Below, in pieces: positions 1 to 64,000 of a DNA stretch of 64,000 nt. Each line of letters opens with the position of its first letter. Position 1 is the stretch's first letter. Source of the stretch: Streptomyces sp. NBC_01335 (GTDB taxonomy: Bacteria > Actinomycetota > Actinomycetes > Streptomycetales > Streptomycetaceae). The notes beneath the pieces were generated by a model, which saw only the letters and a list, made by a program, of their open reading frames with translations, did not search any database and was not told where the DNA came from. Position numbers and translations under genes: made by a program. The stretch covers positions 2,170,001 through 2,234,000 of the forward strand of contig NZ_CP108370.1 in assembly GCF_035953295.1 (NCBI RefSeq), given 5' to 3'.

Positions 1-623
1 GCATCGCCTCGTACAGCGCCCACACCTGCTCGCGGGTTGCAGGAACGATTCTCTTCCGGGTGACCTCCGGGAGGACGATGTCCACACAGGGCGAGTACGG
101 GATGATCCTCTTCCGGACGGCGGAGTTGATGCACGCCCGGAACGTCTTGTAGATCAGGTGGACGGTCCGGGGCGCCAGCCCCTTGGGTATCAGCTCGTGA
201 TCGATCCAGCGCTGAACGATCCGCGCATCGATGCGATGCAGGAGCATCCCTCCGAACGCGGGCTGAATGTGCTTGGCCATGTTCATCTCGTAGGACTCCT
301 GGGTGCCCGGCCTGCGGCCGGGTCTCTCGACCCACTCCTTCGAGTACTCCAGGAAGGTCGTCCGCAAATTCTTCGGCCGAACCGCGACCCCCTTGTCCTT
401 GGCGTCGAGCACCTTCCTCTCGTACGCCTGGGCGTCGACCTTCTTCTCGAAGGTCATATCGGCCGGTTCGTTGTTGGCGTCGCGCACCCGCGCGGTCCAG
501 CCATGCGAGCAACCAACGCGCTCGCACTGGCACTTGGCCCGGCACGGGCACGTCTGCCGGCTCTTGTGTCTGCACTTCTCGGCACACACGCAGGGGCACT
601 TGCAGCGCTTCCCTACAGACATG
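1..623 (-). CDS. int: Tyrosine recombinase (phage integrase), N-terminal part, cut by window edge
   Basis: Tyrosine-family integrase that would integrate and excise the prophage. The visible 207 residues start at an ATG (621-623) preceded by AAGGAG. A Cys-rich N-terminus (CKCPCVC, CPCRAKCQC) looks like a zinc-binding arm. An Arm-DNA-binding-like segment (TARVRDANNEPADMTFEKK) and a core-binding SAM-like domain (FLEYSKEWVE, GTQESYEMNMAKHIQPAFG, LAPRTVHLIYKTFRACINSA) follow. The catalytic domain with the R-H-R-Y residues lies outside the window. Downstream of the excisionase-like gene, as in many actinophages. The family call is firm; attachment-site specificity cannot be judged. Confidence 0.9.
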
Positions 624-676
624 TCACGCTCCTTTCCTTCAGCCGCGCAGGCCGGTACGTCGGTCGGCGCGGAAGC

Positions 677-844
677 TCATACGTGCTGTCGGTCGACCCA
701 CTTCTCAAGGTCGGAAGGGCGGCAGCGGAGCTGACCGCCGATGCGCCGGAATGGGATCTCAACGCGGCGCCAGTTGCCATAGACCCAGCTCTTCGGCCGG
801 TCGAGGTAGGCGGCCACTTCGTCCAGAGTCAGCAGCTTGGTCAC
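677..844 (-). CDS. xis: Excisionase-like helix-turn-helix protein
   Basis: A 55-residue MerR/excisionase-type DNA-binding protein (HTH_17 fold): TLDEVAAYLDRPKSWVYGNW followed by a basic wing with FRRIGGQLRCRPSDLEKWV. The start is taken as GTG at 842-844, overlapping the upstream stop (GTGA), rather than an ATG at 865 inside the upstream gene. It sits directly upstream of the integrase on the same strand, the usual place for a recombination directionality factor. It could instead be a small transcriptional regulator. Confidence 0.8.
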   Translation of the reverse strand: MTKLLTLDEVAAYLDRPKSWVYGNWRRVEIPFRRIGGQLRCRPSDLEKWVDRQHV

Positions 845-1155
845 TGGCCGCCGGCCTCGCTGCAAAGAGCAAGGAGGACGGCGTGGAGGGCGATTCTCTG
901 CTCGCCAGGCAGCCGGCCGATCGCGTCGAAAATGAACTCAACGTGATCGGCTGCCGAGTCGTGCGAAGGCAATTCCAGCCCAAGGGCTCTGGCGATGTCG
1001 CCGAGAAGCCGGGCGATGTTGACCGTCTGGGCCGTGGGCTCGACCCTCCGCCGCCGGGAGCCGGGGCCGGCCGGCCTCTCCACCCGACACTCCTGACCAT
1101 GCACCCCGAGGACCCAGCCCCAGCCGTTGGCGATGGCCTTCTCGCTGTAGCTCAA
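841..1155 (-). CDS. Hypothetical early phage protein
   Basis: A 104-residue protein of unknown function. The start is inferred as TTG at 1153-1155, overlapping the stop of the upstream gene (TTGA), and the end overlaps the excisionase-like start (GTGA). These overlaps at both ends suggest translational coupling. The C-terminal half is helical and acidic (TVNIARLLGDIARALGLELP, HVEFIFDAIGRLPGEQRIAL). A longer reading to 1362 runs through the neighbouring gene and has poor composition, so it was not used. Confidence 0.6.
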   Translation of the reverse strand: MSYSEKAIANGWGWVLGVHGQECRVERPAGPGSRRRRVEPTAQTVNIARLLGDIARALGLELPSHDSAADHVEFIFDAIGRLPGEQRIALHAVLLALCSEAGGQ

Positions 1156-1391
1156 GCGGCGACCTCGTGGAGGTACTCCGAACGAGACTTCGAGGTGAGG
1201 TGCCACATGCCCTCGCTGCACTCGTAGGTCCGGTTCTCGCGGACGAGGCCCCGCCGGGTACCAATGTGGCTCCTCGCCCGGTCCCGCTTCGCCTGTACCT
1301 TGCCGAGCGCCTTCGCCGCCTGGTACTCGGATGCGTAGCCGCGCTCCCTGCCGCAGGCGCACGGGGCGAACTCGACGGTTCTGACGGTCAT
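1152..1391 (-). CDS. Hypothetical small phage protein with a CxC motif
   Basis: A 79-residue basic protein with a Cys pair near the N-terminus (APCACGRERGY) and a later single Cys (YECSEGMWHLTSKSR). The ATG at 1389-1391 lies behind an AAAGTGAG ribosome site; an in-frame GTG at 1418 would add nine residues and overlap the previous gene. The WHLTSK segment recalls phage zinc-finger-like proteins, but no family was recognised. Confidence 0.65.
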   Translation of the reverse strand: MTVRTVEFAPCACGRERGYASEYQAAKALGKVQAKRDRARSHIGTRRGLVRENRTYECSEGMWHLTSKSRSEYLHEVAA

Positions 1392-1398
1392 GCTGGTC

Positions 1399-1827
1399 TC
1401 ACTTTCTGAATCGGTCACACGGGCAGGTGGGTATCTGGCAGGCCCCTCGGGCGGCGCTCGCGGCGGAGTGGGTGAAGGGTGCGTGTCCGCACTCCGAATG
1501 GAGGCAGTAGCCCTTCCAGCCCTTTTTGCCCTCGCTGTTGGCGAGCATCACGCCTGGGCTGCTGAGTCGTACGAGTCGCCCGGTCCCTCCGAACGCCATC
1601 TTCGTGGCGAAGGACTGAGCTTCGGCTTCGTTGCCGAAGGGCGCGAAATTGAGGCCGCGGTGGCCGTCCGCCCATGTGTGGACGAGGGCCACCCAGTCGC
1701 GCATCTGGAGTATCTCGGCGACTTCCTTAATGACGGCTTTGGCCATCTGGTCGGCGCTGCTGAAATCCGGGGACTCCAGCAGCGCCTTCACTGCTTCGAC
1801 TTCTTCGCGGCGGGGGGTCAGCCGCAT
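1399..1827 (-). CDS. Hypothetical phage protein with C-terminal Cys/His cluster
   Basis: A 142-residue protein. The N-terminal half is helical (REEVEAVKALLESPDFSSAD, KAVIKEVAEILQMRDWVALV) and the C-terminus carries CLHSECGHAPFTHS and CQIPTCPCDRF, which could bind zinc. Its ATG overlaps by one base the stop of the gene upstream (TGATG), so it is probably translated by re-initiation. No family was recognised. Confidence 0.7.
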   Translation of the reverse strand: MRLTPRREEVEAVKALLESPDFSSADQMAKAVIKEVAEILQMRDWVALVHTWADGHRGLNFAPFGNEAEAQSFATKMAFGGTGRLVRLSSPGVMLANSEGKKGWKGYCLHSECGHAPFTHSAASAARGACQIPTCPCDRFRK

Positions 1828-2000
1828 CAGCTATGAAGCTCCACCGGGAAGGCGAAGAACTGATCGGTGACGGCGGAGCCGACCCCGGTCACCAGGTACT
1901 CGTTGTCGCCCACCTTGCGGGCGGTGTCCTGTTCGGCGTCGGTGAAGATCGCGCCGACCGGCAGCGCGCGGAGCCCTTCGGGGCTGTTCAGGGTGGTCAT
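1827..2000 (-). CDS. Small phage protein of unknown function
   Basis: A 57-residue protein starting MTTLNSPEGLRALPVGAIFT and ending FFAFPVELHS. A strong GGAGG lies 8 bases before the ATG at 1998-2000. A copy of the repeated phage motif (2020-2040) lies just upstream and supports a new expression unit here. The stop shares a base with the next start. No family was recognised. Confidence 0.65.
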   Translation of the reverse strand: MTTLNSPEGLRALPVGAIFTDAEQDTARKVGDNEYLVTGVGSAVTDQFFAFPVELHS

Positions 2001-2027
2001 GTAGAACCTCCGTACTCGTGGTTCAAC

Positions 2028-3233
<1,206 letters not shown>

Positions 3234-3257
3234 GGTGTTCCCTTCGGGTTGATGTTG

Positions 3258-3611
3258 TTACTCGCGGCTGTCGAGCAGTTTGAAGAGGCCGGGGGCGCGG
3301 ACCTTGCCCCGGCACACATCGCAGTCGCATTCGTGCATGCAGAGTCCGCACGTGATCTCGTCGCAGAGCGGGCTTCCGGGCCCGTGTTCGTGGGTGGGGT
3401 CGGGCTCCTCGCAACCCCACCCGGCGCAGGACCGGTCTCGGCCCCATGTCGGATACACGATGTGCTCTCGCTGGCCGGGCACGCCGTGTGCCAGAGGGAC
3501 GCCGGGGCATTCGTACCTGGCCGCCACCGCGGCCTTCATCTCTTCGAAGCTGGCCCGGCACATAGTGCACTGGAGGCGGCCCTCCGGGCGCTTCCGCACG
3601 ACGTGTCTCAT
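3258..3611 (-). CDS. Cys-rich putative zinc-binding phage protein
   Basis: A 117-residue protein with many Cys pairs: CTMC, YECPG, CAGWGCEEP and CGLCMHECDCDVCRG. The spacing suggests two or more structural zinc sites. The ATG overlaps the upstream stop (ATGA). Similar small Cys-rich proteins are common in actinophage early regions; the biochemical role is unknown. Confidence 0.7.
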   Translation of the reverse strand: MRHVVRKRPEGRLQCTMCRASFEEMKAAVAARYECPGVPLAHGVPGQREHIVYPTWGRDRSCAGWGCEEPDPTHEHGPGSPLCDEITCGLCMHECDCDVCRGKVRAPGLFKLLDSRE

Positions 3612-3850
3612 CGGCTGGCCCTACACGCGGGGGTGCTGGACGCGCACCCGCAGCCGAGGCCGGCGGGCGCGAGCAGCTTTCGACGGCGCCCCTTCGATGG
3701 CCGGCACTCGTAGCCCTCGCAGAGGCAGAACATGAACTCCCCCCACAATCCTCCGTACTTGCACAGGACGCAGAACGCCCACTCGCGCACGCTCACGGAG
3801 ATGTCACGGGAGATTCGGCAGCGCGGGCACCCGAGGTGCTCGGCGCTCAT
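3608..3850 (-). CDS. Small Cys-rich phage protein
   Basis: An 80-residue protein with CPRCRIS, CVLCKYGG, FCLCEGYEC and a basic segment KGRRRKL, ending in a short CGC patch. It resembles a zinc-ribbon-like protein. Overlaps of four bases join it to both neighbours, so it belongs to the same tightly coupled operon. Function unknown. Confidence 0.65.
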   Translation of the reverse strand: MSAEHLGCPRCRISRDISVSVREWAFCVLCKYGGLWGEFMFCLCEGYECRPSKGRRRKLLAPAGLGCGCASSTPACRASR

Positions 3851-4209
3851 CGGCGTGTCTCCAGGAGCCCGTACTCGGCCCTGGCTCGGCCGGGCAGGTC
3901 GCTGGGTCCCCGCCAGTCGAGCGGTTCGAACTCATTCCGTACGTCCAAGGCGGTCAGATGCTCGGCCGCCTCCTCGCGACCGACCAGTTGGGCGTGGGCA
4001 AGCACCGCGCCCAGGAGCGTGTTCGGGTCTACGGCAAGGGGGTTGCCGGACCACGTCATCTCATGCCGGAAGTCGATGCGCGGCTGGGCCTGCCACACGT
4101 GGGCAACGGCGCGTCCCCCACCCCACGTCACCGTGACGCGGTGCGTGTGGTTGGTCATGAAGCGGGCCGACTCGGCATTGAGCCCTACGGCTCCATGGGT
4201 GGTACTCAT
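3847..4209 (-). CDS. Hypothetical phage protein
   Basis: A 120-residue protein with a beta-rich N-terminal half (HRVTVTWGGGRAVAHVWQA) and a helical C-terminal half (TLLGAVLAHAQLVGREEAAE). It overlaps its neighbours by four bases at both ends. No family was recognised; coding is supported by operon packing and amino-acid composition. Confidence 0.65.
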   Translation of the reverse strand: MSTTHGAVGLNAESARFMTNHTHRVTVTWGGGRAVAHVWQAQPRIDFRHEMTWSGNPLAVDPNTLLGAVLAHAQLVGREEAAEHLTALDVRNEFEPLDWRGPSDLPGRARAEYGLLETRR

Positions 4210-4544
4210 CGGGCAGACGCTGCCGGGAAGGGAAGCCCGAGGTCTAGCGCTTCCACCAACTCGAATGCGGCGTCCTTCAGTTCGAGCAGCGGCGGGAGTT
4301 CGAGGTCGTACTCCATGGGGGCGCTGCTGTACTCCCGGTCGGCGTCGAGCATGCGGCGCAGACTCGCGGTCGGCGTGGAGATACAGAAGAGCTGACCGTT
4401 CGCGCTAGGCAACCACACGTCGTCAGGCCGAAGCGCGAGCGTGTCCGGGTCGACTGCATGGGCCTGCTGGCAGGCGAAGGTGCGGTCCGGCTGCGCGAAC
4501 AGGTGGCGGGAACAGGTTTGCAGGGGGCAAAGGATCAGGCGCAT
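4206..4544 (-). CDS. Hypothetical phage protein downstream of hammerhead A
   Basis: A 112-residue protein starting MRLILCPLQTCSRHLFAQPD with two CxxxxC-like Cys pairs and an acidic helical C-terminus (LLELKDAAFELVEALDLGLP). It is the first gene after hammerhead ribozyme A, so its mRNA segment would begin at the ribozyme cut. No family recognised. Confidence 0.65.
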   Translation of the reverse strand: MRLILCPLQTCSRHLFAQPDRTFACQQAHAVDPDTLALRPDDVWLPSANGQLFCISTPTASLRRMLDADREYSSAPMEYDLELPPLLELKDAAFELVEALDLGLPFPAASAR

Positions 4545-4581
4545 GGGATACCGTTCTGTTGTTGGGCTGACGTGTTCATTT

Positions 4582-4643
4582 GGCTGGCATCGTCAGGTGG
4601 GGGACACCACTCCCCCACGACCGGCTCACCACCGGTTTCGCCC
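4582..4643 (-). ncRNA. Hammerhead ribozyme A (open stem II layout)
   Basis: Read on the minus strand: GGCGAAAC (4642-4635), stem III ACCGG/CCGGU with a 7-base loop, GUC (4621-4619), stem I GUGGGGG/CCCCCAC around AGUGGUGU, CUGACGA (4596-4590), then UGCCAGCC. All hammerhead core positions are present: C3 U4 G5 A6 N7 G8 A9, G12 A13 A14 A15.1, U16.1 and C17. Predicted self-cleavage is between 4619 and 4618. Stem II is open and formed by GGC with a downstream GCC. It lies between two early genes. Confidence 0.9.
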
Positions 4644-4682
4644 GCGTCCGGCCCCCTCGGCTCTCACGAGGGGGCCGGACGC
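4644..4682 (-). terminator. Strong hairpin immediately upstream of hammerhead A
   Basis: A perfect 16-bp inverted repeat (arms 4644-4659 and 4667-4682) with a 7-base loop GCTCTCA on the plus strand. It sits between the stop at 4686 and hammerhead A. The innermost CTCG/CGAG and the loop are identical to the hairpin at 9798-9834, though the outer stems differ. No T-run follows, so it may be an actinobacterial-type terminator or an mRNA end protector rather than a classical terminator. Confidence 0.55.
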
Positions 4683-4685
4683 GCA

Positions 4686-4943
4686 TCAGGAACTCGTCAT
4701 GTAGCCGTCGCGGCATTCGATGTACGAGGTCTCGCCGATCTGAGCCCAGCAGTCCATGTGGTCGTCCACGTCGCCGAAGGGCTCACGCCCAAGAGCGCGC
4801 TGCTCGTCTTCGAACGAGATGGCAGGCGGGGCGACGGGCGCACTGGCGTGTCCGATCACGGAAGCGCCGAGTATGAGGAGTACCGCCCAGGCGAGCGACC
4901 ACGCGGTGACGGCTGCGATGAGCATGCGCTTGGAGATGTTCAT
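4686..4943 (-). CDS. Small membrane-anchored or secreted phage protein
   Basis: An 85-residue protein with a positively charged start (MNISKRM) and one hydrophobic segment (AWSLAWAVLLILGASVIG, residues about 14-31), followed by a soluble domain containing DHMDCWAQ and YIECRDGY, where the two Cys may form a disulphide. The layout suggests a signal peptide or membrane anchor with an external domain. No recognised family. Confidence 0.65.
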   Translation of the reverse strand: MNISKRMLIAAVTAWSLAWAVLLILGASVIGHASAPVAPPAISFEDEQRALGREPFGDVDDHMDCWAQIGETSYIECRDGYMTSS

Positions 4944-4954
4944 GGTGTTCCGTC

Positions 4955-5173
4955 TCAGTAGGCGTTCAGTACTTCGATGACCGAGGTGTCCGTGATCTCT
5001 TCGAAGATCAGCTCCTGGTCGGTCCAGTTGTGGTTCTCGTCCGCCCAGTCCCGGAGGCCCTCGTCGTCGCAGACCTCGCCGTCTTCGTCCAAGAACTCTT
5101 CGGGGACTTCGATGCTGATCTCGACCTCGGCCTGTGTGGTCCGCTCGACCGAGAACTTGACGGTCTTCTTCAC
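4955..5173 (-). CDS. Small acidic phage protein
   Basis: A 72-residue acidic protein (VERTTQAEVEISIEVPEEFL, DDEGLRDWADENHNWTDQEL). The start is GTG at 5171-5173, overlapping the upstream stop (GTGA). It resembles DNA-mimic or anti-restriction proteins only in being small and acidic, which is not enough for a functional call. Confidence 0.65.
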   Translation of the reverse strand: MKKTVKFSVERTTQAEVEISIEVPEEFLDEDGEVCDDEGLRDWADENHNWTDQELIFEEITDTSVIEVLNAY

Positions 5174-5523
5174 GCCGCGATCTCCTCGTCCTCGTCGTCG
5201 AGGCCGGCCGTGTCGAAGTCGGCCAGTACGAGCCGCTCGGCAGCGTCAGCGGTCGGGGCCTCCACGAAGCGCAGGAAGCGGTACAGCTCCCCGTTGGTGT
5301 AGACGGCGCTGCTCTCGTCGTGCCGGTGGCCTTCGAACACGGCGGCGATGAGGAGTTCATCGCTTCGGGTCTTGTGGAGGGCGGCCACGGTCCACTTCTT
5401 GCTGTCGGTCACAGCTCTCCCCAGTTGAATGTGCAGGCGGCAGGGGCCGCAGGTCAGGTCTTCGTCAAGCAGCTCGGGTACGCGCCCGCACCCGGTGCAC
5501 GGCTCGGTGTTGAGGGGGGTCAC
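5170..5523 (-). CDS. Hypothetical phage protein with N-terminal zinc-ribbon-like Cys pairs
   Basis: A 117-residue protein starting at GTG 5521-5523, overlapping the previous stop. CTGCGRVPELLDEDLTCGPC near the N-terminus has the spacing of a small zinc ribbon; the remainder has FLRFVEAPTADAAERLVLAD and an acidic end. Coupled by overlap on both sides. Function unknown. Confidence 0.65.
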   Translation of the reverse strand: MTPLNTEPCTGCGRVPELLDEDLTCGPCRLHIQLGRAVTDSKKWTVAALHKTRSDELLIAAVFEGHRHDESSAVYTNGELYRFLRFVEAPTADAAERLVLADFDTAGLDDEDEEIAA

Positions 5524-5942
5524 CGGCTCGCCTCCGCCGACGCGCGGCGGAGAACCGGCCGGTACCAGGGGCATTCGCTGTCCGACCATCCGGCGCTCTT
5601 GCCCCACTCGCGGCGGGCTTGTGCGGCACACCGTTCGCAGATGAACCGGTCCCCGAGAATGTGCCTCGTCCACGGGCCGCTTCGGGGCTGCTGGGGCGGG
5701 CACGCCTCGCAGGGGCCGCCACCGCGGATGTGCTGGAAGCACAGGGCGGTGCTGCCGTTCGGCGCGGTCGTCCACACGGCGGCGTGTCCGTGCTTCTCGG
5801 CCAGGTCGTACGCCAGGACGAACGCGTCCTCGTATCCGTAGTCGAGGAACTCTCCCCGGAGGGTCATGTGGCCGACGCAGTCGTGATCGTGGTGGTCAGC
5901 GTCGGTGTGCGTGCACTCGTACACGTCGTAGCGCCAGGTCAT
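5520..5942 (-). CDS. His/Cys-rich hypothetical phage protein
   Basis: A 140-residue protein with a His/Asp-rich start (ECTHTDADHHDHDCVGH) and later Cys pairs (CEACPP, CERCAAQ), so metal binding is plausible. The ATG at 5940-5942 overlaps the stop of the previous gene, and the end overlaps the next GTG. No recognised family. Confidence 0.65.
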   Translation of the reverse strand: MTWRYDVYECTHTDADHHDHDCVGHMTLRGEFLDYGYEDAFVLAYDLAEKHGHAAVWTTAPNGSTALCFQHIRGGGPCEACPPQQPRSGPWTRHILGDRFICERCAAQARREWGKSAGWSDSECPWYRPVLRRASAEASR

Positions 5943-6412
5943 TCGGAGATCCCCATCAGGTCGAGGAGTTCGTCAACGGTCGGGGTGGAGGCGGCGAGCG
6001 TGTCCTCCTGGATCAGTCGCCACAGTTCGGGTTCGTGGACAAGGCAGTCGGGCTTGCGGCACGGGCGGCCCAGACCGGCGATGAAATTGCGGTGTTCGTC
6101 CAGGCCCGCAGAGAGCCAGTCGTCACCTTCGAGGAACTCGGGCCGCTTCTCGGCCCACCGTTCGCGCACCGATTCGATGTCGCGGACCTCGTAGAACGGG
6201 CTGGCACCGTGTTGGCGGACCAGGTCGACCCACGAGGCTCGGACCCTGTCGTAGCTGCGGCGGGAGTAGTCGTATCCCGAAGCGGGATCGATGTCGTCCA
6301 TGTCGACTCCGGACTCAAGGCAGAGCGCTATTCGAGCGTCGGACATGGACGTAATCCGGTCAGGGCAACTGGAGTTGGCGAAGTGGAAGATCATGAAAGT
6401 GGCGCGGTGCAT
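5939..6412 (-). CDS. Hypothetical phage protein
   Basis: A 157-residue protein. The ATG at 6410-6412 is preceded by CTGAAAG. A later methionine (MSDARIALCLES, residue 23) is a possible alternative start. The C-terminal half is helical (LWRLIQEDTLAASTPTVDEL). A strong hairpin lies upstream at 6431-6460. Family unknown. Confidence 0.65.
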   Translation of the reverse strand: MHRATFMIFHFANSSCPDRITSMSDARIALCLESGVDMDDIDPASGYDYSRRSYDRVRASWVDLVRQHGASPFYEVRDIESVRERWAEKRPEFLEGDDWLSAGLDEHRNFIAGLGRPCRKPDCLVHEPELWRLIQEDTLAASTPTVDELLDLMGISE

Positions 6413-6430
6413 GTGCTGCTTTCAGGCAGG

Positions 6431-6460
6431 GGGCCGCCCCGCCCGGAGACGGGGCGGCCC
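6431..6460 (-). terminator. Intergenic hairpin between leftward genes
   Basis: An 11-bp perfect inverted repeat (GGGCCGCCCCG and CGGGGCGGCCC) with an 8-base loop, in the space between the stop at 6474 and the start at 6412. No U-tract. It lacks hammerhead core sequences. It may be a terminator or an mRNA stabilising structure. Confidence 0.45.
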
Positions 6461-6473
6461 GATGAAGAAGGAG

Positions 6474-6701
6474 TTAGAGAGCGTCGAAGGTGCCCGGTGG
6501 GAACCAGCCGACCATCAGCGCGCGACCGTCGCCGTCGATGTAGACGTGACGCTCTGCACCGTCGGGGTAGCGGAACCGACGCAGGTTCTCGCCCACTTCG
6601 CCGTCCCAGGCCGCTTCCCAGCCCGGATGGCGGAAGCAGACCCCGATGCGTATCCCGTCAGGCTCGCCGTTGTGAGTGATGAAGCCCGTAAGCGTGGTCA
6701 C
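6474..6701 (-). CDS. Small phage protein
   Basis: A 75-residue protein starting GTG at 6699-6701, overlapping the upstream stop (GTGA). It includes GFITHNGEPDGIRIGVCFRH and RHVYIDGDGRALMVGWFPPG, suggesting a small beta-rich fold. Translationally coupled to the DUF2786-like gene. Family unknown. Confidence 0.6.
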   Translation of the reverse strand: MTTLTGFITHNGEPDGIRIGVCFRHPGWEAAWDGEVGENLRRFRYPDGAERHVYIDGDGRALMVGWFPPGTFDAL

Positions 6702-7435
6702 GCCGAGACCGCCCGACGACGACCGGAGGTCACACGGGAGTCGCCGAGATCCGCACGCTGACCGGCGGCCTTGCCCTCCGACCAACCCGAGCCGGTGAGC
6801 CGACGCTTAGCGGCCATGCGCACCTTGGGATGCGCGGCCTTGAACTGTGCACGAATGGTGTCCTCGCGGCTGGAGAGAACCAGCTCGGCCGAGCGGCCCC
6901 CGAGTTCGCGGGTAGCCTGCGCTGCCGCGATTTCTTCGGATCGCGTCAGACGGTGGTAAACGGACTGGGAGAAGCCCGCCAGCCAGGACTTGCGGTAGGC
7001 GGTCGTGGACTCCCCCCACGCGGGGGCGCCCTGCTTCATGCCGTTGAACGCCTGGAGCAGAAGCGACGTGAACAGCATCTCGACGCGGTCGAGCGTCGAT
7101 TCGAAGGCGTGAACCTCAACGTTCTGGGCGTACTTGCCCGACTCCCAGTCGTAGACGCGCCAGCGGACGGTCTGTCCGCCGAGCGCCATGGTCACGTTGT
7201 TGAGGAGCTGCACGCGGTCGAGGAGGTACGAGCCCTTGAGAATGATGGTCCGGGTGGACGGCTTGTCCGTAGACGGGTCGGCCTCGGCGAGCATCGCCCG
7301 CTCGACGCCGTACTTCGACATCAGGGCGGCAGCCTTCGCGAAGTACGTCTCCGCTTCCTCCGGAGTCGCGGCCGGGTCTTCGGCCTTGGCGAGGATGGCG
7401 CGGATCTTCGCGAGGGTTGCCTCGTTGGCAGACAT
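6698..7435 (-). CDS. DUF2786-type phage protein
   Basis: A 245-residue protein whose N-terminus matches the DUF2786 pattern (KIRAILAKAEDPAATPEEAE then TYFAKAAALMSKYGVERAML), a helical module common in actinobacterial and phage proteins. The middle (RVEMLFTSLLLQAFNGMKQG) and the basic C-terminus resemble the associated DUF7168-like region. Biochemical role unknown. It is the first gene downstream of hammerhead B, 25 bases after it. Confidence 0.75.
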   Translation of the reverse strand: MSANEATLAKIRAILAKAEDPAATPEEAETYFAKAAALMSKYGVERAMLAEADPSTDKPSTRTIILKGSYLLDRVQLLNNVTMALGGQTVRWRVYDWESGKYAQNVEVHAFESTLDRVEMLFTSLLLQAFNGMKQGAPAWGESTTAYRKSWLAGFSQSVYHRLTRSEEIAAAQATRELGGRSAELVLSSREDTIRAQFKAAHPKVRMAAKRRLTGSGWSEGKAAGQRADLGDSRVTSGRRRAVSA

Positions 7436-7460
7436 GTACTTCTCTTTCTTTCACAAATGC

Positions 7461-7518
7461 GGCTGGCATCGTCAGACAGCGGGCACCACCCCGCCGCGAC
7501 GCCCGAAGGCGTTTCGCC
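7461..7518 (-). ncRNA. Hammerhead ribozyme B
   Basis: Minus strand: GGCGAAAC, stem III ACGCC/GGCGU closed by UUCG-type loop, GUC (7500-7498), stem I GCGGCGGG/CCCGCUGU with loop GUGGUG, CUGACGA (7475-7469), UGCCAGCC. Core is intact; predicted cut between 7498 and 7497. Only one base separates it from the stop codon of the gene at 7520-7957, and the next gene starts at 7435. Stem sequences differ from copy A while pairing is kept. Confidence 0.9.
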
Positions 7519-7519
7519 A

Positions 7520-7957
7520 TCAGCGGGAGCATGAACAGGAGTTCACGGGGAAGTACCGGTCGCGAATGTTCGTAAGGCGCACCTTGATTTCATTCATGTC
7601 CGCCGCTCGGGCTGCGTACCGGCTCACTTCGCTCTCTTCGTGGGCGTCATTCATCGCTGCCAGTGCTTCCGCCTCACCCCACACCGCAGCCGTAAGCATC
7701 GTGTCGCCGTACAGCGAGACAAGCTCGCTGACGTTTTCGGCACCAAAGAAGATCCAGTTCTTCAACGTCTCGATCTCTGACGCCCTCCGAGCAAGCCCAT
7801 CACCCCAGATACGCACGAGGCCAGAAGAGTGCTCCCTGAGCTTCCGAGCAGTTGCGAAGGTACTTTCACGCTCTTGCTCCAGGGCCAGGCACAAAGCCTT
7901 CCGGTAGTGCTTGAACAGTGACGCGCACTCCACCTTGAAACGGTCTTCGTCTTTCAT
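7520..7957 (-). CDS. Hypothetical helical phage protein
   Basis: A 145-residue mostly helical protein (FKVECASLFKHYRKALCLAL, FATARKLREHSSGLVRIWGD) ending VNSCSCSR. The chosen start is ATG at 7955-7957 behind AAGAGGCG; a longer reading to 8002 would run through hammerhead C. It is flanked by hammerheads C and B. Family unknown. Confidence 0.65.
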   Translation of the reverse strand: MKDEDRFKVECASLFKHYRKALCLALEQERESTFATARKLREHSSGLVRIWGDGLARRASEIETLKNWIFFGAENVSELVSLYGDTMLTAAVWGEAEALAAMNDAHEESEVSRYAARAADMNEIKVRLTNIRDRYFPVNSCSCSR

Positions 7958-7993
7958 GTCGCCTCTTAATCCTTCGAGTTCCGGCAATGCGTT

Positions 7994-8054
7994 GGCTGGC
8001 ATCGTCAGGCCACGGGAACCAAACCCGTGACGACCTCCTCTCAGAGGTTTCGCC
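7994..8054 (-). ncRNA. Hammerhead ribozyme C
   Basis: Minus strand: GGCGAAAC, stem III ACCUC/GAGGU with a 6-base loop, GUC (8034-8032), stem I GUCACGGG/CCCGUGGC with loop UUUGGUU, CUGACGA (8008-8002), UGCCAGCC. Core intact; predicted cut between 8032 and 8031. The loop and stem sequences are the most divergent of the five copies, but all stems still pair. It precedes the gene starting at 7957. Confidence 0.9.
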
Positions 8055-8136
8055 TTGTAGAAATCAGGTCATCTCTCTGCTAGTTGCAGGACCCCACCCG
8101 GCGGCCGGCCTGGGTGTAGGCATGCCGATCCGCCGG

Positions 8137-8592
8137 TCAGGCAGCCTCCGCCTCAACCAACTCGGCGTCCTCAACGTCGTCGTCTTCTCGGGCCAGGTTG
8201 TGAAGCTCAAGCCACATGTCGGCGGCCCCCTTCCGGCCGGTCTCGGCAAGCAGGTGGGCCAGCGCGGCGACCTCTTCAGCCCCGAGCTTTTCAGCCAAGG
8301 AGATAGCGAGCATCCGGTCATCAAACTGGTCACCGAACGCGGCTAGTGCACTGTTCAGCGCTCGACGCTCACGGACATCTGTTTCGATCCGCTCCAGCAG
8401 GACTATTCGCTGGGCGTTTTCCTGACCGAGCTGCGAATGCAAGTCGTGGATCTCGTCCAGTGCCTTATAGAAGCAATGCACGGCAGCGTGGGCGAGGTCG
8501 TCATGGAGCCTGCGGCTCTTGGCCCACGGGGTGCAATTAAGTGCCTTCACCAGAAGGTTCTTGGGCACGGTGATCCAATTACGAATGCGCAT
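8137..8592 (-). CDS. Hypothetical phage protein downstream of hammerhead D
   Basis: A 151-residue, mostly helical and C-terminally acidic protein (ALDEIHDLHSQLGQENAQRI, LAEKLGAEEVAALAHLLAET). The ATG at 8590-8592 lies behind GAAAGGTAGAG, a good ribosome site. It follows hammerhead D by 22 bases. The 82 bases after it (8055-8136) hold no clear feature. Family unknown. Confidence 0.65.
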   Translation of the reverse strand: MRIRNWITVPKNLLVKALNCTPWAKSRRLHDDLAHAAVHCFYKALDEIHDLHSQLGQENAQRIVLLERIETDVRERRALNSALAAFGDQFDDRMLAISLAEKLGAEEVAALAHLLAETGRKGAADMWLELHNLAREDDDVEDAELVEAEAA

Positions 8593-8614
8593 GTTCTCTA
8601 CCTTTCGCGATGAT

Positions 8615-8697
8615 GGCTGGCAAGGTCGGCAAGACGCCGACTCGTCAGGCCGGGGGAACCACCCCCCGACGACACCCCCGTGCGGGGATGTTTCGCC
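8615..8697 (-). ncRNA. Hammerhead ribozyme D with additional hairpin
   Basis: Minus strand: GGCGAAAC, 8-bp stem III ACAUCCCC/GGGGGUGU with loop GCAC, GUC (8673-8671), stem I GUCGGGGG/CCCCCGGC with loop GUGGUU, CUGACGA (8648-8642). Unlike copies A-C, a hairpin GUCGGC-GUCUU-GCCGAC is inserted before CUUGCCAGCC. Predicted cut between 8671 and 8670. A copy of the dispersed phage motif ends two bases upstream. Confidence 0.88.
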
Positions 8698-8698
8698 T

Positions 8699-8719
8699 GG
8701 TTCAACTAAGCCTTTCAGG
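8699..8719 (-). promoter_or_regulatory. Dispersed phage motif, copy 2
   Basis: Minus-strand copy CCTGAAAGGCTTAGTTGAAC plus C, overlapping the TGA stop of the gene at 8715-9371 and lying directly before hammerhead D. The GAAAGG part could act as a ribosome site and TTG as a start, but the short frame that follows runs through the ribozyme. Confidence 0.6.
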
Positions 8720-9371
8720 TCCGAGAAAGATCACGGTTGGTCGTGACCTCTTGGACGCCGATTCCGTGTGGATACATCACACCGCAGTCCCCTTTCCCGC
8801 ACTGGCAACCGTCCCGAAGGGTCTGCGCATGCATCTCGGCACACCCCTGGGCGTACCCCCATGCGGACCACAGTGATTCGAATACGGTTTCCGCATCACG
8901 CTCGTACCCCTCTCGCTGCGTTACTCGAACCCGTCCGGATGCCTCGGCCTTGACCTCCCAGAGGCCCAGGAGATCCGATACCTCGGTCCAGACACGCACT
9001 TCGTGCGCAGGTTCGCACTCACCCTCGAACGAGCATTCCGACCCGTCGCAATAACCGGTGAAACAGTGGTTCGACTTCGCCGGGTCGCAGGATTCCCACT
9101 CCTCACGCGGGCACCCTTCGCAGTACCGCCGACCGACGACCCCCAGCCCGCAGCAGTCACAGTTGTGATCACCCCGGACAATCACCTCGGATTCGTCTTC
9201 GAGCAGCTCCCACCCCTTGGGCACGAACAGCTCAACGTCGTCCGGCTCCCCAGAAAGGTATTCCTGGATGTACGTCGTCTGAGTTGCCCCCGGGATGCCG
9301 GGGTACGGCTCAGCAACGATCAGCATCAGGTTGTACGCCGCCTCTGCCGGAGGGACGATCTTCGCGGACAT
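8715..9371 (-). CDS. Cys-rich phage protein downstream of hammerhead E
   Basis: A 218-residue protein with a soluble N-terminal region and a dense Cys array in the middle (CDCCGLGVVGRRYCEGCPRE, CFTGYCDGSEC, EGECEP) and near the end (CQCGKGDCG), suggesting several metal sites. ATG at 9369-9371. No recognised family. Its stop codon lies in motif copy 2. Confidence 0.7.
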   Translation of the reverse strand: MSAKIVPPAEAAYNLMLIVAEPYPGIPGATQTTYIQEYLSGEPDDVELFVPKGWELLEDESEVIVRGDHNCDCCGLGVVGRRYCEGCPREEWESCDPAKSNHCFTGYCDGSECSFEGECEPAHEVRVWTEVSDLLGLWEVKAEASGRVRVTQREGYERDAETVFESLWSAWGYAQGCAEMHAQTLRDGCQCGKGDCGVMYPHGIGVQEVTTNRDLSRT

Positions 9372-9395
9372 GTGACCTCTTCTTTCGTGTTCGTT

Positions 9396-9476
9396 GGCTG
9401 GCAACGTCGACACATCGCCGACTCGTCAGGCAGCAGGCACCACCCCGCCACGACGCCCGACCTCAGGCGTTTCGCC
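9396..9476 (-). ncRNA. Hammerhead ribozyme E with additional hairpin
   Basis: Minus strand: GGCGAAAC, stem III ACGCC/GGCGU with an 8-base loop, GUC (9454-9452), stem I GUGGCGGG/CCUGCUGC with loop GUGGUG, CUGACGA (9429-9423), then a hairpin GUCGGC-GAUGU-GUCGAC, GUUGCCAGCC. Predicted cut between 9452 and 9451. The added hairpin is homologous to that in copy D. The gene at 9371 starts 24 bases after it. An 8-bp inverted repeat (GGGACAGG/CCTGTCCC, about 9488-9518) lies upstream. Confidence 0.88.
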
Positions 9477-9525
9477 ATGCGGGAGGGACAGGCCGGCCGC
9501 GGACAGACCTGTCCCCCAGTCCCCG

Positions 9526-9783
9526 CTAAGAGGCGGGGCGGAATCCGTTCGTCGGCACGAGACCGAACCCCGCGCGGCGCCAGAGGCTGGCCGTCAGGAA
9601 CTCGATCTCGTCGGCGGGCAGCGAGCACATGCGGCACCACCGCTTGAACTGGCCTGGGAGTGGCGCGGGTTGGGCGACCTCGATCACCTCTCCGCACCGT
9701 CCGATCGGAGCGAACTCCGTGACGCGGTCGAGGGTGTGCAGAACACCACCGGGTCGACCAACCTTGAATCCAACCTGGGACAT
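9526..9783 (-). CDS. Small phage protein
   Basis: An 85-residue protein (MSQVGFKVGRPGGVLHTLDR). The start is taken as ATG 9781-9783 because GGAGGTG lies 5 bases before it; an ATG at 9795 would add four residues. It contains CGEVIEVAQPAPLPGQFKRW and CRMCSLPADE, with a CxxC. It follows motif copy 3 and a large hairpin. Family unknown. Confidence 0.65.
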   Translation of the reverse strand: MSQVGFKVGRPGGVLHTLDRVTEFAPIGRCGEVIEVAQPAPLPGQFKRWCRMCSLPADEIEFLTASLWRRAGFGLVPTNGFRPAS

Positions 9784-9797
9784 CAGCACCTCCATGC

Positions 9798-9834
9798 CTT
9801 CCTGCCCTCTCGGCTCTCACGAGAGGGCAGGAAG
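9798..9834 (-). terminator. Strong hairpin between leftward genes
   Basis: A perfect 15-bp inverted repeat (arms 9798-9812 and 9820-9834) with loop GCTCTCA on the plus strand. It lies between the stop at 9854 and the start at 9783, directly after motif copy 3. Loop and closing CTCG/CGAG match the hairpin at 4644-4682. No T-run. Confidence 0.55.
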
Positions 9835-9854
9835 GTTCAAGTAAGCCTTTCGGC
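9834..9854 (-). promoter_or_regulatory. Dispersed phage motif, copy 3
   Basis: Minus-strand copy with core CCGAAAGGCTTACTTGAACC, overlapping the last base of the upstream gene's TAG and leading straight into a 15-bp hairpin. Confidence 0.6.
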
Positions 9855-10351
9855 TAGCGAAGAAGCTCACCCTGGGCCAGGAGAGCCGTGACATCACTCT
9901 GGAAGCTGGCGAAACTCTCCTCGATCCGTTCGCGAAGCCTGCTCTGCGCCTCCGCCTTGCCCTGGAAGACGTCGACTACCTCAAGGAGGTCCGCCTCACG
10001 CCGATCACGAAGTTCACGCGTCTCCCGAAGGCTGTCCTTCAGGAGCGCCAAGTCGCGTCGTGCGTCGTCGAGTTCGTCCCCGTACTTCTGGGTAAGGTCC
10101 CCCTGCCACTCAAGGTTGACCCCGAGGACATGGTTCGCCTCCTTGAGACCCTCGATCTCCAACATCGCAATCAACGACGCCTCGGAGTGAGCAGCGCGCT
10201 CCGCCCGCAGCTCCGCAGTCGTCGCATCCAACCGACGCTGCGTCTGAAACAGGATGCCGGACAGATACGTAAGCTGCTCGGCCAAGTCATAGTCCACGAC
10301 ATCCGTCGCCTTCTTCAGGCTGACACCGAACTCAACCACCGTGCTGGACAT
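9854..10351 (-). CDS. Coiled-coil phage protein, first gene of the leftward operon
   Basis: A 165-residue, highly charged helical protein (LDATTAELRAERAAHSEASL, DARRDLALLKDSLRETRELR, LRERIEESFASFQSDVTALL) predicted as a long coiled coil. ATG at 10349-10351. It is the gene nearest the long intergenic region, so it is probably the first gene of the leftward early transcript. Function unknown. Confidence 0.65.
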   Translation of the reverse strand: MSSTVVEFGVSLKKATDVVDYDLAEQLTYLSGILFQTQRRLDATTAELRAERAAHSEASLIAMLEIEGLKEANHVLGVNLEWQGDLTQKYGDELDDARRDLALLKDSLRETRELRDRREADLLEVVDVFQGKAEAQSRLRERIEESFASFQSDVTALLAQGELLR

Positions 10352-10953
10352 GTGTCCCCTCTCAGATAGGCCGGGTACTAACGCCGGCCTGCTGATACAC
10401 CCCACCTCTTGATGGAGCGCTGGCACCCCACCGACCGAGGCCGGTGAGGTCTCAGCGCACCACCAGGCCGAAGCCTGGCGGGCGCTACACGTTTGGTATG
10501 TAGGCAATGTGTCGGGTACGGAGTTCTGACGCAGTCGCGTCCCTCTCGCACCTTCGCGTTTCTCGATCGCAGCCCGGCCCTTGCCTCAGCAGGCGTACAG
10601 GGCCGGTGACACGGCGCTTCCGCGCTCCAGTCCGCTGCGTAAATTTCGCGTCCACTGTTGAGTTCTCAAGGAACTGGCACTGCCTTTCTGTACCGCCCCT
10701 GCGGGACGGCCTCGGTCCGGGCGCCCCGACCCAACTGCCCGGTCGGACCGACCTTTCGCGGGTCGGCTCGCTCGCAGCACCTAGGCCCCGCTTTCGCAGC
10801 AGCCTGCCTTGAGTCCTGCGACAGCTCGCTTCGCAGGGTCGGCCCCCGAAGCCCTCGGGGTAGGGCACCCGATGCCCGGATGCTGGCGTGAAGGTCATCC
10901 GCCTGGCCTCTCGGCCCTGCGGTGGTTCCGACCCTAGCGGATCTTCGCCGTTT

Positions 10954-10974
10954 GGTTCAAGTTCGCCTTTCGGC
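10954..10974 (-). promoter_or_regulatory. Dispersed phage motif, copy 4
   Basis: Minus-strand copy CCGAAAGGCGAACTTGAACC in the non-coding control region, closest of the three tandem copies to the leftward operon. Confidence 0.6.
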
Positions 10975-11055
10975 TTCGAGTGAAGCGGCCTTCCGTGACC
11001 CTTGCGAGCCCCGACCCTTCGCTTCGGTCCAGACCGTATCAGGTCCGGGCCATTC

Positions 11056-11076
11056 GGTTCAAGTTCACCTTTCGGC
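11056..11076 (-). promoter_or_regulatory. Dispersed phage motif, copy 5
   Basis: Minus-strand copy CCGAAAGGTGAACTTGAACC, 102 bases from copy 4. Confidence 0.6.
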
Positions 11077-11153
11077 TTCGTTCTCCGCTGCACTCCGGCC
11101 CGTTCAGGCTTGAGTTTTGCGGTGAGTCCCAACCGTAGGGGCCGGTCCTCGTT

Positions 11154-11174
11154 GGTGCAAGTTGGCCTTTCGGC
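11154..11174 (-). promoter_or_regulatory. Dispersed phage motif, copy 6
   Basis: Minus-strand copy CCGAAAGGCCAACTTGCACC, 98 bases from copy 5. Confidence 0.55.
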
Positions 11175-11977
11175 TTACCCGCAGCGCCCCCGCTCCGGTC
11201 ATTCGCTGGCCGCCCGGTTCCCGCCTCCATGGCTTCGTGTCTCGGGCCGACCGCTGCGGTGTCCGTCGCGGTGACAGGCCAAACATTGGCTTACTTGAAC
11301 CAGCGATGCAAGCCTCGTGACCGGGATGCCCGAATAGTCTTCCGCATTGTCCGGATTCGCTCCGGCTCTCGCTGCCCGGTATGCCCGAAGGGTGCGCAGT
11401 CGCACGCCTTCCGGCCCGTCGCCCTCCCCTGCCCTGCCTGCCCGCAGCACGCGCCCATAGCGCGCGGACCTTACACCAGCCATCCGCCCGGCGAACCACC
11501 GCAGGCGCACAACCCAGCACACGGGGGGTGGGGGGTGACCCCCGGCACGTGCACGCGCCGACCGCTGAGTCTTAGCCGCTCGGATTTTGCCACGGTTTCA
11601 GGGTCGTCCGGAGAAAGACGCATCGCCCAACCAATGCTCCGCAGGGTGTAGTTGGCTCCTCAGGCAGCGCTCAGGCGTGGCAGAATGTGCGGCGAAGTGC
11701 TTACACCTAACGGCTGGCGACCGGTGCGTTCTACACCCGAGGTACGCCTCACCTACCCGCACCGGCGGTTCGTGAATTCCGGGTGCGGCAGCAAGTCACT
11801 GGGGGGCAGGCCAGCTCTCCGGCCTTGATGCTGCACGTTGCCCTTGCTATCGGTCCCTGGCCTGTCCCGCGCGCACCGGCGCCAACCGGAAGCGGGGTTT
11901 CTCAGCCACCCGAACCCGGTCACCGCCAGGCTTGGTTCCGACGAAAGGATTCTTGCGATGGCCAGCAGCATCGATCC

Positions 11978-12193
11978 GTGAGCCGCAGACTGCCGATCGC
12001 TCTGAGTGCGCTTGCCGCCACCTCAGCTTCGGTCGCAGTCAGCCCCTGGATCGCCGTCGCGGCGATCAGTATGCCTTTGATCGTGTTCTTCGGCATCTTC
12101 ATGCCGGCGGTCTGGTCCAAGAGGCCAGCGCGACGCCGCGACGCTCGCCTTCTTGCTGAACGCATCCTGCGGATGCTAGAGAGGGGGCGCTGA
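11978..12193 (+). CDS. Small two-segment membrane protein
   Basis: A 71-residue protein with two hydrophobic segments (LPIALSALAATSASVAVS and WIAVAAISMPLIVFFGIFMP) and a basic C-terminal tail (SKRPARRRDARLLAER). The start is inferred as GTG 11978-11980. A seven-codon frame MASSIDP with the ribosome site GAAAGG precedes it and ends in a GTGA overlap, suggesting translational coupling from a leader peptide. Reminiscent of small Spd-type or holin-like proteins; role unknown. Confidence 0.55.
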   Translation: MSRRLPIALSALAATSASVAVSPWIAVAAISMPLIVFFGIFMPAVWSKRPARRRDARLLAERILRMLERGR

Positions 12194-12231
12194 CGATCCC
12201 CTCGCGAGCCACACGCGCGCCACCGATTCCT

Positions 12232-12268
12232 GCGAGCCCCGTTGCCGTCCCTCGGCGACGGGGCTCGC
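12232..12268. terminator. Bidirectional terminator-like hairpin between converging genes
   Basis: An inverted repeat with arms GCGAGCCCCGT and ACGGGGCTCGC plus an inner GCCG/CGGC, in the space between rightward gene 11978-12193 and leftward gene 12281-13090. Position between convergent genes supports a terminator. Confidence 0.6.
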
Positions 12269-12280
12269 GCGTTCAGCGGG

Positions 12281-13090
12281 TCACGCAGCTTGGACTTCGC
12301 CGAGGTACCGGTACCCAGATCGGACGGAGCAACCGAGCCGCTCCGCCAGCGTCGGACCGGTCACCGTGGCGCCCTCGGCCTGCATGGTCGCCACGGTGTT
12401 CTTGACGACGGTCAGCGGGACGGCCTTCCTGGCAGAGCGCTGCCGCCGGGGTGTCTGCTCCTCCTTCTCCACCGCTGCCAGTTCGCCAGTCAGCTCGTCC
12501 GCCATCTCATCCGCTTCGGCGGTCAGCTCGTCCGCGATGGCGGACAGCTCTTCGTAGTCGTTTCGGATGCCGTGGCACTTGGACACGAGCTGTCGGCCTG
12601 CCAGGTCGAGGGCCTCGGCGACTTCGCCAGCGAGGTACGCCGACGCTTCTTCCAGGTCGCGCAGCCGCTCGGCTGCGGTGACCTCGGCGGCCGGCATGGC
12701 TGCCATGTGCAGCATGTGTGCCACGACGAGCGGCGGCACGGAGGACACGGCGGCAACGAGGACGGCGGAGGTTGCCATGTATCCCCGGTCGATGAGGTGT
12801 GCCACGACTTGGGCCGCCAGTGCCAGGCCGAGGGCGGCCCCGGCTCCGATCGTGGCAGTGACACGGCCGGGAGCCTTGGCACGTCGGCGAACGTCGGAGA
12901 TGACGGCGGCGCAGGCGGCGTAGGCGGAGACGCACACCGGCATGAGCCAGGTGATCCAGCCGTGCCAGCCCGCGAGCTGTGCCATGCGGATTTCGCCGGG
13001 GACGGACATGACCAGTGCGGCGACGAGAACGAGGGGCCTGCCAGCGGTGAAGACACTGCGGGCGTACCAGGGCATGTGCATCGAGGACAT
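12281..13090 (-). CDS. DUF2637-type membrane protein with C-terminal HTH
   Basis: A 269-residue protein with four predicted membrane segments in the first half (PLVLVAALVMSVPG, TWLMPVCVSAYAACAAVI, IGAGAALGLALAAQVVAHLI, TSAVLVAAVSSVPPLVVAHM), a long acidic helical region, and a winged-HTH-like end (GPTLAERLGCSVRSGYRYLG). This is the layout of DUF2637 proteins found on Streptomyces plasmids, integrative elements and phages. ATG at 13088-13090 behind GAAAGG. Its cellular role is unproven. Confidence 0.7.
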   Translation of the reverse strand: MSSMHMPWYARSVFTAGRPLVLVAALVMSVPGEIRMAQLAGWHGWITWLMPVCVSAYAACAAVISDVRRRAKAPGRVTATIGAGAALGLALAAQVVAHLIDRGYMATSAVLVAAVSSVPPLVVAHMLHMAAMPAAEVTAAERLRDLEEASAYLAGEVAEALDLAGRQLVSKCHGIRNDYEELSAIADELTAEADEMADELTGELAAVEKEEQTPRRQRSARKAVPLTVVKNTVATMQAEGATVTGPTLAERLGCSVRSGYRYLGEVQAA

Positions 13091-13122
13091 GGGTGTGCCT
13101 TTCAAGGTGTCGCAGTGGCAGG

Positions 13123-14073
13123 TCAGGCGGCGAGGGCGGCGCGGACTCGGGCCGCGCCTGCGGCGTACGGGTCCGCGTCGGGGAAGTCCTCGACCTCTGC
13201 CTCTGCCAGGGGCGCGACAGTGCCAGCGAGGAAGGCAGCTGCGTTGTCCAGTTCGAAGCGGCAGGTGGCACAGACCGTGCCGGTGCGGCCCATCGGGAAG
13301 GGGGCGTCACAGACCTCGCACCGGTGCCTGGTGTCCGGCTGGCGCTCGGCCTTCGGCTGTGGCTTCGCGGGCTTCTGATTCTTGAGCCGGTAGCTGATCA
13401 GCGCGTAGGCGGAGTCAACGTGTTCGGGCAGCCGGGCCGTCAGGACGCTGACCATCTTCAGCGGGCTGTGCCCTTCGGTGAGCCACTCGGCGGCGATCGG
13501 GGCCAGGCGCAGGACTTCGGCGGCGCTGAGCGAGAGGCGGCGGTCATCTGCCCCGAGGGTCGAGAGCACCTTGGCTGCCTTCCCGACCTCGGCGTCAGCC
13601 GAGGGGCGGTTCTTGTCGCTGGAGCTATCTCCCTCCTCCTCGGTGCTGGCCTCGGTCGGCTCCTGGCCGCCGTTCGTCGGCTCGGGCGCAGGGAGGAGGT
13701 TCTTTCCCTGGTTCTTTACTCCCTTGGGAGAGCCGCCGACAGACCGAGTAGCCGGTTCACCGACCGCCGGGAAGCGGTCAGTCGGGAGATCAGAGATGTG
13801 GGTCTCGGTGCACCAGAGGCCCGAGTCGGGGCTCTGGAAGCGGTCGCGGCGGAGGTATCCAGCGTCTTCGAGCTGCTGGAACGCCTTGGCGACTGCGCGC
13901 CGGCCTTCTTCCACGCGGTCCGTCACGGACTCGACGGTCACCTTCGTGCCGTCCGGCAGGGACAGCAGCGTGACGTGCAGGCCGCGGGCGGCCAGGGACA
14001 GCTTCTTGTTCCGGGCTGCCTCGTTGGGGACCACCACGAAGGCACGTTCGTGCCGGTTACGATGCACTCGCAT
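13123..14073 (-). CDS. Replication-initiator-like winged-helix protein
   Basis: A 316-residue protein. The N-terminus (FVVVPNEAARNKKLSLAARG then LHVTLLSLPDGTKVTVESVT) has a winged-helix pattern of phage and plasmid replication or regulatory proteins, with a Pro/Glu/Ser-rich linker, a helical domain and a C-terminal zinc-finger-like CEVCDAPFPMGRTGTVCATC. Start ATG 14071-14073. An in-frame TTG in motif copy 7 (14166) would extend it by 31 residues but with poor composition. It shares an operon with the DUF2637 gene. DNA binding is likely; the replication role is inferred. Confidence 0.6.
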   Translation of the reverse strand: MRVHRNRHERAFVVVPNEAARNKKLSLAARGLHVTLLSLPDGTKVTVESVTDRVEEGRRAVAKAFQQLEDAGYLRRDRFQSPDSGLWCTETHISDLPTDRFPAVGEPATRSVGGSPKGVKNQGKNLLPAPEPTNGGQEPTEASTEEEGDSSSDKNRPSADAEVGKAAKVLSTLGADDRRLSLSAAEVLRLAPIAAEWLTEGHSPLKMVSVLTARLPEHVDSAYALISYRLKNQKPAKPQPKAERQPDTRHRCEVCDAPFPMGRTGTVCATCRFELDNAAAFLAGTVAPLAEAEVEDFPDADPYAAGAARVRAALAA

Positions 14074-14159
14074 CTGGGAGCTACCTCTCCTGGGTGTAGG
14101 CCCTGGTCCGGTGTTAGCGCACCTGGCCGGGGCCGCCTGCGTTGCAGGCACACCCGGAA

Positions 14160-14180
14160 GGTACAAGTTAGCCTTTCGGT
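14160..14180 (-). promoter_or_regulatory. Dispersed phage motif, copy 7
   Basis: Minus-strand copy CCGAAAGGCTAACTTGTACC, 87 bases before the start at 14073, followed by a GCCTGC/GCAGGC hairpin. The next 290 bases to 14474 contain an A/T-rich stretch (TATATATAAGTAG at about 14334) that could hold divergent promoters but no clear gene. Confidence 0.6.
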
Positions 14181-14474
14181 TTGTCTAGCCCGTTCGGGCT
14201 TCCCTCCAGCGCGGCCCGCCAGGGCCGCCCTGTCGAGCACACCAGCCGTTCGCCGCCGCCAGGCTCCGGCTACCGCCGTCGCCTGTGGTCCAGATCACTC
14301 CCTTGCCCTTTCCGAAAGCGGCCTCCTCATTCCCTATATATAAGTAGAGGCAGTAAGGCTTAAGTAATTGTTCCCTGGCGGGGGCATAAAGGCGAAGCTC
14401 CTATTGCGCTTGGCGGCCCTAAAGGGCCGCTCAGAGGGAAGCCTCAAAAGGCTTACCTATGGCGAGGAGGAATC

Positions 14475-14789
14475 ATTCCTTCCTGGAGTTCCTCCGATAG
14501 ACGCTCGCGACTTCCCAAGAACTGGCCTCAGATCAGAGCGCGAATTTTGCGCCGCGACGGTCATCGGTGCACTGAGCGAAACGACTACGGCGCGCGATGC
14601 GCTGAACCTGCCACAGATGTGGACCATATACTTCCCGGCGACGACCACCGAGAATCCAACCTTCAGTCACTCTGCGGGTGGCATCACCGGGTTAAATCCT
14701 CCCAAGAGGGAGCCGCGGCCCAGGCCGCAATTCGTCGGCGCCACAACCGGCGATTCCGCAGGACCGAGGAACACCCCGGCCTGCTGTAA
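14475..14789 (+). CDS. HNH endonuclease, apparent ATT start
   Basis: A 104-residue HNH nuclease of the kind often encoded near phage terminases and needed for packaging-linked DNA cleavage in many siphophages. Visible are SSSDRRSRLPKNWPQIRARI, RRDGHRCTERN, DVDHILPGDDH, ESNLQSLCGWHH and a basic end. The family usually begins MxWSxSxRRxRLPxNW. Here that position is ATT (14475-14477), 4 bases after AGGAGG, and no ATG, GTG or TTG lies in frame before TTG 14547, which would remove conserved residues. Confidence 0.75.
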   Translation: MPSWSSSDRRSRLPKNWPQIRARILRRDGHRCTERNDYGARCAEPATDVDHILPGDDHRESNLQSLCGWHHRVKSSQEGAAAQAAIRRRHNRRFRRTEEHPGLL

Positions 14790-14887
14790 AGGCGTGAAGC
14801 TCCGGTTCGCTGACCCATTGAGCGTAAGCCGGCCCCCGAGGATCACTCTCCCTCAGGGGCCCACTGACTTTGTGCGAGGTGCTGCCG

Positions 14888-15130
14888 ATGACTGGTTGGT
14901 CCTGGACGTGGATTGCCTGGCTGGCGGCCTTCGCCGCGATTGAAGGAGCCGCACTTGCCCGAGATGCACGAGGCGACACCCTCAGCGAACACGTCTGGAA
15001 ATGGTTCGGGATCGGCCGGCACGATGAGCCCCGACCCGAAGTCACCGGAGCCGTGCGCCTCCGGCGTTTCGCCCTGCTCGCGTTTCTCGCGTGGCTGTCC
15101 GCGCATTTCCTGACTGGCGGCGCGTTCTAA
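14888..15130 (+). CDS. Small membrane protein
   Basis: An 80-residue protein with an N-terminal hydrophobic segment (MTGWSWTWIAWLAAFAAIEG), a charged middle and a second hydrophobic segment near the end (FALLAFLAWLSAHFLTGGAF). ATG at 14888-14890; GCGAGGTG lies upstream. It lies between the HNH nuclease and terminase genes. A membrane role is likely; holin activity is unproven. Confidence 0.6.
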   Translation: MTGWSWTWIAWLAAFAAIEGAALARDARGDTLSEHVWKWFGIGRHDEPRPEVTGAVRLRRFALLAFLAWLSAHFLTGGAF

Positions 15131-15309
15131 GCCTCAGCATCGTCATCTTCGGCCCGCCGGTCCCGATCGTCTCGCAGAGACCTTAGCGCGGCGCGGAAAG
15201 CCTCCGCCAGGTCGGGCACCTGCTTGACGAGCGACGTCAGCAAGGTGACGGCAAGGCTGAGTAGGCTGAAGAGACCGAGCAAGTAGAGGGTGATGGCGTT
15301 CCAGTCCAT
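15127..15309 (-). CDS. Small membrane protein, opposite strand
   Basis: A 60-residue frame with one hydrophobic segment (ITLYLLGLFSLLSLAVTLLT) followed by charged DLAEAFRAALRSLRDDRDRR and an acidic end. It converges with, and overlaps by four bases, the gene ending at 15130. No strong ribosome site, so coding is likely but not certain. Confidence 0.45.
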   Translation of the reverse strand: MDWNAITLYLLGLFSLLSLAVTLLTSLVKQVPDLAEAFRAALRSLRDDRDRRAEDDDAEA

Positions 15310-15691
15310 CGATTCGCACGCGCCTTCCGAACTTGGCGGTCGAACCGGCATACGGCAGCCTCAGATCGACCACCGACGAGGTGGTTTCGACTGAGGGACT
15401 GCCGACGCTTAGCAAATCCTCTGTGGCGCTGTCAGCGCGTATCGGACGGTGTCCCCTCTCACGGTCTCGCTTACGTCCTCTTTCGGAGCGTTGTGGTCCC
15501 CCAGGGGACCGAGGGCTGGCTTGGCGTCTCAAACCAGCCCCTGGTCTAGCCGGAGGTGCGCGGGTTGCTCTCCCGCGCGCGAACACGAGCTCTGTGCGAT
15601 ACAGAGGCAAAAGCTGTATCGCACAGAGTTCAGGCACGCGCGTACATGGTAACCAATGAGACCTCTGTGCAGGTGACTTGGAGGTGAGGGC
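15310..15691. other. Non-coding region before terminase, candidate packaging or control site
   Basis: No convincing gene. It contains an imperfect inverted repeat around CCACC/GGTGG at about 15360-15405 and the perfect 15-bp repeat described separately. Its place just before the small terminase gene is where cos or pac sites commonly lie in siphophages. Confidence 0.4.
15590..15628. repeat. Perfect 15-bp inverted repeat upstream of terminase
   Basis: Arms CTCTGTGCGATACAG (15590-15604) and CTGTATCGCACAGAG (15614-15628) around a 9-base loop AGGCAAAAG. It lies 63 bases before the small terminase start. It could be a terminase recognition site, an operator or a terminator. Confidence 0.75.
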
Positions 15692-16120
15692 GTGCCCGGC
15701 CCCGTGCCCAACCGTGAAGCCGACTTGGCTCGCCCCCGCGAGCGCAAGGGCGGAGGTGCGCAGACCGTTACGCGCGGCCTGGCCCGCCCCGCGAAGGTGC
15801 CGAATGCCGACCGGAGCTGGCATCCGATCGCGAAGCGCCTGTGGGACTCCCTGAAGGAGTCCGGTCAGGCCGACTTCTACCAGCAGTCTGACTGGGCCCT
15901 GGCCTACTCGTTGTGCGAAGACCTGAGCTTCTACAAGTCATCAGGGAAGCGGTCGGGCCAGATGCTTCAGACGATCTACTCCGCATTCGAGCGGCTGCTT
16001 GTCGCCGAGGGCGACCGACGCCGTGTGCGCATCGAACTGCACGAGCCTCAGCCCGAGGTGCAGTCCGCGGCAGTCCTCGCCATCGCCGACTACAAGAAGG
16101 ATCTCGGCCTCGACGCCTGA
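15692..16120 (+). CDS. Terminase small subunit
   Basis: A 142-residue protein that would recognise phage DNA and recruit the large terminase. It has a basic N-terminus (PRERKGGGAQTVTRGLARPA), a helical core (WHPIAKRLWDSLKESGQADF, YQQSDWALAYSLCEDLSFYK) and LQTIYSAFERLLVAEGDRRR, a pattern known from actinophage small terminases. GTG at 15692 is preceded by GGAGGTGAGG. It lies 16 bases before the large subunit. Confidence 0.8.
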   Translation: MPGPVPNREADLARPRERKGGGAQTVTRGLARPAKVPNADRSWHPIAKRLWDSLKESGQADFYQQSDWALAYSLCEDLSFYKSSGKRSGQMLQTIYSAFERLLVAEGDRRRVRIELHEPQPEVQSAAVLAIADYKKDLGLDA

Positions 16121-16136
16121 TCTCGGGGGGTGAGCG

Positions 16137-17798
16137 ATGGCTACCACGGCGAACCTCACCCTCGAAGAGATCGAGGCTCTGGAGCCAGAGTTCCACGGAC
16201 CGACCTGGCAGAAGGATGCGTTCGGGCAGTGGAAGTTGCCGGCGCGCACCCTCGGCTGGCAGATCGCCGGATGGTGCGCACAGTACCTGGACGGCGAGGG
16301 CTCGACCGACGAGAAGCGCGTCCCCTGGAAGTTCACTCGCGAGCAGCTCCGGTTCCTCCTTTGGTGGTACGCCATCGACGAGGACGGAGAGTTCGTGTAC
16401 CGCACGGGCGTCCTCCAGCGGCTAAAAGGCTGGGGGAAGGACCCTCTGCTCGCCGTGGTCAGCCTGGTCGAATTCGTCGGGCCGAGTCGTTTCTCGCACT
16501 GGGGCGAGGACGGCGACCCGGTGGCCAAACCACATCCGCAGGCATGGGTGCAGGTGACTGCCGTCAGCCAGGAGCAGACGACGAACACCATGGGTTACTT
16601 GCCAGTCCTGATGTCCGAGAGGCTCATCTCGACGTACGGCATCAAGATGGGTGCCGAGCTGATCCGGGCAGACCGAGGGCGCAAGCGGCTCCAGGCGGTT
16701 ACCAGTTCGTATCGAGCTATCGAGGGAAAACGCACAACTTTCACCCTGCTCAACGAGACCCATCATTGGATCTCGGGCAACGGTGGGCACAAGATGTACG
16801 AGACCATCGACGGCAATGCCACGAAAATGGACTCCCGATACCTGTCGATCACCAACGCCTTCATGCCGGGCGAGGACAGTGTGGCCGAGCGTATGCGTGA
16901 GGCATACGAGAAGGTTCGGGCGGGCCTGGCGACCGATGTCGGCGCGTTGTACGACTCGATCGAGGCACATCCCAAGACCCCGCTGACGGCCGAAGCCCTG
17001 CGGATCGTCATCCCGAAGATCCGGGGCGATGCCATCTGGCTAAAGGTCGAATCGATCATCAAGTCGGTCCTGAACCTGACGATCTCGGCAGCGCGCTCTC
17101 GGCGCATGTACCTGAATCAGATCGTGGCCGAAGAGGATGCGGTACACAGCCCGGCGCAGTGGGACCCCTTGAGGGATACCTCGCTCACGCTGAACCCCGG
17201 CGACGAAGTCGTCATCGGCTTCGATGGAGGCAAAACCGACGACTCCACCTGTGTCGTCGCTCTCCGCGTCTCCGACATGGCGGCCTTCCTGATCGGCTTG
17301 TGGGAGAAGCCGGACGGCCCGGCAGGAGTGAACTGGGAAGTCCCACGCGCCGAGGTCGACTCGGTAGTGCACGACACCTTTCGCGTTTTCTCAGTGCAGG
17401 GCATGTATGCCGACGTGGCGCTCTGGGAGAGCTACATCTCCGAGTGGGATGAGGCGTACGGCGAGGGGTTGGCAGTGAAGTCGCCGCTGGGCAAGGACCG
17501 GATCGGCTGGGACATGCGGTCAAGCCTGAAGACCTCAACGATGGCCCACGAGCGCCTGATGCGCTCGATCCTCGACGGCAAGCTCTGCCATGACGGAGAC
17601 CTCAAGCTCCGTAGACACGTGCTAAACGCGCGCCGCCGCGTGAACAACTTCGGCATCTCCTTCGGCAAGGAGAGTCGCGACTCCCCCAAGAAGGTGGACG
17701 CGTACGCCGCGCTCATGCTCGCGCACGAGGCCCTGGTTGACCTGCGGGCACGCGGCAAGAAGACCCGTCGCCGTACGGGCAGAGGGTTTTTCCTCTGA
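16137..17798 (+). CDS. Terminase large subunit
   Basis: The 553-residue packaging ATPase and nuclease. The N-terminal ATPase has a Walker-A-like LQRLKGWGKDPLLAV at about residue 92 and a region beginning WVQVTAVSQEQTTNTMGYLP. The C-terminal RNase-H-like nuclease shows VIGFDGGKTDDSTCVVALRV near residue 360 and KKVDAYAALMLAHEAL near the end, carrying the expected acidic residues. Size and order fit siphophages. ATG at 16137; GGGGTGAGCG precedes it. Confidence 0.93.
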   Translation: MATTANLTLEEIEALEPEFHGPTWQKDAFGQWKLPARTLGWQIAGWCAQYLDGEGSTDEKRVPWKFTREQLRFLLWWYAIDEDGEFVYRTGVLQRLKGWGKDPLLAVVSLVEFVGPSRFSHWGEDGDPVAKPHPQAWVQVTAVSQEQTTNTMGYLPVLMSERLISTYGIKMGAELIRADRGRKRLQAVTSSYRAIEGKRTTFTLLNETHHWISGNGGHKMYETIDGNATKMDSRYLSITNAFMPGEDSVAERMREAYEKVRAGLATDVGALYDSIEAHPKTPLTAEALRIVIPKIRGDAIWLKVESIIKSVLNLTISAARSRRMYLNQIVAEEDAVHSPAQWDPLRDTSLTLNPGDEVVIGFDGGKTDDSTCVVALRVSDMAAFLIGLWEKPDGPAGVNWEVPRAEVDSVVHDTFRVFSVQGMYADVALWESYISEWDEAYGEGLAVKSPLGKDRIGWDMRSSLKTSTMAHERLMRSILDGKLCHDGDLKLRRHVLNARRRVNNFGISFGKESRDSPKKVDAYAALMLAHEALVDLRARGKKTRRRTGRGFFL

Positions 17799-17799
17799 C

Positions 17800-17819
17800 T
17801 CGAACGGCTAACTTGAACC
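17800..17819 (+). promoter_or_regulatory. Dispersed phage motif, copy 8
   Basis: Plus-strand copy, weaker on its left side (TCGAACGGCTAACTTGAACC), directly between the terminase stop and the portal ribosome site GGAAGGGGG. Confidence 0.5.
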
Positions 17820-17834
17820 GGAAGGGGGTGGCGG

Positions 17835-19253
17835 GTGACTGACGCGTCCCCTGCCGCGCTCGCGCGGCAGCTCCTCGCCATCCTGCACAAGGACAGTTCC
17901 CGGCTGCACCGGATTGATGACTACCTTCACGGGCGTCACGCCGACCCGTACATGCCTCCGTCGGCTGACGACGAGTACCGGCTTCTCGCCCGCCGTGCGG
18001 TGTCGAACTGGATGCCCCTGCTCGTCGGGACTCCAGCCCAGGCCCTCTACGTCGATGGGTACCGGCCCGGACAGGCCGCGGGCGGCCTCCCGGTCGAGGT
18101 GCAGACGACCTCTGCCGAGTGGTCGCACTGGCAGCGGTCGAGGCTGGACGCTCGGCAAGCTGCTGTGTATCGGGGGGCGTTGGCGTACGGGCACTCCTTC
18201 ACGGTCACGGAGAAGGGGACGGCCGGCCTCGTTCGCACGAAGGGCCTATCCGCCCTGCGGACGAGCGCCCTGTTCGAGGACCCCGCGAACGATGACGTGC
18301 CGTACGCGGCCTTGACGGTCACCGTCTGGCCGCAGAGCGAGACGCGCGGCCGGGCCCGGCTGTGGGATGCCCGCCACGAGTACGAGGTGCTGTTCCGCAG
18401 CCTGGGCGATCAGGACGGGATCACGGTCACACGAGTGCGCAGGCATGGTGCTACCGAGTGCCCCGTGACGCGCTTCGCTGCCCTCGTTGACCTTGAGGGC
18501 CGGACCCTCGGTGTCATCGAACCGATGATCGCGCTTCAAGATCGAATCAATCAAACGATCTTCGATCTCCTGGTGGCGCAGACCTACGCGAGCGTCAAGG
18601 TCAGGACAGCAACGGGCATGGCCCCGCCGATCCGGCGAGACCCGGAAACAGGTGAGCCGGTACTTGACGATGACGGCAACCCCATTCCGCTTCCCATCAA
18701 TCACAATGCCCGCCGGTTCCTTTTCGCGGAGGACGCGGACGTTAAATTTGGAAGCCTGGACGAAACTCCTCTCGGTGGATTCATCGAGAGCGTGGATATG
18801 TCCATAAGGCACCTCGCGGCGGTTTCCCAGACACCCCCTCATCACCTTCTGGGGCAGATCGCCAATCTGTCCGCCGAGGCCCTCCTAGCTGCGGAGACCG
18901 CCTTGAGTCGAAAGATTGCCGAATTCCGAACCGCCTTCGGAGAATGTTGGGAGAGGGTTTTCCGGCTCTCCGCTGAGCTGTCCGGTGTCGGCAATGCTGA
19001 CGACTACCAGGGTGAGGTCATCTGGCGCGATATGGAATCCCGCTCGCTCGCTCAGGCTGCGGATGCGCTCGGGAAGTTGCGCGAGCAGCTCGGCATTCCC
19101 GCAAAGGGCCTCTGGCGGCGTGTTCCCGGTGTCACCCAGACCGAATACGAGGACTGGGCGGAGATGGCGGAGGACGAGGATTCCGTGCGCCAGCTCTCGA
19201 CCGCGATCACCCGCGCGACGGGCGCTGACTCGGGCTTCGCGGAGGCCGCGTGA
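17835..19253 (+). CDS. Portal protein (SPP1 gp6-like)
   Basis: The 472-residue subunit of the dodecameric portal through which DNA enters and leaves the capsid. Features are NWMPLLVGTPAQALYVDGYR in the N-terminal third, SLADQ-like helices, VIEPMIALQDRINQTIFDLL, the clip/stem region and QTPPHHLLGQIANLSAEALL, typical of the SPP1 gp6-like portal family. The start is GTG 17835. It overlaps the MuF-like gene by four bases. Confidence 0.9.
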   Translation: MTDASPAALARQLLAILHKDSSRLHRIDDYLHGRHADPYMPPSADDEYRLLARRAVSNWMPLLVGTPAQALYVDGYRPGQAAGGLPVEVQTTSAEWSHWQRSRLDARQAAVYRGALAYGHSFTVTEKGTAGLVRTKGLSALRTSALFEDPANDDVPYAALTVTVWPQSETRGRARLWDARHEYEVLFRSLGDQDGITVTRVRRHGATECPVTRFAALVDLEGRTLGVIEPMIALQDRINQTIFDLLVAQTYASVKVRTATGMAPPIRRDPETGEPVLDDDGNPIPLPINHNARRFLFAEDADVKFGSLDETPLGGFIESVDMSIRHLAAVSQTPPHHLLGQIANLSAEALLAAETALSRKIAEFRTAFGECWERVFRLSAELSGVGNADDYQGEVIWRDMESRSLAQAADALGKLREQLGIPAKGLWRRVPGVTQTEYEDWAEMAEDEDSVRQLSTAITRATGADSGFAEAA

Positions 19254-20377
19254 CCACCGCGACCCGGCAGGCTGAGACCGACCAGGCGTCGGCCGCCTTC
19301 CACGTCGCGCTGAGTCAGATCGGTGTCGAGACCACGGCCGAGGCCCTGTCCCTCTGGGCCGAGGTCCCGGCTGCGCACCGCGCGGCAACGGCCGGCGGCT
19401 GGCTGCGGCGGGCGATCTCGCTCGTCATGGGACGCAGGCGCCAGTCACGGGACCTCGCTCGGGCGTACTACCGGCTGGCCCGTGCCCTCCAGACGGGCAC
19501 GACGGTGGCTGACCCATATCACCCGGAGCCCGCGTACGTGGCCCTGACCGAGCTGCGTCAGCAGTTCGCCGCTCTCGCGGGCGGGACCTACGAGCCCCCG
19601 GCTTCCGAGCCTGTGGGCGAGGCCGCGACCGCCGAGCGCGGGGAAGCCTCGCCCGCAGAGAGTACGAGCCCGGCGAGCCTTCCGGCTCCCCCTGGCACCC
19701 CCGTCCCCGAAGACGATGAGGACGAGGACTGGGAACGCATCCTTGTGGAGGAGATCGAGGGGCTCCGGGAGGAAGAGGAACGGATCGAGCGGGAGGCGGA
19801 GGAGGAACTCCGCATCGTCCTCGATGCCCTCGGCACCTCGAATCTCGACAAGCGGTTGTCCCAGGTGAACGACGGCCAACCCGCGCGAGACGCGGACCGG
19901 CAGCGTGAGGACGCGCACAGACAGGCCGGCGCTCAGCAGGCCGCCGCCGCTTCGCGGGTCGCGATGAACGGCGGACGCTCATCCACCTGGACCCACATGC
20001 GGCGCGATCGGCGGGCGCTCGGATACGTGCGGCTGTCCCGGACCGGCACCCCCTGCGGGTTCTGCGCGATGCTGATCAGTCGGGGTGTGGCGTACAAGTC
20101 CGAGGCGTCAGCGACGTTCGCAGACGGCGACCTCTTCCATGACAACTGCCACTGCTACGCGATGCCGGTCTTCTCCCGGCAGCAATACGGCTCTTCTGAA
20201 CTCTTCGCCTTGAACCGCGAGTACGAGGCCCGGTGGCCCGAGGTCACCAAGGGGCACTCCGGTAAGGCGGCTCTCACCGTCTGGCGGCGGTTCATCCGCC
20301 AGAAGCAACGCGACCAGCAGAAGGCCGCTGCCCAGGAGGCGCGGCAGGCTGCCATGACCACAGCCCAGGAGGCGTGA
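19250..20377 (+). CDS. MuF-like minor capsid protein
   Basis: A 375-residue minor head protein following the portal, as MuF/VG15-type proteins do; they are packaged with the capsid and may assist maturation. The N-terminal half is helical; a Pro/Glu-rich acidic linker lies in the middle. The C-terminal domain carries VRLSRTGTPCGFCAMLISRG and DGDLFHDNCHCYAMPVF, the Cys/His signature of this family. GTG start overlaps the portal stop. Confidence 0.85.
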   Translation: MTTATRQAETDQASAAFHVALSQIGVETTAEALSLWAEVPAAHRAATAGGWLRRAISLVMGRRRQSRDLARAYYRLARALQTGTTVADPYHPEPAYVALTELRQQFAALAGGTYEPPASEPVGEAATAERGEASPAESTSPASLPAPPGTPVPEDDEDEDWERILVEEIEGLREEEERIEREAEEELRIVLDALGTSNLDKRLSQVNDGQPARDADRQREDAHRQAGAQQAAAASRVAMNGGRSSTWTHMRRDRRALGYVRLSRTGTPCGFCAMLISRGVAYKSEASATFADGDLFHDNCHCYAMPVFSRQQYGSSELFALNREYEARWPEVTKGHSGKAALTVWRRFIRQKQRDQQKAAAQEARQAAMTTAQEA

Positions 20378-20889
20378 CCTTGCCCGAGCAGACTCCCGAC
20401 ACCAACGGCCCGGACGGCGCTGAGACCCTCACCGCGGAAAGCGAGCTGCCCGAAGCCGATGGCCCGAACAGCGAGTCCCCGTCCGCCTCTGCGGAGGACG
20501 ATCTCCCCGACTGGGCCCGCAAGGAGCTGACGAAGGTGCGCGGCGAGGCGGCGTCCTATCGGACGCGTCTCCGGGACGCCGAGACAAAGCTCTCGGGAGC
20601 CAAGACGCCCGAGGAGTTCGAAGCCGCTCTGTCCGAGGTCAAGGCGGAGAACACGAAGCTGGAGCGGTCACTTCTGGTGACCAAGGTGGCTTCCAAGTTC
20701 GAGCTGCCCGAGCTGCTGGCCGACGCGCTCACGGGCGAGACCGCCGAGGATCTCGAAGCCCACGCGAAGGCACTTCAGGGCCTCCTTGCCCCTCCCCTGC
20801 CCAAGTCCCTGGGCGGCGGGCTGGACCCGAGTGACGAGGACGATGGCGAGCTGGACCCGCGCAAGCTCGCGCGGCTTACACGCCGCTGA
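20374..20889 (+). CDS. Capsid scaffolding protein
   Basis: A 171-residue acidic protein with a coiled-coil-like middle (DWARKELTKVRGEAASYRTR, EEFEAALSEVKAENTKLERS) and a C-terminal region DPRKLARLTRR rich in basic residues, typical of siphophage scaffolds, whose basic end binds coat protein. The GTG start overlaps the MuF-like stop; the major capsid gene follows. Confidence 0.85.
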   Translation: MTLPEQTPDTNGPDGAETLTAESELPEADGPNSESPSASAEDDLPDWARKELTKVRGEAASYRTRLRDAETKLSGAKTPEEFEAALSEVKAENTKLERSLLVTKVASKFELPELLADALTGETAEDLEAHAKALQGLLAPPLPKSLGGGLDPSDEDDGELDPRKLARLTRR

Positions 20890-20914
20890 CCTGCGTCCCA
20901 CCCCATTAGCTACG

Positions 20915-20939
20915 CCTCCGACTCCGGGGGCTTTTTTGT
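20915..20939 (+). terminator. Rho-independent terminator-like hairpin before capsid gene
   Basis: GCCTCCG/CGGGGGC hairpin around ACTC, followed by TTTTTTG. It lies between scaffold and capsid genes, where partial termination or a processing site could adjust expression. Confidence 0.6.
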
Positions 20940-20958
20940 TGCCCAAGGAGGCCATTTA

Positions 20959-22041
20959 GTGACAGCGGAACACCAGGTAGTCAAGCCCGAGAAGCTCATC
21001 GCGACCGCCATAGGCATGCTTGAGCAGGAACTCGTCATTCCGAACCTGTTCATCAAGGAAGGCGTCGACAAGTTCAAGGGCGCCAAGGGCGACACGATCA
21101 ACGTCGTGGTCGAAGGTGTGCTCCCCTTCCACGACTACGAGTGGCGTTCGGGTTCCGCAGGCAGCTCGACTCCGGGCACTCGTCAGCGGGTCGTCTTTGA
21201 CGAGTACAGCGAGCGGACCATCCCGGTCAAGTTCGGCGGCAACGTCTACAACGGCGTCAAACTGACCGACGAGCAGAATGATTTCGATATCCCGCAGTGG
21301 GGCAAGCTCCTGCGCCCGCAGGTGAAGGCCGTGGCGCGCGGTCTAGCCCGCCGCGCGGTGAAGACCCTGGTCGACCAGCCTTATGCGGTGACCATCGGCA
21401 ACGCCGAAGGTGCCATGCGCAAGGCAATCATCGAGGCCCGCCGAGTCCTCAACAAGTTCAATGTGCCGGAGGGCGATCGGTACATGGTGGTCGGCTCCGA
21501 CTTCGAGACCGTTCTCCTCTCCGACCCGGACCTGAACCTCGCCTCAAACGTCGGCGACTCCCAGGCCGAATCCGCTCTCGTGAACGCGACCCTCGGCAAC
21601 CGGTACGGCTTCCGGTTCATCGTGGACCAGACGATCCCGGCCGACGCCGCGTACGCCTTCGCCAAGTCCGGCTTCATCTTCGCCTCGGCGGCCCCCTCCG
21701 TCCCGCAGTCCGTTCCGTACGGCGCCACCACGTCCTTCGAGGGCCTGGCGCTGCGCTGGCTCCGTGACTACGACTCCGAGGTCTTCCAGGACCGCAGCAT
21801 CGTGAACTGCTACCAGGGCTTCCGCTCGGTGGAGGACGTGCTTGTCGGCTGGGACCCCGAAGCCGAGAAGGAGGTCATCTCGACGGACGAGCACTTCGTG
21901 CGCGGCATCCGCCTCACCCTCGACGGCAAGTCGGACTACCCGGAGGCCGTCTCGGAGCTGGCGACCATCACAGGCGTGAGCGACGCGAAGGTGTTCACCC
22001 CGACCGGCCCGGCGGCCGAGAGCGACCCGGCAAACGCCTGA
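20959..22041 (+). CDS. Major capsid protein
   Basis: The 360-residue HK97-fold coat protein. Visible are KLIATAIGMLEQELVIPNLF, a region with GDTINVVVEGVLPFHDYEWR (E-loop area), VVGSDFETVLLSDPDLNLAS and GYRFIVDQTIPADAAYAFAK typical of this capsid group. GTG at 20959 is preceded by AAGGAGG. Position after scaffold and before connectors confirms the call. Confidence 0.92.
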   Translation: MTAEHQVVKPEKLIATAIGMLEQELVIPNLFIKEGVDKFKGAKGDTINVVVEGVLPFHDYEWRSGSAGSSTPGTRQRVVFDEYSERTIPVKFGGNVYNGVKLTDEQNDFDIPQWGKLLRPQVKAVARGLARRAVKTLVDQPYAVTIGNAEGAMRKAIIEARRVLNKFNVPEGDRYMVVGSDFETVLLSDPDLNLASNVGDSQAESALVNATLGNRYGFRFIVDQTIPADAAYAFAKSGFIFASAAPSVPQSVPYGATTSFEGLALRWLRDYDSEVFQDRSIVNCYQGFRSVEDVLVGWDPEAEKEVISTDEHFVRGIRLTLDGKSDYPEAVSELATITGVSDAKVFTPTGPAAESDPANA

Positions 22042-22117
22042 GCGTGATCGGCGGGCCGCGTGACCTGGTGCAGACCGGGAGCGCGGCCCGCCGGCCCTTC
22101 GGAAAGGAGGTCGAGCG

Positions 22118-22594
22118 ATGTCCTACGCAACACTTGACGAGCTGACGGGCCGCCTTGATTGGGAGCTGGACGAGGACGAACTCCGCATCGCTGTAACAGC
22201 TTTGGAGGACGCCTCGGATCTGGCGGCCACGTACGGACGCGAGTGGCCCGAGGAACGTGCGCCCCGCCTCGTGAAGACGCTCGTCCTCAAGGCCGCAGTG
22301 AGGTACCTGCGGAACCCCAACGGATATACACAGTCGAGAGCCGGTGACGAAACCCTCGGCTGGTCGGACGCCCACGGCCGCGACGCGGGCAGCATCTACT
22401 TCACCCGCGAGGAGATCCGACTCCTCGAAGACCTGGCCGGCACCCGGCCGGGCCTGACCAGCGTGACGGTCTCCGCCTGGGGATCGAAGCTACGCCCGCA
22501 CCGCCCCAGCCGAGTTGGCGGTGAGAGCCTTGTGCCAGTCGAATACGACGGCCGCCCCTTCCCTCTGTTCAACGACGACGGGGAGCCCTGGTGA
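22118..22594 (+). CDS. Head-tail connector (adaptor) protein
   Basis: A 158-residue protein in the gp15/gp6-like adaptor position. It begins MSYATLDELTGRLDWELDED and has a helical bundle (ELRIAVTALEDASDLAATYG, RLVKTLVLKAAVRYLRNPNG), typical of siphophage adaptors forming the ring below the portal. AAAGGAGG precedes the ATG. Overlaps the next gene by four bases. Confidence 0.85.
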   Translation: MSYATLDELTGRLDWELDEDELRIAVTALEDASDLAATYGREWPEERAPRLVKTLVLKAAVRYLRNPNGYTQSRAGDETLGWSDAHGRDAGSIYFTREEIRLLEDLAGTRPGLTSVTVSAWGSKLRPHRPSRVGGESLVPVEYDGRPFPLFNDDGEPW

Positions 22595-22926
22595 GCGTGC
22601 AGCGTCGGCGCGGCCAGACCGCGCGAGTGTGGACAACCAAGGAAGTTGTTGACCGGCGCGGCAACTCTGTGATCGCCGTGGACGAGTCGAGCCCCGTCAC
22701 CGTGAAGGCCGCCTTCATCCCTCAGCGCTCGGGCAAGGCCGAAGTCCCGGGTCAGCAGCAGATCAACGTGACGCGAATGATCGTCAGCCCCAACCTCGAA
22801 GGGGTCACGCTGTGGTCCCGCGTCGAGTACCAGGGCCGCATGTGGGACATCGTGACACCACCCTCCTACCACCACGGCGACCGCCGCACGCGGCACTGGA
22901 GCATCGACATCCGGGAGCGGCCCTGA
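22591..22926 (+). CDS. Head-tail stopper protein
   Basis: A 111-residue beta-rich protein (ARVWTTKEVVDRRGNSVIAV, GQQQINVTRMIVSPNLEGVT, YQGRMWDIVTPPSYHHGDRR) matching the stopper proteins that close the capsid exit after packaging. GTG 22591 overlaps the adaptor stop; the end overlaps the next ATG. Confidence 0.8.
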   Translation: MSVQRRRGQTARVWTTKEVVDRRGNSVIAVDESSPVTVKAAFIPQRSGKAEVPGQQQINVTRMIVSPNLEGVTLWSRVEYQGRMWDIVTPPSYHHGDRRTRHWSIDIRERP

Positions 22927-23309
22927 TGGTTGAGATCTACGACCGCGAGGGGAAGCGGAAGCTGGAGTACCTCGTTGCCGTCCTGCCTGGTGTACAGGCT
23001 GCTGTCGACGAGGCCCGCTTCGAGATTGCCGCACGGGCCGAGGCTCTGCTTCTCGCTCACCGCTTGGAGGGCCACGCCACGATCGACGTAGTCGACGGAG
23101 ACGTGGACAAGTACGTCGTGCTGGACGACGAGCGGGGCAAGAAGGCCGCTCTTTCGATCGAGTACGGCCGGGCCGCTTCCGTGGTGGTCAGGGAGCGCGC
23201 CGATGGCACCACCTACCTCGACACGATCCCCGCCTCGGACGGGCTGTTCATTCTGGCCCGCGCGGCGAACCTCCCGAAGAAGCGGAAGGGCAAGGTGCAG
23301 CTCGACTGA
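22926..23309 (+). CDS. Neck or tail-completion protein
   Basis: A 127-residue protein in the HK97-gp10-like or DUF5403-like slot. It contains VDEARFEIAARAEALLLAHR, SIEYGRAASVVV and GLFILARAANLPKKRKGKVQ. ATG at 22926 and one-base overlaps at both ends. Role in joining head and tail is inferred from position. Confidence 0.7.
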   Translation: MVEIYDREGKRKLEYLVAVLPGVQAAVDEARFEIAARAEALLLAHRLEGHATIDVVDGDVDKYVVLDDERGKKAALSIEYGRAASVVVRERADGTTYLDTIPASDGLFILARAANLPKKRKGKVQLD

Positions 23310-23803
23310 TGGCGGGACTTCCCGACCACATCAAGGCCCTGGCGGAACTGTCGCCAGTCGAGGATCTGCTGCTCGCCGTGCTGCGCGAGGGCCTGCCGGG
23401 CATCCGAGTGAAGTCCTTGGTCGACGCGCACGAGCAGTTCCCGCTCGTCCTGGTCCGCCGCGACCCAACCTGGGGTGAATGGCAGGGCGACACCCGTTTC
23501 ACGGACGCGGCCCGCATCGTCATCAACACGTTCGCGCCGAACCCCGATGGGGATGAAGACGCCGCGATTCTCGGTGAAGCCGTACGAGTCACCTTGCGGA
23601 ATGCGTGGCTGAATCAGCGGGTCTATCCGCGCCTTGGACACATCATCCGGGTGGACCTCAATTCTGCGCCACGGCGCGCCACGGACTGGGCGACCGCGAC
23701 GGGGCCGGTTCAGTACGCCGACCTGCCCACGGGGATCTGGCGGTACGAGTCGATCTACGACGTTCAGATCCGCAAGCCCCGCGTTCGCCCCTACACCCCG
23801 TAA
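23309..23803 (+). CDS. Tail terminator protein
   Basis: A 164-residue protein that by order (after stopper, before tail tube) would cap the tail tube. It contains LLLAVLREGLPGIRVKSLVD, a central beta region (RIVINTFAPNPDGDEDAAIL) and a C-terminal YADLPTGIWRYESIYDVQIR typical of actinophage terminators. Confidence 0.75.
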   Translation: MAGLPDHIKALAELSPVEDLLLAVLREGLPGIRVKSLVDAHEQFPLVLVRRDPTWGEWQGDTRFTDAARIVINTFAPNPDGDEDAAILGEAVRVTLRNAWLNQRVYPRLGHIIRVDLNSAPRRATDWATATGPVQYADLPTGIWRYESIYDVQIRKPRVRPYTP

Positions 23804-23819
23804 CCCATCCCCACCACGA

Positions 23820-23851
23820 AAGGCCCGGCAACCCTTTTGGGCTCCGGGCCT
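23820..23851. terminator. Hairpin between tail terminator and tail tube genes
   Basis: Inverted repeat AAGGCCCGG/CCGGGCCTT with a 14-base loop, in the 78-base gap before the tail tube gene. No T-run. Confidence 0.5.
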
Positions 23852-23881
23852 TCGTCGTGTGCGAGTAAGGATCAAACTTCT

Positions 23882-24622
23882 TTGGCGATTAACGATGACG
23901 CGACTCTCGTTGTCGGGTCTGGGAATTACCTGACGGCCCCGGTCGGTACGACCATGCCCGCAGACCTGCTGACGCCGGTCAGCCCCTGGCAGAACGTGGG
24001 TCACACCTCTCTTGAGGACATCTTCGGAATCACCTCCGAGGGTGGCGAGGCGACCACGATCGGAAGCCTTCAGAACAAGAGTCTTCGCACCAAGTACAGC
24101 GCGCGTACGGAGACGATGACTTTCACCCTCCAGCAGTGGGACACCGCCGCCCTGCGGCTCTACTTCGGCGCCAACGCCCCTATTCTCCCCGATGGTTCGG
24201 TTGGAGTTCCGACCGACCCGGAGCCCACGCAGTCTGCCTTCATGGCCGTATTCGTCGATGGTGAGAATCACTTCGCGTTCTACGCGCCACGCGCGGAAAT
24301 CTACCGTGCCGACGACATGTCGATCTCCGATACGGAATCGCTTGCCGGTCTTCCTATCGGGGTCAAGCCCATGGCGTACGGATCGAATGTGTGGACCTAC
24401 GCCATCACGCCTCTCGGTGGAACTCTGGCGACCGGCGCGACCGCCGGCAGCCCCGGCGACTTCACCCCGGACGGCGCGGTAACGCCTGCCGACCTCGCCG
24501 CGCTGTCCAGCGTGCTCGCCACTCCGACGACGGCGTGGACCACCGGTCAGCACGTCGTCCTCGCCGACTCCACGAAGGCGTACTGGAACGGCTCGGCCTG
24601 GGTCGCTGGACAGGTCGCCTGA
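23882..24622 (+). CDS. Major tail (tube) protein
   Basis: The 246-residue tail tube subunit. The start is TTG 23882-23884 behind AAGGA, giving LAINDDATLVVGSGNYLTAP. The beta-sandwich region shows FGITSEGGEATTIGSLQNKS, TMTFTLQQWDTAALRLYFGA and VFVDGENHFAFYAPRAEIYR. The C-terminal 60 residues (GSPGDFTPDGAVTPADLAAL to the end) look like an added domain displayed on the tail surface. Confidence 0.88.
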   Translation: MAINDDATLVVGSGNYLTAPVGTTMPADLLTPVSPWQNVGHTSLEDIFGITSEGGEATTIGSLQNKSLRTKYSARTETMTFTLQQWDTAALRLYFGANAPILPDGSVGVPTDPEPTQSAFMAVFVDGENHFAFYAPRAEIYRADDMSISDTESLAGLPIGVKPMAYGSNVWTYAITPLGGTLATGATAGSPGDFTPDGAVTPADLAALSSVLATPTTAWTTGQHVVLADSTKAYWNGSAWVAGQVA

Positions 24623-24724
24623 CGGCTCCCGGCGCGGGCGTTGCGGACCCGCCCGCGCCGGACTCTCTCCCCTGCTTCGGTCCGCTCCCCTTCCCCGTCT
24701 TCTCCTCCGGAGGTCCGCACCCCC

Positions 24725-25063
24725 ATGGCTACTTTCTCCCTCGACGACATCCGCGCCGCAGCTGAACGCAAGTACGGCTCGACCGACATCACCTTCGGCG
24801 ACGACACCGTTCGCCTCCTGAACCCCCTGCGCCTGTCGAAGGCTAAGCGCGAGGCCCTCGCGAAGCTCCAGGAGGAGATGGGCAACGACGACGTGGACCA
24901 GGCCGAGTCGCTGGCCGGCGCCATCCGCACCATCGCCGAATCGGAGAAGGCTGCCGAGAAGCTGCTCACGGCCGTGGGGCATGACCTCGCGATCCTCGCG
25001 GAGATCTTCGGCCACTACGGCGAGAGCACCCAGGCGGGGGAAGCCTCGGCCTCGCAGGGCTGA
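24725..25063 (+). CDS. Tail assembly chaperone (gpG-like)
   Basis: A 112-residue chaperone that coats the tape measure during tail assembly. It starts MATFSLDDIRAAAERKYGST at ATG 24725 with GGAGG upstream and continues KAKREALAKLQEEMGNDDVD. It ends at 25063. The next frame continues the family's second part through a -1 frameshift. Confidence 0.85.
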   Translation: MATFSLDDIRAAAERKYGSTDITFGDDTVRLLNPLRLSKAKREALAKLQEEMGNDDVDQAESLAGAIRTIAESEKAAEKLLTAVGHDLAILAEIFGHYGESTQAGEASASQG

Positions 25064-25440
25064 TCGACGAGTACGGGGAGGGCTTGTACCCCGATCTCCT
25101 CTTTCACTACGGCGTCGATCTCGCCGACGTGATCGAGGGCCGGGGCCCTTCTCCCGCGCTCGTCCTTCTGCTCGTGCAGAGGCTTCCCGACACCGCTCTG
25201 ACGATCGCCCTCGCGTCGGGCGGCCGTGACCAGTTCGGTTGGGGCCAGGACCGCCACCTGACCGCCGACCTCTACGACGCGATCAACCAGAACACGAGGG
25301 CGACCGGCCAGTGGGGCAAGGGCAAGGCACCGAAGATCCCCGCCTACCCCAGGCCCGAAATCAAGAAGAAGGCTGCGAAGTCCAAGGCCCGCAAGCCCCG
25401 CTCGGTCGCCGAGATCTACAAGGTATTCCAGCGGAGGTAA
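24725..25440 (+). CDS. Tail assembly chaperone fusion made by -1 frameshift (gpGT-like)
   Basis: Same start as the gpG-like gene. The -1 frame is open before the gpG stop and continues as LGLAGLIDEYGEGLYPDLLF, HYGVDLADVIEG and PALVLLLVQRLPDTALTIAL, typical of the second chaperone part, with a basic C-terminus. A run GGGGG at 25036-25040 (codons GCG GGG GAA) is the probable slip site. As in lambda gpG/gpGT, the longer product is made in minor amount. The exact slip codon is inferred. Confidence 0.75.
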
Positions 25441-25444
25441 GTGG

Positions 25445-28400
25445 TTGTCCGACGCGAACATCGTCGGCCGGATCGCGGTCAAGGTCATGCCGGACACGTC
25501 CGGCTTCAAGAAGGACCTCAAGGAACAGCTCAGGCGGATCGAGTCCGATCTCTCGGTCACGATCCAGACGAAGGCCGACGCGACCGGCGCACGCCGCGAT
25601 GTCCTTCAGATCGTCCGGGACATCAACCGCGACAACAAGGCGACTGACGCCCGCAAGATCCGCTTCTTCACAGCCATCGACGGCAACGGCATGGCCAGGG
25701 CCGTGAAGGAAGCGGCGATCAAGCTCCGCGAGAAGGCCAAGCACGAGAAGATCGACTTCAAGATCGGCGATGTCACCGGCTCGGGCAAGATCGTGCTGGA
25801 ACTCGACAAGGACTCCGCCGACCGCGCGAAGGACGAGATCGACCGGTGGCGCAGAAGCGTTTCTCCGGTCAAGGTCGACATCGAGCTGAACTGGCCCTCG
25901 GCCGCCAGCGCGGCCGTGAGCGCCCGCTTGGGCATCCTGACCCGGCCGCGCACCGTCCCGATCATCCCCGACCTCGACAACGCCGCGCTCGCGAAGGTCG
26001 GCACCGCCCTCGCCGCGCTCTCCGGGGCCCGCGTCCTGTCGGACACCTTCGAGCGGCTGTGGAAGTCGATCAAGAACCTCGATCGTTCCGCGCCGATCAT
26101 CGGCACCCTGGCCACGGCCATCGCGGGTCTCGCGGGCTGGGGGCTCACCGCGGCCTCGAACCTCTTCACGCTGTCCGCATCGCTCGCGTCGATCGCACCA
26201 ACAGCGCTTCTGCTGCCGGGACTCCTGGGCGGCATGGCGGTCGGCCTGGGCGTTTCGATCGCCGCGCTGAAGGACTTCAACAAGGTCATACCCGAGGTCA
26301 AGTCGGCGCTCTCCGGCCTCCAGGACACGATCTCGGAGAACTTCTGGGCCAAGGCGGCGGAGCCGATCCGTGCCGTCGTCGACGACCTGCTTCCCAAGTT
26401 CCGCGATGGCGTCTCCGAGACCGCCACCGAACTCGGCAGCTTCTTCGGGTCGTTCGCTACCAACCTGGGCACGTCGCTCTCCCCGGCGCTGACCCAGATG
26501 TTCACGGACCTGTCCGCGTCGATCTCCATCGCGACGGACGGTACGGACACCTTCGCCTCGATCATCGCCACGCTCGGCCGGGTCGGCACCAGCTACCTCC
26601 CTGACCTTGCCTCGTGGTTCGTCAAGATCAGCGAGAACTTCGACGCCTGGCTGTCGAAGAAGGGCGACAACGGCCTCAAGGACATGATCGACGAGGGCAT
26701 CGTCGCCCTCAAGGATCTCGGCTCGATCGTCGTCGACATCGGCGGCATCTTCGCGGGCGTCGCCCGCGCGGCCGAGGAAGCCGGCGGCTCCACCCTCGGA
26801 ACGCTGGCCGACACGCTCGACCAGATCCATCAGAAGATCGACAGCTCGGGCGTCCAGGACGCCATGCGGATGCTGTTCTACTCCGCGCACGAGGCGATGA
26901 ACGAGCTGATGCTCAGTGCCGGCCCTCAGCTGCGCGGTTTTCTGAGCACGGTCGTCAGTCTCCTGACCTCCGTCCTCCCGCAGGTCGGCAACATCATCGG
27001 CACCGCGCTGGGCGGTATCGCGGACGCGCTGAACCAGCCTGCGATCACCGCCGGGGTCCACGCCCTGTTCGACGGCATGCAGAGCGGTGTCGAGGGCCTC
27101 GTCCCCGCACTGGCTCCACTGGGCGCCGCCCTCGGCGCCGTACTGGCCGTGGTGGGCACGCTCGTCGCCCAGCTCGGCCCGCTGGTGGGCGCGGCCCTGG
27201 GTCCGCTGGCCCGCGCCTTCGCCGCCCTGGCCCCGATGATCACCCCGATCATCGAGCTGCTGATGGGCGCTCTCGCCGGGGCGTTCCAGCAGCTCACCCC
27301 GATCATCCAGCGGATGGTGCCGATCGTCGGGCAGATGCTCGGTGCTGCTTTCCAGTTCTTGGCAACGCTCCTGCCTCCGGTCGCCGCGATCTTCACGCAG
27401 CTCTTCCAGGCGGTCATGCCGCTCGGGCAAGCGCTCATGTCGGCGCTGGCCCCGGTCCTCCCCGTACTGGCTGCTGCGCTTCAGCAGGTGCTCGCCGCGC
27501 TCCAGCCGATCATCGCGGTCGCTCTCCAGATCATCACGGCGGTCATCGCGCCGCTCCTGCCGATGCTCTCGGAGGTCATCCAGGGCGTCCTTCCGCCGCT
27601 CGCGGACGCGATACAGCGACTGCTCGAAGCGATCCAGCCCGTTCTTGACGCGCTGCTCGCGGTCGTGAACTTCCTGATGCCGGTCCTCGTACCGGTGATC
27701 AAGTTCATCGTCGAACTGCTGGCGGGCGCTCTGGTCGCTGCGGTCAACGGCGTCGCCCTCGTCTTCGAGGGCCTGGTCGAGATCGTCCGGGGCGTCTGGG
27801 ACATCATCGTCGGCGTCCTGAAAATGGCCTGGGGCCTGATCGAGGGCCTGTTCACCGGCAACTTCTCGACTCTGAAGGCCGGTTGGTCGCAGTTCTGGAC
27901 CGGCGTCTGGACCCTGGTCAAGGGCGTCTGGGACACCATCCTCGGCGCACTCGAAGCGTTCCTGAACATCGGCCTGATCGGCGGGATCGGCAGGGGACTC
28001 AAGGCAGTTGGCGCCCTCTTCAAGTCCGGCTGGAAGCTGATCGAGGATCTGTGCGTAGCCGCGTTCGCCGCGATCCGCGGATGGCTCGGCGTCTTCATGA
28101 CCGGGATGCGCGGGCTCGTCAGTGACGGGCTGAGCGCCATCGGGCGAGCGTTCTCCTCCTCCTGGTCCTCCATCCGGTCGGCGGCCAGCTCCGCGCTGAG
28201 CGCCCTCGTACGCACGATCGGCGAGTGGATCGGCAAGGCTGTCACCACGGTCAAGGAGTTGCCCGGCAAGGCGAAGAGCGCCCTCGGGTCGATGGGGTCC
28301 GTTCTGATATCGGCGGGCAAGTCCCTGATCACGGGGTTCGTCTCCGGCATCAAGTCGATGTTCAGCTCGGTGAAGTCGACCCTCGGGTCTCTGACCTCGA

Positions 28401-29440
28401 AACTTACCGATTGGAAGGGACCGGCCCCGAAGGACGCGGTACTCCTCTACGAGGCGGGCAGGCTGATCATCTCCGGCCTGATCAAGGGCCTGGAGAGCCA
28501 GTACGACGCCGTCAAGCAGTCGCTCAACGACCTCACGGCGAAGATCCCGGCCAGCGCCTCGAAGGGGCTGAAGGCCCGGATCAGCAGCGACCGGACGCAG
28601 CTCTTGAAGCTGGCGGCCCAGTGGGAAGCTGGCGCGTCCAAGCTCGAATCGGCCCGGGACAAGCTCGACAAGATCCGCGAGGAGATGGCGGACTACGCCT
28701 CGCAGGTCGGCGAGCGGGTGCTCGGCACCGGCGACGTGACCAAGGTCGAGGACGCCACCTTCACCGGGATCTCGGCGTCGCTGAAGAACGCGGTCGAGGA
28801 GGCGAAGCGCTTCGCGGCCGTGCTCAAGCGGCTGAAGACGCTCGGCCTCAACCAGGCGACCTTCGACCAGATCGCCATGTCCGGCCCCGAGGCTGGGCTC
28901 GCCGCAGCCGAGGCCATCGCCAACGCCGGAGACAGCGGAGTCTCTGAAATCAACGCTCTCCAGAAGGAGTTGGAGCAGTACGCCTCCTCCGCCGGGAGCA
29001 CCGCCTCGCACTACATGTACGACGCGGGCGTCCAGGCGGCCGAGGGTCTCGTTAAGGGGCTCGAAGCGTCCCAGGACCGCATCGAGGCGCAGATGCTCAA
29101 GATCGCTGACGCCATGGTCGCGGCGATCAAGAAGGCCCTCGACATCCACAGCCCATCGCGGCTGTTCCGGAAGCTCGGCGCTTTCGTCGGCAAGGGCTTC
29201 GGCCTGGGCGTGACGGACGAGCGGGGCCGGGTCCAGCGGGCAACCGAGGCGCTCGCCGCGAGCGCAACCTCGGCAGCGTCCCGCGAGGTCACGTCCGCTG
29301 TGGCGGGCGGCCTCTCGGCGGCTGGCGCAAGTCAGTCCACAACAAAGGTTCTCAACTACTACGCGAGCAACGGCAGTTCCCTCTCGTCCGCAGAGGAGCT
29401 GTTCGCCGCTGCCTCGCGGGCAAGGATGGTCGGTTGGTGA
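25445..29440 (+). CDS. Tape measure protein
   Basis: A 1331-residue tape measure that sets tail length. A charged helical start (GFKKDLKEQLRRIESDLSVT) leads to long hydrophobic segments (about residues 530-770, with repeated PxxxxxLxQVLxAL-type helices) and a C-terminal conserved block with KALDIHSPSRLFRKLGAFVG and GFGLGVTDERG, known from phage tape measures. TTG start at 25445 after CGGAGG. A 1262-residue open frame on the other strand is a codon shadow. Confidence 0.92.
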   Translation: MSDANIVGRIAVKVMPDTSGFKKDLKEQLRRIESDLSVTIQTKADATGARRDVLQIVRDINRDNKATDARKIRFFTAIDGNGMARAVKEAAIKLREKAKHEKIDFKIGDVTGSGKIVLELDKDSADRAKDEIDRWRRSVSPVKVDIELNWPSAASAAVSARLGILTRPRTVPIIPDLDNAALAKVGTALAALSGARVLSDTFERLWKSIKNLDRSAPIIGTLATAIAGLAGWGLTAASNLFTLSASLASIAPTALLLPGLLGGMAVGLGVSIAALKDFNKVIPEVKSALSGLQDTISENFWAKAAEPIRAVVDDLLPKFRDGVSETATELGSFFGSFATNLGTSLSPALTQMFTDLSASISIATDGTDTFASIIATLGRVGTSYLPDLASWFVKISENFDAWLSKKGDNGLKDMIDEGIVALKDLGSIVVDIGGIFAGVARAAEEAGGSTLGTLADTLDQIHQKIDSSGVQDAMRMLFYSAHEAMNELMLSAGPQLRGFLSTVVSLLTSVLPQVGNIIGTALGGIADALNQPAITAGVHALFDGMQSGVEGLVPALAPLGAALGAVLAVVGTLVAQLGPLVGAALGPLARAFAALAPMITPIIELLMGALAGAFQQLTPIIQRMVPIVGQMLGAAFQFLATLLPPVAAIFTQLFQAVMPLGQALMSALAPVLPVLAAALQQVLAALQPIIAVALQIITAVIAPLLPMLSEVIQGVLPPLADAIQRLLEAIQPVLDALLAVVNFLMPVLVPVIKFIVELLAGALVAAVNGVALVFEGLVEIVRGVWDIIVGVLKMAWGLIEGLFTGNFSTLKAGWSQFWTGVWTLVKGVWDTILGALEAFLNIGLIGGIGRGLKAVGALFKSGWKLIEDLCVAAFAAIRGWLGVFMTGMRGLVSDGLSAIGRAFSSSWSSIRSAASSALSALVRTIGEWIGKAVTTVKELPGKAKSALGSMGSVLISAGKSLITGFVSGIKSMFSSVKSTLGSLTSKLTDWKGPAPKDAVLLYEAGRLIISGLIKGLESQYDAVKQSLNDLTAKIPASASKGLKARISSDRTQLLKLAAQWEAGASKLESARDKLDKIREEMADYASQVGERVLGTGDVTKVEDATFTGISASLKNAVEEAKRFAAVLKRLKTLGLNQATFDQIAMSGPEAGLAAAEAIANAGDSGVSEINALQKELEQYASSAGSTASHYMYDAGVQAAEGLVKGLEASQDRIEAQMLKIADAMVAAIKKALDIHSPSRLFRKLGAFVGKGFGLGVTDERGRVQRATEALAASATSAASREVTSAVAGGLSAAGASQSTTKVLNYYASNGSSLSSAEELFAAASRARMVGW

Positions 29441-30285
29441 AGCTGGAACTGGCTTCGGCTTCGGACACGCTCAGTCTGGACGGATTCGAAACGGACGGCG
29501 TGGGATACCAGGCCCTCGCCGGGGCAACCGGCCTGGGGCTTCCCAAGTTGTCCGTCCAGTGGCTCGAAGGTGCCGGGGACGGCGCCGCCTACCGTGGGCG
29601 GCGCGTCCTCCCCCGCGACATCGACATCCCTCTCGACGTCGTGGGCCGGGACCGGTCGCACCTCTCCGAATTGGTCACCCGCCTTGCGCGGGTCCTGGCC
29701 GACGAGACCGGCCTGACGCTGGCGGCCATCGACCCCCAGGGCGACCGCTGGTCGACGCCGGTCGCGTGGACCGGAGGCGGGGAGATGGAGCCCGGCGCAG
29801 GCAGCCGGGATGTGCAGACCGTCATCACCCTGCGGGCGCCAAGCCCGTACTTCCTGGCAGACTCGCCCCAGACGGTCACGATCGGCGGGGCCACGGCGGC
29901 AGCGTTCCTGTCGTCCATGTCGTCGATGCCGCTCGCCTCGTCGCAGGCGATCGGTTCCGTCGAGCTGACCAATGAAGGCGATGTGCCGGCCTTTCCCGTC
30001 TGGGAAGTCACCGGACCCGGAGACAATTTCAAGGCGATCAGCCCCACCGGCAAAACGCTGCACTGGACCGGGACGCTCGCGGCCGGGGAGAAGCTGATCG
30101 TGGACATGGGCGCCGGCACCGTCAAGGACGGAACCGGCGCGAACCGGTACTCGGCTCTGGCCGTCGCCCCTCAATTCTGGTCCGTCGCGCCCGGCGTCAC
30201 CACGGCAACGGCCTCCCTGCTCAACACCACATCCGCTGCACGGATCGTGTGCTCCTGGCGTCCTCGGAAGTGGGTGGTCGTATGA
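29437..30285 (+). CDS. Distal tail protein (Dit-like)
   Basis: A 282-residue protein with a Dit-like N-terminal domain (LPKLSVQWLEGAGDGAAYRG, RDIDIPLDVVGRDRSHLSEL, TRLARVLADETGL) and a C-terminal galectin-like part (GSVELTNEGDVPAFPVWEVT, KLIVDMGAGTVKDG). It forms the hub between tube and tail tip. The GTG at 29437 overlaps the tape measure stop; the end overlaps the next ATG. Confidence 0.85.
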   Translation: MKLELASASDTLSLDGFETDGVGYQALAGATGLGLPKLSVQWLEGAGDGAAYRGRRVLPRDIDIPLDVVGRDRSHLSELVTRLARVLADETGLTLAAIDPQGDRWSTPVAWTGGGEMEPGAGSRDVQTVITLRAPSPYFLADSPQTVTIGGATAAAFLSSMSSMPLASSQAIGSVELTNEGDVPAFPVWEVTGPGDNFKAISPTGKTLHWTGTLAAGEKLIVDMGAGTVKDGTGANRYSALAVAPQFWSVAPGVTTATASLLNTTSAARIVCSWRPRKWVVV

Positions 30286-32765
30286 AGCAAGAGGATCTTC
30301 TCGTGGAGGTACGCGACCGGACCCTGACTCGGGTCGGGGCCATCCCTGCGGATCTGCTCGCCATGGACGCCGAGGACATCCACAACAACGTCGGCACGTG
30401 GAAGCTCCAGCTCTCCGCCGAACACCCGCTCGCCGCAGTGCTGTCCACGCCCGGCGCGGGCATCATCGTGACCGGCCCCACGGACGTGATCTTCTCCGGG
30501 CCGGCGGTGAAAACAGAGAGCGCGGTCACCGCGACCGATCCCCTCGGCACGCTGACCGTCGAAGGCGTGGACGACACGGTCATCCTGTCGGACATGCTCG
30601 CCTGGCCCGACCCGAGCAACGGCAACACCGCCTCGCAGAACTTCGCGTACGACGAGCGGACCGGCGTGGCCGAGACACTCATGCACCAGTACGTCAACGC
30701 GAACTGCGGCCCGGCGGCCCCGGCCACTCGGCAACGCGCCGGGCTCATCATGGGCACGGACGGCAAGCGAGGAGCGGTGGTCAGCAAGGCCGCCCGCTTC
30801 CAGCAGCTCGGCGAACTGTGCAAGGAACTCGCCGACCCCGCAAGCCTCGGCTTCCGGATCGTCCAGCGCGGCACGAACCTCGTCTTCGAGACGTACGCGG
30901 TCAAGGACCGCACGAAGGAGGCCCGTCTCGGCGTCGTGAACAACACGCTCGCCGGGCAACGGGTCTCGGTCTCCACGCCGCAGAAGACGCGCGTGATCGT
31001 GGGGGGCGACGGGGACGGTTCGAACCGCCTCTTCGTCGGCGTCGACAACGCGGACTCGATTGCCTCCGAGACCGACTGGGGCCGACGGATCGAGAGCTTC
31101 ATCGACGAGCGATCGTCCACCGATACGGCCGAGCTGACACAGAAGGGTACAGAGGCCCTCGCCGATGGCGGCGCGACCGTCCGGGCAGCGCAAGCCGTCC
31201 CGATGGAGGACAGCGCGCTCGACTTCGGCCGCGACTGGTTCCTCGGCGACAAGGTGTCCGTCCTCGTCGGCAACGCCGAGATGACGGCGGTCGTCACGGG
31301 CATGGTCCTGAAGGTCGACTCGGACGGCTACCGGCTCGGTGCCACCCTGGGCGACCCCACCCCGCTGAACCCAGCTCTCGCGGACGCAAAGGCCGCGAAG
31401 GATCTGGAGTCCCGCGTATCGGCTCTGGAGCGCACAGGCGAGGCGACTCCTGCCGGACCCCGCGAGATACCGGCGGGCCTCCTGGTGCAGGCCAGCAAGA
31501 CGGACGACTACCCCGAGGGCGCGTCCGTCATCTACCTCACTGCGGCTGATGCCACTGCCGGCGGATGGGACTTCGGCGGGAAGTACGGTTTCCTCGCCAC
31601 CAGGCGGCAGGCCAACGGCGACGCGTATCAGACGTGGAGCCGAGTGCACGCCGCTACCACCCACCGCGAGGACTGGGTCCGTGGCGGCAACCGTTCGAGT
31701 GGCTGGGCCCCGTGGCGGCAGCTCGACTACAAGCAGATTCTCACGACCGCGGACTTCACGCAGGCCACCGCGCCGACCGCATACCCGTACGAGGACTCCC
31801 GCCTCTACGTGAGCGCGGCGGACGCGACTGCGGGCGGATGGGACTTCGCCCCGATGGGCGGATTCGTCTGGACATCGGCGACCAGCACGGGCTACACGAC
31901 ACAGCGCTGGTCCCGCACCCACGGAGCTACCGAGACGCATGAAGAGTGGGTCCGCGGTGGCTCCCCCACCACGAACACATGGTCGCCCTGGCGGGTGGTC
32001 GCCTACGACGCCCGCCTCAACCAGGCCACCATCAAGCAGGCGCAGCTTCCCTCGGCCTACCCCGAGGGCTACTCCACATGCGCCATCGCATCCGACTACG
32101 GCCTCGCCGGAGGTTGGGACTTCAGCGGTGATGGCCGGTACGGCGTACTGAAAACCTTCCGCCCGGAGGGCAGTTCGTTCGCCGAGCAGCGTTGGGTGCG
32201 GCTTTCCCCAGCCTCCTCAGAAGAGTGGACTCGCACCGGCTCTGACGCGGGCGGCTGGACCAGATGGCGGAGGCTGGCCCATGAGGACGATCGGGCGCGC
32301 GGCCTCATTCAGGTGTCGCCGCTCCCCGACAGCGCTTACGTGGCGAGCGACGCAGAGACCCTCTGCTATTCCGTAACACTGAACGCCGAGGCGGGCCGGT
32401 CCTACAAGGTGACCGTCCAGGCGGCGAGCGTGGACACGGACGGAACCGGGGACACCGCCACGCTTCGGTACGCGAAGCAATCGGCTCAGACCACCATCCG
32501 TTACGCGGCAGGCACCGCCGTGACCAGCGCCAGCGCCCTCGCCCTGGGCGGCCAGATGTTCACCACGGTCTTCGACGACGACTCGAACACGTCTAACGGC
32601 GTAGCCATGACGGGCATCGTCACGCCGCCCACGACCGGCACCTACCGCGTGGGCGTGTTCCTGCGTGCACGCCGCGACTCGGCGGCGTACGGAAAGGTCC
32701 GCTTCCTCTCCTACAGCAATTCGTACGTCTCGATCGAGGACATCGGCGCAGCCGTCGCCGCGTAG
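30282..32765 (+). CDS. Tail tip (ReqiPepy6 gp37-like) protein with three C-terminal knob repeats
   Basis: An 827-residue tail-associated protein. Residues about 1-370 resemble the Gp37-like tail-tip domain (WKLQLSAEHPLAAVLSTPGA, MEDSALDFGRDWFLGDKVSV). A short coiled coil (KAAKDLESRVSALERTGEAT) follows. Then come three similar repeats of about 75 residues with the pattern ATAGGWDF and WVRGG..SGWAPWR, like pyocin-knob host-binding modules, and a beta-rich end. It probably contributes to host-cell recognition. Confidence 0.82.
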   Translation: MKQEDLLVEVRDRTLTRVGAIPADLLAMDAEDIHNNVGTWKLQLSAEHPLAAVLSTPGAGIIVTGPTDVIFSGPAVKTESAVTATDPLGTLTVEGVDDTVILSDMLAWPDPSNGNTASQNFAYDERTGVAETLMHQYVNANCGPAAPATRQRAGLIMGTDGKRGAVVSKAARFQQLGELCKELADPASLGFRIVQRGTNLVFETYAVKDRTKEARLGVVNNTLAGQRVSVSTPQKTRVIVGGDGDGSNRLFVGVDNADSIASETDWGRRIESFIDERSSTDTAELTQKGTEALADGGATVRAAQAVPMEDSALDFGRDWFLGDKVSVLVGNAEMTAVVTGMVLKVDSDGYRLGATLGDPTPLNPALADAKAAKDLESRVSALERTGEATPAGPREIPAGLLVQASKTDDYPEGASVIYLTAADATAGGWDFGGKYGFLATRRQANGDAYQTWSRVHAATTHREDWVRGGNRSSGWAPWRQLDYKQILTTADFTQATAPTAYPYEDSRLYVSAADATAGGWDFAPMGGFVWTSATSTGYTTQRWSRTHGATETHEEWVRGGSPTTNTWSPWRVVAYDARLNQATIKQAQLPSAYPEGYSTCAIASDYGLAGGWDFSGDGRYGVLKTFRPEGSSFAEQRWVRLSPASSEEWTRTGSDAGGWTRWRRLAHEDDRARGLIQVSPLPDSAYVASDAETLCYSVTLNAEAGRSYKVTVQAASVDTDGTGDTATLRYAKQSAQTTIRYAAGTAVTSASALALGGQMFTTVFDDDSNTSNGVAMTGIVTPPTTGTYRVGVFLRARRDSAAYGKVRFLSYSNSYVSIEDIGAAVAA

Positions 32766-32779
32766 AAAGGACCACCTTC

Positions 32780-34087
32780 TTGGCCATCACCTCCTACCCT
32801 TTCGACGGCCAGGCCGTCACGGAGACGCAGTTCTCCCAGATGTTCCGGGAGTTCCAGGAGACGGGCGTTGTCACCTCATACGAGGGCACCGGCTTCCAGG
32901 TCGCCGCCTCCACCGGCATGGTCGTCACCGTCCAGCCCGGCCTGGCCTTCGTCCGGGGCCACATGGTCCAGTCGACCGCGACGGAGAACCTGACCGTCCC
33001 GGCCGCCAGCACCACGGCCCGCGTCGACCGGGTGATCCTCAAGCTGGACCCCGCCACCAACTCGATCACGCTCGCCGTGAAGGCCGGCACTGCTGGCTCG
33101 ACCACTCCCCCGACACTCACGCAGACCGACACCGGCATCTACGAGATGGCGCTCGCCTCCGTCGCGGTCGGCGCGAACATCACCTCGATCACGTCCTCCA
33201 CCATCACGTCGACCCGTCCCGTCGTAGGACACCGCGTCGGTTCATGGGCGACCGCGACCCGGCCCTCGACCCCACGCAAGGGACAACTCGGCTACAACAG
33301 CACGACCCTTGCGTGGGAGTTCTGGAACGGGACAGCATGGGCCCCGCTCACGTCCTCGGTCGAATGGGACAGTCTCTCGGGCAAGCCGACGGCTTTTCCC
33401 CCGTCGACCCACACGCACCTGTGGTCCCAGATCACTGACCGGCCTTCGTCCCTGCCTCCGTCCGCGCACACGCACGACTGGTCGCAGGTCACCTCGAAGC
33501 CGACGAGTTTCGCCCCCAGCGCCCACGGGCACGCCTGGTCGGACCTGACCGGCGTCCCTGCGACTTTCGCCCCTTCGTCCCACGCTCATACCTGGGCAAG
33601 CATCACGTCGAAGCCTTCGACTTTCACCCCGGCGACTCACACCCACTCGGGATATCTGACCTCGGGCAGCACCATCTCGTGGGCCAACGGGACGAAGCGC
33701 GTGCACAGCGACTCCGTCTCTGGCTCCGGGACGTACTACGCCGTCTGGGTACAGGGCGACGGCAGCTTCGCGCGCAACACCAGCTCGCGCCGCTTCAAGC
33801 AGAACATCCGGGACATCGACATCGAGCCCGATGCAGTTCTGTCCCTACGTCCCCGCGTGTACGACCGGCGGCCGAAGGAGGACGGCGGGGACTATCTCCG
33901 GGACGAGTTCGGCCTGATCGCCGAAGAGGTCGCGGAGACGCTTCCGGAAGTCGTCACCTATGACGAAGAGGGGCGGATCGACGCCCTCCGCTATGACCTG
34001 CTCTCGGTCGCGCTCCTGTCCGTCGTGCAGGACCAGGCCGGGCGTATCGAACGGCTGGAGCACCTCGTCGAGGAGCTGGCCCGATGA
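32780..34087 (+). CDS. Tail fibre protein with HxH repeats and S74 chaperone domain
   Basis: A 435-residue fibre. The N-terminal part (FDGQAVTETQFSQMFREFQE) anchors it; the middle has about five repeats with HxH (THTHLWSQITDRP, AHTHDWSQVTSKP, AHGHAWSDLTGVP, SHAHTWASITSKP, THTHSG), a spacing that binds iron in other fibres. The C-terminal S74 self-cleaving chaperone shows SSRRFKQNIRDIDIEPDAVL, where the Ser is the expected nucleophile. TTG start at 32780 with AAAGGA upstream. Confidence 0.85.
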   Translation: MAITSYPFDGQAVTETQFSQMFREFQETGVVTSYEGTGFQVAASTGMVVTVQPGLAFVRGHMVQSTATENLTVPAASTTARVDRVILKLDPATNSITLAVKAGTAGSTTPPTLTQTDTGIYEMALASVAVGANITSITSSTITSTRPVVGHRVGSWATATRPSTPRKGQLGYNSTTLAWEFWNGTAWAPLTSSVEWDSLSGKPTAFPPSTHTHLWSQITDRPSSLPPSAHTHDWSQVTSKPTSFAPSAHGHAWSDLTGVPATFAPSSHAHTWASITSKPSTFTPATHTHSGYLTSGSTISWANGTKRVHSDSVSGSGTYYAVWVQGDGSFARNTSSRRFKQNIRDIDIEPDAVLSLRPRVYDRRPKEDGGDYLRDEFGLIAEEVAETLPEVVTYDEEGRIDALRYDLLSVALLSVVQDQAGRIERLEHLVEELAR

Positions 34088-34434
34088 GTTTTGACCCCGC
34101 CGTGCAGGTCGCCATGGTCTCGGCCGGCGGGGTCGTCACCGCGGCCTTGGCCGGTGTGCTCGTCGAACTGGTCCGGCGGCAAGGGTCAGCCATCGCCGAG
34201 GTGCGCGAGCACGCGCAGGAAGCCCGCGATCAGGTCTCGAACACGCACAGTACGAACCTGAGAGACGACCTGGATCGCGTGATCTCGGGACTCGACCGCG
34301 TTCTCGCGGGCCAGGCCGAACACAGCCGGGACATCCGCGACCTACGCGCCGACCTGTCCCACGAGCGCGTCGAGCGCCTGGCCGTCTCCGAGCGTCTCGA
34401 CATCCATATCTCGGCGTCCACGCCGAACCCCTAA
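34084..34434 (+). CDS. Membrane-anchored coiled-coil protein (DUF2746-like)
   Basis: A 116-residue protein with one N-terminal membrane segment (VAMVSAGGVVTAALAGVLVE) and a charged coiled coil (LDRVISGLDRVLAGQAEHSR). This layout is found in DUF2746-type proteins near actinophage lysis genes and in some holins. ATG overlaps the previous stop. Lysis role is inferred. Confidence 0.65.
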   Translation: MSFDPAVQVAMVSAGGVVTAALAGVLVELVRRQGSAIAEVREHAQEARDQVSNTHSTNLRDDLDRVISGLDRVLAGQAEHSRDIRDLRADLSHERVERLAVSERLDIHISASTPNP

Positions 34435-34503
34435 GACCTTTCACCCCCGAGGCCCTGCCCCCTGCGGACGGGGCCTTTCGCATGTCCCGAAGGAGGGCAC
34501 CCC

Positions 34504-35286
34504 GTGAGCACTCAGGCTCAGAAGATCCTCGGCATCGCCAAGGCCGAGAAGGGTTACCAGGAAGGCCGGAGCGCCGGCCACTGGAACAACGATCAGAAGT
34601 ATTCCGACGAGACGCCTGGCCTGGCCTGGTCGGACAAGATGGCCTGGTGCGCAACGTTCGTCGCGTGGTGCGCGTTCAAGGCGGGCCTCGCCGCCCTGTA
34701 TCCGGTCACGGCGTCCTGTCTGACCGGCGTCGCCTGGTTCAAGCAGCGCAAGCAGTGGAGCGAGTACCCCGCGATCGGCGCCCAGGTCTTCTACGGCTCC
34801 GGTGGTGGCGCGCACACGGGTCTCGTCTACGACTACGACGCCACGTACATCTACACCGTGGAGGGCAACACCAACTCGTCCGGCTCCGCCGAGGGTGACG
34901 GCGTGTATCTCAAGAAGCGGAAGCGCGCCGACGCGTACGTGTTCGGCTACGGCTACCCGGCCTTCGCCGAAGGCATCACCTCGGCCGATCCTGCCTGGAA
35001 GTCCAAGGCTCCGGCGCCCGCGTCCACGGCGCCGAAGATCGTCGCGCTCAATGCGGCGGTGAAGCCGGGCGCTACTCACGCCCAGGTCGCCGAGCTTCAG
35101 CAGCTCCTCATCAAGGCGGGGTACGGGCCGATCAAGGGCTCGGTGACGAAGTTCTACGGCGCCGAGACGCAGGCGGCCGTGGGCCGCTTCCACGACCGGA
35201 ACCCGTCGTACCGCACCACCGCCCACGACCCGAAGATCGGCCCGAAGGGCTTCGTCGCGCTCCAGAAGCAGGCGGGTCGCCGATGA
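34504..35286 (+). CDS. Endolysin, CHAP amidase/peptidase plus peptidoglycan-binding domain
   Basis: A 260-residue lysin. The CHAP domain (about 1-165) has the catalytic Cys in MAWCATFVAWCAFKAG, His in GGGAHTGLVYDYDATY and VEGNTNSSGS. The C-terminal domain (about 180-260) is PG_binding_1-like: THAQVAELQQLLIKAGYGPI, GAETQAAVGRFH. It would cut host peptidoglycan at the end of infection. GTG at 34504 after AAGGAGG. A small membrane protein follows with overlap. Confidence 0.9.
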   Translation: MSTQAQKILGIAKAEKGYQEGRSAGHWNNDQKYSDETPGLAWSDKMAWCATFVAWCAFKAGLAALYPVTASCLTGVAWFKQRKQWSEYPAIGAQVFYGSGGGAHTGLVYDYDATYIYTVEGNTNSSGSAEGDGVYLKKRKRADAYVFGYGYPAFAEGITSADPAWKSKAPAPASTAPKIVALNAAVKPGATHAQVAELQQLLIKAGYGPIKGSVTKFYGAETQAAVGRFHDRNPSYRTTAHDPKIGPKGFVALQKQAGRR

Positions 35287-35477
35287 AGCACCGCAAGCCC
35301 ACAGCAGCCCTCCTGTCCGCCATGCCAGTCCGGTACCGCTCCCGAGTCGGGGCCTTCATCGCGGCACTCGGTGTGGTCGTGAGCGTCGCCGCCATCCTGT
35401 ACGCGGACCGGCCCGAGGTTGCCCTGATCGTGCAGGTGGCCACTGCTCTGGGAGTGGTCGAAACGAAGAGCACCTAG
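35283..35477 (+). CDS. Small membrane protein, candidate holin
   Basis: A 64-residue protein with a basic start (MKHRKPTAALLSAMPVRYRS) and hydrophobic RVGAFIAALGVVVSVAAILY plus VALIVQVATALGVVE. The ATG overlaps the endolysin stop (ATGA). Position after the lysin supports a holin role; no family signature was seen. Confidence 0.6.
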   Translation: MKHRKPTAALLSAMPVRYRSRVGAFIAALGVVVSVAAILYADRPEVALIVQVATALGVVETKST

Positions 35478-35497
35478 GAACGTTTCCGAGCTGCCCC

Positions 35498-35529
35498 GTT
35501 GGCACGCCGTAACGTTACGGCGTGCCAAC
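35498..35529. repeat. Perfect 32-bp palindrome
   Basis: GTTGGCACGCCGTAAC followed at once by its reverse complement GTTACGGCGTGCCAAC, with no spacer. It lies between the rightward late genes and the leftward gene ending at 35564. It is most simply a bidirectional terminator, but a protein-binding or recombination site is possible. Confidence 0.85.
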
Positions 35530-35563
35530 TCAGCGCCCCCATCGGCTTCTTAGCTGGTGGGGG

Positions 35564-35839
35564 CTATTCGTCGTTCTTGGCCGGGGCCGACCGATCTGCC
35601 TTCCTTTTGAGGGCGTCGATCTCTTCGAGGGTCATGACCTTCCGCTTTCGGGGGCGCGGCGCGCCGCTGCGGGGACGCGCCTCGTCCTCGGCGTGCGTAA
35701 GCAGGTCTTCGAGCGGGGCAGCGTCGGTTGCGCAAAGATCAAGCTTCTTGAGAGCGCCGCCCTCGCGCCGCACAAGGTAGCGCGCGACGGGTAGCCCCGG
35801 CACCTTGCAGACGTTACAAACGTCCAACGTGAGCTTCAT
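35564..35839 (-). CDS. Small phage protein with N-terminal Cys pair
   Basis: A 91-residue protein, ATG at 35837-35839 chosen over an ATG at 35869 lacking a ribosome site. It has VCNVCKVPGLPVARYLVRRE and KKLDLCATDAAPLEDLLTHA, then a basic and acidic C-terminus (RPRSGAPRPRKRKVMTLEEI). It may be a small zinc-binding DNA-associated protein. It faces the late operon and could be expressed in lysogeny. Confidence 0.6.
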   Translation of the reverse strand: MKLTLDVCNVCKVPGLPVARYLVRREGGALKKLDLCATDAAPLEDLLTHAEDEARPRSGAPRPRKRKVMTLEEIDALKRKADRSAPAKNDE

Positions 35840-35976
35840 GCGTCCGTCCCCCAGGTCCAAGCAAGCCAATGTTTCGCATTGACCAGCCTATACGGAGTGT
35901 GTAACCGTAGAGGGTGACAGGCGCGTGCGCCACATCCGCCACGCACCATACCGACCGAGCAACATTGAGGAAGATC

Positions 35977-36432
35977 ATGCCCGCACCATCGAAGATCGTG
36001 GACGAGGAGGAGGTGAGGAAGTGGTTCGCTCAAGGAAAGACGTACAAGTGGATGGTCGAGCAGTACAAAGAGCTGTACCAACGAGAAACATCCATCTCGA
36101 TGTGGGCGAACTATCGCCGCCGCCATCACCTTCAGCGCCGGATCGTGCGGGACGATGACCTTATCCCGTGGCACGTATTGGAGCGGCACCGCTACAAGTA
36201 CGATTTGATCATGCTGCGGCTGGAGGCTCGTCTTCGCGAGGGCGTGGAGCTTACCGCCCGGGATTCACAGCGTCTCGAATCGTGGAAGGCGTCACTGGCC
36301 GAAGAAGGGGCCGTGGTTCACTACGACCCCGAGACGGCTGACGGCTTTTTCTGGGTGCCCGGCGAGGAGGCAGATACGGATATCATCCGGATGCCAGCCG
36401 AGAAGACGACGAAGCGCCTCCGCGCAGACTGA
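35977..36432 (+). CDS. DNA-binding protein, possible regulator
   Basis: A 151-residue protein. EEVRKWFAQGKTYKWMVEQY and ETSISMWANYRRRHHLQRRI resemble a helix-turn-helix with a recognition helix rich in Arg/His. Later parts (LIPWHVLERHRYKYDLIMLR, RLEARLREGVELTARDSQRL) are helical. The ATG at 35977 has GAGGAAGATC upstream. It is monocistronic, divergent from 35839, and followed by a strong terminator, as expected for a regulatory gene. Repressor role is a guess. Confidence 0.6.
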   Translation: MPAPSKIVDEEEVRKWFAQGKTYKWMVEQYKELYQRETSISMWANYRRRHHLQRRIVRDDDLIPWHVLERHRYKYDLIMLRLEARLREGVELTARDSQRLESWKASLAEEGAVVHYDPETADGFFWVPGEEADTDIIRMPAEKTTKRLRAD

Positions 36433-36447
36433 CGGGAACAGCGCGCT

Positions 36448-36482
36448 GGACCTCCGAAGGGGAACCCTTCGGAGGTTTTTTT
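36448..36482 (+). terminator. Rho-independent terminator
   Basis: ACCTCCGAAGGG/CCCTTCGGAGGT hairpin followed by TTTTTTTG. It ends the 35977-36432 transcript. It is the clearest classical terminator of the window. Confidence 0.9.
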
Positions 36483-36600
36483 GTTGTCTCTGCCCGGACT
36501 CTCCGCGGCCTTGCCGATACCCCAGGGGCGCTAAAGGGTACTGCGAATACCTCCTACTTTGGTCTGACTCCAAACACTTCGACGACGTACTAATATTCCG

Positions 36601-36620
36601 CCGTAAGGCAAACTTGCACC
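36601..36620 (+). promoter_or_regulatory. Dispersed phage motif, copy 9
   Basis: Plus-strand copy CCGTAAGGCAAACTTGCACC, followed by a GCACCA/TGGTGC hairpin overlapping its end and by GGAGG and the GTG start at 36653. It heads the rightward replication operon. The region 36483-36600 holds A/T-rich segments (TACTAATATTCCG) that may contain a promoter. Confidence 0.6.
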
Positions 36621-36652
36621 ACTGCTGGTGCACGGCCAGGAGGGCCAGTTAA

Positions 36653-36961
36653 GTGGATCTTGTAACCGAGGTGACGCGAGTTTTTGATTGGCCCGGTGGC
36701 CCGTGGCGCACGTTCGAAGTGCACCACCTTTCAAGGCGCGGCGTGTCGCTCTACGCGAATGCCGACCGTTACGAATTCCATGTGACGTTCCCCGTCGACC
36801 ACACAGAGGCGGACCTCCAGTGGGCGCTGCTGGAGGCGGCGGCATTGGACTTGGAGTTGATCCCAGAAGTGGACGACGAAGTCGAAATTCTCGGCGACGG
36901 GGATTACCTGCGCATCCATCTGATTCCCAGCAACAACCAGGAGGCCCCGTGTCACCTCTGA
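36653..36961 (+). CDS. Hypothetical phage protein, first gene of the rightward replication operon
   Basis: A 102-residue protein starting GTG behind GGAGG. It has RVFDWPGGPWRTFEVHHLSR and an acidic helical end (LEAAALDLELIPEVDDEVEI). It overlaps the next gene by 13 bases. No recognised family. Confidence 0.65.
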   Translation: MDLVTEVTRVFDWPGGPWRTFEVHHLSRRGVSLYANADRYEFHVTFPVDHTEADLQWALLEAAALDLELIPEVDDEVEILGDGDYLRIHLIPSNNQEAPCHL

Positions 36962-37866
36962 GTCTGGCCACACTGCCCACCCATACGCCGTCAGTACCTC
37001 GCGACGGACGGGGACGCCCGGTCGTGGTCCCGAAGGCCGGCGGCAAGCCAAGGTCGATCAGCCGCGTCACGACGTTCATCGACACGATCGAGGACAAGTC
37101 CGGGCTGACCACGTGGAAGCAACGCCTCACACTGGTCGGCGCGGCCAGGGACGCCTCTCTCGCGGCCGAGGCGGCCCGCCTGGACCCTTCGACGCCCGAG
37201 GGGAAAGCAGGGCTTGACGCGCTCGCAGACCGAGCCCTCTCCACCGCCGGGGCACACACGGCGCGCGAGCGCGGAACCCACCTGCACACGCTGAGCGAGT
37301 ACGTCGACCGAGGGGAGATCCTTCCACGGAGCGCATCCGCGCTCGACATCGCGGACATGGCCGCGTACAAGATGGCCACCGCCGGGCTTGATGTCGTCGC
37401 GGTGGAAACGTTCGTCGTGGTTGACGAACTCGCCACCGGTGGAACGTTCGACCGGATGGTGCGGTATCAGGGTCTCGGGCCGAACGGCGAGTGGCTCAGC
37501 GGGCTGTTCATCGCGGACCTGAAGACGGGGAACGTCGATATCAGCCGCCTCAAGATCGCCGCCCAGCTCGCGGTCTACAGCCGTGGAGAGCTGTACGACC
37601 ACACGCTGATACCCGTGGACGCGAGCGACCCGAAAGCCTTCGCCGCCTGGAAGCGGAGGCCCGTGGACGCCGGTCTCGCGGGGGCGGCGTACACCCAGAT
37701 CCCTTCCGTGAACCAGCAGTGGGGCATCGTCATCCACCTTCCCGCCGGGTCTGGAGAGTGCACCCTTCACTGGGCGGACCTGCGGCTGGGCTGGGAGGCC
37801 GCGAAGGCTTCCCAGACGACCCGCGCGCTCCGGAGCCAGAATCGCAGCGCTCTTTGTCCCTTTTAG
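36949..37866 (+). CDS. PD-(D/E)XK nuclease (RecB/Cas4-like)
   Basis: A 305-residue nuclease. Key residues are visible in GTHLHTLSEYV, ELATGGTFDRMVRYQG (D), GLFIADLKTGNVDI (D..K) and RLKIAAQLAVYSRGE (Q..Y), the four motifs of RecB-like PD-(D/E)XK exonucleases common in actinophages, where they act in recombination or replication. GTG 36949 is chosen by the ribosome site CAGGAGG. No helicase domain is attached. Confidence 0.85.
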   Translation: MSPLSLATLPTHTPSVPRDGRGRPVVVPKAGGKPRSISRVTTFIDTIEDKSGLTTWKQRLTLVGAARDASLAAEAARLDPSTPEGKAGLDALADRALSTAGAHTARERGTHLHTLSEYVDRGEILPRSASALDIADMAAYKMATAGLDVVAVETFVVVDELATGGTFDRMVRYQGLGPNGEWLSGLFIADLKTGNVDISRLKIAAQLAVYSRGELYDHTLIPVDASDPKAFAAWKRRPVDAGLAGAAYTQIPSVNQQWGIVIHLPAGSGECTLHWADLRLGWEAAKASQTTRALRSQNRSALCPF

Positions 37867-37881
37867 ATTGTTTTCGCTCAT

Positions 37882-37901
37882 CCGAAGGTGTAACTTGAAC
37901 C
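37882..37901 (+). promoter_or_regulatory. Dispersed phage motif, copy 10
   Basis: Plus-strand copy CCGAAGGTGTAACTTGAACC followed by a GGGTGCC/GGCACCC hairpin (37904-37922). TAACTT could be a -10 with TTGTTT 16 bases upstream as -35, the best promoter-like reading among all copies. Confidence 0.6.
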
Positions 37902-37940
37902 AAGGGTGCCACGGAGGCACCCGGCACGAGAGGGGTGAGG

Positions 37941-38408
37941 TTGAGCGACACGCAGCGATCCGTCACGGTCACGGTGAAGTCCGGCAAGGATTACGACTCC
38001 TGGTGGGCGGTCTTCCGGGGTGCGACCTTCGAGGTGTACGACGACGTAACCACGTTTTTCGGCTTCGATAGTGAAACTGTTACCAGCCTGAGCCTTCACG
38101 AACTGGTCGGCGAAGCATCGCAGCTCGCCCAGGGCTCCGCCCTGATCACGCGTCAGCTCGGAGCCACCGCGATCCCGGCCCCGAAGCCCGCAGCGGCGGG
38201 CGAGGACCCGTGGGTCGCAGCACAGGCCACTGACGCTTCACCTGCCGCGAGTGCGGGTGCGGCAACCGCCCTGCTGGAACAGGTGGCCGCGTGCCGAACC
38301 ACTGAGGAGCTGAAGCGCCTGTGGGCCACCAACCAGGCCGCTTTCGCCGACCAGGCCGTCATGGACGCATGGAAGGCGCGCGGCCGGGCCATCAAGCAGG
38401 CCGCGTAG
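37941..38408 (+). CDS. Phage protein of unknown function
   Basis: A 155-residue protein. The start is TTG 37941 (LSDTQRSVTVTVKSGKDYDS) or GTG 37935 in the same frame. A beta-rich N-terminal part is followed by an Ala/Pro linker and a helical C-terminus (TALLEQVAACRTTEELKRLW, DAWKARGRAIKQAA). Position beside a single-strand-binding-like gene suggests a role in DNA metabolism, not proven. The gap 38409-38563 holds no supported gene. Confidence 0.65.
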   Translation: MSDTQRSVTVTVKSGKDYDSWWAVFRGATFEVYDDVTTFFGFDSETVTSLSLHELVGEASQLAQGSALITRQLGATAIPAPKPAAAGEDPWVAAQATDASPAASAGAATALLEQVAACRTTEELKRLWATNQAAFADQAVMDAWKARGRAIKQAA

Positions 38409-38563
38409 AAGCCCCGTCGCCGCCCTCGCGGCTGGCGTCCTCCTGATCTTCTTTCTGTGGACCTGGACGGCCGCACCGTGCTCCGTCTGGGCCCTGGCGA
38501 GAGCGGGCGAACCGCCCGCTCGTTGCGCCCGATAACCCCACCCCCAACGAAGGAGCCCTCTTA

Positions 38564-38992
38564 GTGAATCTTGCGACCCTCCCCACCCTCAACGGCGGTT
38601 GGTTCAAGCCCAAGGACGTTGCCGAGGCGACGGCAATCCTGGTCGAGCCCAAGCAGTACGACCGGCAGAGGCCGACCCCGAACGGACCGAAGGACAGCGT
38701 CGTCGCCGACATCAGCGTGTGGAAGTCGCGCGAGCAGCTCGGTTCCGCCCCCGAGGTCAATGCTGGAGTCCGCATCGAGCAGACGGTTCTCGCCCGCGAC
38801 CTTGAGTCGGTGGTGGGTCAGGCCGTGCTCGTCACCGTCGACCAGGTTCCCAGCAAGAAGCCGGGCGGTAACCCGGCGTGGATCTGGAAGCCCGTCACTG
38901 ATCCGGAGATCATCACCGCCGTCGTGGCGTACGGAGAGCAGCGGGACCAGGCGGTGGCCAAGGCCGCGGAAGCGGCCCCCGACTTCGACTGA
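38564..38992 (+). CDS. Possible single-stranded-DNA-binding or accessory replication protein
   Basis: A 142-residue protein: GWFKPKDVAEATAILVEPKQ, VADISVWKSREQLGSAPEVN, EQTVLARDLESVVGQAVLVT and GNPAWIWKPVTDPEIITAVV, ending in an acidic tail PDFD like that of SSB proteins. The beta-strand pattern fits an OB fold. GTG start 38564 behind AAGGAG. Confidence 0.55.
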   Translation: MNLATLPTLNGGWFKPKDVAEATAILVEPKQYDRQRPTPNGPKDSVVADISVWKSREQLGSAPEVNAGVRIEQTVLARDLESVVGQAVLVTVDQVPSKKPGGNPAWIWKPVTDPEIITAVVAYGEQRDQAVAKAAEAAPDFD

Positions 38993-39060
38993 CGTAGAGG
39001 CCGGCGCGGGGGGCGGCTGATCGGGCCGCCCCCCGCTGAACCCTGGAAAGGAGATACCTA

Positions 39061-39930
39061 GTGCTGACCCCTGGGCGTTCGCTCACGATGCACGCCGAGA
39101 GCGGCCGAGAGCTGCCTCGCGTGGAAGCCTTCGAGGCTCTCTACAACATGGGATGCCGCCCGCGTCAGGGCGAAGTCGTCATGATCGCCGGTCGGAGCGG
39201 TACGCAGAAGTCAGGGCTGGCCCTGTTCTGGGTCTCCCAGATGAACGTGCCGACGCTCTACTTCAGCGCCGACATGTCCGCCTTCACCGCGTCCTCGCGC
39301 CTGGCGTCGATGGCTACCGGCGACACCACGGAAATGGTGGAGGCCGGGATGGCGGAGGGCGGCCGGTACCGCGAGACCTACGTCAACGCCCTGTCCGGTT
39401 CCCGCATCACCTTCGCTTTCGGTAGCCCGATCACGTGGAGGGCCGTAGATGAAGAGATGGAGGCGTATGTCGAACTCTGGGACGCGTATCCGAATTGTTT
39501 GGTCTTCGACAACTTGATGGATTTCGACAACGCGGAATCGGACTACACCGAGCAGATGGCCGTGATGTCCAACGCCACGGAGCTAGCCCGTGCGACGGGC
39601 GCCACGGTGATCATCCTGCATCACGCCTCGGACAAGTCATGGGAAGCGAAGAGTGATCCGTGGGCTCCGCCATCGAGAGATCAGGTCAAGGGCGGCCTGT
39701 CGGAGAAACCTGAGCTAAGCCTGTCGGTGGCGCTGGACCCGCACTCGCAGGAGTACCGGATAGCGGTGATCAAACAAAGGATGGGCCCTTCAGACCCGAC
39801 CGCCAAGCGGTACGCGAGCCTGCGGTGCCATCCCGAGGTGACGCGCTTCTCGAAGATCGAGCGGGTGACCCTGTTCCCCCCGCCCGAACCAAAGCCGTGG
39901 ACGCCTACCGCCGTGCTCGACAAGTTCTGA
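39061..39930 (+). CDS. RecA/DnaB-like ATPase
   Basis: A 289-residue ATPase with Walker A GRSGTQKSGLALFWVSQM near residue 44, TLYFSADMSAFTASSRLASM, Walker B-like PNCLVFDNLMDFDNAESDY and ATVIILHHASDKSW, matching the DnaB/RecA-like ATPases that act as phage helicases or recombinases. Only the RecA-like domain is present. GTG start with AAAGGAG upstream. Confidence 0.8.
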   Translation: MLTPGRSLTMHAESGRELPRVEAFEALYNMGCRPRQGEVVMIAGRSGTQKSGLALFWVSQMNVPTLYFSADMSAFTASSRLASMATGDTTEMVEAGMAEGGRYRETYVNALSGSRITFAFGSPITWRAVDEEMEAYVELWDAYPNCLVFDNLMDFDNAESDYTEQMAVMSNATELARATGATVIILHHASDKSWEAKSDPWAPPSRDQVKGGLSEKPELSLSVALDPHSQEYRIAVIKQRMGPSDPTAKRYASLRCHPEVTRFSKIERVTLFPPPEPKPWTPTAVLDKF

Positions 39931-39951
39931 CCTGAAAGGCTTAGTGTGACC
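39931..39951 (+). promoter_or_regulatory. Dispersed phage motif, copy 11, overlapping a gene start
   Basis: Plus-strand copy CCTGAAAGGCTTAGTGTGAC plus C. Here GAAAGG works as the ribosome site and GTG (39946) is the start of the resolvase-like gene, showing how the motif can coincide with translation initiation. Confidence 0.55.
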
Positions 39952-40335
39952 GACATAGCGGCGAGGAATCGCCGGAACAAGCGGGCAGGCGCTCGCTGGG
40001 AGTCCGAGCTTCGCGACGAGCTTCGAGGGGCCGGCCTCGACATCGAGCGGCTCCGCCTGACCGGCACGGAGGACGAGGGCGACCATGTGGTTCGCCGAGC
40101 CCCCGCCCGGCACCGCCGGTATCTGATCATCGAAACGAAGAACGCGAAGTTCGAGCCGGGCACCTTCATGAAGGAGGCCCTCCGGGAGCGAGACGCTTTC
40201 GCCGCTCACCGTGGGCTGGACCCCCGCGACGTTGAAGCCGTAGTGGTCGTTCGCCGCCGGGGCGCGAGCTGGCGCGATGCATATGTGTTGAGCACCGTCG
40301 CAGAGTTCTTCGACCTGCCGGTGGAGTCCCCGTGA
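39946..40335 (+). CDS. Putative Holliday-junction resolvase-type nuclease
   Basis: A 129-residue PD-(D/E)XK-type protein: RRNKRAGARWESELRDELRG, RLRLTGTEDEGDHVV, RYLIIETKNAKFEPGTFMKE, and EAVVVVRRRGA. The E..D..ExK pattern resembles Hjc-type resolvases and endonucleases of phages. It would process branched DNA. Starts at the GTG in motif copy 11. Confidence 0.75.
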   Translation: MTDIAARNRRNKRAGARWESELRDELRGAGLDIERLRLTGTEDEGDHVVRRAPARHRRYLIIETKNAKFEPGTFMKEALRERDAFAAHRGLDPRDVEAVVVVRRRGASWRDAYVLSTVAEFFDLPVESP

Positions 40336-40478
40336 TGCTGCTCGAAGAGGCCGAGGAGCAAGCCCGGCTGCGGCGCGAACTGGACGATCTGTTCGTTGAG
40401 TTCACCGAACCGCAGGGCCTCGCCGATCTCGGCTACGACGTAGGCCGGCGGCTGTTCGTGGGGGCGCGTGTCGCGTGA
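40335..40478 (+). CDS. Very small phage protein
   Basis: A 47-residue protein: MLLEEAEEQARLRRELDDLF, VEFTEPQG and GYDVGRRLFVGARVA. ATG shares one base with the previous stop, and its own stop shares one base with the next ATG. Supported by this packing; function unknown. Confidence 0.55.
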   Translation: MLLEEAEEQARLRRELDDLFVEFTEPQGLADLGYDVGRRLFVGARVA

Positions 40479-40618
40479 TGGACCCCGATGACGCGCTTGC
40501 GGTCGACGCGTTCCTCGATTGCCTGAACGACCCGAACTTCGACGCCCATCTCCTGATGGCTCTGGAGGAGCTGTACGGGGTGCCCATGAGCGACCTGGAT
40601 CGGTGGATGCTTCCGTGA
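40478..40618 (+). CDS. Very small phage protein
   Basis: A 46-residue acidic protein: MDPDDALAVDAFLDCLNDPN, FDAHLLMALEELYGVPMSDL. One-base overlap with the previous gene, four-base overlap with the primase gene. Function unknown. Confidence 0.55.
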   Translation: MDPDDALAVDAFLDCLNDPNFDAHLLMALEELYGVPMSDLDRWMLP

Positions 40619-41031
40619 CCTTCGCGCGGCCCGGACGAGTCGAGGACCAAGAGCACGAGAAACCGACGCTGGCGGCAGTCCTCGAACACTACGAAGTCGA
40701 TTTCAACGGCGAGCGGGTCACGGGCATGGCCCCGTGCCCGCTCCACGAAGACCACACCCCCTCGTTCTCGTACCACCTCGACCGCGGCCTCTGGAAATGC
40801 CACAGCTGCGGCGAGGGCGGCGACAGCTACACCCTGATCATGAAGAAGGACGGCCTCACCTTTGCCCGAGCACGAGCCCTTGCGGCCTCTCTCTCCCTCG
40901 CAACGGACGATGCTGGAGGACGCGACGAGCAGCTATCAGGCAGCGCTTACGGCGGACGCCGCGCGCTTCCTGCTCGGTCGCGGGATCGGTCCGGCCGAGG
41001 CGGCTACGTACCGGCTTGGCGTCGTCGCTGA
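40615..41031 (+). CDS. DNA primase, zinc-finger part
   Basis: A 138-residue frame with the CHC2 zinc finger of DnaG-type primases: APCPLHEDHTPSFSYHLDRG and WKCHSCGEGGDSYTLIMKKD (C..H..C..C). GTG 40615 overlaps the previous stop. From about residue 90 composition changes as it runs over the next frame, so the functional protein may end earlier or be joined to the TOPRIM frame by a +1 shift. Confidence 0.75.
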   Translation: MTFARPGRVEDQEHEKPTLAAVLEHYEVDFNGERVTGMAPCPLHEDHTPSFSYHLDRGLWKCHSCGEGGDSYTLIMKKDGLTFARARALAASLSLATDDAGGRDEQLSGSAYGGRRALPARSRDRSGRGGYVPAWRRR

Positions 41032-41554
41032 CCCCCACCCCGGCCACGAGCGACAACTCGGCAGGCTGGCGATCCCGTACCTGGGACACGACGGACGCGT
41101 TCTGACGATCCGGTTCCGCTGCCTCGAAGACCACGACCACCGCGCCTTCCGCCATGGCAAGTACAACACGCTCAAGGACGACCCACCCCGGCTGTACGGC
41201 GTGGACGCGATCCACAAGGCTGGTGACGAAATCCACCTCACCGAAGGTGAGTTGGACGCGCTCACGCTCCGCCGGATCGGCTTCCACGCCACGGCTGTAC
41301 CAGGGGCGGCCCTCTGGCAGCCCAGGCACCGCCGGATGCTCGCCGGATTCTCGAAGGTCTGGGTGTGGGGCGACCCGGACGAGGCCGGGGCCGAGCTGGT
41401 CACCCGCATCAGTAAGTCGCTACGGACGGCACAGGGTGTTCGCCTGCGGGACGGCGACGTGACCGAGACCTTCATGACCGGCGGGGCGGAGGCACTCCTC
41501 GACCTGTGCCCGTCCGCCGCCCGCCTCCCTGACGCCTACCGGCTGGCGTCCTGA
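40910..41554 (+). CDS. DNA primase, TOPRIM catalytic part
   Basis: A 214-residue frame holding the primase catalytic core: AARFLLGRGIGPAEAATYRL, LAIPYLGHDGRVLTIRFRCL, AFRHGKYNTLKDDPPRLYGV, then TOPRIM motifs EIHLTEGELDALTLRRIG and KVWVWGDPDEAGAELVTRIS. ATG 40910 is the best start; TTG 40862 in frame adds 16 residues. It overlaps the zinc-finger frame by over 100 bases. Confidence 0.75.
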   Translation: MLEDATSSYQAALTADAARFLLGRGIGPAEAATYRLGVVADPHPGHERQLGRLAIPYLGHDGRVLTIRFRCLEDHDHRAFRHGKYNTLKDDPPRLYGVDAIHKAGDEIHLTEGELDALTLRRIGFHATAVPGAALWQPRHRRMLAGFSKVWVWGDPDEAGAELVTRISKSLRTAQGVRLRDGDVTETFMTGGAEALLDLCPSAARLPDAYRLAS

Positions 41555-41581
41555 ACCTGATCGCTGAAGAGAGCACCACCG

Positions 41582-41938
41582 ATGACTGAGACACCGAAGA
41601 CGACGAAGAGGCCGGCGGGCCGCAAGGCCGATCCGACTACCGCGATCCTCGCCGAGGTGACGACCGCCCGGAAGCTGTTCGGCGCAGTGTCGATGCCATT
41701 GACCGGCGGGTTGCGGCCCATGAAGGGCCGGGCGCATCACCTGCGCGAGTCGAACCGCTGGCGCTCCATCGAACAGAGCCGCCGCATGGCCGAGATGCCT
41801 GGCTGGGACTCCTCCCTCCTCGCGGCCCTGTTCGGGACGGTCGCCGAAGCAACTCCGGGAGAGGCCCGAGCCGGCCTCGTACGCCTCGCGGCCCTGGCGG
41901 TCGCGGCCGTGGAGGACATCGACCGGGAGGCCGGGTGA
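41582..41938 (+). CDS. Hypothetical phage protein
   Basis: A 118-residue protein with a basic N-terminal part (TPKTTKRPAGRKADPTTAIL) and helical segments (SNRWRSIEQSRRMAEMPGWD, LVRLAALAVAAVEDIDREAG). ATG at 41582; the end overlaps the next GTG. Possibly DNA associated; family unknown. Confidence 0.6.
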   Translation: MTETPKTTKRPAGRKADPTTAILAEVTTARKLFGAVSMPLTGGLRPMKGRAHHLRESNRWRSIEQSRRMAEMPGWDSSLLAALFGTVAEATPGEARAGLVRLAALAVAAVEDIDREAG

Positions 41939-42147
41939 AAGGGCTGCCGGGACGGCCCGGCCCTCGCCTCATCGGAATCTGGACAGCCCTTAACCCAGCG
42001 GAACGGGAGGTATTCGAGCGCCACCTCCTACAGGGCACAGCCGCCGAAGACCTCGTCTGGATTCTCGCCCGCTACGGGCACCACGTATCCGCCTCGACCA
42101 TCCGCACGTACCGGCGCCGACTGCGCCAGGAAGAAGACGATTCTTGA
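41935..42147 (+). CDS. Small HTH-like phage protein
   Basis: A 70-residue protein: NPAEREVFERHLLQGTAAED and GHHVSASTIRTYRRRLRQEE form a helix-turn-helix-like pattern with a basic recognition helix. GTG overlaps the previous stop, and its stop overlaps the TTG of the next gene. Small regulator or DNA-binding accessory. Confidence 0.6.
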   Translation: MKGLPGRPGPRLIGIWTALNPAEREVFERHLLQGTAAEDLVWILARYGHHVSASTIRTYRRRLRQEEDDS

Positions 42148-43334
42148 GCGAGCTGCTTGACGAACTGCTGTCCAAGCCGGTGGGCCCGTCGCTGCCGACC
42201 CGACAGGTCGACCCGGACCGCGACTTCACACGGGCAATCGAGGTGACCGGTGACGCGGCGGAAGTCACCGTTCGCGGGCCGGAAGACATGGACCCGCAGG
42301 GCAGCGCGGCGGCCTGTCTGGAAGCGCAGGGCCTCGACCCCGCCGAGTGGGAGGTGAAGGGGTTCCGATCGTCGGAGTGGACGATGGCCAACGGTGAACT
42401 CGGGCTCTCAACGCGCTTCACGTTCACCCGACGCCCGGAAGCGGCCTCCTCGGCTCGACCAGATGTCGCCGAGCTGCTCAGCCTGTTCGACGACTTCGAC
42501 GGGATGACGCCCCGGATGGACGACCACGGCGAGTGGAGCTTCGTAATCGCCCTGGGAGATACACAGTTCGGGAAGATCGACGGGGATGGCGTCGAAGGGT
42601 CAGTGCTGCGCGCGATCGAGTGCATCAACCGGGCTGTCGAGCTGCTGGCGGAGTACCGGAGACGCTTCACCATCGGGCACGTTCACTTGGCGTTCCTCGG
42701 GGACCACATCGAAGGCTTCGTCTCTCAGGGCGGAGCCAACTCCTGGCGCACACAGCTCACGTTGACCGAACAGATACGGCTAACCCGAAGGCTGATGGCC
42801 TACGCCATCCGCAAGATCGCCCCAATGGTGTCGCGGCTCACGGTCGCGGCCGTGCCGGGAAACCACGGAGAAGCAGTGCGGCCAGCCGGGAAGGGGGTGA
42901 CGCGCTACGACGACAGCCACGACACGGAAGCGCTGGTCAGCGTGGACGAAGCTCTACGGCTTGCAGGAGATCGTTACGACCATGTTGAAGTCTTCGTTCC
43001 GGGGACTGATGAGCTGACCGTGGTCGTGGAATGCTCGGGGACCGTCGTCGCTCACGCTCACGGGCACCAGTGGCGTGCTGGGCGCCACTTCGACTGGTGG
43101 CGGGGGCAGGCATTTAACAAGGCGAGCGCCATGCACACGGCGGACCTACTGTTGGCAGGCCACCTGCACCACGAGCACGTCGACACTGACGGGGCCCGGA
43201 CCTTTGTGCAGGTTCCCGCGATGGAGTCGGAATCGACCTGGTGGCGACACCGTACGGGCACGGTCGGGGCCCCGGGGCTGATGGTCTTGGTCACGAAGGG
43301 CGGACAGACGCCGATCAAGGAAGTGGTTCGATGA
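42144..43334 (+). CDS. Metallophosphoesterase, SbcD/Mre11-like
   Basis: A 396-residue protein. The calcineurin-type motifs run in order: GDTQFGKIDG, HLAFLGDHIEGF, AAVPGNHGEAV, VVAHAHGHQW and LLAGHLHHEHVDTD. This is the di-metal site of phosphoesterases used as DNA nucleases in recombination and repair. An N-terminal region of about 130 residues precedes it. TTG start overlaps the previous stop. Confidence 0.85.
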   Translation: MSELLDELLSKPVGPSLPTRQVDPDRDFTRAIEVTGDAAEVTVRGPEDMDPQGSAAACLEAQGLDPAEWEVKGFRSSEWTMANGELGLSTRFTFTRRPEAASSARPDVAELLSLFDDFDGMTPRMDDHGEWSFVIALGDTQFGKIDGDGVEGSVLRAIECINRAVELLAEYRRRFTIGHVHLAFLGDHIEGFVSQGGANSWRTQLTLTEQIRLTRRLMAYAIRKIAPMVSRLTVAAVPGNHGEAVRPAGKGVTRYDDSHDTEALVSVDEALRLAGDRYDHVEVFVPGTDELTVVVECSGTVVAHAHGHQWRAGRHFDWWRGQAFNKASAMHTADLLLAGHLHHEHVDTDGARTFVQVPAMESESTWWRHRTGTVGAPGLMVLVTKGGQTPIKEVVR

Positions 43335-43639
43335 CCGCAGCCCTCGACTGGTCGGCCGTTGAAGGCCCGGAGGTGCGGCGGGTGGTCGACCTGGTGGCCC
43401 GGAAGTTCGGCCGCGAGTACGGTCTTGCTCTGGAAGCGGATGACGCCCGGCAGGAGTCCGCGGTGGTCCTCGCGGAAAAGGCCGACGAGGCGCGCGAGAT
43501 GCTCGCCGGGGGCCCAGGGCTCCTGTACCGGTGGCTGTGTCAGCAGCTTCGTAATCGGTGGTTGACGGAGCTGAGGCACCAGTCCCGGCACCTGTCCTAC
43601 GAAGCGTCGCTGAACGGTGCGGAGCGGGGGCTCCTGTGA
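43331..43639 (+). CDS. Sigma-factor region-2-like phage protein
   Basis: A 102-residue protein: EVRRVVDLVARKFGREYGLA, DDARQESAVVLAEKADEARE and LYRWLCQQLRNRWLTELRHQ resemble region 2 of sigma-70-type factors. It is directly followed, with a four-base overlap, by a region-4-like protein. A split sigma-like pair is inferred; each part alone is weak evidence. Confidence 0.55.
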   Translation: MTAALDWSAVEGPEVRRVVDLVARKFGREYGLALEADDARQESAVVLAEKADEAREMLAGGPGLLYRWLCQQLRNRWLTELRHQSRHLSYEASLNGAERGLL

Positions 43640-44019
43640 GCGGATACGAGCGGCGGCTCGTCGAACATCTACTTCCTGCCGTGTGGTCTCCGGAGGCCGC
43701 GTACGGCATTCGCAGTCCGCAGGCCCCGGACGCCGACATGCCACGCGGATCGGTGGACCCGAGAACGGCCGGCACTCTGTTTGCCCACCTCGCGGACATC
43801 TGTCAAGCCTGGGCGAAGTGCGACCTCTCTGAGGGCGAGCGACGGGCGCTGTTCCTGCGGTATGGACTCGACTGGCCTGACGGCGAGATCGCCGCCGAGT
43901 GCGGGGTGACGGACCGTGGGGTCCGCTATCGGCTGGAGCGGGGCGTGGGCAAGATCGCGGCCTGGCTGAACGGAGCCGAGTACATCGATGGCTATGACGA
44001 ATTGGAGCGCGCGGCGTGA
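43636..44019 (+). CDS. Sigma-factor region-4-like phage protein
   Basis: A 127-residue protein with a C-terminal HTH: LSEGERRALFLRYGLDWPDG, EIAAECGVTDRGVRYRLERG, VGKIAAWLN. That is the pattern of sigma region 4 (E.E.xLxLRY..xxS..EIA). GTG overlaps the previous stop and the end overlaps the next GTG. It probably controls late or middle transcription with the preceding protein. Confidence 0.65.
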   Translation: MSGYERRLVEHLLPAVWSPEAAYGIRSPQAPDADMPRGSVDPRTAGTLFAHLADICQAWAKCDLSEGERRALFLRYGLDWPDGEIAAECGVTDRGVRYRLERGVGKIAAWLNGAEYIDGYDELERAA

Positions 44020-44408
44020 CAGAGATTGCCGCCGAGAAGGACCACGCAGCCACAGAGCCGCCGTCCGGGATGGGCCCGGACGACTACGAGTTCTGGGATG
44101 ACGCCACCCAGACGTACTACGAGCGGCAAGCAGACGGAACCGTCTCAACCCGGCCGTACAACGAGGCCGAGGTCGCCGAGGTTCAGTCCAAGCTTGGGCT
44201 CGAATCGCTCCACCGCGAGGCGAACGACGCGATCGAGTACCTTGACCGGCGCATCGACCTGAGCCTCGCGTTCCTGGCCCTCCCGGCTCCGACCGCCGAG
44301 GAGACTGCCGAGCAGATCAAGGTGCTGTCCGACCTCTCGGCATACAGCGCCGGCACCCTGAAGAGACTGATCAAGGTGCTGTCCGTCGTGCTGAACATGC
44401 CGATCTAA
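44016..44408 (+). CDS. Phage protein, last gene of the rightward operon
   Basis: A 130-residue protein with an acidic/aromatic N-terminal part (DDYEFWDDATQTYYERQADG) and a helical C-terminus (DAIEYLDRRIDLSLAFLALP, SDLSAYSAGTLKRLIKVLSV). GTG overlaps the previous stop. Followed by a very strong hairpin. Family unknown. Confidence 0.65.
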   Translation: MTEIAAEKDHAATEPPSGMGPDDYEFWDDATQTYYERQADGTVSTRPYNEAEVAEVQSKLGLESLHREANDAIEYLDRRIDLSLAFLALPAPTAEETAEQIKVLSDLSAYSAGTLKRLIKVLSVVLNMPI

Positions 44409-44445
44409 CAGCCGAATCCCGCTACGGCCCGAACGGGCCGCCCCT

Positions 44446-44498
44446 ACGCAGGTGAGCCCCTGCCCGCTGAGACGTTGCGGGCAGGGGCTCACCTGCGT
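44446..44498. terminator. Very strong bidirectional terminator, likely near the phage-host border
   Basis: A perfect 21-bp inverted repeat (arms 44446-44466 and 44478-44498, loop 11) between the rightward phage operon and the leftward DUF397 gene. A smaller CGGCCC/GGGCCG hairpin precedes it at 44425-44440. Confidence 0.85.
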
Positions 44499-44505
44499 CA
44501 CTCGG

Positions 44506-44727
44506 TCACGGGAGCAGGTTGCGCTGCCCCGCCCGCACGCTCTGGGTGAACAGTTCGTAGTCGGTTCGGCTCACGATGAGCACCTTGGCGTCCGGGTCGC
44601 CCACGTCCACGGAGTCGCGCAGCGCGACCGCGTCGCCGACGAAGGCCACCTCAAGGCAGTTGTTACCACCGTTGCTGAGTTCGCTCTTCGCCCAGACGGC
44701 GGCACTCAAGTCGACGTTACTCTTCAT
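44506..44727 (-). CDS. DUF397 protein
   Basis: A 73-residue protein of the DUF397 family: AAVWAKSELSNGGNNCLEVA, VALRDSVDVGDPDAKVLIVS and TDYELFT. In Streptomyces these small proteins are encoded beside XRE/DUF5753 regulators and are thought to modulate them (as BldB-like or WhiJ-associated pairs). It overlaps the regulator gene by 11 bases. Confidence 0.92.
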   Translation of the reverse strand: MKSNVDLSAAVWAKSELSNGGNNCLEVAFVGDAVALRDSVDVGDPDAKVLIVSRTDYELFTQSVRAGQRNLLP

Positions 44728-45589
44728 GGCATTCCTTGGTCAGTTCTTGGATGAAGCGACGGGACGCCTGGGTGTCGAGCGCCCGCTTACTGAGATCATC
44801 GAGAGCGGATCGGTAGTAGCGCACGTCCCGATCCTCCTCAAAGTAGGCCACCGTGGACTTGGTCTCTACGACCACGACCGGCGGTCCCGCAGGAAATTCT
44901 AGGAGCTGAAACGGTCCGTCCAGGGCACTGTGCTCGCCTGCGCCGAACGGCAGGACGTTCAGTGTCACGTTACTGCTGGCGTCCATGGCGCGCAGCAGTG
45001 CGTCGAGCTGCCGACTCATCACCGCCGGACCACCAACGACGCGGCGAAGAGCAACCTCGTCCAGGAAGCACCGAAGGTCCAGTGGGTCTTCGCGGGTGAG
45101 GACTGCCTTCCGGGCGCGTCGCAGCTCCACGAACGCCGCTACCTCACGCTCGGAGGCCCACATTCCACTGCTCTCGACGACCGCAGTGGCGTACTCATCG
45201 GTCTGGAGCAGGCCAGGGATGACCTGAAGGAAGCTCGTGGAGCGTATCGCCAGGCTCTCAAGTGTCAGGAAGTCCGCGAAGCTATCCGTCTGGATCGAAT
45301 CGCCGTACTGGGCAACCAGGTTCGTAAGCTTCCCAGGAGCCGCGAGTGCAGCCATCGCCCTGGCTGTCGCCTTCGTCTCTTCCGAATCGACTCCGTACAC
45401 GGCGAACAGCCCTGTGAGCGCGAGCCCGCTCAGGTTCTGCCTGCCGTTCTCGATCTTCGAGAGCGCCGGCTTCCCGCTCAATCCCAGGAGGGTGGCCGCT
45501 TCCTCCAGGCTCAGGCCGGCTGCTTCGCGGAGCTGCTTCATGGCCGCCCCGAAGCGGCGCCTGTGAACGTTCGGTCGCGCTTCGACCAT
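44717..45589 (-). CDS. XRE-family regulator with DUF5753
   Basis: A 290-residue regulator. The N-terminal HTH_31-type domain has LREAAGLSLEEAATLLGLSG, KPALSKIENGRQNLS; the rest is the DUF5753 domain (FLQVIPGLLQTDEYATAVVE, ALDGPFQLLEFPAGPPVVVV, YFEEDRDVRYY). These pairs control development or antibiotic genes in Streptomyces. ATG follows AAGGAGGTGAG. It lies next to the graspetide region and could regulate it. Confidence 0.92.
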   Translation of the reverse strand: MVEARPNVHRRRFGAAMKQLREAAGLSLEEAATLLGLSGKPALSKIENGRQNLSGLALTGLFAVYGVDSEETKATARAMAALAAPGKLTNLVAQYGDSIQTDSFADFLTLESLAIRSTSFLQVIPGLLQTDEYATAVVESSGMWASEREVAAFVELRRARKAVLTREDPLDLRCFLDEVALRRVVGGPAVMSRQLDALLRAMDASSNVTLNVLPFGAGEHSALDGPFQLLEFPAGPPVVVVETKSTVAYFEEDRDVRYYRSALDDLSKRALDTQASRRFIQELTKECHEE

Positions 45590-45656
45590 GACTCACCTCC
45601 TTGGTCCCGGAAGCGTACCGGTCGACCCCTCCCGGTCATATGCCAGTTTCGCCATG

Positions 45657-45697
45657 AGCAACGTTTCTAGAAACAGGGGGTTGCTCGCAACGTTTCT
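45657..45697. promoter_or_regulatory. Candidate operator of the XRE regulator
   Basis: Two direct copies of GCAACGTTTCT (45657-45667, 45687-45697). The first is part of the palindrome GTTTCTAGAAAC (45663-45674). The site lies in the 285-base space between divergent genes. A TTGACA at 45765 may be a -35 for the rightward gene, but no clear -10 follows. Confidence 0.5.
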
Positions 45698-45874
45698 CAC
45701 CTGTCATCGTTGCACCTGTCGAGAGATTCCACGAATCGCTCAACAGGCGGCCGTGGAGCGTGTATTGACACTTGATCATGCGCTCTACGTCCCGAACACA
45801 GGTTCGTCAAAAGGTGCTTGAACCCCCGGCTGACATGCGCTTTCAGAGCGTGCGTCAGGGCACAGGAGACAGCT

Positions 45875-46333
45875 ATGACGCACACCCCGAAGACCACCGA
45901 GGCGCCGCCCCTGACCCATGAGGACGCCGAGCGCCTGGCACGGCTCGCCGCACGGGCGGCCTCGCTCGGCCTCGGCACGACCACCCGCTCCGCGATCGTC
46001 GCCATGGTCAAGTCCCTCAAGGACGCGCTCGGTCAGATCCGCGAGGCAGGTCTCCCTGCGGACGCGGTGGAGGCCGGCAGGCAGCGCGCCGAGGTCGAGG
46101 AATTGCTGACGAGGACCCAGTACCACGACGCCCTGACCATGGCCCAGCACACGTACATGCGCGCCCTCGCGCGGGTCCTGAGGCGGCACGTGGCCCAGTG
46201 CCTCATCAACCAGGGCACCAGCAAGGAGGACGGCATACGGCTCGCTTGGGGCCAGCAGTCCCCGCCTCCGACCCACCTGTTCAGCGACACGGGTCGACGG
46301 CTCACCGGCTCCGAGCAGCGGAGGGCCGCGTGA
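45875..46333 (+). CDS. Hypothetical helical protein
   Basis: A 152-residue protein: EDAERLARLAARAASLGLGT, IVAMVKSLKDALGQIREAGL and MRALARVLRRHVAQCLINQG. ATG 45875 behind CAGGAGA. First gene of a rightward host operon; GTG of the next gene overlaps its stop. Family not recognised. Confidence 0.7.
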   Translation: MTHTPKTTEAPPLTHEDAERLARLAARAASLGLGTTTRSAIVAMVKSLKDALGQIREAGLPADAVEAGRQRAEVEELLTRTQYHDALTMAQHTYMRALARVLRRHVAQCLINQGTSKEDGIRLAWGQQSPPPTHLFSDTGRRLTGSEQRRAA

Positions 46334-46857
46334 TCACCAACTCCGAGCTGGCGCGGGCGGTGAGTGTCTACCTCCACCGCTACTCCGGTGAATCGCTGAA
46401 CCTCGCGCTCTTATGGCAGAGCCTCGCCCAGCACGCCAAGGTCGGGACCTGTGTCCACATGGGGACCTGCCCGATGCTCACGGTCAGCCCCGTGGTTGTG
46501 GACCAGCACCACCGGGTGCTGATGCTCCGCCAGGGGGATCGGCTTGTCCTTCCCGAAGCCGGACTCGGCGAGCACGACGACACCCTGCTTGACTCCGCGA
46601 AGGCCCTCGCCCGCGAACACGGTCTCGAAGACCTGTGGTTGATGCCCGGATCGGACGATCCGATGATGCTCGACCCGGCGCGTGCAGCCCCGGACGACGG
46701 TCCTCGGATGAGGGTCGCCATCCGCTTCCTCTTCCGCACCCACGCTGGACTTCGCGCCCTCTCCTCGGAGGCGCAGACCTGGGTGCCGCTGAGCGAGGTG
46801 GACATTGGCCTGGCCCGCCGGGTGGGTGCCCTGATCGCCCACGGGCAGAGCGTGTGA
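46330..46857 (+). CDS. NUDIX-like protein with degenerate box
   Basis: A 175-residue protein with NUDIX-like strands (LTVSPVVVDQHHRVLMLRQG, RLVLPEAGLG, LALAREH-like helix) but without the full GX5EX7REUXEEXGU motif, so hydrolase activity is doubtful. GTG overlaps the previous stop and the end overlaps the next small gene. Confidence 0.7.
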   Translation: MITNSELARAVSVYLHRYSGESLNLALLWQSLAQHAKVGTCVHMGTCPMLTVSPVVVDQHHRVLMLRQGDRLVLPEAGLGEHDDTLLDSAKALAREHGLEDLWLMPGSDDPMMLDPARAAPDDGPRMRVAIRFLFRTHAGLRALSSEAQTWVPLSEVDIGLARRVGALIAHGQSV

Positions 46858-46946
46858 GCGGCGACCGCACCCCGCAGTGGGTGTACATCGCCGTCCTGGT
46901 CCTCATGGTCATCGCGCTGGGCGCCGCGATCGGCGGCGCCCGGTGA
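46854..46946 (+). CDS. 30-residue membrane peptide
   Basis: A tiny frame VSGDRTPQWVYIAVLVLMVI plus ALGAAIGGAR. One membrane segment; GTG overlaps the previous stop, and its stop overlaps the next GTG. Coupling supports expression; function unknown. Confidence 0.55.
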   Translation: MSGDRTPQWVYIAVLVLMVIALGAAIGGAR

Positions 46947-47161
46947 CGACTCCCGCGATTCCTATGATCGAGAGCTCCGTGACGCCGCGAACCGTGCGCG
47001 TGGGGGATTTCCTCGTCCTGGACGACGACGCCCCCCGCATTACGGATCTCCTCGGCACCCCCTCGGGCGGCAAGGTCGCGGTGCTGGCGGGTCGGCCGGG
47101 TGTGCACCCGCTTCCTCGCGAGTTTCATGTTCTGCGCGCCGTGACGCGTCGCGCCCTCTGA
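46943..47161 (+). CDS. Small soluble host protein
   Basis: A 72-residue protein: TPRTVRVGDFLVLDDDAPRI, GGKVAVLAGRPGVHPLPREF. Beta-rich, unknown family, found in this kind of small Streptomyces operon. GTG 46943 overlaps the preceding stop; ATG 46964 is an alternative. Confidence 0.6.
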   Translation: MTTPAIPMIESSVTPRTVRVGDFLVLDDDAPRITDLLGTPSGGKVAVLAGRPGVHPLPREFHVLRAVTRRAL

Positions 47162-47283
47162 CTCCGTCCCCGAGCCACTCGGCTCCCCCCGTGCCGTGCA
47201 GCGCTCGGGGGCGGACGCCCGCCCCGGCACCGCCATAGCCGGGGCGGGCACATAGATCCATCAGCACATCGAGAGGAACATCA

Positions 47284-47733
47284 GTGCAGACCAGCAGCCT
47301 CACCGTCGCCGCCGCACTTGGCGTCGCTGGACTCTCCCTCGGCGCGACCCACGTCTACCTCACGGACAAGCGGGACAAGCGTGCAATCCGGATGCAGCTC
47401 ACGGAAATGCACGCGGACCTGTCCCGGGACACCGCAGCCAACCACCCGGACATCGTGGCCGCCGGCACCTTCACGGACGTGGACCCCGCCGTGATCGCGA
47501 GGGGCATCACCTGCAACAGGTGGCTCGCGCTGTGGAGCGCCATGCTCCGGCACGGATTCATCAACGAGAAGCGAGCGGCCAAGGTCGCCCGGAACTTCAT
47601 GGAGAACCGGGACAACGCCCTCTGGTGGCGGCGCGCCGAGGACTACCGGAGCCAGGACTTCCAGGACGAACACGACCAGCACTTCCACCAGGTCATGAAG
47701 CGCGCGCACGCCGCTTCGCAGGCGACGGCCTGA
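47284..47733 (+). CDS. DUF6082-type protein
   Basis: A 149-residue protein with a short hydrophobic N-terminus (LTVAAALGVAGLSLGATHVY), then LTEMHADLSRDTAANHPDIV, NRWLALWSAMLRHGFINEKR and FMENRDNALWWRRAED, the conserved FxxN..xxxWWxxxR pattern of this Streptomyces family of unknown function. GTG start 47284. Confidence 0.8.
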   Translation: MQTSSLTVAAALGVAGLSLGATHVYLTDKRDKRAIRMQLTEMHADLSRDTAANHPDIVAAGTFTDVDPAVIARGITCNRWLALWSAMLRHGFINEKRAAKVARNFMENRDNALWWRRAEDYRSQDFQDEHDQHFHQVMKRAHAASQATA

Positions 47734-47743
47734 CACAAACTCT

Positions 47744-47780
47744 CGCCCGGCCGCCGTCATGGGCCGACGGCGGCCGGGCG
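47744..47780. terminator. Strong hairpin between DUF6082 and NUDIX genes
   Basis: A perfect 15-bp inverted repeat CGCCCGGCCGCCGTC/GACGGCGGCCGGGCG with a 7-base loop. No T-run. Confidence 0.6.
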
Positions 47781-47804
47781 GGGCTCCACCGGAACAGAGG
47801 CGAG

Positions 47805-48317
47805 ATGGATACCGAAGAAGTTCACGACCTGGTCGGCGCGCTGGCGACTCGGCGGGGCGCGGCCCCATCCGAGGAACAACTACTCCATGTCGAGGTGCTG
47901 GTCCGCAGGGGCGACCAGGCCATCTTGATGGTCCAGCGATACCGGGACGACTTCGTTCTCCCGGGAGGTGAAGTGCGCCCGGACGAGACGGCTGTCGAGG
48001 CGGCCCGGCGCCAACTCCGCGAGGAGACGGGACTCGCGCGCAGCATCTCGCGCCTCCTGGCGGTCGACCAGTCGGAAGTCGGTGGGCCTCTCACCCTTGT
48101 CTTCGACGGCGGCATGCTCATGAGGGACGAGGCCGATTCCGTGGCCCTTCCCTCGGAGGGCATGGACGAGTTGGTGGCCGTTGGCTGGATTCCCGCAACG
48201 CGGATGCACCAGTACGTGGCGGACGGCCACACTGACCGTGTCGCCGAGGCCCTGCTTGCGCTGCGGGCCGGCAACCGGCTGCCCATGCTGCTCGGGGGCA
48301 AGCACGTCCCAGGCTGA
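47805..48317 (+). CDS. NUDIX hydrolase
   Basis: A 170-residue hydrolase for nucleoside-diphosphate-linked substrates. The complete NUDIX box is in GGEVRPDETAVEAARRQLRE followed by ETGL. Flanking strands (VLVRRGDQAILMVQRYRDDF) fit. ATG 47805 after AGGCGAG. Located just before the graspetide genes. Confidence 0.88.
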   Translation: MDTEEVHDLVGALATRRGAAPSEEQLLHVEVLVRRGDQAILMVQRYRDDFVLPGGEVRPDETAVEAARRQLREETGLARSISRLLAVDQSEVGGPLTLVFDGGMLMRDEADSVALPSEGMDELVAVGWIPATRMHQYVADGHTDRVAEALLALRAGNRLPMLLGGKHVPG

Positions 48318-48331
48318 CAGCCCTCCAGACT

Positions 48332-48370
48332 CCCGCCCGGCCGTCTGCTTGACGGTCGCGGCCGGGCGGG
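48332..48370 (+). repeat. Hairpin 1 in the leader of the peptide precursor gene
   Basis: Arms CCCGCCCGGCCG and CGGCCGGGCGGG with a 15-base loop containing TGACGGTCG, shared with the next hairpin. May end NUDIX transcription. Confidence 0.55.
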
Positions 48371-48405
48371 TGCACGACGGTTCAGGCTCTTGAACCGGCT
48401 CCATA

Positions 48406-48456
48406 CCCCCATCTCGACCGCAGCCTGTCTGACGGTCGCGGCGGTCGAGATGGGGG
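48406..48456 (+). repeat. Hairpin 2 in the leader of the peptide precursor gene
   Basis: A 16-bp perfect inverted repeat CCCCCATCTCGACCGC/GCGGTCGAGATGGGGG with a 19-base loop sharing CTGACGGTCGCG with hairpin 1. It ends 44 bases before the precursor start. Confidence 0.6.
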
Positions 48457-48500
48457 CCACCTGCACGAATCACGGAAACACCAGAAGCAGAGGAGTAAGC

Positions 48501-48767
48501 ATGACCGCGATCATCGCCACCAAGCAGCGCGACACGGGCCGCCCCTGGGGCGCCAACCGCTTAGCGCCCTACACGACCACCACCGTGCTCCCGTACACCA
48601 CGGTCATCATCGACCCGGAGACCCAGCTCGGTACGTTCCGCGACAGCACCGGCAAGGTCGTCGAGATGGGCAAGCACGGCACCAGCAAGGGGACCGAGAC
48701 CTCGACGACGACGAACTCGGACTCGAAGAACGACTCGGGCCACGACCAGGACTCCGAGCAGGACTGA
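48501..48767 (+). CDS. tgmA: Graspetide-type RiPP precursor peptide
   Basis: An 88-residue precursor of the ATP-grasp-modified RiPP type (GRASP_targ). The leader has the conserved look RPWGANRLAPYTTTTVLPYT and IDPETQLGTFRDSTGKVVEM. The C-terminal 30 residues are almost only Thr/Ser/Lys and Asp/Glu (GTSKGTETSTTTNSDSKNDS, GHDQDSEQD), suited to side-chain ester or amide crosslinks. ATG behind AGAGGAG. Its stop overlaps the ligase start. The mature product and its activity are unknown. Confidence 0.85.
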   Translation: MTAIIATKQRDTGRPWGANRLAPYTTTTVLPYTTVIIDPETQLGTFRDSTGKVVEMGKHGTSKGTETSTTTNSDSKNDSGHDQDSEQD

Positions 48768-49732
48768 TGGCAAACGCCGAGGAAAGGCCGGTGCTCGTCG
48801 TCACCGAAGTCGATGACGCCACCGCGGACATGGTGATCGCCGAACTCAACAAGCGCGATGTGCCAGTGGTCCGGTTCGACCCCGCCGACATCGGCGCGGG
48901 CCTAACGGTCTCTGCTCGGTTCGGCACCTGCCCGGCCCCCGTGGCCGGGCAGGTGCGCACCCAGTCGAGGACCGTGGCCCTAGAAGAGGTCCGCTCCGTC
49001 TACTGGCGCCGCCCGCGCTGGCCCCTGTTCACCCACCTGGGCGGGGACGACGCACGGTTCGCCGCCGCCCAGGTGCGTTACGGGCTCGGCGGCATCCTGT
49101 ACGCCTTGGACGGCCCGCTGTGGGTCAACCAACCGCAGCGAATCGCGGCAGCCGACTACAAGCCCGCTCAACTCGCTCTCGCCGCCCAGCTCGGCCTGGC
49201 GATTCCTCCGACTCTGGTAACCAACAATCCAGACGAGGCAAGGGCGTTCATCGACGAGCACCAGAGCGTCATCACGAAAACGCTTCGCTGGACCGAGTAC
49301 CTGCGTGACGGTGTGCCGGTCACGTCGTGGGCAGAGCCCGTCACGTCGGACGAGATCGACGAGAGCGTGCGCGTGACCCCCCACCTGTTCCAGGCCCGCG
49401 TGCCGAAGGTGGCCGATGTGCGGGTGCTCGTCGTCGGCCGGCGCCTGTTCGCGGTCCGGATCGAGTCAAACCTTCTGGACTGGCGCAAGGACTACTCCGC
49501 TCTCTCGTACACGGTGGTGGACCTGCCCGACGAGGTGAGCACGGCACTCCTCGCCTATCTGGATCACTTTGGGCTGGTCTCCGGGAGCTTCGACCTCGCC
49601 GTGGATGCGCACGGGTCCTACTGGTGGCTGGAGTTGAACCCGAATGGGCAGTGGGGGTGGCTGGAGTCGAACACCGGCCTCCCGATGTCCGCCGCGTTTG
49701 CTGATCTGCTGACACAAGGAGATACCGCATGA
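48767..49732 (+). CDS. tgmB: ATP-grasp peptide ligase (graspetide synthetase)
   Basis: A 321-residue ATP-grasp ligase (MvdD/SAV_5884-like) that would form omega-ester or omega-amide crosslinks in the precursor. Features are EVRSVYWRRPRWPLFTHLGG, PADYKPAQLALAAQLGLAIP-like region (ADYKPAQLALAAQLGLAIPP), VITKTLRWTEYL, VADVRVLVVGRRLFAVRIES and ELNPNGQWGWLE, the last carrying metal-binding residues. One-base overlap with the precursor gene. Confidence 0.9.
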   Translation: MANAEERPVLVVTEVDDATADMVIAELNKRDVPVVRFDPADIGAGLTVSARFGTCPAPVAGQVRTQSRTVALEEVRSVYWRRPRWPLFTHLGGDDARFAAAQVRYGLGGILYALDGPLWVNQPQRIAAADYKPAQLALAAQLGLAIPPTLVTNNPDEARAFIDEHQSVITKTLRWTEYLRDGVPVTSWAEPVTSDEIDESVRVTPHLFQARVPKVADVRVLVVGRRLFAVRIESNLLDWRKDYSALSYTVVDLPDEVSTALLAYLDHFGLVSGSFDLAVDAHGSYWWLELNPNGQWGWLESNTGLPMSAAFADLLTQGDTA

Positions 49733-50898
49733 CCGATATGAAGACCGAGCGGCACGCTTTCGCCGAGAGGCTGGTGGAGGCCGACGTAGTTCGCTCGCCC
49801 CAGTGGCGCGCGGCGGTGGAAGCCGTTCCCCGCGAGGCGTTCCTGAGCACCGGCGTGTTCCTACAGGAGGACGGCGGATGGTGGCGCCCGGCCACCGCAG
49901 CGGAGACCGACCCGGCCGAATGGGCGGAGATCGTCTACAGCAACGACACCCTGACCACGCAGCTCGACGGCCACCTCACCGCCGACGTGACGCCCGGGGT
50001 CGTGCGAGGGACTCCCACGTCGTCATCAACCAATCCGGACACCGTGCTCAGCATGATCGAAAGCCTGGAAGTCGAAGACGGCGACCAGGTCCTGGAGATC
50101 GGTACGGGCACCGGCTACTCGTCGGCCCTGATGTGCCACCGCCTCGGCGAGGACAACGTGACCACGATCGAGGTAGACCCGGAGGTGGCCGGGCGCGCGG
50201 ATGTCGCCCTCGAAGAGGTCGGATTCTCCACCTGGACCATCACGGGCGACGGCCTGCTCGGACACCCCAGAAGGGCCCCGTACGACCGCGTGATCGCGAC
50301 GTGCGCCGTCCGCCGCATCCCGTACGCGTGGGTCCGGCAGACCAAGCCGGGCGGCATCATCCTGAGCACTGTGGGCTCCTGGCCCTACGGAACGGGGCTC
50401 GCCAAGGTCGTCGTGGGCGAGGACGGAACCGCCCGGGGCAGCATCATCGGTAGGTCGTCGTTCATGCAGGCGCGGGCGCAGGCCGTGGTGCCGGTGGACG
50501 GCGACTTCTCCGCCCGCACGGCCTACGCGGAGGACGAGCGCCCGACCAAGGTCTCCCCCAGCCTGTTGAACGACTGGGTGCCGGCCTTCATCGCCCAGCT
50601 CTCCGCCCCAGGCGTACAGCTCGTCCGCGCCGTCACGAGCGACGGCAAGCCCTTGCTCTACCTGTTCGACCCCGACCGGGAGAGCTTCGCCGAGTTCATC
50701 ACCGGCGACGACGGCGCCAGCGTCGTGCGCCAGGGCGGCCCCGTCCCGCTGTGGGGCGACATCGAGGCACCCTTGGTCGCCTGGGAGGCCGCAGGGCGCC
50801 CCGGCATCGACGCCGTACAGCTCCGCGTCAGCGAGGAGGCCCACGAGTACTGGGTCGAAGGCCACCCGGATCTCCGCTGGGAACACCGAATCGAATGA
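49729..50898 (+). CDS. tgmC: PIMT-like O-methyltransferase of the graspetide locus
   Basis: A 389-residue SAM methyltransferase related to protein L-isoaspartyl methyltransferase. The SAM motif is QVLEIGTGTGYSSALMCHRL; TSSSTNPDTVLSMIESLEVE resembles the PIMT substrate region. A C-terminal domain of about 170 residues is specific for peptide-maturase members. Homologues methylate an Asp of the crosslinked peptide, leading to an aspartimide (as in fuscimiditide). Four-base overlap with the ligase. Confidence 0.88.
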   Translation: MTDMKTERHAFAERLVEADVVRSPQWRAAVEAVPREAFLSTGVFLQEDGGWWRPATAAETDPAEWAEIVYSNDTLTTQLDGHLTADVTPGVVRGTPTSSSTNPDTVLSMIESLEVEDGDQVLEIGTGTGYSSALMCHRLGEDNVTTIEVDPEVAGRADVALEEVGFSTWTITGDGLLGHPRRAPYDRVIATCAVRRIPYAWVRQTKPGGIILSTVGSWPYGTGLAKVVVGEDGTARGSIIGRSSFMQARAQAVVPVDGDFSARTAYAEDERPTKVSPSLLNDWVPAFIAQLSAPGVQLVRAVTSDGKPLLYLFDPDRESFAEFITGDDGASVVRQGGPVPLWGDIEAPLVAWEAAGRPGIDAVQLRVSEEAHEYWVEGHPDLRWEHRIE

Positions 50899-50935
50899 GG
50901 GCCGGGGCTACAGCACCCAGCTACGCCTAAGCCAG

Positions 50936-50963
50936 CAGCCCCGGCGGCCGACCGCCGGGGCTG
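50936..50963 (+). terminator. Hairpin after the methyltransferase gene
   Basis: A perfect 12-bp repeat CAGCCCCGGCGG/CCGCCGGGGCTG with loop CCGA, followed by TTCTGG. It probably ends the graspetide transcript. Confidence 0.65.
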
Positions 50964-51062
50964 TTCTGGTGATCACCGTTGGCTCCCGCAACTCGAAGAC
51001 GCTCCGCCCGAACGAGGCGGGGCGACCACTCCTCATGCCTGACCGCACCTAGGAAAATGCCG

Positions 51063-51917
51063 ATGCCCCAGACCCAAGACCCTCAGATCGCGGCACGCAT
51101 GCTGGACGCCCTCCAGCGCGCCGCCCGCGCCCTCGGATGCGCCCTGCCTGACGACGGCGGTCGCACTTGGGGGTGGGAGGGCCGGTCATTGTCCTCGAAG
51201 GTCCACTACGACGGCCACCCACACTGGCTGCGCGTGACATCGCTGCCTCTCGCGAAGGCACCCCAACGGGACATCATCCCGGCTCCCGAGGACCCGTGGA
51301 GCGGGCCGGAGGACGCTGCGTGGCGAGTGCCGGTGAAGGTCCCACGACCCACGTTCGCGGCCATGCACCGATGGAACCGCGGTGGGCACGTCTACCACGC
51401 CGACCTGCACCGGCACGCCCAAGGCCGGCCGCTCTCCGAAACCGCCCTCCCTCCCAAGGGCCTTCGCCCCGATGACCGATGGTGGAGGCAGCTCTCCGTG
51501 GCTCTGACGGACATCTCCCTCGTGCAGACGCAGCGGGTCGCCGTCCGCGCCGAGCGCCTGTCGTGGGCCATGCCGCACTTCCTCGGCGACAAGGCGCCCA
51601 CGCAGCCGCCGAGTTGGACCACTGCTCACGGGGACCTTCAGTGGTCCAACCTCATCGGACCCCGTCTCGAAATCCTCGACTGGGAGCGCTGGGGCGTCGC
51701 CCCGGAGGGCTACGACATCGCCACGCTCTACGTGTCCAGCCTCGGCGACCCGGAGCTGGCGGACCAGATCCTTGACCGCTTCAGCACACCGCTGAACTCC
51801 CCGTCAGGCCGCTTCAGCCAGCTCTACGCCGCTTCCGAGTTCATTCAGGGGTTCGAGCGGGGCAACAACCGGGAGATCGAGCACGCGGTCCGAAATCTGG
51901 TTGCCCAGCTCCTCTGA
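51063..51917 (+). CDS. Aminoglycoside-phosphotransferase-like kinase
   Basis: A 284-residue protein of the APH-like kinase fold. The catalytic and metal motifs are TTAHGDLQWSNLI (HGDxxxxN) and LEILDWERWGVAPEGYDIAT (D of the DxD-like motif). The N-terminal lobe (WEGRSLSSKVHYDGHPHWLR) fits. ATG 51063 behind AGGAAA; ATG 51057 also possible. Substrate unknown; such genes recur near Streptomyces RiPP and NUDIX genes. Its end overlaps the opposing gene by 114 bases. Confidence 0.8.
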   Translation: MPQTQDPQIAARMLDALQRAARALGCALPDDGGRTWGWEGRSLSSKVHYDGHPHWLRVTSLPLAKAPQRDIIPAPEDPWSGPEDAAWRVPVKVPRPTFAAMHRWNRGGHVYHADLHRHAQGRPLSETALPPKGLRPDDRWWRQLSVALTDISLVQTQRVAVRAERLSWAMPHFLGDKAPTQPPSWTTAHGDLQWSNLIGPRLEILDWERWGVAPEGYDIATLYVSSLGDPELADQILDRFSTPLNSPSGRFSQLYAASEFIQGFERGNNREIEHAVRNLVAQLL

Positions 51918-53003
51918 AACGTCCTCCGCTCGGTCCGGGCCCACCGCCGTGACTACTGCGTCGACTGCTTCGCCGATCGCCGCGTGCGAGATCTGCTCTG
52001 CACTGTCAACGACTGTTGGCACACTCTGCACCAGCACCTCGTCCGCCAGTGTGTTGCTGACCGTCGCCGACACCTGCACTTCAGAAATCTCGGCGGCAGA
52101 GCCTGACGCCGCGACACTGACCGCCACCTCCAGCCCGGAGGCAACCTGCGAGGTTGCGGTCACCACGAGCTGACCACCGGCGTAGGTCTGCTCGACCGTC
52201 GCACTTCCGTCTCGCGAGATCGAGTCCATGAATTCCGTGAACGGTGACAGCAGATTCAGCAGCGAGTCGCCCAGACCATCGACATACGGGTTCTTCCCGC
52301 TGTCGGGGTAGTACGGCTCCGCCGCAGGCGCATCAGCCTGGCCTGCCGGAACCGACCTGTCGAGCGGGCCAACCCGAGGGACGATCTCGCTCATCGGGGA
52401 TGCCTCATCCGTCGCAGCCTCGCCCGCACTCGGTTCCGCCGTCGCGGGGTCCTCCTGGGGCGCCGCCGACGCACCGGAGTCCTTCACGGTTTGCGTCTCG
52501 GGGGCATTCGCGCCCGCCTCGGGCGTCACATTGCTGACAGCAGTCTTGACCTTCGCGTAGACCGGGCCGTTTGCGAGCACAACCTTGCTGGTGTCAACGG
52601 TGACCGTGCCGTCCCGCTGGAGCCGAATCTTCGCGTCGTCGCCGTACGCAAGGGCGTAGGCGTCTCCCTTGCTCAGCCCGCGCCGCTCACCCTCGCGGAT
52701 GACGGCGTTCCTCTGCTCCTCGGTCAGGGGGACCCCCGCAATGCCTCCGGCACCGTCAAGAAGGGTTTCCTGCACGGCCTGGCCGGGGTCGGAGGTGAAC
52801 GCGTCGCCCGAGAAAACCGTGACAGGAGACCCCGAATCGCGGGTCGCCGATGCGCTGCCAAGGGCGGTCGCAGTGGCTATGGAGAGAGCCAACCCGCCGT
52901 ATCCGAGGAGGGCCGTTGTCCGATGCGGCTGCCCCTTTTCCGGGATGCCCAGGAGCCGGAGCGCTGCCCTCCTGCTCGACACGTGCTTCGCCCGCCGACC
53001 CAT
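51804..53003 (-). CDS. Secreted or surface protein of unknown function
   Basis: A 399-residue protein. The N-terminus has basic residues and one hydrophobic segment (TALLGYGGLALSIATATALG), a likely signal anchor. Further parts are SDPGQAVQETLLDGAGGIAG, TEEQRNAVIREGERRGLSKG, a Pro/Ala/Glu-rich linker and a C-terminal Val/Ser/Ala-rich region (EVAVSVAASGSAAEISEVQV). ATG 53001-53003 with AGGTGAT upstream. The C-terminus overlaps the APH-like gene. Confidence 0.6.
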   Translation of the reverse strand: MGRRAKHVSSRRAALRLLGIPEKGQPHRTTALLGYGGLALSIATATALGSASATRDSGSPVTVFSGDAFTSDPGQAVQETLLDGAGGIAGVPLTEEQRNAVIREGERRGLSKGDAYALAYGDDAKIRLQRDGTVTVDTSKVVLANGPVYAKVKTAVSNVTPEAGANAPETQTVKDSGASAAPQEDPATAEPSAGEAATDEASPMSEIVPRVGPLDRSVPAGQADAPAAEPYYPDSGKNPYVDGLGDSLLNLLSPFTEFMDSISRDGSATVEQTYAGGQLVVTATSQVASGLEVAVSVAASGSAAEISEVQVSATVSNTLADEVLVQSVPTVVDSAEQISHAAIGEAVDAVVTAVGPDRAEDVSEELGNQISDRVLDLPVVAPLEPLNELGSGVELAEAA

Positions 53004-53235
53004 CGGTATCACCTGATCTTTACTGCTTTCAACTACTTGGGTCCACAATTAGAACATGCGTACGGTTTCCCCAACCGAGTCGTCCGTCACACCCGAGCAC
53101 GCCCCCGGAGGAGCGATCCGGAGCACCATTCGCCGCCACTTCATCGCCACACGATCGCCACAGAGGGCCGGAAAGCAGCAAGAAGAAACGGACAAACAGT
53201 CCGAAATTAAGGGAGTGAGACGGGGGAAGCGAAAA

Positions 53236-53271
53236 CCCCCTCCGACCCGCAAACATGCAGGTCAGAGGGGG
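53236..53271 (-). terminator. Terminator of rnpB
   Basis: Minus strand: CCCCCTCTGACCTGC, loop, then GGGTCGGAGGGGG followed by TTTTCGC. It lies 26 bases beyond the RNase P RNA end. Confidence 0.75.
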
Positions 53272-53296
53272 TACGCCCCCGTCAGAGGAGGGGGCT

Positions 53297-53706
53297 GACA
53301 GACGAGTCCAGGCTATACGCCGGGTTCTGTCGCCCGGTCGCCTCGCGGCGGCCGGGGAGACGGCCATCCATCTAGGACCGGCATTGCTGCCGGCCTCCTG
53401 CGGTCTACCCGCGAACTCGGGCGGGCCGCCCTCGAACGTTCGCGCAGGGCCGTCTTGCGACGGTCCTTCTTGACCTTGCTCCGGGTGGGGTTTACCTAGC
53501 CGCCTGAGTCACCTCAGGCGCTGGTGGTCTCTTACACCACCGTTTCACCCTTACCCGGGACCTGGGTCCCGGGCGGTCTGTTTTCTGTGGCACTGTCCCG
53601 CGAGTCACCTCGGGTGGCCGTTAGCCACCACCCTGCCCTGTGGAGCCCGGACGTTCCTCGGGGAGATCCGGAGATCCCCACGCGGCCGTCCGCCCGGCTC
53701 GTCTGC
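53297..53706 (-). ncRNA. rnpB: RNase P RNA, bacterial class A
   Basis: The catalytic RNA of RNase P, which matures tRNA 5' ends. P1 pairs CAGACGAG (5', 53705-53698) with CUCGUCUG (3', 53305-53298). Conserved core parts are visible on the minus strand: GAGGAACGUCCGGGCUCCAC, ACAGUGCCACAGAAAACAGACC in two pieces (ACAGUGCCACAGAAAACAGA), GGUAAGGGUGAAACGGUGGU, GUAAGAGACCACC, CUAGAUGGAUGG and CAGAACCCGGCGUAUAGCC. Length of about 410 bases fits Streptomyces. Confidence 0.95.
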
Positions 53707-53774
53707 CGTGGGGCCATCGTACCCGGCGCGGAAGGGCTCCCGTCTGCGGCTCCTCGCCGCTCCGCCCCGCGGGC

Positions 53775-54320
53775 TCAGCCACTGAAGGCGGTGATGCCCG
53801 CCGTCCAGGCCTCGGCGAGGTCGGTGTCCGGCGGGAAGCGGCCGTTCAGTTCGAGGACGACCATGCCGTGCGCGAACGCCCAGGCGGCCCTGGCGCGGTC
53901 CGCGTCGCCGGCGACGGCCCGGTAGAGGGGGGCGGCGGCCTTGCGGCGGTCGGGGGCGAGGGCCGGGAGGTCCGGGCGGCAGCCGGTGGCGAGCAGGTAG
54001 AGGTGGGGGTGGGCCAGGGCGTACGTGCGGTAGGCCGTGGCCAGGACGGGGAACGAGCCGGGCGCCGACGCCTCGGCGGCGGTGAGTACGGCGGCCGTCT
54101 CGCGGTACATCTCGGCCGCAAGGGCCGCCACCACCGAGGACTTGTCGGGGAAGTACTTGTACAGGGACGAGGCCCGGAACCCCACGCGTTCGGCCAGGCG
54201 CCGCATGGTGAGGGCCTCCGGGCCCTCCTCCTCCAGCAGGGCGCGGGCGGCGGCGACGATCTGCCGGGGGCGGCCGGTGGCGAGGCTGCCAGGAGCGGCA
54301 CGGACGGCGGAGTCGGTCAC
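53775..54320 (-). CDS. TetR/AcrR-family regulator
   Basis: A 181-residue repressor with N-terminal HTH (IVAAARALLEEEGPEALTMR, RLAERVGFRASSLYKYFPDK) and a WHG/TetR_C-like effector domain (FPVLATAYRTYALAHPHLYL, WAFAHGMVVLELNGRFPP). GTG 54318-54320 start. Divergent from yaaA; ligand unknown. Confidence 0.9.
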   Translation of the reverse strand: MTDSAVRAAPGSLATGRPRQIVAAARALLEEEGPEALTMRRLAERVGFRASSLYKYFPDKSSVVAALAAEMYRETAAVLTAAEASAPGSFPVLATAYRTYALAHPHLYLLATGCRPDLPALAPDRRKAAAPLYRAVAGDADRARAAWAFAHGMVVLELNGRFPPDTDLAEAWTAGITAFSG

Positions 54321-54505
54321 GCGGTCAGGGCCTTTCGTTTGGATCGGGCCGGGTCGGGGAGCGTCCCTGGCGGCCAGCGCGATCGTACGAGATCCGGCCG
54401 TGATGGCCGAAAGGAGACCCCACCCCGGGGCGCCCGCGACCGGCCGAGGGCCCTCCCCCGGCCCCGTAACCTGGTTGTTCCGCCCCCGTACGAAGGAGAA
54501 CCGCC

Positions 54506-55306
54506 GTGCTCGTGCTGTTGCCGCCCTCCGAGGGCAAGGCCGCCCCGCGACGCGGAGCACCCCTCAAGCCCGAGTCCCTGTCGCTGCCGGGGCTCGCCCC
54601 GGCGCGTGCGGCCGTGCTGGACGAGCTGGTGGAGCTGTGCCTGGCCGACGAGGAGAAGGCGCGCGGTGTGCTCGGGCTCACCGAGGGGCTGCGCGGCGAG
54701 GTCGGCAAGAACGCCGAACTGCGTACGGCTCCGACCCGGCCGGCCGGCGAGATCTACACGGGGGTCCTGTACGACGCGCTGGATCTGGCCGCCCTGGACG
54801 CGGCGGCCCGACGGCGCGCCTCGGCCTCGCTGCTGGTCTTCTCCGGGCTGTGGGGCGCCGTGCGGGTGAGTGACCGGATCCCGTCGTACCGCTGCTCGAT
54901 GGGCGTGAAGCTGCCGGGCCTCGGCTCGCTCGCCGCGCACTGGCGTGCGGCGATGGAGCCGGTACTGCCGGAGGCCGCAGGTGACGGGCTCGTCCTGGAC
55001 CTGCGGTCCTCCGCGTACGCGTCGGCGTGGAAGCCCAAGGGGGAGCTCGCGGGGCGGACGGCGAGCGTGCGGGTGCTCCACTCGCAGCTGGTCGACGGGA
55101 TCGAGAAGCGCTCCGTGGTCAGCCACTTCAACAAGGCGACGAAGGGCCGCATGGTCCGCGACCTGCTGGAGGCGGGCGCCGCGCCGGGAAGCCCGGAGCA
55201 ACTCGTGGACGTGTTGCGGGACCTCGGCTACGTGGTGGAGGCGCAGGCACCGGCCCGCGCGGGGCGGCCGTGGTCGCTCGACGTGGTGGTGACGGAGATC
55301 CACTGA
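54506..55306 (+). CDS. yaaA: Peroxide-stress protein YaaA
   Basis: A 266-residue YaaA/DUF328 protein, which in E. coli limits free iron and protects DNA under H2O2 stress. Conserved parts: LVLLPPSEGKAAPRRGAPLK, RTAPTRPAGEIYTGVLYDAL, DLRSSAYASAWKP and VVSHFNKATKGRMVRDLLEA. GTG 54506 after GAAGGAGAACC. Confidence 0.92.
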   Translation: MLVLLPPSEGKAAPRRGAPLKPESLSLPGLAPARAAVLDELVELCLADEEKARGVLGLTEGLRGEVGKNAELRTAPTRPAGEIYTGVLYDALDLAALDAAARRRASASLLVFSGLWGAVRVSDRIPSYRCSMGVKLPGLGSLAAHWRAAMEPVLPEAAGDGLVLDLRSSAYASAWKPKGELAGRTASVRVLHSQLVDGIEKRSVVSHFNKATKGRMVRDLLEAGAAPGSPEQLVDVLRDLGYVVEAQAPARAGRPWSLDVVVTEIH

Positions 55307-55392
55307 GGGGCCGCCCCCGCTTGGCCCGGGGTCGCGTTGCAGCATGTGCAACGGTCGTTGCAGGGAGTGTGGTCCGGCGGCAGGATGACGCC

Positions 55393-56061
55393 ATGACCGC
55401 CTCCCCCGCGCCCGCCGACGCCGTCTCCGCGCCCGCCCCGTCCGCCCCGTCCGTGCTCGATCTGGCCCCCGTCGTCCCCGTCGTCGTGCTGGAGGACGCG
55501 GCGGACGCCGTACCGCTCGCCCGGGCACTCGTCGCGGGCGGTCTCCCGGCGATCGAGGTGACCCTCCGGACGTCCGCCGCGCTGGAGGCGATCGCGGCCA
55601 TCGCCCGCGAGGTGCCGGGGGCCGTGGTGGGCGCGGGCACGGTGATATCCGCGGCGAACGTGACGGAGACGGTGGCCGCCGGGGCTCGGTTCCTGGTCAG
55701 CCCGGGGTGGACGGACACCCTGCTGGCGGCGATGCGGGCGTCCGGGCTGCCCTTCCTGCCGGGCGTCTCGTCCGCCTCCGAGGTGGTCGCGCTGCTGGAA
55801 CGCGGGGTCACCGACATGAAGTTCTTCCCGGCGGAGGCGGCCGGCGGCACCGCCTATCTCAAGGCGCTCGCCGCCCCGCTGCCGCAGGCGCGGTTCTGCC
55901 CCACCGGGGGCATCTCGGCGGCCTCCGCCCCGCACTATCTCGCCCTGCCCAACGTCGGCTGTGTGGGCGGCAGTTGGATGCTTCCGGGCGAGGCCGTCGC
56001 CAGGAAGGACTGGGCGCGGGTGGAGCGGCTGGCCGCCGAGGCGGCGGCGCTGCGCGGCTGA
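55393..56061 (+). CDS. eda: 2-dehydro-3-deoxy-phosphogluconate (KDPG/KHG) aldolase
   Basis: A 222-residue class I aldolase cleaving KDPG to pyruvate and glyceraldehyde 3-phosphate. Visible: VPVVVLEDAADAVPLARALV, GGLPAIEVTLRT (catalytic Glu), VVGAGTVISAANVTETVAAG, FLVSPGWTD, GVTDMKFFPAEAAGG (Schiff-base Lys) and FCPTGGISAASAPHYLALPN. ATG 55393. Confidence 0.92.
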   Translation: MTASPAPADAVSAPAPSAPSVLDLAPVVPVVVLEDAADAVPLARALVAGGLPAIEVTLRTSAALEAIAAIAREVPGAVVGAGTVISAANVTETVAAGARFLVSPGWTDTLLAAMRASGLPFLPGVSSASEVVALLERGVTDMKFFPAEAAGGTAYLKALAAPLPQARFCPTGGISAASAPHYLALPNVGCVGGSWMLPGEAVARKDWARVERLAAEAAALRG

Positions 56062-56103
56062 GCCCGAGCCCGCCCCGGTCACGCCGACCGGGGCGGGGGG
56101 CGT

Positions 56104-57414
56104 CTACCGCAGGTACGAGGTGTCGTTGAAGAGGCGTACGGACGCGTTGCCGTCGGCGTAGTACGCGACCTCGGAGAGCGAGGCGGCGGCCAGCTCCATC
56201 CGGAACATGGACTCCGGCGGAGCGCCCAGGGCCAGCCTGACCAGGGTCTTGACGGGCGTCACATGGCTGACCAGCAGCACGGTGCGGCCCGCGTACGCGG
56301 CGGCCAGCCGGTCGCGGGCGACGGCCACCCGGTCCGCGACCTCCACGAAGCTCTCGCCGCCGCCCGTGGGCGCCGCCTGGGGGTCGGTGAGCCAGGTCGT
56401 CAGGTCGGAGGCGTACCGTTCGCGGACCTCGGCGAAGGAGAGCCCCTCCCAGGCGCCGAAGTCGGTCTCGCGCAGCCCCTCGTCGATCGTCACGTCGAGA
56501 CCGAGCCGGGCCGCCACCGCGCCCGCCGTCTCACGGCACCGGCGCAGCGGTGAGCTGACGATCTCCTGGACGGTGCCGAGGGCCGCGAAGTGCGCGGCGG
56601 CGCGTTCGGCCTGCTCGCGGCCGGTCGCGGAGAGCTCCGGGTCGGTGCCGCCACTGCCGGAGAACCGCTTCTCCGGGGTCAGGGCGGTCTCCCCGTGCCG
56701 GAGCAGCAGGAAGGTGGCGGGGGCGCCCATGTCCGGCGCGGCGGCCCACCCCCTCCGGGGCGCGGCGGCCGGGCCGGCGTCCGCCTCGGGGGCATGCGAT
56801 GCGGCAGCACCGGAGGCGTCCGTGGAGCCGGTACGGGCGGCGGCGAGGGCGGCGCGCACCTTGGCCGCTCCGGCGGACGCGTCGCCCACCTCGCGGGGGG
56901 GTACGTCCCCGAACTCGCCGACGGCGGGGCGGGCCGGGGCGTCCAGGCCGGCGGTGGAGGCGGAGGGCTCCCACTGCTCGCCCCGTCGGCCCGCGTCCAT
57001 CGCCTCGTTGGCGAGCCGGTCCGCGTGCTTGTTCCGCTCGCGCGGCATCCACTCGTACGTGACGGCGGACGGCGGGAAGACGGTGGCCGCCTCCGCCGCG
57101 AGGGGCTTCATGTCGGGGTGCTTGATCTTCCAGCGACCCGACATCTGCTCGACCACCAGCTTCGAGTCCATCCGCACATGGACCCGGACGGAACCGTCCG
57201 CCGCCTCCGGGAACAGCGCCTTCGCGGCCCGCAGGCCGGCGATCAGGCCCCGGTACTCCGCGACGTTGTTCGTCGCGATGCCGATGTACTCGGCGGCCTC
57301 GGCGAGGGTCTCGCCGGTCGCCGGGTCCACGACGACGGCGCCGTAACCGGCGGGCCCCGGGTTGCCCCGGGAACCTCCGTCGGCTTCGACGACGAGCTGG
57401 TGGGACGAGGTCAT
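56104..57414 (-). CDS. Bifunctional RNase H / phosphoglycerate-mutase-like phosphatase
   Basis: A 436-residue fusion. The N-terminal RNase HI domain (VVEADGGSRGNPGPAGYGAV, NVAEYRGLIAGLRAAKALFP, VRMDSKLVVEQMSGRWKIKH, ERNKHADRLANEAMD) holds the D-E-D-D residues. After an Ala-rich linker comes a histidine-phosphatase domain (FLLLRHGETALTPEKRFSGS, GLRETDFGAWEGLSFAEVRE, TVLLVSHVTPVKTLVRLALG), like the CobC-type domain of the actinobacterial RNase H/acid phosphatase. ATG overlaps the upstream stop. Confidence 0.93.
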   Translation of the reverse strand: MTSSHQLVVEADGGSRGNPGPAGYGAVVVDPATGETLAEAAEYIGIATNNVAEYRGLIAGLRAAKALFPEAADGSVRVHVRMDSKLVVEQMSGRWKIKHPDMKPLAAEAATVFPPSAVTYEWMPRERNKHADRLANEAMDAGRRGEQWEPSASTAGLDAPARPAVGEFGDVPPREVGDASAGAAKVRAALAAARTGSTDASGAAASHAPEADAGPAAAPRRGWAAAPDMGAPATFLLLRHGETALTPEKRFSGSGGTDPELSATGREQAERAAAHFAALGTVQEIVSSPLRRCRETAGAVAARLGLDVTIDEGLRETDFGAWEGLSFAEVRERYASDLTTWLTDPQAAPTGGGESFVEVADRVAVARDRLAAAYAGRTVLLVSHVTPVKTLVRLALGAPPESMFRMELAAASLSEVAYYADGNASVRLFNDTSYLR

Positions 57415-58157
57415 TACAGGCCCGAATCCGAGGTGCGCACCAGGATGCGGTGGCAGTTCTCGCAGCGCAGCACGGTGTCGGGGGACGCCGCCTTCACGTC
57501 GTTGACCTCGGTGATGTTCAGCTCCAGGCGGCAGCCCTCGCAGCGGCGCTGGTAGAGCCGGGCGGCACCGACCCCGCCCTGCTGGGTGCGGAGCTTGTCG
57601 TACAGCTTCAGCAGGTCGGCGGGGATGACGTCGGCGACGACCGCGCGGTCCTTGGTGATCGTCTCGGTCTGGGCGTCGAACTCCTTGAGCGCGGCGTCGC
57701 GGCGCTCGGTGGCGTCGTCGACCTTCGCCTGTACGGCGGCGACCCGGCCGGTCAGCTCGGCGACGCGCTCCTGGGCGGCCTCGCGGCGCTCCATGATCTC
57801 GAGGACCACGTCCTCCAGGTCGCCCTGGCGCTTGGCCAGCGAGGTGATCTCGCGCTGGAGGTTCTCCAGGTCCTTCGGCGAGGAGACCGCGCCGGAGTCG
57901 AGACGCTGCTGGTCGCGGACGGCGCGCTGGCGCACCTGGTCGACGTCCTGCTCCGCCTTGGTCTGCTCGCGGCTGGTGTCGCTCTCCTCGGTCTGCGAGG
58001 CGACCAGCAGGTCGCGGAGCTGCGCGAGGTCGTTGTTGAGGGACTCGATCTCCGCGTGCTCCGGCAGCGAGGCCCGCTTGTGCGCGGTCTGCGCGAGGCG
58101 AACGTCGAGTGCCTGGACGTCGAGGAGTCGGATCTGGTCGGCGGGCGCGGCGTTCAG
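57414..58157 (-). CDS. C4-type zinc-ribbon coiled-coil protein, apparent CTG start
   Basis: A 247-residue protein: coiled coil from about residue 30 to 190 (ESLNNDLAQLRDLLVASQTE, LENLQREITSLAKRQGDLED) and a C-terminal zinc ribbon (RRCEGCRLELNITEVNDV, VLRCENCHRILVR). It is conserved in actinobacteria between Nif3-like and RNase H/phosphatase genes; it may be a tethering protein. The family starts NAAPADQIRLLDVQALDVRL; the only fitting codon before it is CTG 58155-58157, overlapping the Nif3 stop. Confidence 0.88.
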   Translation of the reverse strand: MNAAPADQIRLLDVQALDVRLAQTAHKRASLPEHAEIESLNNDLAQLRDLLVASQTEESDTSREQTKAEQDVDQVRQRAVRDQQRLDSGAVSSPKDLENLQREITSLAKRQGDLEDVVLEIMERREAAQERVAELTGRVAAVQAKVDDATERRDAALKEFDAQTETITKDRAVVADVIPADLLKLYDKLRTQQGGVGAARLYQRRCEGCRLELNITEVNDVKAASPDTVLRCENCHRILVRTSDSGL

Positions 58158-58990
58158 TTGGGGGCTCCAGAAGAGTGGTGGGTGGTCCAGGGGTCGGTGA
58201 CCTGCTTCGAGACGTGGACCCGCAGGTCCCATCCGTGGCGGTCGGAAATCGCGTCGAGCTGTGCCGCCGCCTGCTCGCACCAGGGCCACTCGGTGGCCCA
58301 GTGCGCGGCGTCGACGAGGCCGAGCGGGGAGTGCTGCACGGCCTCGGAGGCCGGGTGGTGGCGCAGGTCGGCGGTGAGGAAGGCGTCGACGCCCGCCGCA
58401 CGCACCGCGTCGAAGAGGCTGTCGCCGGAGCCGCCGCTGACGGCGACCGTACGCACGGTCGCCTCCGGGTCGCCGGCCAGCCGGATGCCCTGCGCGGTGG
58501 CGGGCAGCCGGGCGGCGGCGCGCGCGGCGAAGTCACTCAGCGTCTCGGGGTGGTCCAGCTCGCAGATCCGGCCGAGGCCGCGACGGCCGTGCCGGTCGGT
58601 GGGGTCGGGCACCAGGGGGCCGGTGACCCGCAGGCCGAGCGCTCCGGCCAGGGCGTCGGAGACGCCGGGGTCGGCGGTGTCGGCGTTGGTGTGCGCCACG
58701 TGCAGCGCAATGCCCTGCCGGATGAGCGTGTGCACGACCCGGCCCTTGAAGGTGTCGGCCGCGACGGTGGTCGTACCCCGCAGGTAGAGGGGGTGATGGG
58801 TGACGATCAGCTGGGCGCCGAGCCGTACCGCCTCGTCGACGACGCTCCCCACCGGATCGACCGCGAACAGGACCCGGTCGGTCTCCGCGTCGGGATCGCC
58901 GCAGACCGTACCCACCGCGTCCCACCCCTCGGCCCGCTCGGGGGGCCAGAGGGCGTCGAGCTCGGCGATGACTTCAGACAGACGGGGCAC
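58154..58990 (-). CDS. Nif3-like dinuclear-metal hexamer protein
   Basis: A 278-residue Nif3/GTP cyclohydrolase 1 type 2-like protein. Metal ligands are seen in LIVTHHPLYLRG, GIALHVAHTNADTAD and DAFLTADLRHHPASEAVQH, DAAHWATEWPW. The biochemical function is debated. GTG 58988-58990 start. First gene of a three-gene leftward operon. Confidence 0.9.
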   Translation of the reverse strand: MPRLSEVIAELDALWPPERAEGWDAVGTVCGDPDAETDRVLFAVDPVGSVVDEAVRLGAQLIVTHHPLYLRGTTTVAADTFKGRVVHTLIRQGIALHVAHTNADTADPGVSDALAGALGLRVTGPLVPDPTDRHGRRGLGRICELDHPETLSDFAARAAARLPATAQGIRLAGDPEATVRTVAVSGGSGDSLFDAVRAAGVDAFLTADLRHHPASEAVQHSPLGLVDAAHWATEWPWCEQAAAQLDAISDRHGWDLRVHVSKQVTDPWTTHHSSGAPN

Positions 58991-59282
58991 GGGGAAAGGC
59001 TACCTGGCCTGCGCACCCCACCGGTCATGGCTGCGCGTACCCACCCGTAGCGGCCCACCCCGGTCACGCATCGTCACCTCGGTCGGGCGCCGCAAGGGCG
59101 TCGGACGGACCGGAACAGGCGTCGGACGGACCGGGACAGGGATGGGGAGCGGCAGAAGCACAGCCCCGGAGCGCCTCAGGGGCAAATCGGGTTTACACCA
59201 TCCTTATGTGTGAAGCGGCGGGTGTGGCGTCGTTCGTGGGAAAGCGCGAAAACTAGCTTCGGTCGCCGGAGGTGACACACCC

Positions 59283-61181
59283 ATGACTGCCTGTGTCGCA
59301 GAAGGTCTGACCGAGGGGGGCGTCGGGGCGGCCGGGGAGCCGGAACCCGCCTCCGAGGAACCCGAGGATCCCCGGACCCCCGGGAAGCCGCGGGGACAGA
59401 GACGTGAAGAGAGACGTGAAGGGTTGGAGGAGCGAGGACCGGGGGGACCGGTGGAATCCGGACGGACCGCCACACCGCACGCCGCACCGGGCGGCAGCGG
59501 CCTGCCCGTGCCCGGCCCCCGCACGTCCGCGCCCGGCGGTACCGGCACCGACGGGTCCGGCACCGGCGGGCCCCGCGCCGACGAGGGTGCGGGGGGCATG
59601 GCCATCCGGGTCGTCGTGACCGGGCGGACCGTCGTGCCCACGGGCACCCCGGTCGGCCGGGGCGTCGACGCGACCACGCTCGTCCCGCTGGTCGGGGCGG
59701 TCGTCGGCTTCCCCGCGGCGGCCTCCTTCCACACGTCCACCGGATCGGCGGCCCCCACCGGATCGGCGGCCGCCGGAGCGGCGAAGACCGGCGCGCCCAC
59801 CCCGGCAGCCCAGCCCCCCGCACCTGTGCCGACGCCCACCCCCACGGTCGCGCCCACACCCACGGTCGCCGTCACCACCGAGGCAGCCGCCACCAACACC
59901 AGGGCCCCCGCCAACGCCGCCGGGATGTCGGCCACCCGGCGCCCGGCGCCCGGCGCCGGGGGCGCTCCCCTCCCCCGCCGCATCCCGCCCCCGCCCGCCG
60001 ATCCCCCTTCGGCCGCGGCCCACCGGGCCCCGCACGCGGCGGGCGCGCTGACCCTCTCGGCGGACGGCGCGTACGCGGCGCGGCTCACGACGGGCGGCAG
60101 CGAGACGCTCGGCCGGGGCTGGTACCCGGAGCGGTGGACGCTCGACGGCCCGGAGCCGTACGCCGTACCGCTCCCGCTCGACCAGCCCGAGGAAACCGAC
60201 TCCCAGGTGGTGCCGCTCGCGGACGGGCGGGTGCTGATCCGGCGGCGGGTCGCCGACCGGCACGCGTTCTCGTTGCTCTACCCGACCGGTCCCGGAACCG
60301 GCGAGCTCTTCCTGGGGACCGTGGAGTGCGAGCGGATGACGCTGCTCCCGCCGGCCCCGGACGGGGTGAGCGTCTACGCCCTGGCGCCGGGCATCTTCAC
60401 CACCTCCGTCTGGCGGGTGGCGGGCGGTTCGTTCGGGCCCGAACACGTCGCCGACGTGCCGGGGCTCTGCTCCGGCGGCGTCTGGCTGGACCGTACGGGC
60501 CGTGTGCTGGCGCTCGACCGGAGGCCGCCCGGCAGGGGGCCGGTGAAGACGGTCGCCGTCGACCTCGAACGCCGTGGCGAGGTGACTCCGCTCCTCCAGA
60601 TCACGCCGGAGAGCAACGACCGGCTGCTGATCGCCGAGCCGGACAGCGGGCTCTTCCTGCTCCGTTCCGACGCGCCCGGACACGACCGGCTCGGCTGGGG
60701 CGTGCTGGGCAGCGCCCTGCCCGTACGTTTCCCCGAGTGCCTGCGCCCGGCGGATGTGGCCGTCACACCGTTCGCGGTGCAGCCGGGGCAGATGCTGATG
60801 CCGGAGACCTGCGCGGTGGCGTTGCGGATCGACGGGGCGGCGGGCAGCTGGCTCGGCGTCTGGCGCCCGGCGGACCGTCGGCTGAACCAGTTCGTCGCCC
60901 CGGCGGGCTGGCTGGCCGGGGCGGGTTCCTGGAGCCGCGGAGGCGTGCTGAGCCTGCCGTACGAGCGTCCCGACACGCCCTGCGGGCTGGTGCGGCTGGA
61001 GGTTCCGGAGGACGTCGCGCCCGTCGCCCCGGAGGGGTACGGGGGTGCGCGGTGCGGTCCCGGGCCGGTGGACGGATCCGGAATGCAACCATCCGCCGAC
61101 GGATCATCTCCTGGGGGGTGTAGGCCGGTTCCGCTGGGGCAGGCGCCGCTGCACGGTGGCCCGCCCCGGGAGGACCGGTAG
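59283..61181 (+). CDS. Large protein with disordered N-terminus and propeller-like C-terminal half
   Basis: A 632-residue protein. Residues 1-260 are Pro/Gly/Thr-rich and low complexity, with a hydrophobic stretch (LVPLVGAVVGFPAAASF) about residue 132. From about 255 there are beta repeats (GALTLSADGAYAARLTTGGS, DSQVVPLADGRVLIRRRVAD, VWLDRTGRVLALDRRPPGRG) like a WD40/PQQ-type propeller. ATG 59283 behind GGAGGTGAC. Function unknown; a surface or envelope role is possible. Confidence 0.7.
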   Translation: MTACVAEGLTEGGVGAAGEPEPASEEPEDPRTPGKPRGQRREERREGLEERGPGGPVESGRTATPHAAPGGSGLPVPGPRTSAPGGTGTDGSGTGGPRADEGAGGMAIRVVVTGRTVVPTGTPVGRGVDATTLVPLVGAVVGFPAAASFHTSTGSAAPTGSAAAGAAKTGAPTPAAQPPAPVPTPTPTVAPTPTVAVTTEAAATNTRAPANAAGMSATRRPAPGAGGAPLPRRIPPPPADPPSAAAHRAPHAAGALTLSADGAYAARLTTGGSETLGRGWYPERWTLDGPEPYAVPLPLDQPEETDSQVVPLADGRVLIRRRVADRHAFSLLYPTGPGTGELFLGTVECERMTLLPPAPDGVSVYALAPGIFTTSVWRVAGGSFGPEHVADVPGLCSGGVWLDRTGRVLALDRRPPGRGPVKTVAVDLERRGEVTPLLQITPESNDRLLIAEPDSGLFLLRSDAPGHDRLGWGVLGSALPVRFPECLRPADVAVTPFAVQPGQMLMPETCAVALRIDGAAGSWLGVWRPADRRLNQFVAPAGWLAGAGSWSRGGVLSLPYERPDTPCGLVRLEVPEDVAPVAPEGYGGARCGPGPVDGSGMQPSADGSSPGGCRPVPLGQAPLHGGPPREDR

Positions 61182-61378
61182 CGGCACGACGGGCAGACCC
61201 TGTCGGTCGCGGCACTAAGATTTCCTCGGGGGCTACGCAGTCGTTCCGTACGGGTGCGCAGTGTGACCGTGCGCCCAGGGGGCTTTCCGGACACGCAGGA
61301 CGGAGTCCGGGAGGACCGGAACGGGCGACGGCGGGCCCCGGTACACACGCAAGCGAGCGCAACGGGGTGACTTCCCAG

Positions 61379-61552
61379 ATGTCTGAAGCCCGAACCGACA
61401 CGATGCAGACGTGCCCGCCGGGGGCGGACACGCAACGGGCCGACGCAGGCGGCTCCGGAAAGCACCGAGGGGGCGTGTCGGCGGAGACCAACTCCGCGCA
61501 GGCGCACGGCCGGCATCGCCGGCCCACCCACGGGGATGCCGGAGTGTCCTGA
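61379..61552 (+). CDS. Possible small protein
   Basis: A 57-residue frame MSEARTDTMQTCPPGADTQR and a His/Arg-rich end (QAHGRHRRPTHGDAGVS), ATG after GGGGTGA. Hydrophilic, no family recognised. The surrounding 61182-61738 region otherwise holds no gene; AAGATTTCCTCGGGGGC at about 61216 could be part of a promoter. Confidence 0.35.
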   Translation: MSEARTDTMQTCPPGADTQRADAGGSGKHRGGVSAETNSAQAHGRHRRPTHGDAGVS

Positions 61553-61738
61553 CCGCAGCAGAGCACGAGGGCGGGGGTCGTCCGGGCCGGTGACGGCCGG
61601 GACGGCCCCCGCCGCCGTTCCCGGGCCACGGGCCGGCGAGGCCACCCGCCCCTCGGCCCGGCCCATGACATTTGTCCTGCCGGAAGCCGTACGCACGGCT
61701 CTGCCGCCGGGTCCGGCGCCCGCCGTACCGTCGCCGTC

Positions 61739-62758
61739 ATGACGACAACGGGAAGTGCGAGCGGGGGGCCGGCCCCGGTGGGGGCGGCCGCCGGAGTCTC
61801 GGCGGGGGCCCGGAAGAGCGGGGACGGTACCGACGCCCTGGCGGTGAGTTTCACCGGGGTGTCGAAGTCCTTCCGGACGGAAGGGCGTTCGGGCGGGACC
61901 GTGCGCGCCGTGAACGGTGTCGACCTGGCGATCGGGGCCGGTGAGACGGTGGCCCTGCTGGGTCGCAACGGTGCCGGGAAGTCGACCACCATCGGGATGC
62001 TGCTGGGGCTCGACGACCCCGACGAGGGGGCGGTGGAGCTGTTCGGCCGCCCGCCGGGACAGGCGGTGCGGGCGGGACTGGTCGGCGCGATGCTCCAGGA
62101 GGGGCGGCCCATTCCCCGGGTGACCGTACGGGAGTTGGTGGAGTTCGTGGCGTCCACCTATCCCGCGCCGATGGAGATCGGTGAGGTCCTCGGGCTCTCG
62201 GGGGCCTCGGCGTTCGCGGACCGCCGCATCGACAAGCTCTCCGGCGGCCAGACGCAGCGGGTGCGCTTCGCGGTCGCGCTGGCGGGCAACCCCCGGCTGG
62301 TGGTGCTGGACGAGCCGACCGCCGCGCTGGACGTGGAGGCCCGGCGAGCGTTCTGGGAGTCGATGCGCGCCTTCGCGGAGCGCGGCAACACCGTGCTCTT
62401 CTCCACGCATTACCTGGAGGAAGCGGACGAGAACGCCGCCCGGATCGTCGTCCTCGACCGGGGGCGGATCGTCGCGGACGACAGCGGGGAGGGCATCCGG
62501 CGCACAGTGGGCGGCGGGCTCGTCGGGATCGATCTGGCGGGCCGCACGGCCGACGGGCTGGACCGCCTGCCGGGGGTGGTCGGTGTCGAAGTCCGGGGTG
62601 ACCGCGCCCTGTTGCGTTCGGGCGACCCGGACGCCACGGTCGTCGCGCTCGCCGGAATGGGGGCGGTGCGCGGGCTGATCGTCTCGCGCGCCACCCTGGA
62701 GGACGCGTTCCTCGCCCTGACCGCAGGCCCCGCCACCACGCCCGAGGAGGAGCGCTGA
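61739..62758 (+). CDS. ABC transporter ATP-binding protein
   Basis: A 339-residue ATPase of a drug/antibiotic-type exporter (DrrA/CcmA-like). Walker A LLGRNGAGKSTTIGMLLGLD, signature DKLSGGQTQRVRFAVAL, Walker B NPRLVVLDEPTAALD, H-loop NTVLFSTHYLEEADE. A C-terminal regulatory region follows. ATG 61739; its stop overlaps the permease ATG. Confidence 0.93.
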   Translation: MTTTGSASGGPAPVGAAAGVSAGARKSGDGTDALAVSFTGVSKSFRTEGRSGGTVRAVNGVDLAIGAGETVALLGRNGAGKSTTIGMLLGLDDPDEGAVELFGRPPGQAVRAGLVGAMLQEGRPIPRVTVRELVEFVASTYPAPMEIGEVLGLSGASAFADRRIDKLSGGQTQRVRFAVALAGNPRLVVLDEPTAALDVEARRAFWESMRAFAERGNTVLFSTHYLEEADENAARIVVLDRGRIVADDSGEGIRRTVGGGLVGIDLAGRTADGLDRLPGVVGVEVRGDRALLRSGDPDATVVALAGMGAVRGLIVSRATLEDAFLALTAGPATTPEEER

Positions 62759-63492
62759 TGTACGCGTACGTGATGCTGGAGGTCCGCCGGACCCTGCGGG
62801 ACGGCGCGTTCCTGATCTTCGGGACCGGGATGCCGGTCCTGATGTACCTGCTCTTCACCAACATCGGCGACACTTCGGGGGGCGGTGCGGGCGCCGACGA
62901 CTGGAGGGCGTACTCGATGACCGGCATGGCCGCGTACGGGGCGCTGGGTTCGGCGATGGCGGTCGGAACGGGGATCGCGTCCGACAAGTCGCTCGGCTGG
63001 CTGCGGCAGTTGCGGATCACTCCGCTCGCGCCGTCGCGGATCGTGGTGGGCCGGGCCGTCAGCGGTTCGGTGACCGTGCTCCCCGCACTGGTCGGGGTGC
63101 TGCTGGCGGGAGCGCTGGTCAACCACATCCAACTCGGCTGGTGGCAGTGGGGGTCACTGGTGGGGATGCTGTGGCTGGGCACACTGCCGTTCACCCTGCT
63201 CGGCATCGGCAACGGCTACCGCCTCACCCCGCAGGGAACCGGAGTGGTCAACATCGCCTGCATGACGGGGTTCGCGGTGATCGGCGGGCTGTGGTTCCCG
63301 CTGGACTCGCTGCCCGGCCCGCTGCGGGCCGTCGGCGCCCACACACCGGCGCACGGTTTCGCCGATCTGGGCTGGACGACGATCGCAGGACAGGCGCCGC
63401 ACCTCGCCTCGGTCGCCGAACTCCTGGTCTGGACAGCTCTGTTCGGCGGCTATGCGGTCGTCTCGTACCGGCGCGCGGCGAGGACCCTGTGA
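62758..63492 (+). CDS. ABC-2 type permease
   Basis: A 244-residue membrane protein with about six hydrophobic segments: LIFGTGMPVLMYLLFTNIG, MAAYGALGSAMAVGTGIA, VTVLPALVGVLLAGALV, LVGMLWLGTLPFTLLGIG, TGFAVIGGLWFPL and LLVWTALFGGYAVVSY. Forms the exporter with the preceding ATPase. Its end overlaps the kinase start. Confidence 0.9.
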   Translation: MYAYVMLEVRRTLRDGAFLIFGTGMPVLMYLLFTNIGDTSGGGAGADDWRAYSMTGMAAYGALGSAMAVGTGIASDKSLGWLRQLRITPLAPSRIVVGRAVSGSVTVLPALVGVLLAGALVNHIQLGWWQWGSLVGMLWLGTLPFTLLGIGNGYRLTPQGTGVVNIACMTGFAVIGGLWFPLDSLPGPLRAVGAHTPAHGFADLGWTTIAGQAPHLASVAELLVWTALFGGYAVVSYRRAARTL

Positions 63493-64000
63493 AGACGCGC
63501 ACCGCGCACGCCCCGGGCACCGACGGCGTGGAGCCGCCGGACCCGGGGTGCGCGGAGTACCCGCCCGGCCGGTGGTGGCTCCCGCGCCGGAACGGGAACG
63601 AGGCGGGCCGGAGCAAGGCGGGCCGGCGACCGGCGGGCCCCGGCCCGTACGCGCTGATGCCGTGGCTGCTGCTCGGGCTCGGGGCCTTCTCCAACCTCTG
63701 GAAGGGGGAGACCCCCAACCCGGTGGTGGGCGCGGTGGGCGTCCTGCTGTTCAACTCCCTCTACGTCCAACTGGTGTTCCGGAGTTTCGTTCCGTCGCTG
63801 CGCCGGACCACCGTGTCGTACGTACTGCTCGGCGTTCTGGCCGCCATCACCTTCGGACTGGCGGCCGGGTACGGCGGGAGCTGGCTGCTCTTCTTCCCGC
63901 TGCTCTCGCTGGCGAGTGGCACGATCCTGCGGGGCCGAACGCTCACCTTCGCGCTCGTCGGACTGTCCGCCTGCGGCGTGGTCGTCGCCGTCTGGCGCGG
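63489..64000 (+). CDS. DesK-like sensor histidine kinase, N-terminal part, cut by window edge
   Basis: The first 170 residues of a membrane histidine kinase. After a hydrophilic start come hydrophobic segments YALMPWLLLGLGAFSNLW, VVGAVGVLLFNSLYVQLVF, VSYVLLGVLAAITFGLAAGY, SWLLFFPLLSLASGTIL and LTFALVGLSACGVVVAVW, the N-terminal layout of kinases paired with ABC-2 exporters. HisKA_3 and ATPase domains lie outside. GTG overlaps the permease stop. Confidence 0.75.
   Translation, partial: MKTRTAHAPGTDGVEPPDPGCAEYPPGRWWLPRRNGNEAGRSKAGRRPAGPGPYALMPWLLLGLGAFSNLWKGETPNPVVGAVGVLLFNSLYVQLVFRSFVPSLRRTTVSYVLLGVLAAITFGLAAGYGGSWLLFFPLLSLASGTILRGRTLTFALVGLSACGVVVAVWR

Follow-up and report, generated by a model that had tools for sequence, protein, structure and literature searches.

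Five type II hammerhead ribozymes are interleaved with the early genes of a prophage in Streptomyces sp. NBC_01335, within the stretch of 64,000 nucleotides analysed here (the window), and each of them is predicted from its sequence to cleave itself after GUC. We propose that such ribozymes cut the early transcript co-transcriptionally, that their geometry closes the new RNA ends and that gene-by-gene cutting is the selected trait, a reading to which we assign a probability of roughly 80%.

The first-pass annotation had described five minus-strand elements with hammerhead motifs, and all of them were found where it had placed them. The proposed order, with closed stems I and III and an open stem II, is the one on which RF02276 (Hammerhead_II) and motif parsing agree: when the window was scored with the Rfam profile, RF02276 matched all five copies, four over the gathering threshold of 37 bits (scores are listed below) and copy 1 (match 9413-9477) just below it at 36.4. 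GAAA, an NUH cleavage triplet and CUGAnGA follow in the order G-S-C in five of five copies, which all have closed, paired stems I and III of free sequence; stem II lies directly 3' of CUGAnGA (0-2 nt) in three, at 1 nt each time, and copy 3 has a loop I-tail pseudoknot of six pairs, one of them a wobble. The sequence-only pattern GCGAAAC..GTC..CTGANGA occurs five times in the window, where 0.06 occurrences would be expected, a count reached by 0 of 100 shuffles, and only these five copies were found in the whole genome with RF02276 at E<=0.001, among the 150 of 10,899 first-look candidates that were scored. Single-strand folding energies, weak evidence when taken alone, gave z values of -0.43 to -3.35 for seven sequences (two from a sister prophage, G394), and the minimum-energy nested fold of copies 2-4 is not a clean hammerhead. 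Each element does lie between a stop codon and the next start codon (as chosen by us) of same-strand genes, as had been claimed:

9526..9795, minus strand: 89-aa early gene lying upstream of hammerhead 1 (no family match; 71% identical G394 match)
9396..9476, minus strand: hammerhead 1 (RF02276 36.4 bits; G394 counterpart 36131), with stem II 5' strand 9474-9476, GAAA and stem III 9452-9473, predicted cut 9452/9451, stem I 9430-9451, CUGACGA 9423-9429, stem II 3' strand GCC 9400-9402 and tail AGCC 9396-9399
9406..9422, minus strand: insert of hammerhead 1, a 6-bp hairpin (GUCGGC-GAUGU-GUCGAC), with a similar insert in the G394 counterpart
8715..9371, minus strand: 218-aa early gene flanked by hammerheads 1 and 2 (no family match; 75% identical G394 match)
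8615..8697, minus strand: hammerhead 2 (RF02276 48.9 bits; G394 counterpart 36903), with predicted cut 8671/8670, stem I 8649-8670, CUGACGA 8642-8648, GCC 8619-8621 and AGCC 8615-8618
8625..8641, minus strand: insert of hammerhead 2 (GUCGGC-GUCUU-GCCGAC), missing in the G394 counterpart
8137..8592, minus strand: 151-aa early gene flanked by hammerheads 2 and 3 (phrog_1178, a family of unknown function; 35% identical G394 match)
7994..8054, minus strand: hammerhead 3 (RF02276 43.5 bits; G394 counterpart 37510), with predicted cut 8032/8031, stem I 8009-8031 and CUGACGA 8002-8008
7520..7957, minus strand: 145-aa early gene flanked by hammerheads 3 and 4 (no family match; without G394 match)
7461..7518, minus strand: hammerhead 4 (RF02276 39.5 bits; G394 counterpart 38098), with predicted cut 7498/7497, stem I 7476-7497 and CUGACGA 7469-7475
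6698..7435, minus strand: DUF2786 protein downstream of hammerhead 4 (245 aa; PF10979 4.8e-13; phrog_421)
4582..4642, minus strand: hammerhead 5 (RF02276 46.3 bits; G394 Rfam match 40478-40545), with predicted cut 4619/4618, stem I 4597-4618 and CUGACGA 4590-4596
4206..4544, minus strand: 112-aa early gene lying downstream of hammerhead 5 (no family match; without G394 match)
2028..3233, minus strand: 401-aa, dNMP kinase-containing member of this strand block (phrog_139, PF21448)

The DUF2786 protein has matches in 217 phage records and, used as a probe, found one relative in IMG/VR and one in genomes. G394 carries five hammerheads at places corresponding to the window's five. The stems of the window copies do vary with their pairing kept, as previously noted, and the G394 set provides a better test of this covariation: over the shared paired length of the five corresponding ribozymes, where pairing is kept by construction, the 71 stem pairs divide into 44 that are the same, 10 with one-sided changes and 17 with two-sided changes.

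Copies 8615-8697 and 9396-9476 (two of the five) are longer because a 17-nt hairpin and 3 nt are inserted between CUGACGA and GCC, the partner of GGC. These hairpins fell inside the elements drawn by the first-pass annotation, which left them without comment. In the minimum-energy fold of copy 1, the insert sits inside the closed junction, and in copies 1 and 2 the GUC of the hairpin could form an alternative stem II of 3 bp with one G-U pair. Since this GUC could also be the stem II partner of GGC, the insert might act as a switch, and cutting might then be regulated by a protein, a ligand or folding. GGC indeed has two possible partners, the hairpin's own GUC and the downstream GCC, in all three insert copies, and corresponding ribozymes can differ in having the insert (hammerhead 2 has it in the window and lacks it in G394), but regulation appears unlikely, considering that only three copies in two prophages (two in the window, one in G394) carry the insert among the loci parsed and that none of the stem I and stem III loops parsed resembled a conserved aptamer loop. 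Searching IMG/VR for two sequence forms of the insert, 13-30 nt after CUGAnGA, gave 22 and 20 stretches, L198 (G394) being the only one with the insert, while the first form alone, searched in 392 Streptomyces genomes, recovered the window's two and two matches that are not readable as hammerheads. We did not find in print a 17-nt hairpin inserted between CUGAnGA and stem II. The two inserts could impair the core of the copies that carry them, and an insert beside the core is a test of what the hammerhead fold tolerates.

Gene-by-gene cutting as the selected trait gains from what is seen in free phages, where 13 of the 21 sampled Arquatrovirinae phages of Streptomyces, R4 included, carry 8-12 hammerheads each. 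RF02276 at E<=0.01 gave 135 matches in these 13 phages (122 over gathering, 13 below), all on the early-gene strand, and no other hammerhead family passed in an all-Rfam scan of 16 early regions, 12 of them from array phages. In five annotated phages, a hammerhead is found in 42/47 early-operon gaps of at least 80 nt, in 4/7 gaps of 50-79 nt and in 1/85 gaps of less than 50 nt; five gaps of at least 80 nt lack an Rfam match, one of which matches by motif. A scan of viral sequences for a general hammerhead pattern, which mixes in chance matches, was left out of these counts. The first-pass annotation is thus supported as to covarying hammerheads with an open stem II, interleaved with early prophage genes, and the arrangement recurs in a sister prophage and is larger in free phages; the scheduled self-cutting of the early mRNA that it suggested is a possible role for them.

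Of 135 sequence-only cores in the 13 phages, 113 have both stems, versus 1.3% with shuffled arms, and there are 0 antisense cores. Since Rfam and the parser both select for pairing, within-phage pair counts are not an independent test. Loop I-tail pairing, over 98 distinct loop/tail combinations, was 4.44 versus 4.14 after shuffling (sd 0.07, maximum 4.36 in 500 shuffles). One of the five window copies and 13 of the 135 phage matches stay below the Rfam threshold, as might be the case if the elements were structured spacers, attenuators or DNA sites merely resembling hammerheads; a constant core with compensated stem changes and pseudoknot covariation would be unexpected for spacers or DNA sites, and we judge this origin highly improbable. 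A chance origin of the five elements was ruled out by the window shuffles and by the shuffled-arm controls in phages, and a mobile repeat by the compensatory stem changes and the corresponding positions between prophages. As for plasmid spread, no plasmid match was found at E<=1e-5. Arrays of 8-12 hammerheads per phage that fill most large early-operon gaps were not found in print: no report of hammerheads in Arquatrovirinae appeared in the titles and abstract openings searched, or by term search in PMC9239200 and PMC11536984.

The other 8 of the 21 Arquatrovirinae have no hammerhead and carry 6-10 copies each of a 43-nt tRNA-like minihelix, which is absent from the 13 hammerhead-bearing phages. 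It consists of a T-loop and an acceptor-like stem without an anticodon arm, and it shows strong covariation, including covarying pairs within its 11-nt linker, in an alignment of 34 copies restricted to the exact 5/6/11 geometry (which leaves out a Joe copy that is one base longer and an unusual T-arm of Vanseggelen). No Rfam family reached gathering in the four minihelix regions scanned; RF01684 (mascRNA-menRNA) gave 26.2 bits versus a gathering threshold of 42.5 in one 5.1-kb stretch of Joe. Compared with tRNA (RF00005), the minihelix has the 11-nt linker instead of an anticodon arm and a full cloverleaf, and ARAGORN found 0 tRNA genes in seven loci, five of them with minihelices. The minihelix is apparently undescribed, judging from Rfam, ARAGORN, the annotation tables of Lika and Joe and a term search of PMC5311408 and PMC11536984, the literature searches having been aimed at hammerheads.

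In Lika and Joe, the two phages in which minihelices were checked for their position in gaps, 29 genes with homologues in four hammerhead phages were compared: an element lies upstream in both clades for 6, in neither for 18, as a minihelix only for 2 and as a hammerhead only for 3 (one-sided p 0.004, with comparisons that are related rather than independent, as are the 21 phages, Lika and Joe sharing homologues). Mutual exclusion of the two elements holds in the 21 sampled phages and is not absolute in IMG/VR, where three loci, which count as two distinct ones because L288 and L307 read alike, carry minihelices and one hammerhead by parse that fails Rfam. Because of its T-loop, its stacked acceptor and T stems and the GG in its linker, the minihelix is a possible substrate of host RNase P, with cleavage 5' of the acceptor stem. 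A minihelix in place of a hammerhead suggests that cutting between early genes is what evolution keeps. That two unrelated RNA devices are interchangeable in gene-by-gene punctuation, that the minihelix represents a new class of RNA and that a helix beside the catalytic A9 is tolerated seems to us an even bet; if true, the downstream message would begin with a structured RNA whichever device is used.

From the identity, position, covariation and conservation of the hammerheads, and from the mutually exclusive presence of the two elements in the 21 sampled phages, we infer cutting, RNase P action and protection of the ends with effects on stability. The hammerheads would cut the early prophage transcript during its synthesis, after GUC in the intergenic gaps, and turn a polycistronic message into messages of one to a few genes. 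The type II order puts the cut between two closed hairpins, so that both products would end in hairpins: the upstream message would end in the stem III hairpin with a 2',3'-cyclic phosphate, and the downstream one would begin in the stem I hairpin with a 5'-OH and no single-stranded overhang, 62-80 nt before the start codon. Both new ends should resist exonucleases and 5'-monophosphate-dependent decay. The 8-12 hammerheads of R4-type phages and the minihelix at comparable gaps in their sisters would fit gene-by-gene cutting as the selected trait.

Cutting might conversely shut genes off or set polarity by destabilising messages, since cut ends can expose RNA to decay and Streptomyces has 5'-3' exonuclease activity. 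This has, in our view, a low probability, as every Rfam-passing hammerhead in the scanned regions belongs to the type in which hairpins close the two new ends and as most start codons in the five phages lie 15-22 nt past the Rfam end (median distance to the next start 18 nt). Somewhat less probable still is that host RtcB joins the segments between ribozymes into circular gene-length messages. RtcB acts on 5'-OH and 2',3'-cyclic phosphate ends, which fits the end chemistry of these segments, and the host genome encodes RtcB (PF01139); RNase P, on the other hand, leaves a 5'-phosphate and a 3'-OH, and a sister minihelix cut by it would lack RtcB-type ends. Moreover, no RtcB gene turned up in a search of 14 records, namely the 13 array phages plus G394, and Perreault et al. 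(PMC3088659) report that circular or spliced products of bacterial clusters went undetected.

Prophage clusters of hammerheads have been described before, and a role in transcript processing has been proposed for them: according to the parts of Perreault et al. 2011 (PMC3088659) consulted, such clusters may divide long phage transcripts into gene-length messages, and bacterial hammerheads in tandem yielded the products expected in vitro, an A. tumefaciens set also in E. coli, with no cleavage for 4/18 consensus hammerheads. Those clusters share with ours the type II order, the loop I-tail pseudoknot and a prophage setting in which single genes or short blocks are flanked by several ribozymes, but the largest one named there has three copies, compared to five in the window and 8-12 in most large gaps of free phages; "Streptomyces" is absent from the main text of that paper. 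The HHphage of the haloviruses HF1/HF2, described in the same text, precedes an early phage gene by 13 nt, as the hammerheads here accompany early genes, and a transcript end was mapped at most 3 nucleotides from its cut; it differs in being a single ribozyme with a variant core that has an insertion near C3. The non-circularly permuted hammerheads of Eckert et al. 2023 (PMC10085705) share the core and natural structural variation, but their alignments have at most 1-2 nucleotides between CUGAnGA and adjacent stems, unlike the two window copies with a 17-nt hairpin and 3 nt, which keep the type II block order; that paper still regards the biological reason for ribozyme-gene associations as unknown. 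Why phages and bacteria keep hammerheads becomes a question about RNA ends with a built-in clade comparison, available in cultivated phages (R4 and Joe are recorded on S. coelicolor) whose dense intergenic ribozymes are replaced by a candidate cutting signal in sisters. MascRNA and menRNA, the tRNA-like 3'-end elements of MALAT1 and MEN beta that are cut by RNase P, share with the minihelix the T-loop, the acceptor-like stem, the lack of an anticodon arm and the sub-gathering echo of RF01684, but the minihelix has 43 nt, is borne by phages in 6-10 copies per genome and has a covarying 11-nt linker. If the minihelix is cut, a likeness in arrangement is offered by the mitochondrial polycistrons, which are punctuated by tRNAs: there too, structured RNAs between genes mark the transcript cuts, except that minihelices are not tRNAs and that the hammerhead clade would need no enzyme.

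All five of the minus-strand hammerheads that the first-pass annotation had described between early prophage genes are present, with the core pattern found five times in the window compared with 0.06 times expected from 100 shuffles. The Rfam family RF02276 (Hammerhead_II) matches each of them, four above the gathering threshold of 37 bits (48.9, 46.3, 43.5 and 39.5 bits) and the one at 9413-9477 slightly under it (36.4 bits). Among the best 150 of 10,899 first-look candidates scored, no further match at E≤0.001 was found in the rest of the 8.36-Mb genome.

Hammerheads in the window, and how far downstream of the predicted cut the next start codon lies (start codons chosen by hand)
9396-9476, minus strand: copy 1, 80 nt
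8615-8697, minus strand: copy 2, 78 nt
7994-8054, minus strand: copy 3, 74 nt
7461-7518, minus strand: copy 4, 62 nt
4582-4642, minus strand: copy 5, 74 nt

The order of blocks is the same in all five copies: GGC (the 5' strand of stem II), GAAA, a closed stem III, GUC, a closed stem I, CUGACGA, GCC and a tail with AGCC. A single U separates CUGACGA from GCC in copies 3, 4 and 5; copies 1 and 2 carry a 17-nt hairpin plus three nucleotides at this position.

The window contains a tailed prophage, whose plus strand encodes terminase, portal, protease, major head, tape measure and tail proteins; a minus-strand block, including genes for a dNMP kinase and a DUF2786 protein, is read as early genes because its gene order is common to named phages. 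From the gene at 9526-9795 to the dNMP kinase gene, with open reading frames read by hand rather than by a gene finder, all five gaps of at least 80 nt contain a ribozyme. A perfect strong hairpin (9795-9837) with the loop GTGAGAGCC occupies a 58-nt gap that lacks a hammerhead, and another with the same loop immediately precedes ribozyme 5 (4646-4680). Past the prophage structural genes, the host RNase P RNA gene (RF00010) lies at 53299-53701. Elsewhere in the genome, at 4544950-4546056, the host has an RtcB RNA ligase gene, which bears on a rival reading involving circular RNA.

A pattern search of IMG/VR for the inserted hairpin gave one more genuine case, the prophage IMGVR_UViG_2939431169_000002 (G394), which has exactly five RF02276 matches in a block largely syntenic with that of the window and also a strong hairpin just upstream of its ribozyme 5. 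Neighboring genes with a match in G394 are 35-75% identical; two genes, one located between ribozymes 3 and 4 and the other right after ribozyme 5, had no match there at 1e-5. In the paired length that corresponding ribozymes of the two prophages have in common, 44 of the 71 base pairs (all five ribozymes together) are identical, 10 differ on one side and 17 on both. The insert is found in ribozyme 1 of both prophages and in ribozyme 2 of the window, and is absent from ribozyme 2 of G394.

Inserted hairpins
Window 9406-9422, minus strand: copy 1, GUCGGC-GAUGU-GUCGAC
Window 8625-8641, minus strand: copy 2, GUCGGC-GUCUU-GCCGAC
G394: ribozyme 1, GUCGGU-GAUGU-GCCGAC

Changes among these three are one-sided only, with pairing retained. 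The minimum-energy fold of copy 1 places the hairpin within the closed junction, and copy 2 gives a mixed fold. In another reading, GUC from the hairpin could replace GCC as the partner in stem II, with 3 bp of which one is a G-U pair. The pattern search found the insert nowhere in 392 Streptomyces genomes outside the window's two copies, nor did it occur in other parsed arrays, where two further hairpin flags fell within ordinary tails. A passage of Eckert 2023 (PMC10085705) gives at most one or two nucleotides inserted between CUGAnGA and the adjacent stems, in contrast to the 17-nt hairpin plus three nucleotides of copies 1 and 2.

The nearest named relatives of the early block were Streptomyces phages in 27/27 records, and the first seven taken all belonged to the Arquatrovirinae. 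We counted RF02276 matches at E≤0.01 over the whole records of 21 Arquatrovirinae, chosen for ten of the eleven named genera (all but Celiavirus), with phiC31 and Faust as outgroups.

RF02276 matches per phage record
Paedore, Salutena: 12 each
Issmi, Animus, Bowden, Alvy, Janus, Thestral: 11 each
ELB20, Sentinel: 10 each
R4: 9
Amethyst, Nishikigoi: 8 each
Vanseggelen, phiHau3, Lika, Izzy, Lannister, Celeste, Joe, Yosif: 0 each
phiC31, Faust (outgroups): 0 each

These 135 matches (122 above gathering) come from 13 of the 21 records and all lie on the early-gene strand; scans of early regions against the whole of Rfam, in which R4 was not included, passed no other hammerhead family. In five annotated phages, hammerheads occupy 42/47 gaps of at least 80 nt, 4/7 of 50-79 nt and 1/85 of less than 50 nt, with 51 of 56 hammerheads centered in an annotated gap and the other five overlapping annotated coding stretches. 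Three annotated R4 reading frames (gp60.1, gp67.1 and gp75.1) each wholly contain one hammerhead and are probably mis-annotated genes. A gap of 255-282 nt free of hammerheads lies upstream of homologous genes in three phages and is possibly a promoter or regulatory region.

Hammerhead-free gaps
L149, 5299-5559
L150, 5392-5646
L153, 5134-5415

A sequence-only search of the 13 phages gave, on the sense strand, a separate set of 135 cores, distinct from the Rfam matches. Of these, 113 had both stems with at least 4 pairs, compared with 1.3% when arms were shuffled; the antisense strand gave no core. The 22 failing cores, kept as failures, include some with GUU or GUA, mismatched stems, or a second CUGAnGA downstream of a counted ribozyme. 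Best pairing between loop I and the tail scored 4.44 over 98 distinct combinations, versus 4.14 (sd 0.07, maximum 4.36) when tails were redealt 500 times; GUGACG/CGUCAC, UGGGCA/UGCCCA and GGGGU/ACCCC are examples of the swaps. The 13 hammerhead phages form one side of a branch supported at 100/100 in a tree of dNMP kinases from 18 phages; a ThyX tree requires two changes. Genome-wide and in any context, strict filters gave RF02276 matches in 19/394 Streptomycetaceae genomes, five of them, including the window's own, with four to seven; a genus sample gave 9/295. Two hammerheads are present in a Streptomyces prophage whose DUF2786 gene is 64% identical.

Early-operon gaps of the hammerhead-free phages Lika and Joe are similar in size to those of hammerhead phages, and most of the large ones contain a 43-nt tRNA-like element, a candidate RNase P substrate that we call the minihelix (7/10 gaps of at least 80 nt in Lika and 8/9 in Joe; in both together, 0/3 of 50-79 nt and 0/27 of less than 50 nt). 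Its acceptor-like stem of 5 bp is followed by a linker of 11 nt, A-N-N-GGCA-N-N-C-A, and by a 6-bp stem that the tRNA T-loop UUCGAGY closes; the 3' strand of the acceptor and then ACU complete the element.

Minihelix loci
L181 (Lika), 9812-15028, minus strand: minihelix region
L182 (Joe), 10055-14338, minus strand: minihelix region
L180 and L183, minus strand: minihelix regions
L155, plus strand: minihelix region
L328-L331 (Streptomyces genome G057): four variants of 44-45 nt within about 5 kb
L314, 859-4656: minihelices with one hammerhead
L288, 7443-10463: minihelices with one hammerhead
L307, 2500-4449: minihelices with one hammerhead, like L288

The first five regions have 4-8 strict-geometry copies each. 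All 416 pair cells of 32 distinct copies from five phages are standard pairs, a share of which is by selection since the scan demanded pairing of both stems, and 87 are changed on both sides, versus a shuffled mean of 24. Two extra pairs, one within the linker and one joining it to the T-loop, played no part in the selection but were found by inspecting all linker columns; each is paired in 32/32 copies, and their two-sided changes number 8 and 11. ARAGORN reported no tRNA at seven loci, and no Rfam family exceeded its threshold in four minihelix regions; the sole tRNA-like match in a 5.1-kb stretch of Joe was mascRNA-menRNA at 26.2 bits versus 42.5, for one copy only. Judged against Rfam and ARAGORN, the minihelix may be new in kind.

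By covariance model, each of the eight Arquatrovirinae that lack hammerheads has 6-10 minihelices in its genome; the 13 hammerhead phages, phiC31, Faust, G394 and the window have none. With strict filters, one of 392 Streptomyces genomes has four at E≤1e-4. For 29 Lika/Joe genes that have homologues among four hammerhead phages, both clades had an upstream element in 6 cases, neither in 18, with only the minihelix for 2 genes and only the hammerhead for 3 (one-sided p 0.004, the 29 gene rows not being independent). IMG/VR stretches with the exact pattern, partly the same viruses as named phages (Lika, Joe and Yosif among them), have a strict-geometry copy in 59/67 cases and four or more copies in 35. 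Since three IMG/VR loci (L314, L288 and L307) have several minihelices and one hammerhead by motif parse on the same strand (0/3 over the Rfam threshold), the two elements exclude one another strictly among the 21 named phages, though not universally, and these loci are possible intermediates.

The simplest reading of these sequences is a constitutive cutting of the early transcript, with a start codon shortly downstream of each predicted cut. Such cutting would split the transcript into separately stable messages: in the type II geometry, the cut would fall between two closed hairpins and leave a hairpin at the scar on both products; in types I and III, owing to their permutations, only one side is closed. 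Of the comparative arguments for selection on cutting itself, the strongest is the putative RNase P substrate at comparable gaps of sister phages.

Passages of Perreault et al. 2011 (PMC3088659) already describe natural type II hammerheads with a pseudoknot between loop I and the tail, prophage genes flanked by multiple hammerheads with a proposed role in processing, and cleavage by tandem sets. Because type, clusters and processing are present there, we consider the arrays of the window and of the phages as a variant of known prophage hammerheads, differing from those of these passages by an unusual density common to several phage genera, by a structural insert and by a counterpart element that replaces the hammerheads.
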